Positions 1 through 64,000 of a stretch of DNA of 64,000 bases are shown one piece after another. The position numbers were made by a program, and so were the translations under genes. Origin of the DNA: Hexactinellida sp. DTS-2022 (lineage: Eukaryota > Porifera > Hexactinellida); NCBI GenBank assembly GCA_028753945.1, contig JAPNXP010000016.1:1364001-1428000 (forward strand), read 5' to 3'. Numbering within the stretch: position 1 is the first letter of the stretch; each line of letters starts with the position of its first letter. Under the pieces are notes generated by a model, which saw nothing but the letters and a program-made list of their open reading frames with translations, was not told where the DNA came from and did no database searches.

Positions 1-1434
1 ATATTATCAAAACTCGATTGTTGTGTGTGTGTGTGTTTGTGTGTTTGTTCCAAGATTGAAACCAAATACAGTAGAACCTCGTTAGACGAACACCCAGGGA
101 ACGTCAAAATCCGTTTGCCTTATCCGGAATTCGTATTAACCAACAACTTTGTATTGAAAAGGCTTAGAAGGGGACTGAAATAGTCTTCGTGTTAATTGGA
201 ATTTCGTATTAACCGTGTTCGTACTAACGAGGTTCAGCTGTAGTTCAGCGGTTAGCCAAATACTGTTTGCCAAATAGTGTTGATATTCGGTTGGTTACCG
301 AATATCAGTATTTGGTATTTGGTATTTGGTTGGGATACGAATATGATATATTGATCAATCATAAAAATGTTATTCGGTTGACCAAATATATTTAGTTCTT
401 CATATTGCGGGATATAGATTGTTCTAAGTATTATTAACAAATATATTACAAAAACTATCTCTAGTTGTTGAGAAAATTCTAATCCCTGTGTGTGCTAATC
501 TCTTATCTACTAATTGGTCAGCCACATATCAAGGTTTCAACCTAAGGTTATTTGTTTGTTCGGATTCTATTAAGTGATAGGGGGATATAAAACGTAATTA
601 CAGTTGAGATAGAGACACATTGTTTTAATAGGTAAACAACTAGTATGTTGAAAACGAATTTCACATCTACAAATTTCTACTCTAAATATCTATTGTTGTT
701 GTTTACAAAAATAATTGACTTATTAATGAAATTTCGGGACGAACCTAGACGTTAACTTTTAACCTGAATAATTGGTAAACAAGTATGCAGATATCGAATA
801 ATAAATTTTATATTTATAATATGATTGTTTATTGTTGTTGTATACAAGAAATAGGAAACCGATTAATGGAAATTCGAATAAACCTAGAGGCTAACTTTCG
901 AAGGTTATAATAGGGAAATTCACTATGGTATTATTGCCGATTTGCAAAGAAGAATATGTTTGTAATTACAGTACATAATGGATATAGTGATATTGGATAT
1001 ATTGGATATATTGGATATATTGGATATAGTGATAATTTTGCCGCTTTAGGTGTCCCCCCGAGCAAATCCCATACACACAACAAATTTTATTGGTTATGAT
1101 GATATCATTATGGATATAGTGATAATTTGTGCACAGATTATACAAGAATATTGGATTTTGACCTTCCTTGTCTCACATAATTTCATATTTTACAGTATAA
1201 ATATCGTTACCAGTTGAATTCGATAAGGAATTTGATCATACTTATGAGAATATAATTATTGACAATGTATACATATTAGATGCAGTAATACAGTGGATAT
1301 AGTGATAATTTGGCCAAAAATCCCATGTCCCCACCATTAACACTATATTCATTATGTACTGTAGATTGAATTAACTGAGAAAAACGAGACCGCGAACAGT
1401 AAATGATTCGTCGCGAAGTGAGACCAGGGGTTCG
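1..1434 (+). mobile_element. Degenerate Helitron-like element, 5' end cut by window
   Basis: It begins with ATATTATCAAAACTCGATTG, which matches the Helitron 5' terminus seen elsewhere here (TCTATATTATTAAAACTCG). It ends near a GTCGCGAAGTGAGACC hairpin followed by GGGGTTCG, a worn form of the family 3' end. In between are the family's internal repeats around ATTGTTGTTGT. No coding capacity. A pogo-like MITE is nested at 67-242. Confidence 0.4.
67..242. mobile_element. pogo-like MITE
   Basis: Terminal inverted repeats TACAGTAGAACCTCGTTAG ... CTAACGAGGTTCAGCTGTA, with TA at each edge as expected of a Tc1/mariner-superfamily target duplication. 176 bp, non-coding. Confidence 0.75.
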
Positions 1435-1573
1435 TATCTATTATATACAACGTTTATTTCAATTATAGTAATATGGCAGCTGAATGCAATATACAAACTC
1501 AAGAACTTAACCTCGGATTCAATCTTAGTTAGTTCTGCCATTTTACAAACACATGTAATATACATAAGCTCAC

Positions 1574-1780
1574 ATTAACAATCCTGAAATGATCATCAGG
1601 ATCGCCTCCGATGATACTTAAAGTGACCCTTCCATTCTCCCCATCGTCAAGATCACTGGTTGTCACGGACGTAACTGAGGTCCCCACAGCGGAATTCTCT
1701 AGAATAGAAGCAGATATACTCGTAGCTGCAAATTCAGGATTGTGATCGTTGATATCTGTAACTTCAATAGTTAGTGTTGC
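1574..1780 (-). CDS. Cadherin exon 27: EC22 start (last exon in window)
   Basis: 69 codons, phase 0 at both ends. Reads IEVTDINDHNPEF, ILENSAVGTSVTSVTTSDLD and DPDDHFRIVN, then donor GTGAGC. EC22 is incomplete and no further exon is seen at 1-1573, so the gene continues to the left of the window. Confidence 0.91.
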
Positions 1781-4700
1781 CTAACAATAGATAGAATGGT
1801 TGAACGAACTATAAACAAGTAATTATTCTTAGCTTCGTAAGATAAGACAGTCAACATACAGGAACCGTGTTTGTTCCGTCTGTAACTTCGACTAGGACTT
1901 CAAGAGACGGGCTGTCCTCGCGGGAGAGAACTACAGTTGTTCTTAATTCGCCACTGTCTGCATTCAAGCTAAATTTGTCTAAAAGGATTAAAAAATTTAC
2001 TTACTTATTTACTAGTGGATAAATAAGTACAAGTATACGTATATAAACTCTTACCAGTGTTTTGGCTAGTGGAGCCAAATTGGAAGCTAATGTCTGCGTT
2101 GGTTCCGAAGTCAGCATCAGTTGCAGTGAGTGTCAGCACTAGAGTTCCTATATTAGAAGATTCAGAAACCTGAGCTGAAAGTGAGCCAGCTGAAAACTGC
2201 GGAAAGTTGTCATTAGCATCAGTAATAGAGACTGTAATCTCTGCAGTAGAACTGAGTCGTGAGGAAATCTAAATTATTTGATGTATAAATTTCTTAAATG
2301 TTTTTCCAAACTTATAAAGGATTCATTATATACATTAATAAACAGCAGCGAGGTGTCAAAAATGCTGTGCAATTAACGGCAATTAGAGCAGTCAACGGCT
2401 TGTGACTTAAGAACAAAGTTAATAATTGCTTGTAACAACACGATAAAAATGAGAATTGGAAGCATGTAAACTGAATACATTGGGAATAAAGGGTAGCTGT
2501 TAACAGCATTTCTACCATCTCTTAAATTTAATTCAAATATTATAATTGCATTAAAATTGAGATACACACCAAAATGTGTTCGCCTTATCCGGAATTCGTC
2601 TTAATCGGTGTCAATTGTATTGAAAAGGATTTGAAGGTGACTAAAGATAATGGAATATCTAATTTAGGATCATTATCAGGCAATTAGAATATATTAATTA
2701 TGATTTCGTATTTGAATAGCACACGGTCGAATTACTTACTCTAGGTGCATAATTTCTAATGATTACGATTATTTCCCACTGAGATACAGCACATTCCCAT
2801 TTGTACCACTTGTGCCACAAGTGGCACGTTGCACGTGTACTTGTGCCACTTCATGGATGTTGGATAAAAATTACTTAAAATCACAATATTATGAAGTTTA
2901 TAACCATGTATAACAAAATATTTGAAGTCATTTCTGAGTAGTTAAAAAGCCGTTAAACGCAACAAAGAAGAATATTGTGATTCTGCATAAAATTTGTATT
3001 GTTCAAATACTTTTTGGTCTGCTAGTATACAAATTATCGCTGTTAAACTTAAAATACTTTTGGCCGTTTGGTGTATAAAGGTTTGACAAACAAGATAAAA
3101 CAAGATAATTCGCGCAAAAAATAATGATTAAGTAATCGAATATAACAATTTGAGGGTGTTATGTATACTTGATACAATTTTCTTACACAGTACATCCTCG
3201 CAAACCCGAACCTCGATAATCCGAACAGGAGATCCAAAAATGATTTTTCGTATAAATTTGGTTAAAGATCTTAAATAATTGTATACGAAGTTATAATACG
3301 TTTATCGGTCTATCATTACTAGTTAAAGGTGAAGATAAAGTACCAATTTATCAACTACTATAAGTAACACATCTTTCGGAATGGTACACTGTCCTATAAA
3401 AGGGAACTCCGAATGGATAAATAACGAAGGTTACGGCTAAATTGCTAAAAACAAACAAAATCAGCATTTTTCGAAATGAGCATAACCCTTGAATATTTAA
3501 TTGTGCACTATGTGCTGTATAACAGTGGTTCTCAAACTTTTCCATATTAAGACCTCTGGTAATATTAAAAATTATCTTGACCCCGTTTGGATCGCGGACA
3601 CCAGATTGAGAACCACGGTTGTATAATAATTTCCTAGAGTTTCAAATCAAATAACATTTACAAACTCAACATACCACAGCATTATTATCTGAAGCAATAA
3701 CCTTGAGGATCCACAATGCCGCGCCAGTAGTAGAATCAATAATTAAACCATTTGTTTCTCTATCCAATGATATATTCGATAACAACTGACCAGTAACCGA
3801 TCCGGCACTGGTCCCAGTGGAAGGAGTTATCTTGAACATGTTAGCAGTATTAGAAGTGGAATCAAGTGACAGAGAAATAGCTCCGTCATCGCCAGTGTCC
3901 AGATCGGTTACAACAAAACTTAACAGTGGGAAACCCACCATATCATTCTCCACGAGACTAACCGAGTAACTAGGGAAATCAAAAGTAGGAGTGTGATCAT
4001 TGCTATCTGTTACTGACACAGAAACTGTTGCAGTATCCTGTAAGATTAAGAAATTTTCGGATAAATACTAAACTAAAGGAGAAGTACTACAGTAGACTCT
4101 CTTTACTACGAACACGGATAAGGCAAATATTGGTATAGGAGTACACGGTTTAATTTAGTCACCTCAAATGCATGAAAATGACTTCGGTTAATGCGAATTT
4201 CGGGATAATACGAAAATTTTCGAAGGTCCCCTGGTGTTCGTATAATCGAGAGTTTACTGTAATTCAAGTAAATAAGAATTACATTGACTTGCATACAACA
4301 TCCTGGAGATGGCCTATTCCTTAATATAATAACTTCATGCTCGATTAAATTAATGAAATCAGAGTTAATTCAAACTATATTAATACGATTCCAAACAATT
4401 AAGAAATTGAATTCATCTTTTCTAAGAAATTTCGAAAATAAGACCAGAAATAATAAATATTAATTAATGATTTGAATTACTAGGTCTTTCCATTAAATAA
4501 ATTTAAAGGATTTAAGAGCCATTACTCCATTTCGGGCCTTTTCTATGGCAAAAATAAATAAATTCACAGGTGTCGTGTTCACAAGCGTCCGCCCAGACTA
4601 AATCAAGCCTGCCCAACTAACTTTACTCGCAGACAATATTTCCCCTCTGATATGTTTCAGCGGACCAGGTTTTTCATAAAATTCCAATCAATGGTACATG

Positions 4701-7700
4701 TAAAATAACTGGAATTGCATCTTTGCATTTGGGCAGGCCAATTCTAAATATTAACGTTAAAAAGATAAAGTATATCAAGTTAACAAGATAAATTCAAGTA
4801 AATTTCCAAAATTAAATGAATTTAACTTAATGAAAATGAATAGTAATAATTATAAGAACTAACAAATGCTATTCCATCAGAGACTCGAATGACCAAAGAA
4901 TAGCTCATGGTAGTCTCGAAGTCAAACCCGCCAGCAGCTAAAGTTACCCTCCCAGAAGAATCAATATTAAACACATTATGAGAGTTTCCAGAAACAATTT
5001 CAAAGGTAAGAGTGCCAACCGTGTCTGCATCTAACACAACGATGTCAATTATCTCAGTTCCTGGAAAATACAAAAAATTAAGACATATTACTTATATAAA
5101 TAGTAAATCTATATGATAAGTGCGTACCTGGCGCAGTAGCTTCAGGAAATGAAAAGACAAGAATAGTATTATTAATCTGAGGAGCAATATCATTCTCATC
5201 TGTCAGCTGTATACGGAAAATCACGGTATCTATATTAGCGGTGTCTGTGGCATTTATAACAAGACTGAAAGACTTCTCACTTCCATCATAATCGAGGATA
5301 CCTACAAAATTATAATATTATTGAAGAATTTAAACTATTAAAAACCCTCACAGACGGGATGGGAGTGTGCTTCTTCTGATTACACAGGCCGCACCCAATG
5401 TTTGATTTAAATATAATTTCAATATTCAAATTACATTTCATCTTAGTTTAATATAATTTAATTAATGTTTAAATTGTAAAGATTTCAAATCATTAATTAA
5501 TAAAGTAATATTAACTATTTACAAATAGAAATAGGAATAAGTGAAGTATTTACTTTACTATTTTGAATAATAGAATTGACATCAACTATAAAATGTTCCA
5601 AATGTTTTAATTTTGTATGGAGTAATTACAATATGGAGAAGAATGTAAAACGTTAATAAAACGTAGAATTGGATAGCGACCTATTCATTTTTTTAAAATG
5701 AGTAATTAATTGATGCGAGCCCTTCGGTCTCGGTCGCTTTGCGACGGATCGGTGCTATGCGGCATTACTCCTCATAAAAGCATTGATTATATAGTTAATA
5801 AAAATTTGTCATTGATCCCTTTCCACAATTTTCCATACTTTTAATTTGTTTCCTATAATGCCTGTTGGAAGCTGGCTTCTGGGTTGATTTTGAATTATTT
5901 GTTCCCTATTTTTGTAAACAACAACAAAAAATTATCACAATTGGAAATTTATAAATGCGAAATTCGTAATCAGCATACACGTTATAACATCCTTAGGAGA
6001 ATACAACCTCTATACTTTCAATTGCTAATTCAATTATCAAAGAGTCACTAGACCAGAACACAAATTTCGATTTAACTGACGAACAAAGACAAAATTGTGA
6101 ATTAAGGCTTCGAGGTGAAAGGAAATTCTCTATCCCCTGTCTAAATTTGAAATATCTACCACCAATGGTCTAGTCAAGCCATCGCGTACGGCCGGCCGGG
6201 ATTCCATCAGAACGAATTCAACAGTGTGCACTACTATAGTAGGACTCTATTTAACGTTTTTACGATGAAGAAGCACACTAAAAATTAATATGAAAAAGTT
6301 CACTAGGATTAGGATAAATTGTCAACTGATTGTTAAGGGGCATCGGTATAGGTCATCGTTGAAAAAGTTTGGACATGAAATATTTTATTATTGTTAAATA
6401 TAGTCGAAAATATACCAAGATTACAAATAAATAAAAAATATTCGAAAAAATCACCTTTAATAGGCGAATTCGCTATCAGAGGAACCGAAATTACCGAATT
6501 AATAAAAGTTGTATAATACGCGTCTCACGTATTATATGGTAATACCTAATAAGTAAAGTTGCTCCACGTATTACAAAATACATATGTGCTGAATTTCAGA
6601 AGAAATTTTAGAATTGAGATATATTTATGGAGAAAATAATGTACAACTCATATTCTAAATAGCCTAATTTTTCAGTTATCTATGTATAATATCTATATAA
6701 TGTGTTAATACGAATTATACGTTATACGTCACGTATTATACAACTTAGGAATTAATATTAAATGTTGCCTGGACTGGAAGCAACTTGTTAACATAGCAAT
6801 ATTAGATAAATTGCTAATGGGGGGACACCACCGTATATATTAGTAAATGGAACTTGTGTACGAGATACTCATAGGCAATAGGCATAAGGACAATAAATAT
6901 AAACTGTAATAAATATCGTAAATACGCGAACAATACAATTCCTAATATAATTTAAAAAAAAAACGGCACAAATGAACAAAAGGACTTTCTGCTATACAGT
7001 CAAATATGTTAAATAATTCCAATATACAGGTACTATATTTCCCAACCAGATACTGGAATAGGATATTCTTATAAAGATTAAAAACTGATTCAATAGAAAG
7101 ATATTTTAGTATGCCAAATTATCAAGTACGTATATTTAAGAAAAAGTGTAACATGTGAAATATAATTACTAACCCACTACATTGACTTCTCCAGTTGTTG
7201 AATCAACACTAAATAACGTAGTAGTTGTAACGAGGATATACTGGATCGTGTTAAAAGCAGGAGTAGCATCGGCATCGGAAGCCTCAACAGTAACGATCAC
7301 AGTATTAATTGCCGTACTCTCAGATATAGAAACAGAGTACTCGTTCAGTAGGAACATAGGAGAGTTGTCATTAGTATCGGATATTGTAATCTGAACAGAA
7401 GAATAGCCCTGTCTAGGAGGAGTCTCGCCATCGCTGGCTACAATAGTAAAGGTATATGCTTCAAACTCCTCTCTGTCAAAAGCGGAAATTAGGGATAATT
7501 GACCAGTGTTAGGGTTTAAGCTAAAATAGGTTAGCACACTGGCATCAACAATAGAATATTCGATAGTAGTGCTGGCGTCTAGTTCCGTAGCTAGAACAGT
7601 TAGAATAGCAGGAATTGAAGCCACTTCTTCATTAATATTTGCTGTGTAGAGTGGTGATGAAAACACCTAATAATTAGTCTGTTAAAGTAGGGACATAAAT

Positions 7701-10700
7701 GCACACCAACCATTCTAGATACAACCAAACTCAGAAAAAATAAAAAGAAATAATATTTATTACAACTATTATGTTGGAAATAATTTTCAAGTTCAATGAT
7801 TCAGTTATAGTGTTAATGTCGTATAATGTGAATAAAATTATTAAAGAATTACAAGCTGAGTTATAAAATTTAGAGACACAGTACACCCTCGCTTATCCGA
7901 ACGGGAAATCCTAAAATATGTTTCAAATAAAAGTAATAGAAATATTACTTCACTAATCTGAACGAATTCACTAATCGGAACACAAAATATTGAATCAGAA
8001 CACCGCTGTTCGGATTAGAAAGGGGCAACGCAATTAGTTTTATAATTATTTATAATTAATTTGTAGAGCGTTACATGAAGTATAATTAAGACTTACCGGG
8101 GTATCTTCATTTTCTGCCAAGATGGTAATCGTTACTAGCACGAGACTAGTTAGGGGCGCTGCTGTCGAATCGAAAGCACTAATATTAAACACATACTGAG
8201 TAGGAGGCGAATCGGCATCAAGCGTACCGATAGTCTTAAGTATGCCTGTAACTCTAGACAACTCAAATGTAGTCAAAACTGATTGGTTAGTAGAGTCGAT
8301 CTCATAACTTAATTGAGCATTAGATCCGCTGTCAGCATCATTGGCCTAAAATAGTTACAATTAAATGGAAAACATTAAGAGACTAGACCCCATATAAATA
8401 AGGAGCTAATAACATATACTAGCATGTGTGATTATCATAAATAGGAATCTTAGTTTCCTAACATATGTATAATGCACATTCGGTGCTTTAATTAAACGAA
8501 TTATTAATTAGGAACATTAGTATTAGTAAGATAAATGAGTTCGTCAATGGTTAGCAAATGCTGGCGCTGGTAAGGAGCGAATAAGTATTATTAAATTCAA
8601 CTCTGTTTCGCGCTTAATCGAATGTCTTTAACCAGGGTAACCACATTAACAGAGTTATAATTCCGATTCCATCCAATTACAATCTGATTTCAATCAGGTC
8701 AACAAGAATGTCCATGGGAACTGCCTGAAGGAAAGATCTCCTTTCAAGATTACTTTTACCTGTCTGTATGGAAGACAGTCACTCTATACCGAAGTGGAAT
8801 AAGTATTAAAGTTAGGAGCTTAATAAATCTGCTTTATACTAATTGCTTGTCCCAAATATAATTATAATTTGTGTATTATATTACATAACGTCTACTAGTT
8901 CAAAATAATTAAAGTATTGATAATTAAATCAGACATGTAATTTCAATTCCTACACATTATAAATAAAAGTGTTACAAGAAATACAAAAAATGTAAATAAT
9001 AAATAAATATAGATTACTAACCTGAACAGCCAATATAGTAGTACCAATTGCAGTGATTTCTGACACCTGAATTGTATACGAAGATTCAATGAAAATCGGA
9101 AAGTTATCGTTAATATCTGCAATAGGAATAAAAACATCGGCTGTACTCATCAAAGTACCATCGGAAGCTTGGACTGTAATAATGTGACTGGATTCAATTT
9201 CGAAATCTATCGAACTTCCTGTAGTCTTGTCAACAGATATTGCTCCAGTGTTAGAATTGATTGAGAAACGATCGCTTGCTGAGTTGAGAAGAGAATATGT
9301 TACAACGTTAAATGGTGAATCATCATTATCGATTGCAAGCACTGTGAATACAACTTCTCCTAGAAAAAATTATGATATAATTAAAGGTACGTACAGCATA
9401 GTTGTTAGAAAAGACAAGAGTTTTTGTACATCAATAACCATAGGTTTAATTTAATATAATATTAGACTATAAAACCTGCTATAAGAACCCTTAATTAAGG
9501 AAAAAATTTCAGGACACAAGGATAGACAGAAGAGAGATGATATTGTAGATAAAAATCATTACTATTACCAAAGAGTTACTGTTGAAATATAGTCGACTCC
9601 GCTTAATTGGGACACCAGTTAATTGGGACAACTCCTCAATAACCTAATCTTTTCAATAAAGCAAATGTTAATATTATTCGGTTAATCGGGAGAAATTCCG
9701 ATTAATTGGTACAAATTTCGGTCAATCGGGTCAATTCGGATGATTAAGTCAAATACATATAAACTAAATTTGGAGAATTGTATAATAACTACTGCTAACC
9801 ACTTTGAAAATTAAACAAAGATTTCAGTAAATACGTATACCTATCCCAAATCAATTGTACCACCGCTTTTAATCTAGTTTTCAGTGCGTAAATGGTGAAT
9901 GATAGTATGTGGAAGAGTATTTTCGATTAAAATGTTAAAATAAAAACCAAATAACGCATGTAATGTATATAAAACATAATTTTAGTGTAATTGGGAACTC
10001 CGTTTAATTGGGCAAATTGTTAGGTCCCGAAGATGTCTCAATTAAGCGGAGTCAATTGTATTGTTCAATAATTTGAGGCGTTAACTATTTGAAGTAGTAT
10101 TCATTAGAATAAATCAGATCAAATCAAGCTTACCGTCAGCAGAATCTTCTAAAACATCACTTGTAAGAATATAAGTATCCATTTCAAACGTCGGTGTTTC
10201 GTCATTAATATCTGTTACTTGAACGGTAAATGAATGAATAACAGATCTTAATTGGTCATTCACAGTAACGGTCAGGCTATATGAGGCACGTACTTCCCTG
10301 TTCAATGGGGTGGCGGTGGAGACACCGGAGATTATCACCGTAGCTACATTAAATAATTATATAATTAGTGATAGTACACAAAATAACACCATTTTACGCA
10401 ACACAAGTTGCGGATAAATAAACATATGCAACAATGGTAAAAATAATGAAGGAACACTACTGTAATTAGTACAATCATGTCACACTTAAATTTACTTTCT
10501 CAAAAATGTATATTAATGATATGCTTCCCACACGTACAAAACAGTCTCGCAATTACCAAAAACTACTACGTACGTACTTGCATTAAAATTATTAATTTAT
10601 TATACAAATTTAACAAATAAATAAAGTAGAGATAAATCCTGTGACAACACCACGTATTAAGGGCCCGGGATTTAATCAGCAAATATATTTGGAACCAAAT

Positions 10701-13700
10701 TTGCTAACTAAGCATATTTCCATGCAGAAATATCAAAGATAGGATAGATGAGTCGGAAAGCTCTCATAAAATATGGTGCTCCATGGCATGCCCCGTAATA
10801 TTTGGGAAATTAACGCTACAGTTAATTTAATTCGAGACACAATATCAAGCATAACACCTGTTATAAATCCTAATGCATTTAAATAAACACAATTGTATAT
10901 CATTCCAATTCCAATGATTATACTACAACTAATACGTAAGCTCTAAAAAACTTAATGAATTACGTAAAATATTAAAATTGGGTGTAAGTGCATAGATTAA
11001 TTAGAGGTATAGAGAGTCTTGTATTTATCACTGAAGTACTAACCTGTATCCGCAGAACTGGAGATAGTAAAAGGTCCGCCGTCATCAGCAAGAGTGAAGA
11101 AAAACGTTGGATTCAAATCCAAATCTGAAACAGTAAATGTAGCAACAACCTGAGCGCCGGCAGCACTTTCAAAGAGTGAAACTGAAGTTGTGCTTGAATT
11201 GTCAAAAACAGGACTATTATCATTGATATCTAATAGGGTAACTGTAACCTGGAGATGTAATTTGTAATAAATAAAGTTGTATAATACTACGACTTATCCC
11301 TCGCGTTAACATATAATAGGACAATTGGAAAAAATAAGGTACATTGTAAGCCGCTTAATCGGGACGAAGTTTAGAAATGAATTTGTGTCTATAAGTATAG
11401 TTAACAGCGGTTAATCGGGAAAACCGCATAAACCGGAAGAATGACTACTAGCGAATCGCCGATTAAGCGGCTTACCTGTATTTAGAAGGTGAAAGGTTTT
11501 GAAACATGACGGGGAAAATATTATTTAAATGAAAGTATGCTTTGTCACAAAAAAGATTGTTGCATACTATTTTGAAACTAGATAGATTTTATATATCTTT
11601 TGTAACTAAGGAGATAATACGTGATACGCGTATTATACAAGTTAGAAACTAACAAAGTATATTTGGTTATAGTAAATTGGAATACGTAATTGAGTAATAA
11701 TGAACGTCATTTTAAATAAATTCGAAAGGAATATGGTAGCATTCGAGTATAATAATTAAAGGGGATTGGTTCAGAACCTGAAATAATTCTTCAGCATTTC
11801 CAAATTTCCTAAAATTTCATGTTTAATTGATAATTAGAATATAATGCGCGCTCATTAGTTATTGGATATATAAAATCAATAAAAAATGAGTTTTACCAAA
11901 ATTAACTGATTTGCAAGTTGAGGACATACATTATTTCTAATATGGTTTATCATAATAACTGTGAGTAGATTTAACTAATTTCGTTCTAAATTGATTGATA
12001 CGCAATTAGAGATCTACAGATGAATCTATTTGTCCTCTCAATGTATATAAGGATCAAATTTACACATATTTAAGATAAAAATTTAATTAAACCGTAGAAA
12101 TAGTAGACTTACGGGTTCACAAACTGAGAGGACAGTCGACCCTTGATCAGAAGCACAAATCATTATAGCAAAACTGGGAGTTATCTCTCTGTTAAGTGCA
12201 ACTTTTGTAGTTAGTCTACCAGTAGTGCTGTCCATGTTAAAGTCAACAGAATTCACAGAATAAGAAATAGCGCCATTTGAGGTAGAGTCTAGGTCTGTTG
12301 CAGATACAAGCATTACAAACACATTGATAGCTTCTTCTAATATTTCTGAGTTAACAGGATTCCGGTCTATAAAGAAAGAAATATAAAATGCTGATTTTCT
12401 CAATTTGTGTATATCGTAAACTATAATAATTATATAATAACAGATTTGCTAAATCATATAAATGGTAAGGAATTTCTATAGCAGAGCAAATTTCTGTTAA
12501 TTTTGGATAAAATTATTTACTACTTTAAATATACGAGCCCTTCGGTCTCGGTCGCTTCGCGACGGATCACTCTCTCACAAAGGTCGCTTCGCGACCTTTG
12601 TTCGTTCGTATTGGACACTACGCAAAAGAATTAACGGCCGCTTCGCGGACTTACTCTCCTCAAATATAACTCATATTAATAAGTTAAGCCTGTGACTGGT
12701 AAATTACACGTACTCAATTCAGTATGCTGCTATTTGGGACCCCAGTATGTCAAGTAATTAATTCATTCATTCATGTTATTTACTAACCCAGGATTTTAAC
12801 AGCATAGTAGTAAATTGTTTGTAAATAGTTGAATTACTTTGATAGTAATATTATGCTTATGTAATTGACGTAAGCTAAATACATCACGAATAGAAATAAA
12901 CTGATGGAAGCCAAACTGGATTAATCAAGTATGCAATTTCGGAAATAATGTAGGCGAGATTAAATCATCAAACCTCAATATGTGCAATGACGCAGCAATT
13001 GTAGGTTACATTTTTGTTATTGCCTGGCTCAGATTAAATGCGAAAATTATAAAAATTTCTAGAGACATGCAACACATTCTGTTTTATAACGTGACAAAAT
13101 TGTTTGACGATTGAATCAAAAATGTAAGAGCTGAATCCAAATTAGTTCGTACGTGAATCACAATCCCATAAATCGGTATACATGTGTCTCATTTCATGTT
13201 GTCTTGCCATCTAAAATTGTGGCCGAATCGGATAAGAACTGAAAGAGTTATTCCCAAATATGTGCGTTTATGACGTCATAATCCCGTTATTTTGTTTAGA
13301 AAACCAATAGATCGTTGTCGCAGTACAAAGTTACCCCTGCATGCCAATTTTCAGCTTTCTAGGACTCGTAGTCTTTCCTATTAATTCTGGACAAACAAAC
13401 ACACAAACACACAAACACACAACAATTGCGTTTTAATATACAGATAACTTATAACTTATACTATACGTATAAATACATATAGTATAAACCGACCAAATAT
13501 AGGTGTATTGTCGTTAACATCTATCAGGGTAATTGTTGCCAGAGTGTTAGCCTCCCTGGCGTTAACTCCATTGTCTGAAGCTTGTACAAGCAGATAATAA
13601 GCAGGTGTTGTCTCAAAATCTAAATTAAACGTTGTAGTTGATATTTCGCCTGATGTAGCATTTATCACAAATGCAGCATCGCTATTGCCGGATACAATGG

Positions 13701-16700
13701 AATACGAAATAACATCATTTCTATCAGCATCTGTAGCGACAATCTGAGGAATAAAATAATATGTAAGTAAATTGATAAGTTATGCTTAGTGATTATTAAA
13801 TTTCAATGAATTAACTGATGCATTTCGGGATCATGCTGACCTCCTGAAGTAGGGCGAAGAATTAGGCCGGAGAACCATTCTCTATTTGTTATGAATGTAA
13901 ATTTGACCCTTAAATTCTATTTATCTTCTCGAATTCTATTACAGTAAACCCTCGTTAGTATGAAGTATGAACACCAAGGGACAGTCAAAATTAGTTCGCC
14001 TTATCCGGAATTCGTGTTAACCGATGTCATTTGTATTCAAAATGCTTTGAGGTGGACTCAAATAGTGTTCGTATTAAAGAGAGTATACTGTATTCTGTTT
14101 AAATAAATAAAAATACCAATTCTATTAAATCTGTATTTGAACTGGGATAAAGACTGGATATACATACCTATGTGTTATGGATGAACTTAGTTAAGAGAAA
14201 TCAGGGGCAGTTTAAATAATAACTTCTAAGTAAAATTCCTGTGGATTTCGAAGGTATCACCACAAAATATGTATCAACACATCTGCACCTACCATAATAA
14301 ATTTTGGCTATACGCACGTACGTGATGTGCTTTAGGAATTGAATATAAAAATAGGACTAAAACTCACACTCAATACTGAGGTAGCACTCGCAGTATCTTC
14401 ACTGATGCTTGTAGAGAAAGTTGAAGGAAACACTGGCGGATTCTCATTCGTATTAGCCACCACTATAGAGACAGTTGTCGTACCAGTTTTAGGATTAGGA
14501 ACGGATGAATCAGTTGCTATTACTTGAAACTGGAATAGAGAATTTTGCTCATGGTTTACTCTAGATTTTAGGCTGATGGCACCTAGAAGAAATCAGTAAA
14601 TTACAAGTTTGGTAGTAAGAAAATGAATGATAGAATTCAGCATAGTGTTTCAAAACTAAAACAGTCCAGTCTTCAAGTGATCAGGATTCAGTATTAAATC
14701 ACTTCCAACCGAATAGTGACCAAATATGAATTAATTAACTAATTTTAGATTAGCACACAGAGATTAAAGAACTATAGTATTATTTCCTAATATTTAAATA
14801 TAACTGTGATTTGATTTAGAAAAATGATTATAATAAAAAAACATATTTAAATAAAAAAATCCGATTTTTTGACTTTAAAAACTCATGATTTTTAACAACC
14901 CTGTAAAATATATATACGTAATACATATCAAATATTTGGTTACAGAATAATTTGATTCGCAAGCAGATACTGAAACTGATTTTCAGTAACCAACCGAATA
15001 TCAACTATTTGGCAAATACTATTTGGTGAAACAGAATATTGAACTATGTTCGTTAACAACCTTGATAATAAGTTTATAATAAACTTCATACTTCACTGAA
15101 GATAATTTAATCCCGATATACGTAATTAGCAATTACCTGTCGATGTTTCAATTTTAAAGGGAAATCCTGCAGGCTGGCTAGGAATAGAGTACGTGAACAC
15201 TCCATCAGGCGTAGAAACATCATCCTGATCTGTAGCAGTAACCAGTCCAACCAGATAATCTATTTCTTCACTCTCATCCATATCGAAGTTGTAACTTGAA
15301 GTTGCGAAAGATGGCTCAAATTCATTGACTCCAGTAACGGTAATGGTTAATGCTACATCAGCTGTTTTTGTAGGAGATCCCTTGTCTACAATCTATGAAA
15401 AAAATAGCTTAATTAGTTCAATACAAAGGTAAGCGTGTTTAAAGTGTATGTCATAAGAGAGGAGAAAATCATTGTAAATGTAACATTTCCAATTACATCA
15501 AAACGAGGCCTTCGGTCTCGGTCGCTTTGCGACGGATCGGTGCTATGCATCTCAAGTTAACGGCCGCTGTGCGGCCTTCTCCTGACCATTTCTGTGTGGG
15601 AAAATGGTAAAAAGGGACGTTATATACATCCCTTTATAAGATTTCCATAGTTTTAACTTGTTTTTCAGATTATAAATTTATAAATGCGAAATCCGTGTTC
15701 AGCATACTTGTTTACCTATAATATCCGTTTAAAGTAAACTTCTAGGTTGATTTTGAATTTTCATTAATTTGTTTACCTATTTGTATAAACAACAATAAAA
15801 TATTAATATTAGAAATTTGTAAATGCGAAATTCGAAATCAGAATATTTGTTACCTATTATAACATTTGTTTACCCCTTATAACATTTGTTTACCTATTAT
15901 AACATTTGGAACTTATCTTATTATAGGAAATTAACGCGCCATGAAATTAACGCGAATTTCTCCAAATCGCGTTAATCTCCTTCGCGTTAATTTCATGGAG
16001 CGTTAATTTCCATGACCTTATTTTCCTGCTACGTATTTAGCAAACGTATAATGGATGACAAACTTCCGAGCTACATATTTTCAAATGTGCAAGTAGTTTG
16101 AAAGGCTATACCATGTCTATCAAGTAGATTGGAAGCCTATTTGGGCACAATAATAGTATTCAATCAGGAGATTAATAATCCTGAAATTTTTTTATAAAAT
16201 TATTCGCGTTAATTTCATGTATTTGAAAATGTTTAGCTCCAATTCGCGTTAATTTCATGGAGCGTTAATTTCCTTCGCGTTAATTACATGGCGCGTTAAT
16301 TTCCTATAATAAGGTAGTTAAATCTCAATTATAAATGCGGTTTCTATTATTACCCCATCACTTTAATACAATCCGGACAAACAAACACAGAAACACACAA
16401 CAATTGAGTTTTAATATATAGATTTATACGAATTGGCGAATATATGTTATGTGGTTTTATAAAATCGACATATTTTATTCGTTGATTTTGCAAAATCAAC
16501 CTGGAATATTTTTTGTCATTCTAGTAAAAAAATTCATTTATATTAAAAAGTTTCTTCATACAAGTTTGTATATACTTGGATCATGCGAATTCTGAACAAA
16601 ATGCAATAAAACCTAAGATTATTCGAGTAATATAGCCAAAGTAGAACACTTGTTTTAGTTCCGTTTTGATTCATGTTGATTTTGTAAAAATCGACATAAC

Positions 16701-19700
16701 ATATATACAAAATGTAGATCACGACTATTGAAGTGACTACTTTGGATTGTGTTTGTTTTCCGTATCCCATGTTCATAGCTTCATTGATTAAGATCCGAAA
16801 TTTTCAGGATATGTGTCTCAAGGGATAATTATAGATGCGCACCTGGATTTCACACATGTTGAAAATTTGTATTAAAAAAATACGAATAGTGGCCAAATAT
16901 TATATGCATTAGAAATAAAATTTAACTTTCATCTGATAGTATTTGACAAATTACATTTGGGCTTAGTTTATGATTGACATCTGTGCCATCAATTGTACTT
17001 TTCTATTTTGTTAGTATTTGTTGATGTATAGTCAACCAGTTTGTCAATCAATTTCATTAGAAGAATGGATAAGAAACCTTAATATTATATCTTTATGCTT
17101 TTTAACACACAATTTTAATTTCGTAATAATGGAGGCACTATTATGTCCCCCGCACAACAAATAGTACTAGTGTTAATACAAAACTGTCGGGACAGCGTAA
17201 ATATATATATATATATTTATTTATTTATTTATTAGTTAATTATATTACTAAGTAGTCTTATATTATGTGTTTATATTAATTATTACCTCTAAACAAATTC
17301 ATAATCCATGTTCCAATTATAATATATGCGATAATATAAGAATAAGTGAAAAACTCACGGCTATGGTAAATGAGTAAGTCTTGGTAACCTCAAAATCAAG
17401 AGCATTCGCTAGCACCAACGAAACCGTTGTATCTCCGTTAGTAGCGTAGAGAATGCCAAACTCAGAAAATGAGGGAGAGATTGAAAATCCAGAAGCTTCC
17501 AAAACGAACGCTGGTGTTCCGTCTTGATCAGCATCTGATACTGACAAGCTACAAAATACTCCAAGTGCGGTGTCTTCTGAGAGCGTTGTAGAACAGTTCG
17601 AAGCTTTGAAAAGGCAAACATTAAATATAATAATTAGATGCAAATTGATTAAAGTAAAATAAATCGTGGAAATATAAATAATAAAATCACAAATTGTTCT
17701 TAGAAAATCCACTGAAATAAATGATTTGGAAAAATAAAACATTAAAATATGTTTCCAAATAAATAAATTATAATATCACAAATAAATCCCAGGCAATAAT
17801 TACCAATTCATGGTATATACTATGTAGTAGTATATTAAATATTAATTATATAATTATATATTAATTAAATATAGAAACTTACTAGATAGAGTTGGTGTAT
17901 TATCATTCACGTTATTGATAGTGATAGTGAGGGTGGCGGTATCAGAGAAAGTCCCATCAGAAGCGGTTAGCGTAAGAACAAGTGTATTCAAAGTCTCATA
18001 ATCCAAGCTCCGGGACGGACTGATCATCCCAGTGGTAGAGTCTATGGTAACAAATTGTTTCGGGTTACCAGAAGCTGAAGGGGCATTATCGAGAGAGTAG
18101 GTTATCTGGGTGTTCTCGTCCGGAATTAGTTCAGCAGCTGTTACCTGCAGTATGACATCTCCTGTACAAATTCGAAACTTTAATTAAAAGTAATAGGATA
18201 AGGTAGTATGATATGTTAATTAAATACTACTGAAAATATTTGAAATATGCCAATCGCTAATAAGAAAATTGTGTGGTATATCATTTGCTCGATGTTCTTA
18301 TGTTAATAACTTAAGGATAGGGGCTAGTCGCATTAAATAGATTTCAATGTGTTAAGAAACCGATTATAGGAATACCGAATAAATGAAACCAAAATATTCG
18401 ATGTTCATCCAATAGCTATTAACTTTGATACAAACTAAGGTAGCCACGTTAAGGTGAGAGGAACATACGTACCGTATACGGCGTTGATGGGATGCTGAAA
18501 TCATTATTTGTACACACCAACTTGTGTTATAGCGGTACAATAATCATAGCGGGTAGATACGGCACTCAGTCTTATGATACAAAATGAACGATATAGGTTG
18601 GATAATATAGAGACCACGTGATGTCTGCGACAAAGCTGTGGTATTGCATATTTGCACTTGGAAGAACATAAAAGGATTTTGAATAATTCGAATTAAGTTT
18701 TACATAAGCATAGCTACTAACCTGTTGGTATGCTTTCAAAAACAGTTTCTGTATAACTTGGAGAAGTGAATTTAGGTCCATTATCGTTCTGGTCATTAAT
18801 TGTAATCTTAATGGTGGCTGCATTAGTATTCAGTGAGTCGCTAACTTCAATGTTTAGTGTTATCACAGTGAATTCTTCACGATTAGCAGTATTATCTACA
18901 AATAGGGTAAAGCATAATAACAAACTAGATTAACACAGTCTAGGCCCTATGATTGAATAAGCGATACCACTTTGGTAAACCGCGAAGCGACGGAGACCAA
19001 AGAGCTCGTATAAGATACATAGTATTCTATGTTGAAATTTGCTGCTAATTTCCTGCAATAAACATAAGTACTGAGCCATTGCATTTTTGATATTTCTTTT
19101 GAATTTAATGCCATATTTCCCCGAATACCTGCCGGGTCAATAAAAATGACATTGGTAATAAAATTTCTTATGATAAAATGTAAAAACATTAGTTGATCAC
19201 TGGAGTGTAATTTCGTTGATTTTCGCAACTTCGGTATGTATACTGTCGGTAAGAACCATTAGAACCGACCTAAATATAATTTTCTAGATTTTTGAAAAAA
19301 AATCAGGATAATTATGCCCACGAAAACAATAAGCGCCGGTGCGCTTATTCGAAGCAATAAGGTATATGATATTTTATCGTAATCTCAATCATTTCTGTAT
19401 TTATAACGAGAGTAAAGAGCGTCTATAAATTCGTTCGATTCTAGAGATAAGGATGTTATAAATTGATGATAAAGACATCTATTCTAAGATCTTTAAGTTG
19501 GAATGAAAAATAAAGTCACAGGTATACACTTTATGTTAAAAACGATTTGTACATTTTTTTAAATCTCACTATTTTGATACTTGTAGTTAATACAGTTAAT
19601 TGTCTATGTGAGATTGCAAAATCTGACAACAAAGTAAAATACTCAATTATCTGGGACTAATATTCGTCACTTTAACTTTACTTGATTACATGGTGTGATT

Positions 19701-22700
19701 TACATTATATAGTTGCAGGGCTTCATTTAGGGGTGGTTCTAACTCGCTATCCCTTGCACCCCCTACAGTAAAGCGTGCTTCCGCGCGCGGTCACATTCTC
19801 GCCATCTCTTCTTCCTGAAAACCATAATTTTGCCATCCCATGCGTCAATGTCTAAATGAAACCCTGAGTTGTATTTGTGCGATTGCAATATTGACATTTT
19901 CAATGGTACGGCCGTTTTTATCCGTTTTCCGTATACGGATAACATTTATAATAAATTCAAGGTAATTAAACTTCATGAAAGAAAGGGCTCAAAATGTAGT
20001 TTTTTTGATTTTGCTGATTCACTCATTAAAAGATAAGGAGCACATTATTTATTCATAATAATTAATTTTGGATAAATAGATACATAGATGCTACTTTTAT
20101 TATATGGTTTATTAACTTAGATGATGTAATAGTGGGTTAGGTCCTTTTGACTTATATCTTGAATTAAATGATATTAGGTGTAATTATTTATGTACTTTCA
20201 ATGAAGGATATTGGTGGGAAATTATATACTACTTGTCAATCTAATGTCAGGTCTGTCGAATATTAACATTATACCTTAATACTCAGTGATATGAAATAGT
20301 TGGGATATCAATATACTAAACAACTAATATAATTCAGTAAATAAATCACTTGTAAAAAGGGTTGATAATGCCCAGTAATCAGTGGTTTTTTTTAGGGCTG
20401 AAACGAATATACCGAATATTCGAATATTCGTTCGAAATGATTGAACGAATATTCGTTCGTTTGCAAACGAATATTCGTTACGAAACGAATATTCGTTTGG
20501 ACGAATATTAGATTGAAACGGATATTCGTTAACTAATTTTGGACAACAACAAGACTTTTGTATAGCTTAGAGATATCGTACTATAAATTCCCACTTAAAC
20601 TAGCTGATTATTAGTTAACTTGTCCGCCCGCCGTTACTTGTGTATAATACACTTTGTAACTATTATTATACCATTCTAACATTATTTAAAACCTATTTTC
20701 CAATTATTTTGTCTCTAGAAATTGATTTAATGCTTAGTCATCCAAACGAACGAATATTCGAATATTCGTTCGTTTAGAAAAAGGTTCGTTCGTTACATTT
20801 CGAATATTCGTTTCAGCCCTCGTTTTTTTAAGGATTTGCTCAGAGGGCCCTACCAACAATTAGAGGCCCTCACTCTACATTTCATGATATTGAGTACTTA
20901 GCACGTTAAAAATTAGAGGCCCATTGAGAAAAATTAGAAGCCCATTTTGGGCCTCTAATTTGCTTTAAAAAAACACTGCCAGTAAACACAAAAATTGATA
21001 TTGAAAGTTAGGGGCATAGCTACTGGCTAGACAATCATTATGGTGGGGCAGATTTTTGAAGTACGAGTACGAGAGCCACTATATTCGTTGTGCGTAGTGT
21101 GAATGTGTTATAAGCAGGGAATAATAAATATGTAGCAGTATCCCTAATAAGGTGCGATCAGGGAGTAATCACAGGGGGTCTATTTCTCTATAAACGATTT
21201 CATGGGAAGGTTAACCCCTGAGGGAGGCTATATGAAGTATCTGGTTATATGTGAATAGCAATTAAATTAAACTCACTTGTAGCTAGAACACCAGTGTCTT
21301 CTCCAATTACGAAAAACTCGCTTATATCAGTGAGAACAGGGGTTGATCCAGTGATAAAAAACTTGAATTGATTATTAGGACTAGTTCTATCAGCGTCTGT
21401 AGCTGTAAAAGTGAATATATTAAAATAAACCGTATTCTCGTCAATTGATAATTCAACATTATCGATAACAAATTCGGGCGGTAGGTCATTCAGGTCATTC
21501 GCGTTAACAGCTACCGTAGCCAATGTACTGAGCGGAGGAGTCCCTTGATCAGAGGCAATAACAGCGAATCTATAAACCGCTATTAGGTCTGCATCTAATG
21601 TCTTGGAAGTGGAAATTGTGATTGCCCCACTAGTGGCATCAACCACGAAATTGTCTTCATTGTCTCCGCTTTTAGAGTACACAACGGGTCCGTCAACAGA
21701 GTCCGGGTCTGTAGCATCAGCAGTACCTTAAGAGAACCAAATGAATAGGTATATCTCTATAAACTTCGTAATAGTATATATATTTTTATGAATATACATA
21801 CCAACAACTGTCCCCATCTCATTCTCGTTATTCGTGAATGTGTACCCGCCTGGTTGAGAAAATACAGGGGAATTGTCATTAACATCGAGAACTGTAACAG
21901 CGACAATCTCGGTATCCGTTAAGTTGCCATCAGAGACTACGATTGTTAAATTGAACGGAGTACTACCGGTTGATTCGAAATCAAGAACACTCGTAGTAGA
22001 TACTTGTGCGAATACAGAGGTGGGTGTGGGGGAACCAGTGGTAGTGATGCTGAATGGGACTCCCGCTCCTTCCTGAGTGAGATATATAAATATCAAAGGT
22101 GGCACAGTTAATCAAAAAGTTAACTCCGTTAAACGTTAATCCGTTAATGATGTTTAAAATTAACTTAAAAGTTAAATCTGTAATTAAAAATTTAACTTCT
22201 TAAATTAACGGTTAATTAATGGATTAAGGGTTTAGTGCCCAGCTTTGAAAAACATAATATACTACCATTAGGAATTTAGGACATTAGGGTCTTTTGATCC
22301 TTGTTCGTACGATCCGGATTTCGTAGACCCTTGTATAAACTAAGATCGTGATGAAATTTCTTGAGCAAACGATCCCAATCGCTTTTCTTAATAATAAAAT
22401 CCATAATAATAGACAAAGAATTATATCTGTAAATTACAATGATATAGTATTTTCGACATTTATTCGTGACTAAGACAATCCTTTTTGACCCAAAATATAG
22501 GAAGAAGCTTACAATAAACTGTCAGTAGTACCTGGATCTGGATCTGGATTTAGAATATAATTTCAGCCACCTCGGGATAGCGATCCCTTTTTTAAGGATC
22601 GTCTAATGCCCTAATTTTAGTTAATTAGTGGACACATTGGAATAATCAAGAAATACTCGTGGAGTCGCATATTAGAGTTGATTAACGGATATGATATTCT

Positions 22701-25700
22701 ATCTAGTAACAGTTTGCTAATAATAAAAGAAAAAATAATATCAAATCTATTAATCTATTACACTAAATAAAATTACCGTAATAGATAGACTGAGTGGCAG
22801 AGTCAGTCCCTGATCTAAGTCTGTAGCAGATACAGTGAATACAATACTGCCTATAGGAAGACCCTCTTCCACCGTCTGTGCACCGATCGCAGCTAAAACA
22901 GGATCGTTTCCATTCACATCATTCACATTAACAGTAAGGACAAATGAACCAGTTCGTCTCTCGAATACGATTAGAGCTTGGTCTGTGGCGACAATAGTTA
23001 GTTTGTGAACAGTCTGAGTATTGAAATCTAACACAGCTGTTAGTGACAACACTCCAGTGTCTGGATCTAATGTGAATTTAGGGTCTGGGTTCTGGATGGT
23101 GTACTTCACCTAAATAAACATCTCGGGATAACGTATTCAGGAAGGTTAAGACGAGTATTCTTGTGTAAATAATTTGAATCATTAATGTAAGAACATGAGC
23201 GAAATGTAAATTAATAATACCAACTATTTATAAATTGTCCAATTACACCATTATACACCATTTATGCTAATTACAGAACAACAATGCTTCTAAATAACGA
23301 CTAGTTAAATTAAACCTGTCACAATTAAGTACGTATGTCATAGATCATAAGGAAAAATACCACGAATAATATACCTTTAATTTTCTCAGTCACAAAAATT
23401 GAAAATGGAGAGATTTATGTTGTTGAACAAAGACATTGAGTTGAATTTTAGTGAATAAAATGCGAGTCTCACTCACAATATTAATTGTTACTTTTTCAAC
23501 AAGAGTATTTCTAGCATACGTGTCACTATATGTACTAACATTAATATTTATAATTACCTGCTGGTTAACACCTTCGTCTATATCAGTAACTGGATTCATT
23601 GCAGGAATATCATACACTGCTCCGAGAGAGGACTGTTCATCTAAATCTAAGGATTGTCTCAGAACTGTGAAAGTTGGTGAGTTGTCATTGACGTCATTGA
23701 TGTTAACAACAATCTGGGCAGTAGCAGTAAGCAAGCCATCGGCGGCTTCTGCTTCAAATTGGAAGATAGCCTGCGTCTCCCTGTCGAACTCACGACGGAC
23801 AAAGACAAGGCCTGTGTTAACATCCACATCGAAGTAGGAAGAGTCAGTGGTCCCATCCAATGAATAGAGTATAAAGTGAGTCTAGGAGTAATAGAATATA
23901 ATTAATGGGTAAGTTAAGTGGAAAACATCAATACAAATCAGATTGTTCTACTAGCTTATATCAAATGACTGAGTATTGATTTGATCATTTGAGAAAAACA
24001 ATTATAATGACAATAATTTGTTAAAATTATATACTGTAGTTTAATGCATTTTTATGGCATTTATCGGATATAAAATCTCTGCCTGAGTAAAATAATTCCA
24101 ATTCAATTAGAATATCGGCTGAAAGAACATAGAGATTTAATTCCGGTTAGTGAATACAAGTTTCAGTTCCTCAGCTCATACCAATCTGAGGCTCGTTATG
24201 ATTTGATTCTCGACACTGGTAAACCATTAACCGAATCCAACATTTAAAAAAAAATTGATCTATTAACCTTCATATAAGAATATTACTGATAATAGGATCT
24301 AATGCCCACCATACACGATGCAACAAAGTTGTATGCAATTGTTGCATGCAACAAAGTTGCATCGTGTATGTTGAAATGTTGCGTGCAACTTTGTTGCATG
24401 CAACATATTGCATGGAAATTGGACATGTTCAATTTTCTTGCAAATTGTTGCACGAAAATATGGAAATTCAGTACATGTTTTTAAGATTATTTTCGTTTGC
24501 ATATATTATTTCACCTTCTCAAAACAATTTAAGAATTCACATGTTCATGACTTTCTACAAGTGTAGCTATTTAATTTACTGCTTACTTTCTCAGTACCCT
24601 TAATCAAGCCCAGAGTTGGAATCGGGTCCACTTTTCAGAACCCGACCCGACCCGAACCCGACGAGCTTCAACCCGAACCCGACCCGAACCCGATTCTAAA
24701 TCCGAATCTTAACCCGAACCCGACCCGAACCCGAAGTGTATATAAGTGTAGATATTAACTGATCAACTTCGAACCCGAACCCGACCCGAACCCGATTCTA
24801 AATCCAAATCTTAACCCGAACCCGACCCGAACCCGACCCGAACCCGACCCGACCCGAGAAACCCGAACCCGATTCCAACTCTGATCAAGCCACCAATGTG
24901 CGATCAGAAATGTGCACGTTTTAAAAAACACTGATCGTATTTGCTGCATATTATTTTCCTAGAAATACTACACATCAATAAATATCCACGACCCGTTAAT
25001 GACCGTTTTTGTATTTTTTAAAGAATCTAGAAAATATGGATTAGACACTTTGGGATTGCACATATACTAGCCATTGTAACTAGCCACCGGAATAAGGGAG
25101 GTTTGGATGTACGTATATATAAATATCCAGTTCTAACTAAGAATACCAAAATGGCTATACCTTATATAATTATCACTGGACAGACGACCCATCCTTACGA
25201 AATTTCTATAACTGGACGTGTCAACTGAAGAAATTTCTTTCATCAATAGATGAAATGCACATTGTGTCTCTCAATTTAGATCCAATCCATAACCTATGAG
25301 ATTCTCAATTTGCGTTGACGGATCAAATGCAATTTCCTCCGGCGAAGTATTATAATTTGGAATGCGGAAACGACAACGTGTGTTTTATCCACAATATTGA
25401 ATTGGAAAATAACAAATCCATTGGGATTATACGTATAGTACTGATTTAAAATAATATTTTTACCATGTGTAAATAAAGTAATTCCCATGCAACAATGTTG
25501 CACTAAAATAAATGTTGCATGCGACATTGTTGCACCGCGTATGTTACGTTGTTGCATGCAACTTTGTTGCGTGCAACAGTTGCATTGTGTATGGTGGATT
25601 AAGGTAAATATAAACTTGGAAATTTACTCAATGGACTGAAAATGCATTTAAATAAATATTACGTGAGTTGTATTTTTTAATCTAATTATTAGTGACGTGA

Positions 25701-28700
25701 TTCGTTGCAGAAAATGAAATACATTAATAAATGTTATTATTGATATTAAATAAATGTGTCAGCACACACTCACAGCATCTGTGTCCGTAGCTTGAACTAA
25801 AAGAACAGCTCTACCGATCTTAGAATGCTCAGAGATGTTTTCAGTGTACGAAGTCTGAGAGAAAACAGGAGGGGATTCATTTACATCTGTTATAGTGATT
25901 GTTAACGGAGTAATTATTATGGCTTTTGGAGTTTGGTCTTCCTCTGCTTGTATTATCAACGTATATTCCGTGAGTATCTCGTGGTCTAACTCCGCAACTG
26001 CTACTGATATCACGCCTTGAAATAATAATAAATTAATAATTTGTTTGTTTGTTTGTTTGTTTGTTTGTTTGTCCACAATTAATAGGAAAGACCATATGCT
26101 CTAGAAATCTGAAATTTGCATGCAGGGCAATTTTACGAGCTGACAACGATCTATTGGTTTTTTAAACGAAATAATGGGATTATAACTTAAGAAAAGCAAA
26201 TACGTAATTGGGAATAACTATTTCGGTTTTTATCCATTCGAACACAATTTTGGATGACGAGACAAAATAAAACGAGACGCATGCATAACGATTAATGGGT
26301 TTAAGACGTCACGTATGAAATAATTGGGATTCAGCTCTTATAATTTGATTCGGTGGACACGAAATGTATCACATTATAAATAATACAATATTGCATCTTC
26401 TCAATTTTGTATAATTTTCACTTTTAATCTGTGCCAGCTATTAACAAAAAAATAACCTCCTACTGCTCTCACCGCACAAAATTTATGATTTCCGAAATTG
26501 CATACTTAGCTTAATCCAATTTGTCCTTCAACCAGTTTACTTCTATTTGTGATTTATTGTCAAGCACTACTTATCTATTATTACTATCAATGTTATTGAG
26601 CAATTTGCTAAAAACCCCAGGATTAGATTCTGCATAATAATGGATTAATGACTAGAGTAAGGAGGCGAATTGAATAATTGATTACCGTATGCAAAACTAA
26701 ATCCTCGGATAGTAAATTACTTAATGCGTACGTAGTGTCTAACACGAACAAACAAAGTCCACAAAGCAGAATTTCTGAGAGAGAATGCGTCGTGAAGCGA
26801 CTGAGATCAAAGCAAAGGGCTTGTACTATGATTGATCAAATGTGTTGACGAGCAACGTTAATAGGTCAGAACCAAGGAATTATCAAGGAGCGGGAGACGC
26901 TCCTTTTGGAGCATGATTTATAGAAAATTTGAATTTAGGAGCGCGAAAATTTGGATTCCACTCCATATCAGGTGTATGAACAAATGGTTGTATAATACAC
27001 TGGTCAAAACTAATAGTACCACCTCAATTACAAAAATGAAATAAAAGCAAACTACTAATGATCAGTCAACAGATACTTAAAATCAAACACATAATGTCAA
27101 TATATTTGATAATTCGGTCTCGGTCGCTTTACAACGGGTCGAGATTTAATAATATAGATTTGCCTTTTTTGTGGAAAAGTGGCATTTCTAAATAAAATAA
27201 ATTTCAGGTTGTATGTCACATTAAGAATTTTTTCTCAGGAAAACAGCTGAATTTAAATACCAGTGTTACTCAGTATTCGATTAATTATCTAACTGGATAA
27301 CAGTATTGGATTCAGGAAATGTTATACTAATTTATTGTTAATATTAATTGTTCTTGATTGATAGAAATTACGACATACAATATTTACTCGAATAGTAGCC
27401 CAGGCGATTTTAGGAGTAGACGATTATTAATTTAGCCGCCCGTAGAGGGGCTATTATTTTAGTTGAGCATCTATTTGCTATTTGAGGAAACACTTTAAAT
27501 ATCATTAATCTATTACCAACTCCCCTCTAGTGATTATGTGGTGATAATTCTATGACAATTAATTCCCGGATTTTCCTAGTTATTGTAGGTATACGTATTT
27601 AGCATTTACTAGGCGATAGTTAATTATAATTTCCCTTAGGGATTATTATTTGGGGTAGGCGAACATTCGAGTAGGAGCTACTATTCTAGTAAATACCCAA
27701 TCAATAGTGTTACTATAAAAATTCACAATAATATTGGAATGAATTATACAAGCTTAAAGAAGTTCAAGAACCAAGAAATAACTGAGTATTTAACTCTGTT
27801 ATATCACTACATTTAATGTATTTACAGGGCCGACACTATGTAGTGGACCAGCCTTAGTTATTTAGTTTTTGAGCTTGTCCTGTAATACAGGCCAGAGTTT
27901 GATAGACTAAGAGTTGAAGTTTAGAAGAGTTTTCTCATGAATTACAGATATACATCTGGGGTCACGATATATATCAAGAGCAGATGGAGAGATTTCAACA
28001 ACTTTTGAAAAATTGTTCGTGTCATAGCTCAAAAATGTTGTACAAATTATCTGTCAAAAGAATTAAACCAGCTTTTATCTAATAGATATCAATGAGTTTA
28101 TCATTTTATAATTTTGTTGAGATTTATTAAATACGACTAAGAACAATAATTAATATTCAACAAAATATATAGGTATACGTAAACAGTCATCGTTGCTAAT
28201 AAGAACCTCGTTAATCCAAACTCTCGCAAATTGTAATAACTGGTCGACCAAATATCACATTTGAAACGTGCCATAACATGTACTTACATTAGCTTTCTTA
28301 TTTCTAGTGCGTGATTAAGGTTCGAATTAGCGAGAGTTACCAATACTAATAGCTACTCAAAATGGCATACAAAGATTATATACATACGTATATGACAAAA
28401 ATTAAATTACTTAAAATTTCTCAAATAAATCAATAAACGTACTGTATATAATTACAGTTAATTTAGTTTATAAGGAATAACCTGTCGAGTATATTAAAAG
28501 CAAATATTATAGCCAAATCTATATTTTAGTTTGTTTGTTTGTTTGTCTGGATTGTATTAAACAAATATGCTGAACACAATTTTGGCATTTTAAAATTATA
28601 ATTTGAATATTAATTATAATTATTCAAATAAAAGTAAATTAATAAAAGTCAAAAGTTATACTGGGGCTAGCTTGCAAAGATATAATAGGTAATGCTGATT

Positions 28701-31700
28701 TCGAATTTGGCATATATAAATTGCTAATATGAATATGTATTGTTGTCGTTGTTTAAAAAATTTTAAATCTAAAATAGCGTAGCAACCGAGACATAAAGCC
28801 AGCTTAATATCTGAAAATATATCTGCGCAGACAGCCAAAGGAAAATGCAGTTGGAACAGCGGTATTTTAGATGTAATAGTTAAGTATGTCAAGTATGTTA
28901 AGTATGCATTTGTATATACAGTAGAACTCGGTTATAACGTACCGGGTTAGTACATACTAATTTTCCTTTGTCAAGAGGGTACGTTATAACCGAATTCTAC
29001 TGTAGTTTTCAGCACTTAACTTTAATAATGTGTCTCAGTTTTCGCTTCAAACCATTAAAACATTTCACAATTAATGTATAATTCAGGCCTGTGCGACGCG
29101 CTGGAGACGCACAATTTGAAAGTAAATTTTCTAAGATACCCATAGACTTAATACAAAATTAGTAATTTAGGTGTTGTGTATGTTAGTTAACTCAAAAGCT
29201 CAATCTAAATCTAGCCGCGCTCGCGAAAAATTGGTCATATTTTAAATTAAGCTATGTATGTAGTATATGATTAGAAATTTATATACTAAATATATAGTCA
29301 ACACTAATTTTTTCTTACTTTTTGTTTAACTAATTTTTCGTGCACTAAGTTCTAAATAGGGCGATAATTACGCTACATATGCATCGGTTTATTCTTACTA
29401 TCGTGTTTTCTGACAAAATTTTCCTCAAAAGAATGGTGAAAAACCCTGATACAACTGTACTCAGTACTTACCAGTGGTAGGGTTAATAGCAAAGCTGTCA
29501 ATTCCGCCGATTTGATCATTTCCAAATATAATAGAATATGTGAATGTGGTAGCTATCAACGGGTGGTCCGTGTCCTCAGCTTCGACTGTAAATATAGCAC
29601 CAGTGGTAGATTCGGGTATGGAAATTGTCTGATCTGTGGAACCTGTAACAAATATCGGATCTTCATCATTAATGTCGATGATCAAAACTCTTATGTTTTC
29701 CTAGAGTAGACCAATAGATAAATTAAACTCCAAAATTAACTAATTATAGATCTGAAAATTAAAGTCTAAGCCAAGTTTGGCAATTGGCCGTCTCTAATTT
29801 GTATTGTTAATAATTTGTTATTTCATTGTATTTTATGTGGACCAGTAAATCATCCCTTAATGACTTGATGAATAGCTAAAACTGAATGACATTATAAATT
29901 CATAGAAATTCGAAGCTAATTAGTGTAATAATTTTATTTAATAATTTTTATAATAATATTACTTATTCACATTCCCTAATATACGTATTTGATAGTGTCA
30001 ACAGGTAACCCGGATGGCAAACCAATGAATTGTCAAGGCTGATTAACAAATGACAACCAATGTTAGAAATTCAGGCATTTAATTTAATAATTAGCTATTA
30101 TAATATTACTTTTTCACATTCCCTAATATACGTATTTGATAATGTCAACAGGTAACCCGGATGGCAAACCAATGAATTGCCAAGGCTGATTAACTAACGG
30201 CAACCAAAGTTAGAAATTCAGGCATTTCATTTAATAATTAGCTATTATAATATAAATTTGGTAGAGATATGGAATCTTGCTATTTGGCTCAGTACTTACT
30301 TTATAGAGAGATAAATTAAGCGATATTCACATACCTCAGAAAAAACAGGGCCACTGGGTCCATTAATTATGTTGGTAGCGCGTATAGTGAGTGCATAAGA
30401 AGGCTTAGTTTCATAGTCAAATACTCGATTCACAGCTACAGAATCGTCCAAGTCAGTTCTTATGTTACCATCAGGATCAATGGTGAAACGTCCATCAGAT
30501 CCAGATACAATACTAAAGGTGGAAGGCTGATTATTTCCGATATCAGCATCTGTTACTTTTATCGGCTGGCCAGAAGGATTAACCTACAAAATTAGAGGAA
30601 TAACTTAATAAACACAATAAAGCAAACAATTTAATAATTAAATAAATACAGTATCGCAAAGGTAGGTCTATGTTTGAAATACGGATAAATGGATATTAAT
30701 ATCTATATTTATTCGCATTTAGGGAATTTCTGGTAATGGAAATTACATGTAACTTGTAGGTAGCATACTCTATATCTATGAATGTTAAATAGTTAAGAGT
30801 GTATATAATTTGAAGGTTGATGTGCATAAATGTATAACCAGTTTAGTACTATACTTCTTGATATTGCAATTCATAATGATAAATGGGACAAATATAATCT
30901 CACCTGATGATCATTGGTGACACCCTCCTCAATAGAATAGGAGGTCAGAGTGTTTATAAACACTGGTGCATTATCGTTCACGTCCAAGACAATTATTTGC
31001 ACTGTAACCGTTGGTAAGAATTGACCATTCCTCTGCCCGTCATCAGCAACTACATCGAATGTGTAAGTGGCAATTGTTTCTCTGTCCAATAAACTAGCTA
31101 CCGTTAAAACCCCAGTCAAGGAGTCTATTGAGATCTGAGGAGCATCTGTGAAAAGACGTTTCCTAAATGTAATAGGATCCGATTCAGCATCTGTTGCGAT
31201 TATCTACAGATAAAATAATAAACAAATAAATTATCTATAGGACGTAATAATAAGGACAATCAGAATATTAATTAATTAATTAATTAATATTGATTTAAAT
31301 TGAAAATATTTTCTAGGATAATACAGTTTGCATTATTGATCGAATTTTGAATGATTTACGATGTAAAGGACGGTTAATCAAAAACATATATTTGACATTC
31401 GTTTACATAATAACAATAATAATAATAATGATAACTAGTAACAAATACTACAAAAATGTTATTATTAATTTCAGGAGCGTGCGACACTAAGGGGGGATCT
31501 GGTGTTATCCTCCGGAAATTGTTTAGATTAGACACACTCAAATAACAAATTTAGACAAGCTTTTTTAATTATCATTATTTATATGAAAGACTAAATTGTA
31601 GCCTTCTTGGATGCTGCCTGGAATACTGTTCCACTACTCATAAAGTTAGTTAAATCAATACTGATTATATAATAATTCGTTAATTCGGTGTTCATAAACT

Positions 31701-33974
31701 CGGTAGAGTAGTGTACTCTAATATTTGTTGGTTGCATACCTTATTTTGTACCTATTTTATTGGCAATTTTCTCAAGGGGGGGCACGTGCCCCCTGTGCCT
31801 CCCCCCCCAGAATCCGCCACAGAGTTAGTTATTAGTCAACTACAGTAGTGTTCGCCTAATAGCAATTGCTCTAATAGCAATATTCTCTATTAGCAAGTTA
31901 CTTTTTGTCCCCAAGCGAGCATTTAATGTTAAATTTGTTCCTCTAATAGCAAGTTCGCCTATTAGCAAGGAAATTTCGTGCAAAATGCGACTTGCTATTA
32001 GGCGAACACCACTGTAGTTTAGGTAGGAATTAAATTTACGATCTCTCCCAATCTAAACAAAAGTCGTGTTGTTGTCCAAAAATAGTCAACGTATATATAT
32101 GTTTCAATCTAATATTCGTTCATTCATTTCGAACGAATATTCGAATATTCGAATATTCGGTATATTCGTTCCAGCCTTAAATAATATACTATGTTCTTAT
32201 AGCGGATAGCCTTTATAATTTTCTGATATCGGATAGCCGTTATAACCAACACGCTTTTCCCCAAGATCTTAGATTTATTGGAGGGAAATCTTGTGATCAT
32301 ATAAAATTATGATTGGAAGCACTGGTTATAATAACATTCTTTATATTTGTTATAAAAATATAATATTTTATTCTTAAAATCAGTAATTTACTACTAGAAC
32401 TAACCATAACATGTTTGCATTTACAGTGTTAATTCGTCGAATTATCACTAAATTGAATTATAATAGCAGCAACAAATCCGAGGTAACATTTAAGTCGTTA
32501 CTAAAATACTCAGAGTAGGGTTCGTATAAATAATAGTTTTTAGAATATAGTAGCTCTTATCTCCCAAGAAAACAATTGAGATATTAGTATTAAATTCCTC
32601 TGGCACTTAGTTCGGCTATTAGCAACCATATGAACTCAAATGTATCATTCAATAGCTAATTTTAGAAAAAATTTCTGTAACATAAATAGTATACTACTGT
32701 ACGTACTAAGTTACAATAAATCTAATTTAGATGTATAAAATCGTGTATAAAAACAATAAATTACTTGGACAGAAATAAAGAAGTCTATTGAATAAGTCAT
32801 AAGTTATCCTATAAGCACTGAGAAAGCAGAAGCAACATATGAAGTGGTAAGTGGAAGATTTTACGATCTATAAAGTGGAACAGCGTCTACAATAGAGTCT
32901 CAATAATACATAAGGAGTAGGGGTTGTCAAAATGGTTGGTAACAATTCCCGAGCTCGTCTATATCATTAACCTTTAAAAATTTATACGATAAGGTCCCCT
33001 GATAATAGGCGCTGATCCAGGGTTTGTGGAAGGGGTGGTAATCAATCAGCTGGGGGTCTGAGGGTCTGGGGGGTTTACAGCGGGCCCCCAGTGGGGTCCA
33101 TTGAGAAAAATATTATTTATTTCATTTTTCTTCAATTTTTCTTTACTCGGATATTATTAATTGAGAGCTAAAGGGGATGGTCACCCCCCCAATGAATCAG
33201 CGCCTGTAATAGATCAATTAAAAGTGGAAGGCGATGCCGTACCTGCCACGTCGGATGTGCCGCCCTTGTAAGGGTTCAGATAAATGTATACTGGAGATGC
33301 TACAAATATGGTTACATGGAATTATCCAGGAGCGCGAGACGCTCCTTTTGGAGCATGATTTTTGGAAAATTTGAATTTAGGAGAGAGAAAATTTATATCC
33401 TCTCCTATACCGTAACATTAATTTGTGATTTAGGCGTATGAAAATTGGATCACACCAGGATTAGGAGCGTATTTATAAATGGCTGTATAATATCCTGAAT
33501 GGTCTAGTAAACTAGTATATTGTCATTACTATTACCATAGTAACGAATTCCCCGAAATAATATACTACGACGAGAACTTCTCTCAAACGAATATGGAATT
33601 GTAATATAGCTAGTAAAGCAATGGAGGGGTATATACTATAGTCCAAGCGAGAAAAACGAGAAACGGGCTGCTGCACTTGTACATTGATCTATCAACAATA
33701 TGTTTAGTAAATCTATGAATGTGTCGATCGATTCATATTCCAAGATATTTGTTGAAATGCACTCAGACAACACTCGGTGACAAACGCAAAGTAACTTATA
33801 TACACTCACCCCATTTGCTGGACTCGTTGCAGTGAGCGGGGTGCTAACAATAGAAGCTTCAGATACTGAAAATACATATTGAGGAGAAGAGAATATAGGA
33901 GGTATATTGTCTTGAGAAAATACTCGTTGAATTAGAACAAATGTTATCAATAAATGAATCAAACAAACTCTCAT
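1574..33974 (-). CDS. Giant cadherin gene, 27 exons, 3' end outside window
   Basis: Exons: 33810-33974, 30904-31203, 30335-30583, 29472-29700, 25774-26015, 23558-23881, 22777-23109, 21802-22072, 21277-21726, 18722-18895, 17883-18161, 17359-17603, 15137-15392, 14368-14582, 13494-13743, 12113-12366, 11044-11248, 10134-10343, 9022-9359, 8097-8345, 7174-7666, 5128-5301, 4864-5060, 3675-4037, 2055-2268, 1860-1978, 1574-1780. They sum to 7005 nt (2335 codons), every junction keeps frame, and all introns are GT-AG. The product is a signal peptide followed by 21 complete EC repeats of about 105 residues plus part of EC22. The inter-repeat calcium linkers are visible (DVNDNAPVF, DINDEDPIF, DVNDNSPTF, DINDNSPVF and others), as are LDRE-type motifs. 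By family it is a calcium-dependent cell-surface adhesion protein. The FAT/Dachsous size class is likely, but no EGF, LamG, membrane or cytoplasmic part lies in the window, so the subfamily is open. Confidence 0.93.
1860..1978 (-). CDS. Cadherin exon 26: EC21
   Basis: Phase 1 in, phase 0 out. Reads KFSLNADSGELRTTVVLSRE and VLVEVTDGTNTVP. Confidence 0.9.
2055..2268 (-). CDS. Cadherin exon 25: EC21
   Basis: Phase 0 in, phase 1 out. Reads VSITDANDNFPQF, ESSNIGTLVLTLTATDADFG and ISFQFGSTSQNT. Confidence 0.92.
2578..2655. repeat. Fragment of the 13940-type pogo-like MITE
   Basis: The stretch CGCCTTATCCGGAATTCGT through TTGTATTGAAAAGG matches the interiors of the MITEs at 67-242 and 13940-14092. 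Both termini are missing. Confidence 0.5.
2700..3045 (+). repeat. Interspersed repeat, copy 1 (second copy at 40348-40680)
   Basis: About 330 bp sharing GAGATACAGC, TTGTACCACTTGTGCCACAA and GTTCAAATACTTTTT with 40348-40680 in the same orientation and order. Family unknown; no ORF. Confidence 0.6.
3523..3618. mobile_element. 96-bp hAT-type MITE
   Basis: Ends CAGTGGTTCTCAA ... TTGAGAACCACGG are typical hAT termini. Flanking 8-bp sequences CTGTATAA (left) and TTGTATAA (right) match at 7 of 8 positions, a slightly worn target duplication. Confidence 0.75.
3675..4037 (-). CDS. Cadherin exon 24: EC19/EC20 linker and EC20
   Basis: 121 codons, phase 0 at both ends. Reads VSVTDSNDHTPTFDFPSYSV, VVTDLDTGDDGAISLSL and WILKVIASDNNAV. 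Confidence 0.93.
4088..4261. mobile_element. pogo-like MITE
   Basis: Ends TACAGTAGACTCTC ... GAGAGTTTACTGTA. Same TA-CAGT layout as the 67-242 element but a different subterminal sequence. Intronic. Confidence 0.7.
4262..4863. other. Intron, nothing recognised
   Basis: AT-rich sequence between a MITE and cadherin exon 23. No ORF, inverted repeat or RNA gene seen. Confidence 0.5.
4864..5060 (-). CDS. Cadherin exon 23: EC19
   Basis: Phase 1 in, phase 0 out. Reads DIVVLDADTVGTLTFEIVSG and FDFETTMSYSLVIRVSDG. Donor GTTAGT. Confidence 0.9.
5128..5301 (-). CDS. Cadherin exon 22: EC18 end and EC19 start
   Basis: Phase 1 at both ends. Reads ILDYDGSEKSFSLVINATD and the linker DENDIAPQI. Confidence 0.9.
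5340..6300. repeat. Interspersed element C, copy 1, with Helitron fragment inside
   Basis: The left end (CTCACAGACGGGATGGGAGTG, 5346 on) recurs inverted at 46955-47035. The right part (GACCAGAACACAAATTTCG through CGTACGGCCGGCCGGG) recurs at 39050-39240 and in 45240-46320. A Helitron 3'-end fragment occupies about 5712-5995. No coding potential found. Confidence 0.55.
5712..5995 (-). mobile_element. Truncated Helitron-family fragment
   Basis: Starts with CGAGCCCTTCGGTCTCGGTC then GCTTTGCGAC, which is the reverse complement of the family 3' end (hairpin GTCGCAAAGCGAC, then CTCG). It continues into the family body (GTTGATTTTGAATT, ATAAATGCGAAATTCGT). The 5' terminus is missing. Confidence 0.6.
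6301..7173. other. Intron, nothing recognised
   Basis: AT-rich, many short runs such as ACGTATTATA. No ORF or clear repeat boundary seen. Confidence 0.4.
7174..7666 (-). CDS. Cadherin exon 21: EC17 and EC18 start
   Basis: 493 nt, phase 0 in, phase 1 out. The longest exon: FSLNPNTGQLSLISAFDREE, FTIVASDGETPPRQG, the linker DTNDNSPMF and VEASDADATPAF. Confidence 0.93.
7879..8020. mobile_element. Worn pogo-like MITE
   Basis: Begins CAGTACACCCTCGCTTATCC and contains inverted GTTCGGATTAG / CTTATCCGAAC segments. A related fragment begins at 3187 (CAGTACATCCTCGC). Right boundary uncertain. Confidence 0.45.
8097..8345 (-). CDS. Cadherin exon 20: EC16
   Basis: 83 codons, phase 0 at both ends. Contains ANDADSGSNAQLSYEIDSTN and a degenerate linker AENEDTP, completed by VF in the next exon. 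Confidence 0.91.
8346..9021. other. Intron, nothing recognised
   Basis: No repeat copy or ORF recognised between cadherin exons 20 and 19. Confidence 0.4.
9022..9359 (-). CDS. Cadherin exon 19: EC15 and EC16 start
   Basis: Phase 1 in, phase 0 out. Contains LAIDNDDSPFNVVTYSLL, FSINSNTGAISVDKTTG, the linker DINDNFPIF and EITAIGTTILAVQ. Confidence 0.93.
9590..10060. mobile_element. pogo-like element with long AATTGGGAC termini
   Basis: Ends TAGTCGACTCCGCTTAATTG ... CAATTAAGCGGAGTCAATTGTA are inverted. The interior repeats TTAATTGGGACA / TTAATCGGGA motifs. 471 bp, no transposase ORF. Confidence 0.6.
10134..10343 (-). CDS. Cadherin exon 18: EC14 and EC15 start
   Basis: Phase 1 at both ends. Reads PLNREVRASYSLTVTVND and VQVTDINDETPTFEMDTYIL. 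Confidence 0.91.
10344..11043. other. Intron, nothing recognised
   Basis: AT-rich spacer between cadherin exons 18 and 17 with no recognised element. Confidence 0.4.
11044..11248 (-). CDS. Cadherin exon 17: EC13/EC14 linker and EC14
   Basis: Phase 0 in, phase 1 out. Reads VTVTLLDINDNSPVF, ESAAGAQVVATFTVSDLD and GGPFTISSSADT. Confidence 0.91.
11340..11480. mobile_element. pogo-like MITE
   Basis: Ends TACATTGTAAGCCGCTTAAT ... ATTAAGCGGCTTACCTGTA. 141 bp with TA edges; a third terminal-sequence family in this gene. Confidence 0.7.
12113..12366 (-). CDS. Cadherin exon 16: EC13, with a cysteine pair
   Basis: Phase 1 in, phase 0 out. Contains EILEEAINVFVMLVSATDLD, ALNREITPSFAIMICASDQG and STVLSVCEP. 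Two cysteines sit on neighbouring late strands. Confidence 0.91.
12534..13444 (-). mobile_element. Non-autonomous Helitron
   Basis: Read on the minus strand, it starts TCTGTATATTAAAACGC next to an A and ends ...GTCGCGAAGCGAC (hairpin), spacer, CTCG followed by T. Start TC, 3' hairpin about a dozen bases from the end, and insertion between A and T are Helitron hallmarks. 911 bp. Its body differs from the 15504 and 47062 copies but matches 26035-26835. Confidence 0.65.
13494..13743 (-). CDS. Cadherin exon 15: EC12, with an unusual donor
   Basis: Phase 0 in, phase 1 out. Reads IVATDADRNDVISYSIVSG, LDFETTPAYYLLVQASDNG and DVNDNTPIF. The frame requires donor GTCGGT just after the F of the linker. 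It then joins exon 16 to give PIFDRNPVN, the usual start of an EC repeat. Confidence 0.88.
13940..14092. mobile_element. pogo-like MITE
   Basis: Ends TACAGTAAACCCTCGTTAG ... AAGAGAGTATACTGTA. The interior CGCCTTATCCGGAATTCGTG matches 67-242. Confidence 0.7.
14368..14582 (-). CDS. Cadherin exon 14: EC11 and EC12 start
   Basis: Phase 1 in, phase 0 out. Contains SRVNHEQNSLFQFQVIATDS, the weak linker NTNENPPVF and FSTSISEDTASATSVLS. Confidence 0.91.
14583..15136. other. Intron; possible hAT MITE end at about 14800-14903
   Basis: The segment ending ATGATTTTTAACAACCCTG resembles the right half of the hAT-type MITE at 63209-63510 (AATCCGATTTTTT motif and CAACCCTG end). No other feature recognised. 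Confidence 0.4.
15137..15392 (-). CDS. Cadherin exon 13: EC10 end and EC11 start
   Basis: Phase 0 in, phase 1 out. The EC10/EC11 linker is the poorly conserved GVNEFEPSF, followed by VTATDQDDVSTPDGVFTYS. Confidence 0.91.
15504..16422 (-). mobile_element. Non-autonomous Helitron with nested MITE
   Basis: On the minus strand it starts TCTATATATTAAAACTCAAT and ends with hairpin GTCGCAAAGCGAC, then CTCG and T. The body shares AAATGCGAAATTCG / CAGCATACTTGTTTACC units with 47062-47769. It is interrupted by the MITE at 15917-16313. Confidence 0.65.
15917..16313. mobile_element. MITE with CTTATTATAGG termini, copy 1
   Basis: Long inverted repeats start CTTATTATAGGAAATTAACG and contain multiple GCGTTAATTTCATGG units. 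It sits inside the Helitron 15504-16422, splitting the body sequence that is continuous at 47640-47690. An inverted sister copy lies at 48086-48453. Confidence 0.75.
16440..16700. repeat. Short-palindrome repeats (GTTGATTTTGTAAAATC type)
   Basis: Several copies of a palindromic unit like TTGATTTTGCAAAATCAACC and TTGATTTTGTAAAAATCGAC, the same unit that forms an array at 41955-42298. Confidence 0.5.
16701..17358. other. Intron, low-complexity AT tract at 17205-17240
   Basis: Contains a TATATATATATATTTATTTATTTATT run; otherwise nothing recognised. Confidence 0.4.
17359..17603 (-). CDS. Cadherin exon 12: EC10, with a cysteine pair
   Basis: Phase 1 in, phase 0 out. Contains SNCSTTLSEDTALGVFCSL (two cysteines in the first strands, a possible intradomain disulphide), VSDADQDGTPAF and ALDFEVTKTYSFTIA. 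Confidence 0.9.
17883..18161 (-). CDS. Cadherin exon 11: EC9
   Basis: 279 nt, phase 1 at both ends. Contains ITYSLDNAPSASGNPKQFV, LDYETLNTLVLTLTASDG and a degenerate linker NVNDNTPTL. Confidence 0.92.
18162..18721. other. Intron, nothing recognised
   Basis: No element boundaries or ORFs seen between cadherin exons 11 and 10. Confidence 0.4.
18722..18895 (-). CDS. Cadherin exon 10: EC8 end and EC9 start
   Basis: 174 nt, phase 1 at both ends. Reads REEFTVITLNIEVSD, the linker DQNDNGPKF and YTETVFESIPT. The upstream intron (18896-21276) is long and full of MITEs. A phase-1/1 cassette exon hidden there cannot be excluded, but the domain reads as complete. Confidence 0.9.
18975..19012 (+). repeat. 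Orphan Helitron-family 3' end
   Basis: CGCGAAGCGACGGAGACC followed by AAAGAGCTCGT is a worn copy of the family 3' hairpin and CTCG end. No matching 5' end nearby. Confidence 0.45.
19716..19866. mobile_element. Putative hAT-type MITE
   Basis: Inverted ends CAGGGCTTCATTTAG ... CTAAATGAAACCCTG. The flanks share AGTTG only, so the target duplication is unclear. Confidence 0.5.
20380..20978. mobile_element. Outer hAT-type MITE with a second MITE nested in its end
   Basis: Ends CAGTGGTTTTTTT ... AAAAAAACACTG. 8-bp flanks CCAGTAAT and CCAGTAAA match at 7 of 8 positions. The MITE 20393-20821 has landed in its left terminal repeat. Confidence 0.65.
20393..20821. mobile_element. hAT-type MITE rich in CGAATATTCG, copy 1
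   Basis: Ends TAGGGCTGAAACGAATA ... CGAATATTCGTTTCAGCCCTC, flanked by a perfect 8-bp duplication GTTTTTTT (20385-20392 and 20822-20829). An inverted, nearly full-length sister copy is at 42308-42720 and a truncated copy at 32045-32177. Non-coding. Confidence 0.85.
21277..21726 (-). CDS. Cadherin exon 9: EC7 and most of EC8
   Basis: 450 nt, phase 1 at both ends. Reads ATDPDSVDGPVVYSKSGDNE, FAVIASDQGTPPLS, the linker DLNDLPPEF and TATDADRTSPNNQFKF. Confidence 0.93.
21802..22072 (-). CDS. Cadherin exon 8: EC6 and EC7 start
   Basis: Phase 0 in, phase 1 out. Contains VLDFESTGSTPFNLTIVVSD and the linker DVNDNSPVF, followed by FTNNENEMGTVVG. Confidence 0.92.
22086..22238. repeat. Possible small MITE of GTTAA/TTAAC repeats
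   Basis: GGCACAGTTAATC at the left and TTTAGTGCC at the right flank alternating GTTAA and TTAAC words. Termini and target duplication are not convincing. Confidence 0.3.
22275..22615. repeat. Possible MITE with GATCC-rich ends
   Basis: GGACATTAGGGTCTTTTGATC near the left is roughly mirrored by AAGGATCGTCTAATGCCCTA at the right. No clear target duplication. Confidence 0.35.
22777..23109 (-). CDS. Cadherin exon 7: EC5 and EC6 start
   Basis: 111 codons, phase 0 at both ends. Contains FTLDPDTGVLSLTAVLDF, the linker DVNGNDPVL and VSATDLDQG. Confidence 0.92.
23110..23557. other. Intron, nothing recognised
   Basis: No repeat or ORF recognised. Confidence 0.4.
23558..23881 (-). CDS. Cadherin exon 6: EC4 and EC5 start
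   Basis: 108 codons, phase 0 at both ends. Contains FDVDVNTGLVFVRREFDRET, the linker DVNDNSPTF, and NPVTDIDEGVNQQ at the start of EC5. Confidence 0.93.
24306..25597. mobile_element. Terminal-inverted-repeat element with TTGTTGCATGCAAC blocks
   Basis: Ends CCACCATACACGATGCAAC ... GTTGCATTGTGTATGGTGG. Subterminal regions repeat GTTGCATGCAAC palindromes. About 1.3 kb, non-coding, with a hAT-type MITE nested at 24611-24883. Target duplication not identified. Related fragments occur at 42940-43080. Confidence 0.65.
24611..24883. mobile_element. hAT-type MITE filled with CCCGAAC repeats
   Basis: Ends CAGAGTTGGAATCGGG ... CCCGATTCCAACTCTG, flanked by a perfect 8-bp duplication ATCAAGCC (24603-24610 and 24884-24891). 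The interior is almost entirely tandem ACCCGA/ACCCGACCCG words that extend the terminal repeat. 273 bp. Confidence 0.88.
25774..26015 (-). CDS. Cadherin exon 5: EC3 end and EC4 start
   Basis: Enters in phase 1 and leaves in phase 0. Reads VISVAVAELDHEILTEYTL, the linker DVNESPPVF and VQATDTDA. The fourth linker position is E rather than D, a tolerated variant. Confidence 0.92.
26035..26835 (+). mobile_element. Degenerate Helitron
   Basis: Begins with AATAATTTGTTTGTTTGT and the family body (TTGCATGCAGGGCAATTTTA, GACAACGATCTATTGG). That body is the reverse complement of 13190-13350 in the 12534 Helitron. Ends near GTCGTGAAGCGACTGAGATC. Boundaries approximate. Confidence 0.45.
26886..26998 (+). 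repeat. Interspersed repeat E, copy 1
   Basis: Shares GGAGCG-GAGACGCTCCTTTT and TTTAGGAGCGCGAAAATTT with 33327-33505 and, more loosely, 46757-46935. Each copy ends near TGTATAATACCCTGA-like sequence. Nature unknown. Confidence 0.5.
27113..27160 (-). repeat. Deletion derivative joining both Helitron termini
   Basis: ATTCGGTCTCGGTCGCTTT (3' end) is joined within 25 bases to TCGAGATTTAATAATATAGA (5' end), so the whole body is missing. Confidence 0.5.
27161..28512. other. Intron, nothing recognised
   Basis: AT-rich sequence of the 3.4-kb intron between cadherin exons 5 and 4. No ORF or element boundary recognised. Confidence 0.4.
28513..28780 (+). repeat. Helitron 5'-end fragment
   Basis: ATATCTATATTTTAGTTTGT with GTTTGTTTGTCTGGATTG matches the family 5' terminus. 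The body continues with ATGCTGAACACAATTTTGGC and TTGTTGTCGTTGTTTA. No 3' end found. Confidence 0.45.
28917..29004. mobile_element. 88-bp pogo-like MITE
   Basis: Nearly perfect palindrome: TACAGTAGAACTCGGTTATA ... TATAACCGAATTCTACTGTA. Confidence 0.8.
29472..29700 (-). CDS. Cadherin exon 4: EC2/EC3 linker and EC3
   Basis: Starts in phase 0 and ends in phase 1. Carries the linker DINDEDPIF, the motif VEAEDTDHP and AINPTT before the donor GTAAGT. Confidence 0.92.
29953..30246. repeat. Direct tandem duplication, 147-bp period
   Basis: Two copies of a unit containing CATTCCCTAATATACGTATT and CAACAGGTAACCCGGATGGC follow each other with few differences, inside the intron between exons 4 and 3. Confidence 0.8.
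30335..30583 (-). CDS. Cadherin exon 3: EC2
   Basis: Codons 156-238, phase 0 at both ends. Motifs include VTDADIGNNQPSTFSI, FTIDPDGNIRTDL and FDYETKPSYALTIRATN. A tandem duplication (29953-30246) lies in the downstream intron. Confidence 0.92.
30904..31203 (-). CDS. Cadherin exon 2: EC1 and linker to EC2
   Basis: Codons 56-155, phase 0 at both ends. It reads ATDAESDP, LDRETIATYTFDVVADDG and the calcium linker DVNDNAPVF. Continuity with exon 1 (SPANG then IIATDAESDP) is typical of an EC repeat, despite the 2.6 kb intron between them. Confidence 0.92.
31841..32016. mobile_element. pogo-like MITE
   Basis: Ends TACAGTAGTGTTCGCCTAAT ... ATTAGGCGAACACCACTGTA. The interior repeats TAATAGCAA words. 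176 bp. Confidence 0.8.
32045..32177. mobile_element. Truncated copy of the CGAATATTCG hAT-type MITE
   Basis: Matches the right part of 42308-42720 from AAAAGTCGTGTTGTTGTCC to GGTATATTCGTTCCAGCCTT. The left end is absent. Confidence 0.7.
33327..33505 (+). repeat. Interspersed repeat E, copy 2
   Basis: Same GGAGCGCGAGACGCTCCTTT core as 26886-26998. Confidence 0.5.
33810..33974 (-). CDS. Cadherin exon 1: start codon, signal peptide, start of EC1
   Basis: ATG at 33974 gives MRVCLIHLLITFVLIQRVFS, a textbook signal peptide, then QDNIPPIFSSPQYVFSVSE, the first strand of EC1. Codons 1-55, ending in phase 0 before donor GTGAGT. An in-frame ATG 147 bases upstream (34121) would add a second hydrophobic stretch, so the downstream start is preferred. 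Confidence 0.9.
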
Positions 33975-36900
33975 CTTCTTTGATGAACCATAGAAATAAA
34001 ACCAAATAAAGAATAAAGAAGCAAAACTCAAACACAGATATAATTGTATAATCTGAGATAATATAATATAGTTTATTGATTTTAGTGACCACCCATGTAG
34101 TAGGTGAGTAAACTGTATCAATAAATAAACTGAAGAATGCCTATTGAACTGATTACGTTATTCTATCAATGACGCCAATCATTTCAGGTGAGAGAATGCG
34201 AATATAGTTTCAATAATAAACTAGCGAAAGAGCAAATTTTCGAAAATAATGAATGTTAGGGCAAATGATAATTATAAAACAGTTGTTTTAATCAAATTGC
34301 TAACATTAGCTACTTTTGAGTATAGCATATAGAGAGACTAATAAATTCCTGAGAGGATTTATCAATGATTGTGGTAAATTTGTGCCAATTATTTACTACA
34401 ATTTTATTATAATCATCGCTTTTGTAGACTTCAATGCTGAAAATATTATTCTGAAGTTGGAATTTTATTGGATTTAGGACTTGTTAATTAATACAGGGGT
34501 TTGCATTATATTTTAGTATATTTAACTCCTAGAAAATGGAGAGGTATTCCAATGTTTGGCTTATTTGCCATCATTGCTATTGCTCCTCATCTGATTCTCA
34601 GTTATTATCGTCATTGGTCTCTCATTAAATTAAATGTTATTTCTTAGTATTGAGAATTTGTTGGGTTGTGCAGATACAAAATGTAGTTTCGCGTTGAGGT
34701 GTTTGTGATTTATTATCTTCTGGGCTCTGGCCCTGAATAAGTTTGCCTGTATTTGAAAACCCTTAAATGGCTTACATATACTATGGCGCTATTGGAATTT
34801 GTTATACAATCTTGAACCTTGCTTCGGTTAGTTAATTAGGGTAGCAGGAATTTGTCCTAAAATTGTTGGATTTGTCCTAAAATTCAGGATTGTAATTTGT
34901 CCTAACTTACAATTGTAATTTTGGAATTTGTCCTACCAGTATAATTTTGAATATGTCCTAACTTTCTATATCGGATTTTGTCCTAACTTTTGATATTGGA
35001 ATCCCAATCCTGAAGTTTAGGACAAAATCCAATGAATAGTAGTTTGTTAGCACAAATTCAGGTTTCCCGTTAATTAGAGGTGATCATGTTGACTCCACAC
35101 GAAATCTCTCTGAGGGCTGCATCCCATTGTCGTTACCTCATTATTTGAAAACGTCATTGTTAGATTTAATGTATATTCGCGATTAAATATGTCATTTTTA
35201 GGTAAACATAAAATATAGCTTTTCATATTTCTGCTTGTGTACTAGGCTACTAGCTAATTATTTATTATTTAGAGTGTTAAGTCTTTTGCCTGAAGTGAGT
35301 TGCTATTCATTTGTAAGTCCAATTTGGGTAGAATATTCCCTGATTATGAGCTGCAGGTTGCAGCATTCCTTCTTCATTTCCTGCGGTCAAATTTACTCCT
35401 CTCTCTATCCATAAGTAATACATTAACTTGTGTTCTAAATACAATTTACATAGTCACTATCAGCTTTTAAACACTCTGCTAGGAAGTTATGCAAGTATTC
35501 GATTCTCATTTGTTGGGTATTCTTGGGCTGCATGACTTTGTAGTTAATTAATCAATTTTAAAATCGCATAATAGAGAGATTAAAAATTATTGTTGATATT
35601 CCTGCTTTCGAACAAAGAAATATATTCATATTTGTCATTTCTGGTTCCTATTATCACATAATAATCCCGATCAATACTTTTCTTCCGTGTCTTTGTCTGT
35701 GTAAGATTAGGGTGACTCTCAATAGGAAGGGGCTGAAAATGAGCTCTCCAGACTCAGTAGTATCCATATGTGCTATTCTATTAACCTCAACACTCAGTCT
35801 ACGCTTCATTATCGCAATCCCCTATATTTATGGCGAAATAATGAGTGTTAGAATATGGTATTCGGATAGACTATATTAAATCTAATGCTCTACTTCAGCT
35901 TGGTATCATTCACTTCCTACTTTTTCGAATAAGTAACTGAGCTAGAGTTATAGTATTCCTCAGCATCAATAACGGAATCGAGTTTTGCTAAACATACCCT
36001 GAATAGGAAACCCTATCTCCACTTTGATGTTCTGCACCCAAATTTGAAAAGGTTGTAACAATGGAGGTAATATTATCTCTATGGGGATAATTGGGTAGAA
36101 AGAAGTCTGTTTATAAGATTAAACTAATTTTATAGTTCCTTAATTGTACTTTTCCCTTAATTTTGGACGTGTTTTTTGTTATTTTACAATTACAAGCACT
36201 ATTGAACTTGTGTAATTTCTAATCTATCTCAGTCTGTATATACTATATACCTCAAAATTCTTGATTATAGATACGAATTATTGATTTGTTTAAGTTTAGA
36301 GTCTTTGATTATTCAAATTCAATTAATTTCCAAAAATCAAGATATATTTAGAAATGCAAGAACTTAACTTATATGGCACCATATAGCTTAGTAAGAAATA
36401 AATTATAAAATTTCACACCTCCCAAAATATTTGGAAAGTATAGAGCAACTAGTTGAGTTTGCAAAAATATAAAATTCCTGAATGTTATTGTTAATTTTAA
36501 AACACGTATAAATATTGTTTAATTTTATCTCTAGCTACGCCACTTGTTGCAGTAATTAAAAAATGTACAATTGTTTTCACAATCTAAGATGTTCCAACAA
36601 CTAGATTTAACTATTGATACACATAGACAACTTAAACCTGATCCATTAAAATCGTATTTTGTGGAAAGTTTGAGAATAATAATATTAGTTACTTTTTTAA
36701 CTTTTTACTTCTTTAGTTACTTTTTACTTTTTTAAATTACCAAATGTAATAGTCTGATATAATATTAAGATTTCTCATCCAGATGTTTTAATTTACCATT
36801 CCAACTACCTGGGAAATGGGATTCAGTAAGGTCAACAGCCTACTGACAAATAAAAGGAACAAACTTAACATCACTGCTGGTGGTGATCTACGCTTAGCCT

Positions 36901-37489
36901 TAACAAAACTCTAGCCTGAGGTAGAAAAGTTGTCTACTTGACATCAAGCACAGCCATCTCATTAACTGTAAGATCCAATTATTGGCAGACTACTAAATTG
37001 TAAATCGGGCGATTTACTAAAAAAAGGTTGGGAACCACTGGCCTAGAGAGCTGAAATTTTGCATATAAATGTAGTTTGGCATAGCAACAAGAGCTATTGG
37101 TTTTACTTAACGGAAGTTATTAGATAAAATGTGTCCAATTGTTTTCAACACTATGTGGTCTGATTAATTTGGTCAACAAGAATGCATTATAATTTAGAAG
37201 TAGTTTACTTCTCTGATGCATTGTTTATTCATTCTTCCTATAATTCTATGAATGAGTTCAGTAATGTATTACACAGGAGTTAGTTTCTGTTAATACGTGT
37301 AAATGATTTAATGAAGACTGTAAGAGGAAGATGCAGAAGATATAGCCAGGGCTAATTAGTAAATATCATTAATTAGTTATCATACCATTTAATTAATTGG
37401 CATAGCTTGGCTTCCAAATAATAAAATACTGAAATGAATTAAGTAGTAGTGTGCAATTTCTAAGCCACAGGTTTAACTTATTTATTATT
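33975..37489. other. Intergenic region upstream of both flanking genes
   Basis: Lies between the divergently oriented cadherin and GT31 genes. A minisatellite at 34850-35035 and a hAT-like end (AAAGGTTGGGAACCACTGG, 37024-37042) are visible. No ORF with recognisable content and no defined promoter motif. Confidence 0.5.
34850..35035. repeat. Imperfect tandem repeat of ATTTGTCCTAA
   Basis: About seven variants of GGAATTTGTCCTAA(C/A)TT in succession, the last one inverted (GTTTAGGACAAAATCC). Confidence 0.65.
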
Positions 37490-37593
37490 AGCGGATTTTT
37501 GAGGGAAAGGCCACAAAGCGGCATTTAATTGTGTCGCGTTGTGTCAAACACGAAGGAACAAAGGTCGCGAAGCGACCGACACCGAAGGGCTCG
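37490..37593 (+). mobile_element. Helitron 3' end
   Basis: AAAGGTCGCGAAGCGACC (hairpin) followed by GACACCGAAGGGCTCG and T, the family 3' end. The upstream part is not recognisable as a full element. Confidence 0.55.
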
Positions 37594-37788
37594 TATCGTT
37601 AAACTTATAAAGCTTTTTGCAAACCATAAAAATACAAAAGTTGTAGAACAGATAACTCAGGGTTTCAATTATGTCTTATTAAGCTTCCAATTATTCTTGA
37701 AAAACATAGGAATTTTCAAATATCTTATCTAATTAGAAGTGTATAAATAAATCTAAAAATTTCTTAGTATATAATCCAAGTTAATTAA

Positions 37789-38700
37789 ATGATTTATTTT
37801 AAAATAAAGTATATTTATATTATAATCTTTCTATTTACTGTTGAATATGGCTATATATCATTTAGATCATGGAGCAGGATAAATAAACACTGTAATGCCA
37901 AGGTCAAGAATGTAAATTTTCTTAGTACAGATCACTTGATTACAAATTCAGTATCTAAGGAAGGTCCATACCTGTTGTACATTCTTATAGTTAGTGCTCC
38001 TGCGAATGTGCAACAGCGGGATGGTATCAGGAATACTTGGGGATACACAGTAAGGAATTACAGTTCGATTAGATATTCATTTGTAATTGGGAGTGTAGGC
38101 GTATCGGACTCAGTTATGTCAACTATTCTAGAGGAGAAAGGGAAATTTGAAGATGTTATTGTATTAGATGATGTGGAAGAAGATTATAAAAAATTGTCCA
38201 GAAAAGTGTTAAAAGCTATCACATGGGCTGGTAAACACATAGTTTCAGTCTATTATCTTAAAACAGATGATGATTGTATTGTTATTATTGACAACCTGTA
38301 TGAAGTGTTAACCAAAGAGAATCTACCGACCAATAAATTAGTGCTGGGAATATTCAACATAAATACTGAAGTACTCTCTCGCGGGAAATGGGCTGAGTTG
38401 TCATGGTTTCTTTGCAGTGTCTATTTAAATTACCCTGCAGGTGCTGGTTACATACTCACTCAAGACATTGTTCGATACATAACACTAAATTCAGATAGAC
38501 TAATGCTTTATAGTAATGAAGATACCTCATTAGGTACCTGGTTGGCTGCACTTAAGCTGGATTATCTGATTGATAAAAGAATAAGACCAGACCCAAAATA
38601 CTGTAAACCTTCTGACTGGTTGATACATTATGGAGATCTTACACATTTAAAATACATTCACTATTCTTGGTTGAATGGAGTAAAACCATGCACTGCTTAA
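37789..38700 (+). CDS. GT31-family beta-1,3-galactosyltransferase-like protein, intronless
   Basis: 303 aa, single exon. Residues 8-22 form an uncleaved N-terminal membrane anchor, as in type II Golgi enzymes. Family motifs in order are RDGIRNTW (77-84), DDVEEDYKKLSRK (127-139), LKTDDDC with the DxD-type metal/UDP-sugar site (158-164), YPAGAGYILT (215-224) and EDTSLGTW (244-251). By family it transfers galactose or N-acetylglucosamine from a UDP-sugar in beta-1,3 linkage inside the Golgi; the acceptor cannot be told. The stem is short and the length slightly below typical animal members. The ATG at 37789 is chosen because it directly precedes the membrane segment. Lack of introns, beside an intron-rich gene, could mean retroposition or a normal single-exon GT31 gene. 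Confidence 0.88.
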   Translation: MIYFKIKYIYIIIFLFTVEYGYISFRSWSRINKHCNAKVKNVNFLSTDHLITNSVSKEGPYLLYILIVSAPANVQQRDGIRNTWGYTVRNYSSIRYSFVIGSVGVSDSVMSTILEEKGKFEDVIVLDDVEEDYKKLSRKVLKAITWAGKHIVSVYYLKTDDDCIVIIDNLYEVLTKENLPTNKLVLGIFNINTEVLSRGKWAELSWFLCSVYLNYPAGAGYILTQDIVRYITLNSDRLMLYSNEDTSLGTWLAALKLDYLIDKRIRPDPKYCKPSDWLIHYGDLTHLKYIHYSWLNGVKPCTA

Positions 38701-38774
38701 TACATTGCTTCTAATATCCATGTCTATCTTATAACGTTACATTTTAAATATTAGACTGTGTTTATTATCACTTT

Positions 38775-39240
38775 ATGAATTTAAGGATGTTCTTTATATT
38801 TATCAATTAAAAAGAATAAGTCGCTTGAATTATAGATATAATTATGTAAGTGTAGACAAGTAGTGAAGTCTATGTTTTTATGATCTATTATCCATTCATT
38901 GCTTATCGTTATCGTGAATAGTATATTTGCAAAAGTTAATCCCTTAATCTATTGGTATATCGAAATCTATTCTGGAAATTGGTTACAATCCTTAAGAAAA
39001 TTAAATCTAGAAATTTTCAATTTGTGTTTCGAATTATAATAGTGTCACTGGACAAGTATACAAATTTCGATATAAATGAGGAATAAAGACGAAATTGAGA
39101 AATCAGGCCTCGAAGTGCGTAGAGAAAATTTTATATCTCCTGTTCAAATTTGAAATCTCAATGGCCTAGTCAGGCTTCACTATACGGCCGGGCGGATTTT
39201 AAAACTGTGCATTTTATATTATAAAACTATAGTAGCCATT
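38775..39240. repeat. Interspersed element C, copy 2
   Basis: Shares AGGATGTTCTTTATAT...AATAAGTCGC with 46336-46390. Shares ACAAATTTCGATATAAATGA through ACGGCCGGGCGGATT with 6050-6210. It begins just past the GT31 stop codon. Confidence 0.55.
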
Positions 39241-40347
39241 AGTAGGGTTGCCAGACATCCGGGTTTAGAGCCATTTGTCCGGTGTCCGGAGTTGAAACAA
39301 TTTTGTCAGGCTTTGGAGAAATTTTCTTGCATGTAAAGCAATGTGGACAATATTTAATATGTAATTAAATAATGTTATAGGTCAGTAACGCCAAAAATTT
39401 CGATCGCTCGCAACGGTCGCTCGTTGTATTATTTAGATTACATGGTATAACAAAATAATCTATGAAGAAGCTGAATCATTGCTTTAATAAATTATATATA
39501 AATTCCTCCCCTTTCTAGGTTATGTGTTTAAGTCAATGTTCATTAGCAAATTGCTTTCTCTCAAAAAGAAAGGATTTAATTAATGTTAATTATGTTCCTC
39601 TATCTAAATAGCAAGTTATATTTCATTCAAAATGGGACCTGTTAATTTGCCATGACCGCTATTACAAACTATAGTTCAAAAGTTATGAAAGCAATTAGAT
39701 CAGCTTTTGGCAAACAATAATGTATACCCCCAACATTTAGGATTGCCTCCCACTTTCAGAGAGCTAAAAATTCCATTGTACAGTAATATGAAATAGAATA
39801 TTCATTAATGTGAACTGAACGAATTGATCTGATCTGAACTGAACTGAATTTAACTGAACTGAACGTACTGAACTGAAGAACGATCATTATAAATAATGAT
39901 CCATTAAAATTAAACTCTCCAAAAGTGCTTATTCTGAAAATCCCTCGTGCATCGTGAACTCATGCATGCTTGCCGTACTTTTTAACGACCAACAAAACTA
40001 AACTAACTTTTTGTGGAGTTGAATGTGAACGACTCAACTTGCGTCAATTTGAGATGAATTGAATTGAGTTTATTCAGTCTATTCGTGAACTTTAAATTAT
40101 ATGGTTGTTCCTATTTTAGCCCGGCCAAATATGTTTGAACAACAATAATTTTATACGAAGAGTCAAGGTTCCTAGCAGCATAATAACGTTTGTAGATGCT
40201 TCTACATGGCTATTTATGTAAAACGATATGTTAAGTAAAATAAAATAGCATATTTTCAATTTGAATTTTTATGGAGGTGAGAAACTCATTAACATACAGG
40301 TATACTATATAATGAGCTAATTAAATATTTAGTTTCCGATAATTATG
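39241..40347. other. Intergenic; ACTGA-rich tract at 39810-39880
   Basis: A run of CTGAACTGAACTGAA words followed by ordinary AT-rich sequence. A hAT-like AGGGTTGCCAGACATCC end occurs at 39243. No gene seen. Confidence 0.4.
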
Positions 40348-40680
40348 AGGCAATTACAAATTCTGATTTCGGATTTGAATACAACGTGACCGACTTAGTC
40401 TAGATGCACAGTTTTTAACCAATACGATTATTTTCTCTTGAGATACAGCCACAATTCCATTTGTGCCACTTGTGCCACAAATGGTATATGGCAGGGACAC
40501 TTATTCCATTTCATGGATATTGACAGAAAATGGCCTAAAATCGCAAATGTTTTTAAATTTATAACTATTGCAAGATATTGTCATTTAAGAGTGGTCTAAA
40601 GACCCGTTAATAAGATTATTGTGTCTGCATTAGAAATTTAGAATTCTTATTGTTCAAATACTTTTTTCCGGGGAGTGTAG
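40348..40680 (+). repeat. Interspersed repeat, copy 2 (see 2700-3045)
   Basis: Co-linear with 2700-3045 from GATTTCGGATTTGAATA-like sequence to GTTCAAATACTTTTTT. Confidence 0.6.
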
Positions 40681-41954
40681 TTTATGTCTGCACATTTAAC
40701 CTTCTTTAGCAAGCTTTGCTCCCCTGACAAAAATCCTGGCTACGCCACCGTTTATATCAGTATACTATTTCTATTACCTGTCAACCTATTTGAGTCATAT
40801 ATATATATCCCTATAAGGGGCTCCAATTTCCCTGTACAATGATAAAAATCCCTGGACACCCCCAAAATTGTTTTCTCGCTCGCTGCGCTTGCTCGTCTAG
40901 CGTCGAGGGAATCCGTGTACACTTAAAGTGCAAGATATACTGAAAGTACAAGGTATACTATTTAATTATAATTAATCAGATCGACATCAATCAAATTAAT
41001 TACTTGATTGATTAGGAACTGTTAATTTGCACAAAACGAAATGCTACATTTTGAGTGTGTAGACATTTTAGGTATTACTGTATTAGACTCAGAGTCAGTA
41101 ATTTTGTTCCAACTAAATGATGAGTTGAGGCTTATGAGTTGAGGCCACGGACTAGTATGACGACTAGGCCACCAGACCTCAACCCATAGGGATGTTATGT
41201 GAGTGGTTTCGTCCCATTGCAGGGACTCATCAGGAGGGTAACCCTCGACCACAATGCGTACTGCCGCATTCCTGACTCCAGCCCGTAGCTCCTGCCAGTG
41301 CAGTGCCGTTCGAGATAGTGGGCATGAGTGGCGTATCTAGGTGGGGGTGGGGATTAGGGTGTTCAAACACCCCACTCATCTCCTACACACAGAAGTGGAA
41401 ATATAGTTTTGTTAAGTTGATCGATTTTCGGATCACTCACCCGCTATCCGATTTATTAATTAAAATATCTGTTTTATTCGTATTTCAACTTTGACAACAA
41501 AAAAACATTTTATAATAGATATATCATAAACCCACTTTCACTTTCACTTTCAATTGAAATTAAATTAAATTTCACTTTCACTTTACTTTCAATTGGTAAC
41601 TAAGAGTATAATTAATATCCTATTTGCCACAATTCAATTTCAACAGTTCAGTTGTATTTACTTATTAAAGTTTAGTTCGAATTTTCATTAATTTGTTTAC
41701 CTATTTGTTAATAACAACAACAACAACAACAATATACAGTCAGTATGCTTATTGTGAACTATTTTCGTCTGCTTATTAATATGAAAAACTTTTTATTATA
41801 AACAAGCTCTATGGTCCTGTCACTGGAAAATTGGTCCGGTGGACCAAAATTCCATGGAATTTTGGTCCCGGGTATAGTCTAGGACTCTAGGCTAGGACAG
41901 ATTATACTCCCTGCCTACAATAATGTGGGCGTCTGGTGTAATCTATGTATATGA
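40681..41954. other. Intergenic; GC-richer block 41090-41345 and CACTTT repeats
   Basis: 41090-41345 is distinctly more GC-rich than its surroundings (CCACCAGACCTCAACCCATA and others), which suggests a SINE or other repeat, but no promoter boxes in the right order were found. ACTTTCACTTTCA repeats at 41528-41592. Confidence 0.4.
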
Positions 41955-42298
41955 TATGTCGATTTGTCAAATGGTGATTTTTCAAAATCAACATCCAAAA
42001 TGTCGATTTTGTAAAATCAACATACAAACTTAACTTCTAATTTGTAAAATAGTTGATTTTGTAAAATCGACATTCCGAAAAGTCGATTTTACAAAATCAA
42101 CGAATAGAATATGTCGAATTTCAGAATGTCGATTTTATAAAATCAACATATTTTATTAGTTGATTTTGTAAATCGACAATCTGAAATGTTGATTTTGTAA
42201 AATCAACATTTCATAATTTCGATTTTACAAAATTATCTAATAAAATATGTTGATTTTATAAAATCAACATATTTTATTCGTTGATTTTGTAAACACAC
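41955..42298. repeat. Array of short palindromes, unit GTTGATTTTGTAAAATCAAC
   Basis: More than ten copies of a 20-22-bp near-perfect palindrome, alternating GTTGAT and GTCGAT at its ends, separated by short AT spacers. Related units occur at 16440-16700 and 42858-42905. The hAT-type MITE 42308-42720 follows directly. Confidence 0.85.
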
Positions 42299-42307
42299 AC
42301 TTAAAAT

Positions 42308-42720
42308 TAGGGCTGAAACGAATATTCGAAATGTAACGAACGAACCTTTTTCTAAACGAACGAATATTCGAATATTCGTTCGTTTGGATGACTAAGCATT
42401 AAATCAATTTCTAGAGACAAAATACATTGGAAAATAGGTTTTTGATAATGTTACAATGGTATAATAATAGTTACAAAGTGTATTATACACAAGTTAGCTA
42501 ATAATCAGCTAGTTTAAGTGGGAATTTATATTTACGATATCTCTAAGCTATACAAAAGTCTTGTTGTTGTCCAAAATTAGTCAACGAATATCCGTTTCAA
42601 TCTAATATTCGTCCAAACGAATATTCGTTTCGTAACGAATATTCGTTTGCAAACGAACGAATATTCGTTCAATCATTTCGAACGAATATTCGAATATTCG
42701 GTATATTCGTTTCAGCCCTA
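42308..42720. mobile_element. hAT-type MITE rich in CGAATATTCG, copy 2
   Basis: Ends TAGGGCTGAAACGAATATTC ... TATTCGTTTCAGCCCTA, flanked by a perfect 8-bp duplication CTTAAAAT (42300-42307 and 42721-42728). Inverted relative to 20393-20821. Confidence 0.9.
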
Positions 42721-43153
42721 CTTAAAATGGCCCCCGCGTTTCAAATAACCATACAAGACACACACTTTGTTTACAGCCTGGTTCTTTTATCTTGTTATGT
42801 GCTACATGCTTACCCAGTTAAGCATGGCTTTTACCCTTCCACACCTTGGCAGATAATGTTGATTCATGTTGATTTTGTAAAATCAACATTTGACAAAATC
42901 GACATACGTACCATATACATAATCCCATCATATAGTAACACGATGCAACATTGGAATATACAAGGTGCAATAATTTTGCATTAATATCGAACACTCGACA
43001 ATTTGCATGAAATATCGCAAAAACAAATTAGTATGCAACATTTCAAATTTCTTATGCAACTTTGTTCTAATATCTAATTTTCTTCGTATATAAACAAATA
43101 GACGTATGTCCCATCTCTAAGTTGAATAATTCTATAATACGTCATGGCCTACT

Positions 43154-44039
43154 TAATATACGGCTAAATATGTCACCGAGAAGGCCAGTTTCTAATTTTA
43201 ATTATAAGCTAAACTATGCCTCCTATTGTTATTATTTGCATTGTATATGGGGTGATCAACCATCGCGAGTCCAATGGAACCACTTTTGAGAATCTGAGAT
43301 TTGTGGTTAAGCTGTTTAGGCGCCATTTCATGGTGACGGTAACAATATAGTAAATTTAAAAATTTTAAATGTCATAAATTTTATTTTCTTGCTACTTTCT
43401 AATAATTTTATAACAGGAATACTAAATAGGGATAGATTTCATACCCCATACCCCAAAGGCTACTAAATCACAAAATGGCGAAAATCTAAATTTTTTAAAA
43501 TTATAAAGCAACCACATGCTAAAAACAAGTAGTATCGTCCATAAACCGTATATAATTGCTGGTTTATATTCATTCTCATTCTATATTTTGAAAATGTATA
43601 CTAAGTGTATTAGCAAATTATCTTCATTTTCTCGTAGTTCTTTAGCCTCGAATTGTATATTTTGTATATTTGTGGTGTCCAAGGGCGTAGCCAGGCCAAA
43701 ATCTAGGGGGGGGGCAAATGTACAACCAGCGAGCGTAGCGTGCGACTTAAAGGGGGTCTGGGAGTGAAAATGGCTGAGCTAGGGGGGGGGCAACTGCCCC
43801 CCCCTGACCCCCCTCCCTACGCCCATGGTGGTGTCATCATTAAATAGCGCCTAAACAGCTTAACCACAAATCTCAGATTCTCAAAAGTGATTCCATTGGA
43901 CTCGCGATGGTTGATTACCCCATATACATGTAACAATGCAAATTAAAACAATAGCAGGCATTGTTTAGCTTATAATTAAAATTAGAAACTGGACTTCTCG
44001 TTTCATGGCCTTCTCGGTGACATATTTAGCCGTATATTA
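43154..44039. mobile_element. Long-TIR element with nested MITE
   Basis: About 175-bp inverted repeats: TAATATACGGCTAAATATGT through AGCTGTTTAGGCGC at the left is mirrored at 43850-44039. The interior has no transposase ORF. The MITE 43680-43827 is nested near the middle. Confidence 0.75.
43680..43827. mobile_element. G/C-run MITE with GGGCGTAG ends
   Basis: Ends CAAGGGCGTAGCC ... CCTACGCCCATG, flanked by a perfect 8-bp duplication GTGGTGTC (43672-43679 and 43828-43835). The interior contains runs of 7-10 G or C. Confidence 0.8.
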
Positions 44040-44379
44040 GTAACTATCTGAGCAAATATTCTAATTTGTGAGTGCTTATCGATAAAATATGCAATCGTCG
44101 GGTAATAATGCTTGTTATAGGTTCTGATATTGTTACTAGCTAATTATGGCTATTTTAGAGTGTGTCCTACAATAAAATTGGCAACGAACAGTGTCCTTAC
44201 TTGAAATGTAGGTGTAATATTTGAAATAATTATAATAATGACAATATTCGTGCGGGAGTGAAATCTGACGCGGGCGGTGGACTGAAACAAGATTCCAACA
44301 ATCAGTGGCCTAAATGAGGGTAAGTTAAAATGGCTACAATTTTTTTACTTGATGCTACATTCTATTGATAACTGATAGG

Positions 44380-44460
44380 AAGGAGCGCCCCCCCTGGGAT
44401 ATAAGCGCCCCCCCTAGCGAAATAAGTGGGGGCGCCCCCCCCGAGCACCCGCCCAAAACA
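44380..44460. repeat. C-run repeat (GCGCCCCCCCT)
   Basis: Three GCGCCCCCCC-type blocks in 80 bases, probably the remains of a C-rich MITE. Confidence 0.4.
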
Positions 44461-44479
44461 TCACTGGTGTTTCATGGGT

Positions 44480-45235
44480 TACAGATGTGCACCTGGGGTC
44501 ACGATTTTTGATTACATTTATTTGGACACGTTTTTACACCTGTTTAATGTTAGAAAAGGAACAATAAATGGTGCGTGAATATTCAATTTATATGCATTCG
44601 ATAGATAATTTAATTCTACACCTTTCACAGTGCACGAATTTCCAAATTGGGCTTAGTTTGTGCCACAATTGAGTTGCAAGTTTCCTTTGTTCACTGACAC
44701 TTCAGTCCAATTGAAAGCGTTAAATTATTAATAATATTAAATAATTATTATTTATACTAATTAGTTAACGCAAATATCATAAATCTCAGAGATGATACTA
44801 GATAGTAACTAATTTAAAATTTATCAATTGATCCCTATGTCACGTAACACCTTGAGGTGATGATGACATCGTCAATAAAATGTGTTTTTACAATTTTGTG
44901 AATTAGATATTTCGAATGGGTTGGTTGGTATTGGGTGAACACCCAACACGCACATAAAAAATGCTGACTCAACACATATTATATTCTACAGAAACGTGGA
45001 TATCTCTAAAATGAAGTGAGCTTTAAGGAAAAATCCATCACTCTAAGAGTCGTTGCCTTCAGAAACACCCTTCTGAAATGATTCAACACCTTCATAGTGA
45101 TGATGAAATGGCCAAAAAAAGCATTTTCCCTGGAGGCACTACTAGTTACCCAAACAACCAAATGTAGTGCGTCCAAAGGGAAATTCTTCGGCACAGGCTG
45201 CAATTTTTGGATTTTTACTGTGCCGACTATACTTT
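44480..45235. repeat. Interspersed element F, copy 1
   Basis: Shares GGTCACGATTTTTGAT, GATCCCTATGTCACGTAACA and GGGTTGGTTGGTATTGGGTG with 47870-49080. Some segments are rearranged. No convincing protein. Confidence 0.55.
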
Positions 45236-45378
45236 AGTATAGTGGCCCAGTGTTGAAATGACTGCCTTTATTATTTTAGTGTGCTTCTTCTAGTAGAAAC
45301 GTTATAGTACTATAGTTTTATACTATAAGTGCACAGTATTGAAATCGTTCGATAGAGTTTCGGCCGGCCGGCCGTACG

Positions 45379-46239
45379 CAGGGTTGCCAACCCTCCCGAT
45401 TTTTTGCCTTTTTTTCTCCCATCCTCCCGCCCTCCCGCCAAACTTTTCAAACTCCCGCTTTTTGGGAAATTGTTTCTATATTATTATTTTATGATATATA
45501 AGTAAATAACTGGATTTTTTTGCTAAAATTAATCAAGATACGAGTACCAAGTTTTGTTCTACTCATGTATACGTACTTGTAAGTAGTTAAGATTATTTAG
45601 CGAATACTTAGTACACTGTACTATAATGTTTTAATTCGAATTTGGAAGAAATTCTTAAAAATATCCCGGATGGCCTTGCGCTACCCTCCAGAAATTTGTT
45701 ATACTAGATCCGATGCTGAATTTTTTTCTCGTTTAGTTTATATGTCGATCTATGCAACCAAGTGTGGATTAAGTTTACAACACAATTTACAAATCTGATG
45801 GCCTAATCGTCAAGAAATTCCTTGAAATCTCAATAAAAATGTTCATAAATTACGAGAACTTTCGAAGATATTTAACTGCTGCTACATCTACGTATATCTG
45901 AAAAAAAACATAATATTTGTAAAAAATTATAATTCATTAATCTAGCTATTTCATTTTTGTTGTATTATTGCATACATTGGGTGAATATGAGATACTCGGG
46001 AATAAATTTGATAGATAGACCTGTTTCGTAAAAATAAGCGTTTCCTAATACTAGATATCCAGACATAAAAAATAATCATTTTGTATCGTTCTATTCATGA
46101 TTGATTCAAAGAAATGGCATATATTTTGAGTCTCCCGCTTTTCTCCCGTTTTTTCATCTTCGACCTCCCGATTTTTGGTAAACTCCCGCCAAAATTGGCA
46201 AAATCTCCCGCTTTTTGGTTTTCAGAGGTTGGCAACCCT
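45379..46239. mobile_element. 861-bp hAT-type non-autonomous element
   Basis: Ends CAGGGTTGCCAACCCTCCCG ... GAGGTTGGCAACCCT with CTCCCGCTTTTT subterminal repeats. Flanked by a perfect 8-bp duplication GCCGTACG (45371-45378 and 46240-46247). No ORF. Confidence 0.9.
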
Positions 46240-46756
46240 GCCGTACGCGATGGTCTGACTAAACCATTGGGGATAGATATTTGAAATTTAGACAGGGGAT
46301 AGATAATTTCCTGGAGATGATCACCTCGAAGCGTGAATTCTCAGGATGTTCTTTCCATATATCAATTAAAATGAATAGGTCGCTAATCAATTCTCCGTTT
46401 TATTAACGGGCGTCGGGTGTTACGTAATCAGCCATCTTCTGCATATTGTAATAACTCTATTATTATAGAACAATTACATAATACTATACTACTAGATAAT
46501 GACTGTTATTTGATGTAATTGAGTATATGTTTCATACAAGTGCAAAGAAAACACTTGGAACATTTTACAAGTTTATGATGATGATTTCAATTCTATTATT
46601 CAAAATAGTAAAGTAAATTCTTCACTTATTCCTATTTATATTTGTAAAAGTTAATCCTACATTATTAATAAAAGATTTGTAATCTTCACAATTCAAACAT
46701 TAATTGTTTAACTATATTAAACTAAGATGAAAATCATGAAATGTATTTAAATCAGG

Positions 46757-46935
46757 GGTTTATCCAGGAGCGCGCCATACGCCTAGAGGCGTCTAAATTG
46801 GGAAGAGTTTTCGTTTAGGAGCGCGAAAACTGCCGAAAGTCCCCATAGAGTAATACAAAACTAACCTTTTAGGCGTACAAAATTCATACTATAGTGACCT
46901 TAGGACAGTTAGGAGTGTTCAATTCTAGACCTGTA
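46757..46935 (+). repeat. Interspersed repeat E, copy 3 (divergent)
   Basis: TATCCAGGAGCGCGCCATAC and TTTAGGAGCGCGAAAACTG correspond to the other E copies. Confidence 0.4.
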
Positions 46936-47061
46936 TAATACCCTGATTTAAATATTGAAATTCCGTTAAATTATACATTGGGTGCGGCCTGTGCAACCAG
47001 AAGAAGCACACTCCCATCCCGTCTGTGAGGGGTTTTATTAATTCAGTCTTTATTTTACTTA

Positions 47062-47769
47062 CGAGCCCTTCGGTCTCGGTCGCTTTGCGACAGATCGGTG
47101 CTACGCACCTCAAGTTAACGGCCGCTACGCGGCCTTACTCCTCACTAAACAATTGATTACATAGTTAGTAATATTTGTCATAGTTATATACATATAATAC
47201 CCGTTGAAAGCTAACATCTAGGTCGATTTTGAATTTTAATTAATTTGTTTACCTATTCTGTGTAAACAACAACAACAAATATTAATATTAGAAATCTTTT
47301 AACGCGAAATTCGTGTTCACCATACTTGTTTACCTATAATACCCGTTGAAAGCTAACATCTAGGTCGATTTTGGATTTTCATTAATTTGTTTACTTATTT
47401 GTGTCAACAACAACAACAACAAATATTCATATTATAAATTTATAAGCGCGAAATTCGTGTTCAGCATACTTGTTTACCTATAATACCTGTTGAAAGCAAA
47501 CTTCTAGGTTGATTTTGAATTTTCATTAATTTGTTTACTTATTTGTGTCAACAACAACAACAACAACAAATATTAATATTACAAATTTGTAAATGCGAAA
47601 TTCGTGTTCAGCATACTTGTTTACCTATTATTACATTTCTTTACCTATTATAACATTGGAAGTTAGTTTTTATCTCAATTATAAATGCGGTTATATTCCC
47701 CCATCACTCTAATACAATCCGGACAAACAAACACACAAACAAACAACAATCGAGATTTAATAATATAGA
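47062..47769 (-). mobile_element. Non-autonomous Helitron with internal tandem units
   Basis: On the minus strand it starts A|TCTATATTATTAAATCTCG and ends with hairpin GTCGCAAAGCGAC, then CTCG|T. Between them are three tandem copies of a unit of about 140 bp (ACCTATAATACCCGTTGAAA ... AACAACAACAACAAATATT ... GCGAAATTCGTGTTCAGC). 708 bp; the cleanest copy of the family here. Confidence 0.75.
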
Positions 47770-47869
47770 TATAGATGCTTCTATTTTGTTTATTAGGGGT
47801 TGTCGAGTGTGCGAAATTTAAATATGGTAGCCAAGTTAATTTTATCTACTATTTATGACAAATAATTAA

Positions 47870-49080
47870 TCTTAATAAACTTAAGATGACGTTGAATTTG
47901 GTGTTAAATTATTAATACTTATAAAAATCATTTAAACTAATTTGCTAAATAACATTAATCTCAGAGATGATACAAGATAAAAACAAACTTCCAATTGATC
48001 CTTATGCCACGTAACACCACTTTAAATGGGTCTTGACACATTGAAGTAACGATGACATAGTAAAAAAATGTGTTTTGACATATACCTTATTATAGGAAAT
48101 TAACGCGCCATGAAATTAACGAGAATTGGAGCTGAGCATTTTCAAATACATGAAATTAACGCGAATAATTTTAGAAAAAATTCAGGATTATTAATCTCCT
48201 GATTAAATACTATTTATTGTGCCAAAATAGGCTTCCAGTCTACTTGATAGACATGGTATATCCTTTCAACCTAGTTGCACATCTGAAAATATGTAGCTCG
48301 GAAGTTTGTCCATCCATTGTATAATTTTGCTAAATATGTAGCAGGAAATTAAGGTCATGGAAATTAACGCTCCATGAAATTATCGAGAAGGAAATTAAAG
48401 TGATTTGGAGAAATTCGCGTTAATTTCATGGCGCGTAAATTTCCTATAATAAGGTATACTCTGAAAGGGTTGGTTGGTGTTGGGTGAATACCCAACACTC
48501 ACATAAAAAATGCTGAGTCATCACCTATTATATTCTACTGAAACTTGAATATCTTTGAAATGAAGTGAGCTAAAACGAAACTTCCAACTCACAAAGTGTC
48601 GTTCCCTACCGAATCACCTTTCTGAAATGGTTTAATACCTTCATAGTGAATATGACAAGGGGAAAAAATCCAAAATTGCAAGTCCTGACAGCATTTTCCT
48701 TTGGAGGCATTAACCAGCCAGTAGCCACCAAAAGACTACAAAGGGAAATGCGTCGGAACAGCTGCAATTTTTGATTTTTTTTCTCCGTAGACGATTGCCT
48801 GGCCACACCTCTATACATTGAAGGCTGAAACTTGGAATGTAGGTGCAGTGTCCGTCTAATTTGCACTTGGGGTTACGATTTTTGATCAAATAATTTTAAA
48901 ACATATTTAAACTAATTATGGCTCATCACATAAAATAATTAATAGTGAGCATTGATAAAATTTACATATTTGGATAGATAATTAAATTCTACACCTTTTG
49001 GCAAATCACAAATGTTCAATGTATCCTAGGTTTATGCCATAATTGGGGTGCCAATTTCCTCTATTTCCTCACACTTCAGA
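47870..49080. repeat. Interspersed element F, copy 2, with nested MITE
   Basis: Same segments as 44480-45235 (GATCCTTATGCCACGTAACA, GGGTTGGTTGGTGTTGGGTG, TTAATACCTTCATAGTGA). The MITE 48086-48453 is inserted. Confidence 0.55.
48086..48453. mobile_element. MITE with CTTATTATAGG termini, copy 2
   Basis: Ends CTTATTATAGGAAATTAACG ... TTTCCTATAATAAG. Inverted relative to 15917-16313 and sharing its interior (TCAGGATTATTAATCTCCTG). Confidence 0.8.
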
Positions 49081-49469
49081 ATAAGATAAAAAAAATAGCA
49101 ATAAAATTGTTCATTTTTTGATACAAGCGTGAAATTGGCACAGGCATAGATAAATAAATTATCGAAAGATATGGATATGGAGGCATCACGAAATTTTAAT
49201 ATTTTCAAGTTGGCGGCCAAAAATTGTCGGAAAGTGTCGGACAAAAGCCCGCTATCGCGATTACTTTGTTAAATGACCTCGTAGAGTGTTTATATGCGCA
49301 TAGTTATAACTTCTCAAATGACTGTGCGATGAAGAAAGAGGGGTCATTCGAAAGGGTAGAAACAATATTTGAGAATGGAATGTGTTACATTCCAGCGTTG
49401 TCAAGGAATGTCCTCTCTCCCAAACATGGTCAATAAAATAGGGTGGAGTGAGAAATGTAAATTATATAT

Positions 49470-49779
49470 TTAAGCTTAGCTAGACTGCGCAATTTATGTT
49501 ATTAGGTTTATAGGGTGATTTTGAATTTTCATTAATTTGTTACCTTTTTTGTAAACAACAACAATAATATTCATACATATTTAATTAAAATAAAAAAATG
49601 CGAAATTTGAAATCAGCATACGTACTTGTTTACCTATTATAACATTTGGAAGTTAGTTTCTATCTCGTATATAAATGCAGTTTCTATTCCCCCATCACTT
49701 TAATGCAAATTGGACAAACAAACACACACAGTGGTCACACCCACACAAACAAACAACAGTCGAGTTTTAATAATATAGA
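49470..49779 (-). mobile_element. Helitron fragment with intact 5' end
   Basis: On the minus strand it starts TCTATATTATTAAAACTCGA and contains family body units. No 3' hairpin end found. Confidence 0.5.
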
Positions 49780-49884
49780 TTCATCAATAGTTTCTTAAAA
49801 TCCTTAGCCCCTGAAAGTTCTCGCCTAAAACATTTTTGAACGCTTAAACTAAATAAATCCTAATTAAATTCAAAAATTTAAATA

Positions 49885-50185
49885 TACAATATAACCTCAT
49901 TAGTACGAACACGGATAATTCGAATTTCCGGTTACTATGAACACAATTTTTGGACGCTTCAAAGAATCTTCAATTCGAATAACACCGGTTGATACCAATT
50001 TGTTACCATGAAAGTGCAAATAGACTATTGCAAAATAGCCGAAATAGAAGACAAGAAAAGTGATTATTTGATTTATACAGTACTAACTGACTTTACATTA
50101 TATTGAGATAAATATAAATTTACTAAATGGTTAAAAAAATTAGTACCTACTAAGCCGAAGTACGTACTAACCGAGTTATACTGTA
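49885..50185. mobile_element. pogo-like MITE
   Basis: Ends TACAATATAACCTCATTAGT ... ACTAACCGAGTTATACTGTA. 301 bp. Confidence 0.75.
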
Positions 50186-50576
50186 GTACATAGTACATAT
50201 ATGTATACAAAAGCAAATTAACTCTGTCAATTGAAGTTCAATCAATGTTTAATGCTGATATTCGTAATCAGCATAAGATTTCCAGTCATTATAGGGGTCA
50301 CATGACCATGTTTTGGAGGGAGGACATTCCTTGACAACGCTGGAATGTGACACACCCATTCTCAAATATTGTTTCTACCCTATCGAATGACCCATCTTTC
50401 TTCATCGCACAGTCATTTGAGAAGTTATAACTATGCGTATATAAACACTCTACGAGGTCATTTAACAAAGTAATCGCGATAGCGGGCTTTTGTCCGACAC
50501 TTTCCGACAATTTTTGGCTGCCATCTTGAAATTATTAAAATTTTGTGATGCCTACATATCCATATCTTTTTATAAT

Positions 50577-51270
50577 ATATTACTTTAAAGGGCAATTTCT
50601 TTTGATGTGACTTTGCTCCTGGCAGTTAAAACAGAATATTCTCGAACTTCGGCATTCCCTAGCAATATGAGCGATTTTATCTATACTATTAAAACACAAG
50701 CCTGAGTGGGTGTGTGTATATGTTATGAGTTGATTGAAGTGGACGGTTTCCAAATGTGATTTTTGGCATATAGGGGTAACTTTTGGCACCCGCCAACAAG
50801 TTGAGGTTTCCACTCAAAATTTCTCACCTCGACAAGTTATGACGTCATTGTCACATTTCGAGAACCCTGAAAATTCACTTAATCGCACATAATTCCCGCC
50901 CTTTAAGAGATAAAAATCTTAAAATTTAATAGAACATGTACATTAATGATGCGGACACGTTGGTCACACCAGATTGCCAATATGCTTACTCATTATCGCA
51001 TGATGACGTAATCACTAAATTTTCACATTGTTAAAATTGACTATTTAGGCCTATTTATGCTTTATAATCAATGTTAGAACTTAGAAGTATATAAACCACA
51101 CACCAATCGCGAAGCGGTTGGTGTGTGGTGTTCTGCCGCGAAGCGACCTAGCAAGCGAAGCGCGCTAGTTGCATTTAAAACAGAATATTCTCGAACTTCG
51201 GCATTCCCTAGCAATATGACCGATTTTATTGCATTTAAAACATCTGAAATTTGAATTTCGAGAACTGTTA
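50577..51270 (-). pseudogene. Triple CCHC zinc-knuckle exon split by a Helitron
   Basis: With the Helitron 50680-51168 removed, the minus strand reads three knuckles in frame: CFKCNKIGHIAREC, CFKCNKIAHIAREC and CFNCQEQSHIKRNC, then PLK and a stop (TAA). Each has C-x2-C-x4-H-x4-C spacing, typical of nucleic-acid-binding Gag-like or CNBP-like proteins. The first two knuckles are near-identical tandem copies. A coiled-coil-like stretch (RLKNLEEKFEKVLDTLGST) lies further upstream near 51311-51367 and may belong to the same protein. Whether the parent gene was a retrotransposon Gag or a host gene is open. The insertion breaks the exon. Confidence 0.65.
50680..51168 (+). mobile_element. Non-autonomous Helitron in the zinc-knuckle exon
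   Basis: Host GATTTTA | TCTATACTATTAAAACACA ... GCGAAGCGCGCTAG | TTGCATTT: starts TC, ends CTAG, inserted precisely between A and T. 3' hairpins ACACACCAA...TTGGTGTGT and TAGC...GCTA precede the end. 489 bp, no target duplication, no ORF. Confidence 0.85.
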
Positions 51271-51394
51271 CTTATTTGGCTAATTACCATTTATGATTCA
51301 TCATACTGTACTTCCTAACGTATCTAATACTTTCTCAAACTTTTCTTCCAAATTCTTGAGCCTTGCATCGATAATTATATCTGATGAGCTTTAA

Positions 51395-51835
51395 GTCCTA
51401 TCCTAGGGAATGAGAATGGGAATGGGACTTAAGTCCTGAATTATTGAGTACCCATAGTTAAATTTGATAAGTATTCATTGAATAGATTTGAATTGAATCG
51501 ATATACTAATTCCTGAATTTCCGGAATTAAAGGACTACGACGAGAGCCAAATCCCATTCAGGGAATTGGACTTAAGTACTGAATTATTGATTACCCATAG
51601 TTATATTTGATTTAATTTTGAAATTTGACTGTGACTGGGTATTAAGTCCTATACTAAGGAATGGGAATGGGACTTAAGTCCTGAATTCCCGAAATTGAAA
51701 GACTGCGACTGGGAATTAAGTCCTATCCTAGGGAATGGGAATGGGACTTAAGTACTGAATTCCCGAAATTGAAAGACTGCGACTGGGAATCCCATTAAGA
51801 TTGGGAATTCAGGGAATTAAATCGGAATTGAACCC
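51395..51835. repeat. Minisatellite, unit about 75 bp
   Basis: Repeats of GGGAATGGGACTTAAGTCC, TGAATTCCCGAAATTGAAAG and ACTGCGACTGGGAATTAAGT, perfect toward the right and degraded to the left. Confidence 0.8.
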
Positions 51836-51867
51836 ATGCATGGGTCACTTACCAATATGAAAAATAA

Positions 51868-52227
51868 GAATGTACGAACTATTGCACAGCAAAATACGAT
51901 TTACTTCCTGAGAAACATTGTAATACAATAGAAGAATTTATAATTGTAAGTTTGATGGGTCGAGTAGGATCGTGGGGGACTGACTTAGAATTGTTTTTAG
52001 CAGCTCAACTCCTTATAACGGATATTTTCGTATTCAAAGATGTAAATCGTTGCTGGAACAAATTTTCAGGCTATGGGTACAATGACAAACAAAATGTACA
52101 GGATTTAACTGAGAGAAGGTTGTATTTGCGTTTATATTTCAGTCATTTTCAACCAGTGACAAAAGTCAACACAGTAGAGAATGTGATGAATGATAGTTAC
52201 ATAGAAGAATTTGATCCAATTCAATAA
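51868..52227 (+). CDS. C-terminal part of an OTU-type cysteine protease domain
   Basis: Open frame running to a stop at 52227. Residues include EKHCNTIEEFI, VGSWGTDLELFLAAQLL, DIFVFKDVNRCW and RLYLRLYFSHFQPV. These match the second half of OTU domains, in which the final H (here in SHFQPV) is catalytic. The part carrying the catalytic D and C is absent, so this is a last exon or a fragment. An in-frame stop at 51865 limits it on the left. OTU domains occur in host deubiquitinases and also in Helitrons and retroelements; the source is undecided. Confidence 0.6.
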   Translation, partial: ECTNYCTAKYDLLPEKHCNTIEEFIIVSLMGRVGSWGTDLELFLAAQLLITDIFVFKDVNRCWNKFSGYGYNDKQNVQDLTERRLYLRLYFSHFQPVTKVNTVENVMNDSYIEEFDPIQ

Positions 52228-52580
52228 GATACTTTTCACTTTTATATAGACAGTAAAGTTTAGAAATCGGTTTGAAATAAGCTATCACTTATACGGCAAT
52301 TTTATATCCAGTAATCTTGAATACCTGTATTATTAGACATGACTTTTTGTGTTGGAAAACTATAGTTATGCAATTCTTTGGGTGTGGGAGTGGGTAATAG
52401 CCATTCGACTGCAATGTTGTTAGAATGACAGAAACCTCCTAGGCTGGTATTGTTATATTCCAAATGACACTTCTCTATTTGCTCTGGACACAGAATTATG
52501 GCGTGTGAAAGTGTGCTCGATTTTTTTGTCCAATTTCGCTGCCAACTTCACACTCATATTACAAGAACCGTATTAAGAAG
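52228..52580. other. Nothing recognised
   Basis: Spacer between the OTU fragment and the P-like element. The last 8 bases (TTAAGAAG) are the element's probable left target duplication. Confidence 0.4.
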
Positions 52581-53184
52581 GGGAACACTTAGTGAATTTT
52601 CAACATTCGAATTTGAGAAATTTGAAATAGCCATTAATTTACTCTATAACTATCTAGTAAATATCCATAATATTAGAAGTTGCGAATTCATATATCCTAG
52701 GTTATAGCTAATTCAAATTTCTATACTATAGTGATCCATACTAGCCAATTATCGACGATTTACTATCTAGAATTAAAATTTCGAATAGTAACCTCAATTA
52801 TGAATTGTTCCTTACTCTATTTAGCGACGTCTGGCCATGTACGAATTTTTATTTTGGACTTAAAATTTTATTTTTAGAAATTTATTTATAAAATATATCG
52901 TGAACTACGAAATAAAAGGACATGCCTTTGAATTAAATAAATGGACCATGGATATGTTAGAAGTGCCAAATAGCGTTCATTCATTTATGTCAATTAATGC
53001 TGTTCGAGTATAAGTTTTATAGTAACTGTCCAAGAAATGTTTTTTCATGATTTATGAGTTCATTTATTAATGAATAATACTCATCAAAACACAAATGCAT
53101 GCAATTTACAAGTTAAAATTCATATTTCTACGGCAAATATGCTATCCATTAAGCTTGCTCACAACCTATATAGTACTTGAATAG

Positions 53185-56080
53185 TTATGAGTACTTGAAT
53201 TTTTTAATTTTGCGATTTTCATTGTTTGAATTTGCAAGTTCTCTGAGTATTGAGTTAACATTCCTGACTTTATTGGCTAGAATACAGTTTGCTGCAACTG
53301 ATGTGATTTTACGGAGTATAGTCCATCCTTGTTGATTACAGGATCCGCACGTATTTCTCCAGCTGACACATTGTGTATCCTCTATGTATGTAATAGCGAG
53401 TTGTATTAATATCATTCTTGAAGGTCATGCCAAAAACTGCTGCATTAAGTTAGAATCACCTTCTATTGATATATAGATTTTCAAAACAATAATAATAGCA
53501 TCTATCACAATATGTGATGGCCATTTGAGTGCACCTCGATCGATAAGCTGAATGAATTTGTGAGTATCCTTTTCATCCACAATTTCTAGCTCTTTATCCT
53601 GTGTCAGCAAGGACAAACAAGCTTTGCACTTACTAGATTGTTTGAAATACGTATGGACTGCATGACCTCCTACAAAGGCGATTGATTGAAGAAGTGAAGT
53701 TTCCAGTGTAAGGGTCGGAAAAGATTCCATTGCTAGGAGATATGTGTCTAAATTTAATGAATCTGATGGTTCATCAAGTGGAAGGAAAAGGATTCGATTA
53801 TACCTTTTAGATTCACGTAATCCGATTCGTTTTTTTTGAGAAACTCTTCAGTATGCTTGATAGTTTAATACGCCGTTCGCTTTCAAGTATTTGAGTAAAA
53901 GTGATATGATATTGTGCACCTGACATCATATGGTACAATCCAAAGTGATGTTCAATCGGGTCATTCTGTAATCGTGATGTGAGTACATAATCAAAACCAC
54001 AGTTATGAGTGAGATGATTTACGATTTCGATCAGCGCTAGACATGAATGGAAAAAGCTAGTAAATGTCTGAGGACTTAATTTTCCATATTTACCCTCACG
54101 AGATCTCCAACGTGCAAGCCAGTTGATTATGAGCCTGAGGAAATTTAAACGTTCATCATTATTGTGAAGAGGTCTTGAAAGCTCATCATTAAGTCGTATG
54201 TGTTTATGTGTAGTATTTATATTGAATATCTTCCATACTTTTATAATAATGTCTAGAAATTCGCATGTCTTGCGGGATTCAAAGTCTGTTCGCTTAGAGT
54301 TGTAAATTGATAGAGCTGTAAGTGTTGATGTATCAAATATTTTCAAAGCCAGGTTGACATTTTGTCTTTCTAAAATAGTGGGCCAACAGGCCTTTGCTGT
54401 TAAACGATGTGCCTGTTTGAGGACCGAAGTTTGCTCATTTTTGTAAAGTAATCGAACATCTTGGAATTGAGCAATATTTACTTTGTGTGTGTCGTCAAAG
54501 TTAGGAAAAATTAACGAATTTGGGTAGGCAAACGCACGCTCGTAATCTTTTAAATTGAGCCAATTGTTTCTAATTGATTTAATTATGTGCACGAAGTCGA
54601 AGATTAAAAAGAGTTTTCTTTCTGGATCATTTGGGGTGAATCACGGTAGGAGATAAAGTCTTGTTATCTGCCGAAAATAATTTGAAAAAATTAACGTTAA
54701 GTGGATAGTTGTCAGTGCAGATGACTTGTACTGTCAGACCACAACATTCTACATCACAAATAACAGATTTGACAACTGCAAATATCTCGTCAGCAGAGTT
54801 AGAAGAACATGGAATTAGGCGGACAATTTGCGACCACTTTCTGGACAAGCTTGATACCATTATAGCGAAAACAGTTTTAATTGGTTCATTTGGTAACATA
54901 GAATATCCGAGTATTCTTCCTCCCTTATAAGCAACGGTGGACTTGACATGTATCTCGTCCATTTGTAAAATTACATTGCGGTCTCTATTACTAAAGTCTG
55001 AAGTCGCTTGCTTAAGAAATGCTAGAAAATCGCTTTCTAAACCAAAGTTTGAATAGAGTTTTTGTAGGGTTCTTGGATACGGTAATGATATACATCTAGT
55101 GATTGTAAATATCTGTAGCTCGCTGGAGATATGAGATGAGCTTTTAATGCCATAACTTGGGTAATACATTATATCTCTTCCTCTTCTTATGTACAAGAAA
55201 ATTATTTAATTGGCATTCAATAAATTGAAGTTGAGATAAATGATGAGAATTTTCGAGATCATCGTCATTAATTAAGTCTGGAAATTGCGTGTATAATGCA
55301 CTAATAGATAGAGTAATTTGATTTGAAGCTTGCTTAATGTGATATTCAGATGAGTTCAGGTTAGTAGATATGGTGTCTGGTGTACGTACTTCTGTAATTT
55401 CGTTCAAAAAAGTTTCTACTTGTCGGGTATCTGATAAGAAGTTGAGTGCAAGAGGAACAGCAATATTATCACGAAATGCCAAGACACTTAGGTTATTACT
55501 TATTGTGACAATGTCAAAGAATATTTTACCTTCAAAGCCAGACCTGATAGTTCAGGCTGATAGATGTGAATAATATCGAGCTCAGAATGCCAAACCATCC
55601 AATTATCAGGTAAATTAAGCGATGATATCTTCGAAATTAGGTCTTGGAAATCGTCGACTCTAAACCTTAACTCCTCCCGTTTTTGTTGCTCAAGGCTTAG
55701 TTGGAGAGCTTGTGCAAATTGTTGTCCTTCTTTTGAGTCTCGTGTAAGCCGAGTGGGTCTGTCCAGAGACGCTGTCGAAAGATATGTAGGGAGAGTAAGA
55801 GAGAAGGAACTGCATTTAGACGAAGTTTTGGCCTTTCACGCAACTTTTCGGTGACACTTCCGTCAGCTTGCAAAATTTTGTCTATAGTGACAATGTCCTC
55901 GGGGTGAAAGTGAAGTTGGCAAACATATACATGTTTTAGATTTTCAATGTCCACTCGATGAAGTGCTCTTAGCCATTGATGACGTAGTTCTGGTGGGTCA
56001 GTTGGAAGTTTAAAAACTGGTGTGTATGGCTCACCACGGTAATTACCACGACATCCAGGTGCGAAGCACTGGTTAGGCAT
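53185..56080 (-). pseudogene. P-element/THAP9-type transposase, frameshifted
   Basis: Reading right to left: THAP domain (56080-55697); then an open frame with a small probable intron (55487-55529); NVILQMDEIHVKS (first catalytic D) and ICTDNYPLNVNFF; HPNDPERKLFLIFD and HIIKSIRNNWLN; LQNDPIEHHFG (the DPxE motif with the catalytic E); and the C-terminal ALKWPS / KCKACLSLL region at 53425-53730. The order and motifs are those of P transposases. The frame changes at least at about 55700, 55170, 54636 (an extra C) and 53815, so the copy is dead. It could still be a source of titrating terminal repeats. Confidence 0.85.
55697..56080 (-). CDS. THAP zinc-finger domain of the P-like transposase
   Basis: Starts MPNQCFAPGCRG. 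The C5-x4-C10, KLP24-26, W36 and C54-x2-H57-F58 residues plus AVPSL near 93 are the THAP signature (C2CH DNA-binding zinc finger). By family this domain binds sites inside the element's own ends. The frame then runs into a stop at 55697, while the homologous downstream sequence continues in another frame. Confidence 0.88.
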   Translation of the reverse strand: MPNQCFAPGCRGNYRGEPYTPVFKLPTDPPELRHQWLRALHRVDIENLKHVYVCQLHFHPEDIVTIDKILQADGSVTEKLRERPKLRLNAVPSLLLSLHIFRQRLWTDPLGLHETQKKDNNLHKLSN

Positions 56081-57136
56081 CAAAATACCAAGACTGGCTA
56101 AATAAGCTAGGAAACAAGACAACAACCAATTAATTAATAATTATTGTTGAATGAGCAGAGGAATAGGAGTTGCTAAAATAAACCAATCATCCTGTAATAT
56201 AGACAAAAGTAGTTGAGTCAGAGAAAATAAGTTATTTCGTATCAAGAAGCGATGAGAAACATAATTATGGAAATTAATGTTAAAAAATAACTAAATATAG
56301 TTGTAAACAAACAATTTCTAAAAAAATGGTTGCTTATTATTGTCGCCAAAAAATTATTATAAAACCATGACGAATTTTATGATAAAAATATCAAAGTATA
56401 TAAATTAGATTACAATTTGTTAGCTATAACCAATGCACTTCTAACATATCTATGGTTCAATTATTTAATTCAGAGGCATGTCCTTTTATTTCGTAGTTCA
56501 CGAATATATATATTTTGTATCAAAAAAATGTATATTTTATAAATAAATTTCTAAAAATAAAATATATAAAATTTTAAGTCCAAAATAAAAATTCGTACAT
56601 GGCCAGACGTCGCTAAATAGAGTAAGGAACAATTCATAATTGAGGTTACTATTCGAAATTTTAATTCTAGATAGTAAATCGTCGATAATTGGCTAGTATG
56701 GATCAGTATAGTATAGAAATTTGAATTAGCTATAACCTAGGCCACGGGTAACTTAACTTAGCACTTTGTCTGAAAAAATACGGACGCTGATGTATTATCT
56801 GTTTCCTTAACAGAATTTTATCTTGATTCAGGATTTGCACTAAAACATTAATTTCCAATGGAGGCTTTTCTATAATTTGTATTAAACCGTTATTGATTAT
56901 ATGGCTTATGTTAACTGACCATTAAAATTGGATTTGAATTAATAGCTACCCATAAATTTAATTTCTTTCTGTTGAAGCTTGTAAAGTATTTATTTTTTAC
57001 ACAAATATCTAGTAAACCTACTATAAGAGTATTTAATTAATAAGTACAACTCCCTATTATGAATTAATATAATGTTCTTCTGATATAATTAATCTGACGT
57101 ATTTGCCATCTTATAATTACGTCTATAATGTTATAC

Positions 57137-57145
57137 TATATAAAA
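57137..57145 (+). promoter_or_regulatory. Putative TATA box of the 676-aa transposase
   Basis: TATATAAAA 37 bases before the ATG and inside the inverted arm, so an identical copy faces inward at the right end. Position relative to the true transcription start is unknown. Confidence 0.4.
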
Positions 57146-57181
57146 ATACTACGTATATATATAATTAGATTTTAGAATAAT

Positions 57182-59212
57182 ATGGCTACTGTAAATAGAC
57201 ACGATGCCGCGAAATATCAAATTTGCAGATGGTGTTGTGTAAAGATAGGTAAAGGAAGAGTTGCAACACTCACTGGACAAACTAGGGACCACTACATCAA
57301 GCACTTTGAACCTATAAATGATTCGGATAATTGTCGCCCTTTGGTTGTTTGTGTGACGTGCAAATTATATTTGGGAAAAGCTTCGAGAGGTAGCCCACCA
57401 AAGAAGATTCCATCAAGATTCCCGTGGCCAACTTTGCCTACCACGAGATTTAACAGTTGTAGCTTTTTGAAAACTGGTAGTAATGGTGCAAAGATGTGCG
57501 CTATGTGTACAGAAGCTACACGTTTTGGTTCAAAGAAAAAAGCACCGAAAATAATTCGTCATACTAATCCCGGACGGCCTCTGGAGAAATCACCTAAAAG
57601 GCCCATTCTTAGATGTAACAAATGTGCCGCAACCATTTCTCGAGGACTCCAACACATCTGTAATGATATCTCCCTTATTTCAAATGTTCGTTTGTTATTA
57701 CAGTATAGGAATTGTGTAAACCGATTTATAGCAGACGATATTTCCCGGAAATTAAGCTTTGAGAAGTCCACCCATTTTACTACTACTCTTTCGCGTCATA
57801 AAGGTGGCCATCCACTACAAATTACAGCTTCCTCTACCAAATTTCTTGGTAAATCGCGAAATTCCCTGGGTAAAACAAATGAACTCAATATGACCCACAT
57901 AGCAAGATTAAAACGAGCTGGTTCTGGAATGACTAACAACATGCTTAAGCAAGTCACTCAAATAATTCGTACAACTGGGATTAAATGTCCAACTACATCA
58001 CGTTATTACACTGAGCGTGATGCTTTACTAGAGGACTGTATGGAATATATTCAGTTGGAACTCGATATTGGAAAGAAACACGAAGAGAAACTGATTTTTA
58101 TTTGGACTGTTCGCTGTACTGATGTCAGAACATTGCTAGAACGGATTTATAATCCCCATGGAAATATTAATGTTTCTCTACTCCATTTCAAATTAGGATT
58201 GGATTTTGGGAGAGGGTTTTTAAAACTCCTTATATCTGAGCGACTGTTAAACTCCGTAAATAAAGTTTACTATCTTTGGGTTGCTCAGGCGCAGGAATCT
58301 TATCATAACTTCCAGGTAATTTTTGACCATGAACAAATTAAAATTTTATTATCTGAATATATTATTTCACTGAGCGTTGATCTCAAGGCGGCATCGTTTG
58401 CATGCGGAGTGATGCTCGGACGTTTCCCCTGTATTTGGTGCAATTGGAATGTAAATGATAATTTCATTGAAAATAACCCTGCCAATACGATAAGAAATAG
58501 CGCCCATCACATGGAGATGTGGAATAAGCTCCAGCTTAAGTTTAAGGGAAACAGGAAGAAACATTCTAAAGACTGCGATGGTGTTGAAAATATACCAGTT
58601 GTAGATAAATGGCTTGCTGATAACATGGAAATATGGAATATTCCCGAACTTCACCTTCTCCTAGGTATTGGGCAGAAACTGTATGACAACATCTTAGCTA
58701 CAATGTCTGAAGATGAGCATAATCAACATAATGAGCAATTGAAAAAGTATGGAATTGTGTCAAGTGATTACCATGGAAATGCCTTTGAGGGTAATGCCAT
58801 GAGCAGACTCCTAAAAAATATTCCAAAGTTGGGAATGAATCCAAACAATTCTTGTGTGATCGCTCTAAAACGTTTCAAGGATGTTGTACAAGTTTGTTTT
58901 GGAACCGAGGTCAGTGGTAATTATTCTCAAGCTATAATGTTTTTTGAAGAAGCCTACAAATCAACTGGACTAAGTTGCACTGTGAAAGTACATTGTCTTT
59001 GTCGTCATGTCAAAACATTTATTGAACAGTTTCTGCCTCAAGGAGCGGGGCTTGGTGCATGTTCAGAACAGGCGTTTGAGAGTTCTCATTCCAGATTTAA
59101 AAATGTTTGGGAAAGACAATACAAATGTAATCAATACAGTCCTCACTACGCAAAGAATCTCTACTACACAGTTTGTGAGCTCATGTATTGTAATTATATG
59201 GCAAACATTTAG
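57182..59212 (+). CDS. Putative DDE transposase with RAG1-like zinc-binding N-terminus, intact
   Basis: 676 aa, uninterrupted. The N-terminus has C15-x2-C18, H38/H41, C57-x2-C60 (VVCVTC), FPWP (80-83) and C106-x2-C109 (MCAMC), then GRP (131-133) and C145-x2-C148. This spacing resembles the zinc-binding N-terminal region of RAG1 and of N-RAG-TP-type transposons. The C-terminal half has candidate catalytic residues D341 (LGLDFGRGFLK), D400 (SVDLKAASFACG, followed by C417-x2-C420) and E629 or E633 (ACSEQAFESSHSRFK), plus PELHLLLG (488-495) and KVHCLCRHVKTF (602-613). The layout fits the RAG1/Transib/CMC group of DDE enzymes that cut and rejoin element ends. The first 133 codons lie inside the left inverted arm. 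Exact superfamily not assigned. Confidence 0.72.
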   Translation: MATVNRHDAAKYQICRWCCVKIGKGRVATLTGQTRDHYIKHFEPINDSDNCRPLVVCVTCKLYLGKASRGSPPKKIPSRFPWPTLPTTRFNSCSFLKTGSNGAKMCAMCTEATRFGSKKKAPKIIRHTNPGRPLEKSPKRPILRCNKCAATISRGLQHICNDISLISNVRLLLQYRNCVNRFIADDISRKLSFEKSTHFTTTLSRHKGGHPLQITASSTKFLGKSRNSLGKTNELNMTHIARLKRAGSGMTNNMLKQVTQIIRTTGIKCPTTSRYYTERDALLEDCMEYIQLELDIGKKHEEKLIFIWTVRCTDVRTLLERIYNPHGNINVSLLHFKLGLDFGRGFLKLLISERLLNSVNKVYYLWVAQAQESYHNFQVIFDHEQIKILLSEYIISLSVDLKAASFACGVMLGRFPCIWCNWNVNDNFIENNPANTIRNSAHHMEMWNKLQLKFKGNRKKHSKDCDGVENIPVVDKWLADNMEIWNIPELHLLLGIGQKLYDNILATMSEDEHNQHNEQLKKYGIVSSDYHGNAFEGNAMSRLLKNIPKLGMNPNNSCVIALKRFKDVVQVCFGTEVSGNYSQAIMFFEEAYKSTGLSCTVKVHCLCRHVKTFIEQFLPQGAGLGACSEQAFESSHSRFKNVWERQYKCNQYSPHYAKNLYYTVCELMYCNYMANI

Positions 59213-59256
59213 TCAACAAATTCGTGAACTCAACAATATTATCTATTCATATTGTT

Positions 59257-59397
59257 ATACATACCGGATATAAGAACACGTCGGGAACAGCATATAGTGT
59301 TCTCATAAACGGCATAAATTATACAGGGTATATGGAAACCGTTTCCAATATAGTGTTCTTATATCCGGTATGTTCTTATAACCGGTATCTACTGTAT
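59257..59397. mobile_element. Truncated pogo-like MITE between transposase and right arm
   Basis: CCGGATATAAGAACAC and GTGTTCTTATATCCGG are inverted. The right end continues ATAACCGGTATCTACTGTA, a typical TA-ending pogo-like terminus. The left terminus is missing. Confidence 0.5.
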
Positions 59398-59529
59398 ACA
59401 TTATGCCTATATACCAATATATGACCCATACAAATATAAATATTTTTTAATTCTGTGATTTGATTAATCATTGGTAAATAATAGCTTTATTTAGGACTAG
59501 TTTAAAAGAGTAGAGGAATTAGATATCCT

Positions 59530-60358
59530 AGGCCGTCCGGGATTATTATGACGAATTATTTTCGGTGCTTTTTTCTTTGAACCAAAACGTGTAGCTTCTG
59601 TACACCAGAGTGGACCATGGGTCAACATTGGTGACCCATGACCCATCTGACCCATCCCATTTCTGACCCATGACCCATTGACCCATTGACCCATGACCCA
59701 TCGAGTGACCCATTGACCCATCACACAATTTTAAATATCTAAATACTATAGTGTAACATTAACAGAATAACAGAATAACCGTTTAAATTACCTCAACAAA
59801 CCTACTTGTTGCAATGTCGAATACGTTTAGTATTTCAATGCACATCAATGTTATAATAATATTGATGATGATGAGTGAAACGTATTTTAACTGAAGATTA
59901 CATTGAAATTCCACATGGGTCATGGGTCATGGGTCACGGAGCCGTGACCCATGACCCATCTGACCCATCGATTTAGGTGACCCATCTGACCCATGACCCA
60001 TGACCCATCGACCCATGGTCCACTCTGCTGTACACATAGCGCACATCTTTGCACCATTACTACCAGTTTTCAAAAAGCTACAACTGTTAAATCTCGTGGT
60101 AGGCAAAGTTGGCCACGGGAATCTTGATGGAATCTTCTTTGGTGGGCTACCTCTCGAAGCTTTTCCCAAATATAATTTGCACGTCACACAAACAACCAAA
60201 GGGCGACAATTATCCGAATCATTTATAGGTTCAAAGTGCTTGATGTAGTGGTCCCTAGTTTGTCCAGTGAGTGTTGCAACTCTTCCTTTACCTATCTTTA
60301 CACAACACCATCTGCAAATTTGATATTTCGCGGCATCGTGTCTATTTACAGTAGCCAT
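59530..60358 (-). pseudogene. Antisense N-terminal-only copy of the transposase, interrupted
   Basis: The right arm repeats codons 1-133 of the 676-aa ORF, from an ATG at 60358, and past the arm continues only ten codons (RISNSSTLLN) to a stop at 59497. Before the hAT insertion at 59606-60027 this frame would have ended at about 143 aa with just the zinc-binding domain. The insertion now diverts it into GACCCAT-derived codons. The arm differs from the left copy by at least one residue (HNNPGRP versus HTNPGRP). Confidence 0.75.
59606..60027. mobile_element. hAT-type MITE built from GACCCAT repeats
   Basis: Ends CAGAGTGGACCATGGGTC ... GACCCATGGTCCACTCTG, flanked by a perfect 8-bp duplication CTGTACAC (59598-59605 and 60028-60035). 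Both ends expand into tandem GACCCAT(GACCCAT/CTGACCCAT) words around a short unique core. 422 bp. Confidence 0.93.
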
Positions 60359-60916
60359 ATTATTCTAAAATCTAATTATATATATACGTAGTATTTTTAT
60401 ATAGTATAACATTATAGACGTAATTATAAGATGGCAAATACGTCAGATTAATTATATCAGAAGAACATTATATTAATTCATAATAGGGAGTTGTACTTAT
60501 TAATTAAATACTCTTATAGTAGGTTTACTAGATATTTGTGTAAAAAATAAATACTTTACAAGCTTCAACAGAAAGAAATTAAATTTATGGGTAGCTATTA
60601 ATTCAAATCCAATTTTAATGGTCAGTTAACATAAGCCATATAATCAATAACGGTTTAATACAAATTATAGAAAAGCCTCCATTGGAAATTAATGTTTTAG
60701 TGCAAATCCTGAATCAAGATAAAATTCTGTTAAGGAAACAGATAATACATCAGCGTCCGTATTTTTTCAGACAAAGTGCTAAGTTAAGTTACCCGTGTAG
60801 GATATATGAATTCGCAACTTCTAATATTATGGATATTTACTAGATAGTTATAGAGTAAATTAATGGCTATTTCAAATTTCTCAAATTCGAATGTTGAAAA
60901 TTCATTAAGTGTTCCC

Positions 60917-61109
60917 CTAAGAAAACAGTTATTTTCAAATTCATTTGTATAATATCGCTTATAGGGAGTCTCTAAACAATACATCTGGTAAGTGGTAACT
61001 GTAGGAAGACATTCCCTAGCCTCAGTGGGTGTACCTAGACAATATACATTTATGGTATTCTAATCAAATGATCACAGTGTAATTACGAATCAAACCAAAC
61101 CAATAGTAG
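60917..61109. other. Spacer, nothing recognised
   Basis: Begins with CTAAGAAA, the probable right target duplication of the P-like element. Confidence 0.4.
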
Positions 61110-61490
61110 TCATTTAGATGGAAGGAAGTATGGGTCTTGTATATCATTGTAAAAACTATCTCCTGACCTCTTTAAGATTCTATGGTACTTTTTACTCAGT
61201 GACTGGGCATGTCTAGTTGGATTAAAAGAGTAATTCTTCAAAATAGCATCCCAATCGTTCCCAAACCGCTCACGACCTCTCATGAGATTGTTAATCTCAT
61301 TCCTAGTCCAGAAATTCCTAGGCCTGTCTCTGTATTTATGCTCGGGCGTAGAATGTAATATAGATTTGTTGCGGAGTACGCTTTCTTCCGAATTGGCGGG
61401 ATTAGTCAACCTATCTGATGTAGCATTAATTTCGTTACTGTTTGTAGTTGTTTCACGAGGAATAGCTGAACGTGTTTCATCAATAGGTAC
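61110..61490 (-). CDS. Myb/SANT gene, last exon (second Myb domain)
   Basis: 127 codons including the stop, entered in phase 0 after acceptor AATTCCAG. Starts VPIDETRSAIPRETTTN. The Myb/SANT-type helix-turn-helix is FWTRNEINNLMRGRERFGND then WDAILKNYSFNPTRHAQSLS, with aromatic residues at the expected spacing. It ends DPYFLPSK and a stop. DNA binding is the likely role. The form, with KYG/RFG-x-W and a final KDKW-like helix, resembles telobox-type Myb domains, but no target can be inferred. Confidence 0.75.
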   Translation of the reverse strand, partial: VPIDETRSAIPRETTTNSNEINATSDRLTNPANSEESVLRNKSILHSTPEHKYRDRPRNFWTRNEINNLMRGRERFGNDWDAILKNYSFNPTRHAQSLSKKYHRILKRSGDSFYNDIQDPYFLPSK

Positions 61491-62115
61491 CTGGAATTAA
61501 ACAAACTGTTAATAAACTCGAGTAGACAATAGTAAGTCACAAACATGTTGCTAACAGAACTTGCTAATAATTAAAGGAACAGAAATTAAGTAATTAGGAT
61601 TAGTAATATCTTAAAGGGCTGACTGAGCCTGACTCAAATATCGATCAACACATTTTCAATACAAAACCTTGCTTCGCAAAGGAAATTATGATGCTAAGAA
61701 AATTATCTTGTCATTGCCTGAAAATTATATATTGGTCGATATATAAGTAATTCCTATCTTCTATCGCACCTAAATTTCGAGGACGAGTTCACCAAAAACA
61801 AGTTTCAAACCAAATTCAAGCTTCCTAATATACTTCTCCCAACTAGTAAATACTAGAATTCCTAAAACGTCCACACCTGTGCCCTGGTCCAAGTTTCAAA
61901 TAAGCGCTCGTTTGTTTATAATGTTAATTTAAACAGATTTAGTCATCGGGTAATATGTAGAAACAATGTAGAAGATGTGAGAAATTGTGGAGAGCTGGAA
62001 CAGATTTCAAATATTAAATAAATAGTTTTGATGTATCTTGGAGGGGACTGAGGGTTTAACTAATTTAGATAAAATAAACATTGCAGGCCATTTCTGGTTG
62101 TAGGAATAAATTGGT
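61441..62115. repeat. Segmental duplication, copy 1
   Basis: Nearly identical to 63025-64000 after removing the MITE at 63209-63510. Covers the start of the last Myb exon and almost all of its upstream intron. Confidence 0.9.
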
Positions 62116-62121
62116 GTATAC

Positions 62122-62583
62122 CTTATCAGAATTATATTCTTCCGGTTCTGATTGTTCATGAGACTTGTATCCAGTATTCTTGCGAAATTCGCGTAAATAT
62201 TTAGAATATTCTCCATTTTTCTTGAGGATAAGATATTTATCGCGGAGTGCAGTCGGAGTTCGAGAAAAAAGGAAGTTAGAATTTGTGTGTATTTTATTCC
62301 AACGTGTCCCATACTTGCTTACTCCGATAACGAGCAATTGGTCTTCTTGGACTGTCCATGGTATGCATGGCTTGGGTTTCTTAAATACATCGGTTATTAG
62401 TTTCTGAGTATTTCGTTGTTGTTGTTTTATATGTGTTAGTATTCCTTTTTCTTCTGGTGATGTTTTAATTAATTTAATCCGCTTAGGTTTAAAGTTAGGA
62501 CAAGTCCGATTTCCAATACTAATTGCAGTGTGCTCTGTGTGTAGGTCTGTTGCAGTCTCTCCAGTGATCAGGTTGCTGCCAGC
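62122..62583 (-). CDS. Myb/SANT gene, middle exon (first Myb domain)
   Basis: 154 codons, phase 0 at both ends (acceptor CGTCTAG, donor GTATAC). A basic linker (FKPKRIKLIKTS) precedes the Myb domain PWTVQEDQLLVIGVSKYGTR, W, NKIHTNSNFLFSRTPTALRD, KYLIL. Followed by an acidic tail HEQSEPEEYNSDK that joins VPIDET in the last exon. Confidence 0.75.
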
Positions 62584-62658
62584 CTAGACGCAGAGAGTCG
62601 ATGAAATGATATATAAATGTATCTGCGTTACATGTTATAGTCACACTGAAATGTATAC

Positions 62659-62947
62659 TACAGTCAACTCCCGTAATAACCAAGTCGGATATAACGAAGT
62701 ACCTGCTTATAACGAATCGTTCAATGGTCCGGAAATCCTTTTATTACATGATCAAAACTTCGTTTACCACGAAATGGATATAAGCAATCATTTATTTCCC
62801 ATATAGACTATAAGCTATTGATTCTAATCGTTATTACGAACTCCGGTTATAACGAATTCTGCTTATAATGAACTTAGGTTACAACAAAATCAGCTTTGGT
62901 ATGAACTCTTTTAAGATCGAACCCGCTTATAACGGAAGTTGACTGTA
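62659..62947. mobile_element. pogo-like MITE
   Basis: Ends TACAGTCAACTCCCGTAATA ... TATAACGGAAGTTGACTGTA, interior full of TTATAACGAA words. 289 bp. Confidence 0.8.
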
Positions 62948-62963
62948 TTATAGTATAGCATAC

Positions 62964-63074
62964 TGAATGCTGTGAAGATAGTGTAGCGCCATCTGACTCA
63001 ATGCTGGAGTAGTCGTACTCGGAGTTTGTAGTTGTTTCACGAGGAATAGCTGAACGTGTTTCATCAATAGGTAC
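62964..63074 (-). CDS. Myb/SANT gene, upstream exon made from a duplicated exon start
   Basis: 37 codons, phase 0 at both ends: VPIDETRSAIPRETTTN (identical to the last exon) then SEYDYSSIESDGATLSSQHS before donor GTATGC. It would join AGSNLITGET of the middle exon in frame. Its upstream intron is a copy of the intron at 61491-62121. The real 5' exons lie beyond the window. Confidence 0.6.
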
Positions 63075-64000
63075 CTGGAATTAAACAAACTGTAATAAAC
63101 TCGGGTAGGCAATAGTAAGTCACAAACATGTTGCTAACAGAACTTGATAATAATTAAAGGAACAGAAATTAAGTAATTAGGAATAGTATTATCTTAAAGG
63201 GCTGACTCCAGGGTTGATAAAAATCATGATTAAAAAAAAATCAAAAATCAGATTATTTGATTTTAATTGTTATTTTTTTGCAATATATATTACACTGGCG
63301 TATATTATTTGGCTAATAATTAATTACATTGATAATGAATCTTTATCAAAGTAATTTATTCTTTTCGCAAAAAAACAAGACATAAAAAATTTGATTAAAA
63401 TAATAAATCCGATTAAATAAATAAATCCGATTTAAATTAAAAAAATCGGATTTTATATTTAAATCATGATTTTTATTAATAAAATCATTGATATAAATCA
63501 AACAACCCTGAGCCTGACTCAAATATCGATCAACACATTTCAATACAAAAACCTTGCTTCGCAAAGGAAATTATGATGCTAAGAAAATTATCTTGTCATT
63601 GCCTGAAAATTATATATTGGTCGATATATAAGTAATTCCTATCTTCTATCGCACCTAAATTTCGAGGACGAGTTCACCAAAAACAAGTTTCAAACCAAAT
63701 TCAAGCTTCCTAATATACTTCTCCCAACTAGTAAATACTAGAATTCCTAAAACGTCCACACCTGTGCCCTGGTCCAAGTTTCAAATAAGCGCTCGTTTGT
63801 TTATAATGTTAATTTAAACAGATTTAGTTATCGGATAATATGTAGAAACAATGTAGAAGATGTGAGAAATTGTGGAGAGCTGGAACAGGTTTCAAATATT
63901 AAATAAAGAGTTTTGATGTATCTTGGAGGGGACTGAGGGTTTAACTAATTTAGATAAAATAAACTTTGCAGGCCATTTCTGGTTATAGGAATAAATTGGT
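63025..64000. repeat. Segmental duplication, copy 2 (runs to window edge)
   Basis: Same orientation as 61441-62115 with only scattered substitutions. Carries the MITE 63209-63510 absent from copy 1. Confidence 0.9.
63209..63510. mobile_element. hAT-type MITE present in only one duplicate
   Basis: Ends CAGGGTTGATAAAAATCATG ... ATAAATCAAACAACCCTG, interior with AATCCGATTT words. Flanked by GGCTGACT-C and A-GCCTGACT (7 of 8 bases agree). The other duplicate has GGCTGACT-GA-GCCTGACT. Confidence 0.75.

Follow-up and report, generated by a model that had tools for sequence, protein, structure and literature searches.

A recently inserted CACGGG-ended DNA transposon, most likely of the Chapaev type, in a hexactinellid sponge contig

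A stretch of 64,000 nucleotides from Hexactinellida sp. DTS-2022 (contig JAPNXP010000016.1, assembly GCA_028753945.1; hereafter the window) carries a CAC-ended element with a long open reading frame, which raises the question of the transposon group to which this element belongs and of how much of its protein resembles RAG1. A first-pass annotation, made by a model from the sequence alone, had described an intact, recent-looking transposon with a RAG1-type N-terminus on a CMC/Transib-like core. The best explanation (probability roughly two in three) is a cut-and-paste DNA transposon that inserted recently, looks autonomous and belongs to the CMC/Transib (CMCT) clade, its most likely type being Chapaev.

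Insertion site, ends and arms

The transposon was found to occupy 4055 bp as it stands, or 3625 bp when a nested MITE and its 8-bp duplication are subtracted (Table 1). Both ends open with CACGGG (CACGGG...CCCGTG), as first annotated, and the C at 56742 may belong to the left end as an additional base. The terminal 20-mer, with up to 3 mismatches allowed, occurs in the 64 kb solely at these two ends (0/100 shuffles). The terminal 10-mer with up to 1 mismatch has an additional match at 13330-13339, which is at chance level, as at least three matches are given by 12 of 100 shuffles.

Table 1. Positions of the transposon, its parts and its surroundings within the window
Feature	Positions	Strand	Basis
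CACGGG transposon	56743..60797	+	inverted arms and empty site
Left target-duplication copy, TAGG and unmatched C	56738..56742	+	flank compared with empty site
Right target-duplication copy, TAGG and A	60798..60802	+	empty site also TAGGA
Surrounding P-element-like transposon (THAP and TNP-like ORFs; TAAGAA flanks)	52580..60917	-	ORFs, flanks
Uninterrupted arm of P-like element (empty site)	52579..52966	-	arm comparison
Left arm, 838 bp: end, presumed promoter/5' leader, ORF codons 1-133	56743..57580	+	arm pairing
Right arm: same 838 bp inverted, split by MITE	59530..60797	-	arm pairing
hAT-like MITE in right arm, 422 bp, ends CAGAGTGGACC, TGACCCAT-rich interior	59606..60027	+	arm comparison
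Right-arm ORF, 143 aa: transposase residues 1-110, then MITE-encoded tail	59927..60358	-	ORF list, tblastn
Transposase ORF, 676 aa	57182..59212	+	ORF list with translation
Cysteine-rich N-terminal region, residues 15-160 (CxxC at 15, 57, 106, 145; FPWP 80-83; likeness of residues 1-125 to RAG1 in motif order only)	57224..57661	+	
Residues 142-226, similar to mouse RAG1 314-407 (GGHP 208-211, GGRP 389-392 in RAG1)	57605..57859	+	alignment, shuffles
D341, candidate first catalytic Asp	58202..58204	+	place in motif order only
D400, candidate second catalytic Asp	58379..58381	+	place in motif order only
C417-x2-C420, ZnC2-type pair	58430..58441	+	motif search
H491 in LHLLLG (compare RAG1 H795 in LHCDIG)	58652..58654	+	motif comparison
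H604-x4-H609, ZnH2-type pair; BLASTP-aligned to RAG1 H937-x4-H942	58991..59008	+	
E633, candidate catalytic Glu; BLASTP-aligned to RAG1 E962	59078..59080	+	

The insertion lies within a terminal arm of a P-like transposon whose opposite arm is uninterrupted (CCTAGGATATATG); the interrupted arm differs from its sister (52579-52871, minus strand) at 2 of 293 positions. This sister arm constitutes a natural empty site, and the insertion is thereby proven. The flanks read TAGGC and TAGGA, as had been noted, and TAGGA also stands at the empty site; the 5-bp target duplication originally claimed is therefore exact only over TAGG. Since the fifth flank base differs (C/A), a duplication of 3, 4 or 5 bp is in each case compatible with one insertion.

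The inverted arms extend over 838 bp, beyond the 773 nt found initially, with 56743-57512 pairing with 60028-60797 and 57513-57580 with 59530-59597; what looks like a second mismatch, at 57513, is an insert's first base. Their single mismatch lies at 57564. The MITE in the right arm is flanked by CTGTACAC at 59598-59605 and 60028-60035 (an 8-bp duplication) and is a later insertion. The description of the element as intact and recent-looking was upheld; the empty site, the 422-bp insert and the inclusion of codons 1-133 within the arms are points absent from that description.

The target and the right arm, at its inner end, have CCTAGGATAT in common. Sharing of this kind, together with the unusual reach of 838-bp arms into coding sequence, would suit a degenerate or chimeric repeat, with arms arising by local inverted duplication and not as transposon ends. 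This is very improbable, as the sister arm shows the site minus the 4 kb, TAGG is duplicated on each side, CAC stands at both ends and the ORF is intact. The arms were probably produced when one transposon end was copied onto the other while a gap or broken element was being repaired. In consequence, the right arm bears the leader a second time, together with a reading frame for the N-terminus only; this frame might serve as a candidate DNA-binding competitor. A reading in which the arms yield both transposase and such a competitor, limiting the element's own movement, within a separate CMCT lineage that has a RAG1-type zinc region and GG(R/H)P end-binding motif on a core outside Chapaev and Transib, is considered quite improbable.

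Motif layout of the transposase and similarity to RAG1

The 676-aa ORF is uninterrupted, and the FPWP motif and all C-x2-C pairs previously listed are present in it. The order of its motifs, D-D-CxxC-H-HxxxxH-E, is the layout of the CMC/Transib clade and agrees with the CMC/Transib-like core proposed at first. Residues D341, D400 and E629-E633, which had been put forward as catalytic candidates, are likewise all present; E629 was rejected as the catalytic Glu, since it is E633 that BLASTP aligns with RAG1 E962. The CMCT clade (EnSpm, Mirage, Chapaev, Transib) is marked by two Cys, three His, CA..TG ends and 2-5-bp duplications, and is defined by C(2)C and H(3-4)H between the second D and the last E, according to passages of PMC12730594. 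In the present element C417/C420 and H604/H609 stand in this interval, the ends are of the 5'-CA..TG-3' form and TAGG is duplicated relative to the empty site. H491 may be the third conserved His.

The specificity of this layout was assessed by shuffling. The pattern D-D-CxxC-[LIVM]HxxxG-Hx3-4H-E, with spacings chosen so that both the transposase and RAG1 fit, is present in both and in 34 of 20,000 shuffles. When the acidic residues are omitted, CxxC, HxxxG and Hx3-4H together occur in 129 of 20,000, and bare CxxC-H-Hx3-4H, stripped of both the LHxxxG context and the acidic residues, is only weakly specific because 3829 of 20,000 shuffles carry it. Two single-sequence AlphaFold models had mean pLDDT values of 31.4 and 37.1 and were unusable for judging an RNase H fold.

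Residues 142-226 were found to align with residues 314-407 of mouse RAG1, which we take to comprise the end of the RING, the C2H2 finger and the start of the nonamer-binding domain. The alignment score of 69 was matched in none of 500 plain shuffles of residues 1-240 and in none of 1000 shuffles with Cys and His fixed, the best of which scored 61 (residues 1-240) and 67 (residues 120-240); the BLASTP E-value, in a single-subject comparison, was 0.002. Within the core, residues 604-663 align weakly with RAG1 937-995 (3/500 plain and 10/1000 Cys/His-fixed shuffles score as high), and the scores of longer core queries were equalled by 22/500 shuffles (residues 315-676) and 62/1000 (residues 395-676). 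HHalign of the single sequences gave probabilities of 1.6% and 0.3%, which runs counter to RAG1-likeness, and the claim of similarity is carried by the shuffle tests.

The RAG1-N-like N-terminus of the first-pass annotation is thus retained for residues 142-226 and not for residues 1-125, on which that argument had mainly rested. The latter showed no pairwise similarity to RAG1 (811/1000 shuffles score as high) and have only their motif order in common with it, and they were rejected as a proven RAG1-N homologue, the alignment being at chance level. A loose CxxC-H-CxxC-CxxC-GGxP order, written after the transposase and RAG1 had been seen, fits both of them but none of 20,000 shuffles; a stricter CRxC...YxxHxP... 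pattern matches RAG1 and not the transposase.

Placement within the CMC/Transib clade

The Chapa domain is a RAG1-type N-terminal zinc domain found in Chapaev, Chapaev3 and TransibSU transposases and, as of 2015 and in the passages cited, reported from no other known transposable elements; in Chapaev it is joined to a core whose relationship to other Transibs is only distant (PMC4411706, in part). The present transposase resembles Chapaev and Chapaev3, by that description, in that its N-terminal region is rich in cysteines and is followed by a DDE-type core that is remote from Transib. The combination of RAG1-like zinc fingers and core motifs has therefore already been described for Chapaev transposons, and the suggestion that such a link might be undescribed was superseded by this published account (PMC4411706, in part). 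The family itself may already be recorded in Repbase. Its CA..TG ends and small target duplication (4 bp in Chapaev; 3, 4 or 5 bp would fit here) are further likenesses to Chapaev and Chapaev3; differences are that a RING finger was unrecognised here and that the 838-bp arms include the ORF start.

The insertion, the ends, the arms, the ORF and the motif layout are demonstrated, whereas the clade, the Chapaev assignment and the chemistry are inferred. In the proposed mechanism of this putative DDE transposase, the N-terminal zinc-binding region and GGHP motif would bind the transposon ends, the predicted RNase H-like core (D341, D400, E633) with its split zinc site (C417/C420, H604/H609) would cut beside the CAC ends, and joining of the cut ends to a staggered target would leave about 4 bp duplicated.

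Membership of the Transib superfamily proper (Transib, TransibSU or RAGL), in which case one copy of a 5-bp TAGGA duplication would have changed from A to C, is unlikely. CAC ends and 5-bp duplications do mark RAGL, ProtoRAG and Transib (PMC7204232, in part), TAGGA is found in both the right flank and the empty site, and the transposase shares with RAG1 and the RAGL, TransibSU and ProtoRAG proteins its CxxC pairs, a GG(R/H)P motif and the CxxC...H...HxxxxH...E layout, with H-x4-H...E aligned to RAG1. However, TransibSU cores share more than 30% identity with RAG1 across some 600 aa (PMC4411706, in part), whereas this core is not alignable over its whole length and only two stretches of about 60-90 aa can be aligned. 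Complete RAGL transposons carry RAG2L (PMC7204232, in part), and the ORFs of at least 80 aa found in 56743-60797 are the transposase and, besides it, frames of 82-143 aa that overlap it or run antisense, none able to hold a RAG2-like gene; such a gene might be split by introns, but just 317 bp separate the ORF from the right arm. In addition, one change in 5 bp fits badly with one in 838 bp of arms, and after CAC only 2 of 8 positions match, by eye, the protostome RAGL consensus (PMC7204232, in part).

Placement in a CMCT lineage other than Chapaev and Transib (EnSpm, Mirage, or an unnamed lineage, for example CNEST's relatives in animals), in which case the duplication would be 2-3 bp long and the terminal bases would differ, is also unlikely. 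An AGG duplication with terminal C/A also fits the empty site, conserved Cys and His core residues and CA..TG ends are shared with EnSpm/CACTA, Mirage and CNEST, and unclassified animal CMC transposases are known beside Chapaev and Mirage (PMC12810828, in part). Against this stand the Chapa-like N-terminal layout and GGHP, as the passages cited from PMC4411706 report the Chapa domain from no further known transposable elements (as of 2015). N-RAG-TP of Aplysia is likewise a transposon with a RAG1 N-terminus-like protein; it is described as composed wholly of such sequence (PMC8355894, in part), whereas the present element has a core too.

The Chapaev-type assignment leaves the published picture unchanged, in which the N-terminal zinc domain and core of RAG1 were already joined in an ancestor common with Chapaev (PMC4411706, in part). 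This copy, whose ORF is intact and for which a natural empty site exists, has arms with 1 difference in 838 bp and belongs to a transposon kind sharing parts of the RAG1 layout, both upstream of the core and inside it. It would be a sensible choice for examining whether Chapaev-type transposases are still mobile and for tracing the reach of RAG1's GGRP-type end-binding segment beyond Transib.

No relative was found in viral, phage, plasmid and prokaryote collections. Pfam gave no match for the whole ORF or its core and, for residues 1-170, two rows (E 0.22 and 0.23) taken as chance; NCBIfam and PHROGs gave no match for the transposase, and tblastn against phages and plasmids no relative. In single-protein scans, which reach close relatives only, the whole transposase and a transposase fragment gave 0 pattern matches in viral contigs and residues 127-219 gave 1, unconfirmed; in prokaryote genome contigs the whole protein gave 15 and residues 581-676 gave 25, of which 0 were confirmed. 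A 17-mer of the transposon end occurs in three viral contigs that encode no relative (best E 4.8), taken as chance. PDB sequences yielded 2 rows per search (E 0.8-2.1), also taken as chance. Within the window, tblastn with the transposase returned its own ORF, both parts of the right arm and a single further match at E 0.18. With RAG1 as the query, 6b40 (RAG1L) and 6pqn (HzTransib) are among the matches listed.

Structure and insertion site of the transposon

The CAC-ended transposon is a real, young-looking and intact-looking element with a proven insertion site, nested in a P-element-like transposon, within one of its terminal arms. Its transposase ORF is flanked on either side by inverted arms, which were reported by the repeat finder as 773 nt at 100% (rounded) and another 76 nt at 99%. 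At single-base level the pairing is 56743-57512 to 60028-60797 and 57513-57580 to 59530-59597, a total of 838 bp with a single mismatch (57564). The arms begin CACGGGTAAC, and the terminal 20-mer occurs twice in the window, both times as an element end (0/100 shuffles). The intact ORF, CAC ends and near-identical arms described in the first-pass annotation were thus confirmed. Arm identity dates the last common copy of the arms; the insertion itself may be another event. As codons 1-133 fall inside the left arm, the leader and N-terminal coding region recur, inverted, in the right arm, whose ORF is now 143 aa long, comprising residues 1-110 of the transposase followed by MITE sequence.

Features of the P-element-like transposon and the elements nested within it
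Feature	Position	Strand	Details
P-element-like transposon	52580-60917		TAAGAA at both flanks; separate reading frames for the THAP and TNP-like ORFs; terminal arms ~290-390 nt
GTP-binding insertion ORF (P-like)	53813-54592		Pfam E 1.1e-4, just below cut-off
TNP-like RNase H ORF (P-like)	54627-55196		Pfam E 2.9e-14
THAP ORF (P-like)	55697-56125		Pfam E 6e-13
CAC-ended transposon	56743-60797	+
Left arm	56743-57580
Transposase ORF	57182-59212	+	single, 676 codons
Right arm	59530-60797		inverted copy, split by MITE
hAT-like MITE	59606-60027		422 bp; ends CAGAGTGGACC/GGTCCACTCTG

The insertion is proven because the uninterrupted sister arm of the P-like element (52579-52871, in reverse) provides a natural empty site, CCTAGGATATATG. 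The joined flanks of the transposon show 2 differences from it in 293 nt, so that the insertion added approximately 4 kb and duplicated TAGG; beyond the 293 nt the match is broken by gaps of 27 and 9 nt and by four further differences. A 5-bp duplication (TAGGC/TAGGA) had been proposed, of which the TAGG repeat is borne out by the empty site and the fifth base is not, being C in the left flank and, as in the empty site, A in the right. This single insertion is compatible with three lengths: AGG (3 bp; the terminal bases then differ), TAGG (4 bp; one C is then surplus) and TAGGA (5 bp; one base has then changed). With the arms differing at one position in 838 bp, a changed base within a 5-bp duplication would be rather unlikely, while the 4-bp reading carries its own cost, as the extra C also needs explaining.

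CAG-type ends are among the features typical of hAT elements. The MITE, whose interior is TGACCCAT-rich, has its empty site in the opposite, uninterrupted left arm and is flanked by an exact 8-bp duplication, CTGTACAC, a length given as a hallmark of hAT elements in PMC6004678. The nested layers give the order of insertion as P-like element, CAC-ended transposon and then MITE.

Comparison of the transposase with RAG1

Searches of the transposase against Pfam, PHROGs, NCBIfam and PDB sequences returned nothing beyond chance rows. In the N-terminal half, the sole strong pairwise signal aligns residues 142-226 with RAG1 314-407 (the RING end, the C2H2 finger and the first part of the nonamer-binding domain, which includes GGRP), pairing KGGHPLQ with KGGRPRQ. 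The score of 69 (shuffle means 36-39) was matched by 0/500 plain shuffles and 0/1000 with Cys and His fixed, the best Cys/His-fixed shuffle of residues 120-240 reaching 67. Among 44 window frames (stop-to-stop, at least 90 aa, itself included) the ORF scored highest against RAG1, the next reaching 51; of the eight frames listed, it was also much the longest. Residues 1-125 scored 31, equalled by 811/1000 shuffles, and share with RAG1 no more than a loose motif order, CxxC-H-CxxC-CxxC then GGxP, which appeared in 0/20,000 shuffles but was written after both proteins had been seen; RAG1 also fits a stricter pattern, which includes CRxC and YxxHxP and is absent from the transposase. Pairwise similarity supports the RAG1-like N-terminus of the first-pass annotation at residues 142-226 and not at 1-125, its main argument.

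The core order D341, D400, C417-x2-C420, H491 (LHLLLG), H604-x4-H609, E agrees with mouse RAG1 (C727-x2-C730, H795 in LHCDIG, H937-x4-H942, E962). With spacings chosen so that both proteins fit, the whole pattern was found in 34/20,000 shuffles and in 129/20,000 without the acidic residues. Bare CxxC-H-Hx3-4H was present in 3829/20,000, so the zinc motif on its own proves little. BLASTP aligned residues 604-663 with RAG1 937-995, placing E633 on E962. This score was matched in 3/500 (last 96 residues) and 22/500 (residues 315-676) plain shuffles, and in 10/1000 (580-676) and 62/1000 (395-676) with Cys and His fixed. HHalign of the single sequences gave probabilities of 1.6% and 0.3%.

Classification and proposed mechanism

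The CMCT clade (EnSpm, Mirage, Chapaev, Transib) is characterized, in PMC12730594, by two Cys and three His, mostly CA..TG ends and 2-5-bp duplications. PMC4411706 describes Chapa as an N-terminal zinc domain of Chapaev and Chapaev3, present in TransibSU as a truncated N-terminal part of RAG1, reports RING in two Chapaev subgroups, and relates Chapaev transposases only distantly to other Transibs. Set beside this published description, the Chapa-like cysteine region, GGHP, distant core, CAC ends and ~4 bp duplicated suggest a Chapaev architecture. Membership of RAGL (RAG1-like transposons with a RAG2-like gene) does not hold up on two counts, as there is no RAG2-like gene among the transposon's ORFs of at least 80 aa and no long core alignment to RAG1. 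The transposon most likely belongs to an already known kind of element; the link between a RAG1 N-terminus and a CMC/Transib core, initially regarded as possibly undescribed, was published by 2015 at the latest (PMC4411706).

By analogy with the family, the predicted transposase would use its zinc region and GGHP segment to bind subterminal DNA and would cut beside CAC at both ends, and the transposon would be joined to a target cut in a staggered manner. During repair, one end was probably copied over the other, giving the long arms. The right arm's inner end (59526-59535) shares the ten bases CCTAGGATAT with the target before the two sequences part, which may be a template-switch trace or chance. 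From two facing leaders and an 838-bp inverted repeat one would expect putative antisense or hairpin RNA, and from the right-arm frame a putative N-terminal-only protein.

Other features of the window

A Myb/SANT-like ORF (Pfam E 5e-5) and a neighbouring frame similar by eye occupy 61110-61409 and 62065-62337, beside direct repeats 61510-61624/63093-63207 (96%) and 61623-61922/63508-63807 (98%). Several diverged repeat families, at 15503-16424 and 46237-50581, recur in both orientations at widely separated places in the window. Cadherin domains were found in four of the five other ORFs scanned, these four being on the minus strand (7169-23860; Pfam E 8e-22 to 2.7e-6, the weakest falling slightly under the cut-off), and suggest that the host is probably an animal. 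A 303-aa plus-strand ORF (37789-38700) has a galactosyltransferase domain (Pfam E 9.7e-30). The only Rfam match in the window at the gathering threshold is to a minus-strand type III hammerhead ribozyme (41201-41254; 57.9 bits, E 2.9e-10).
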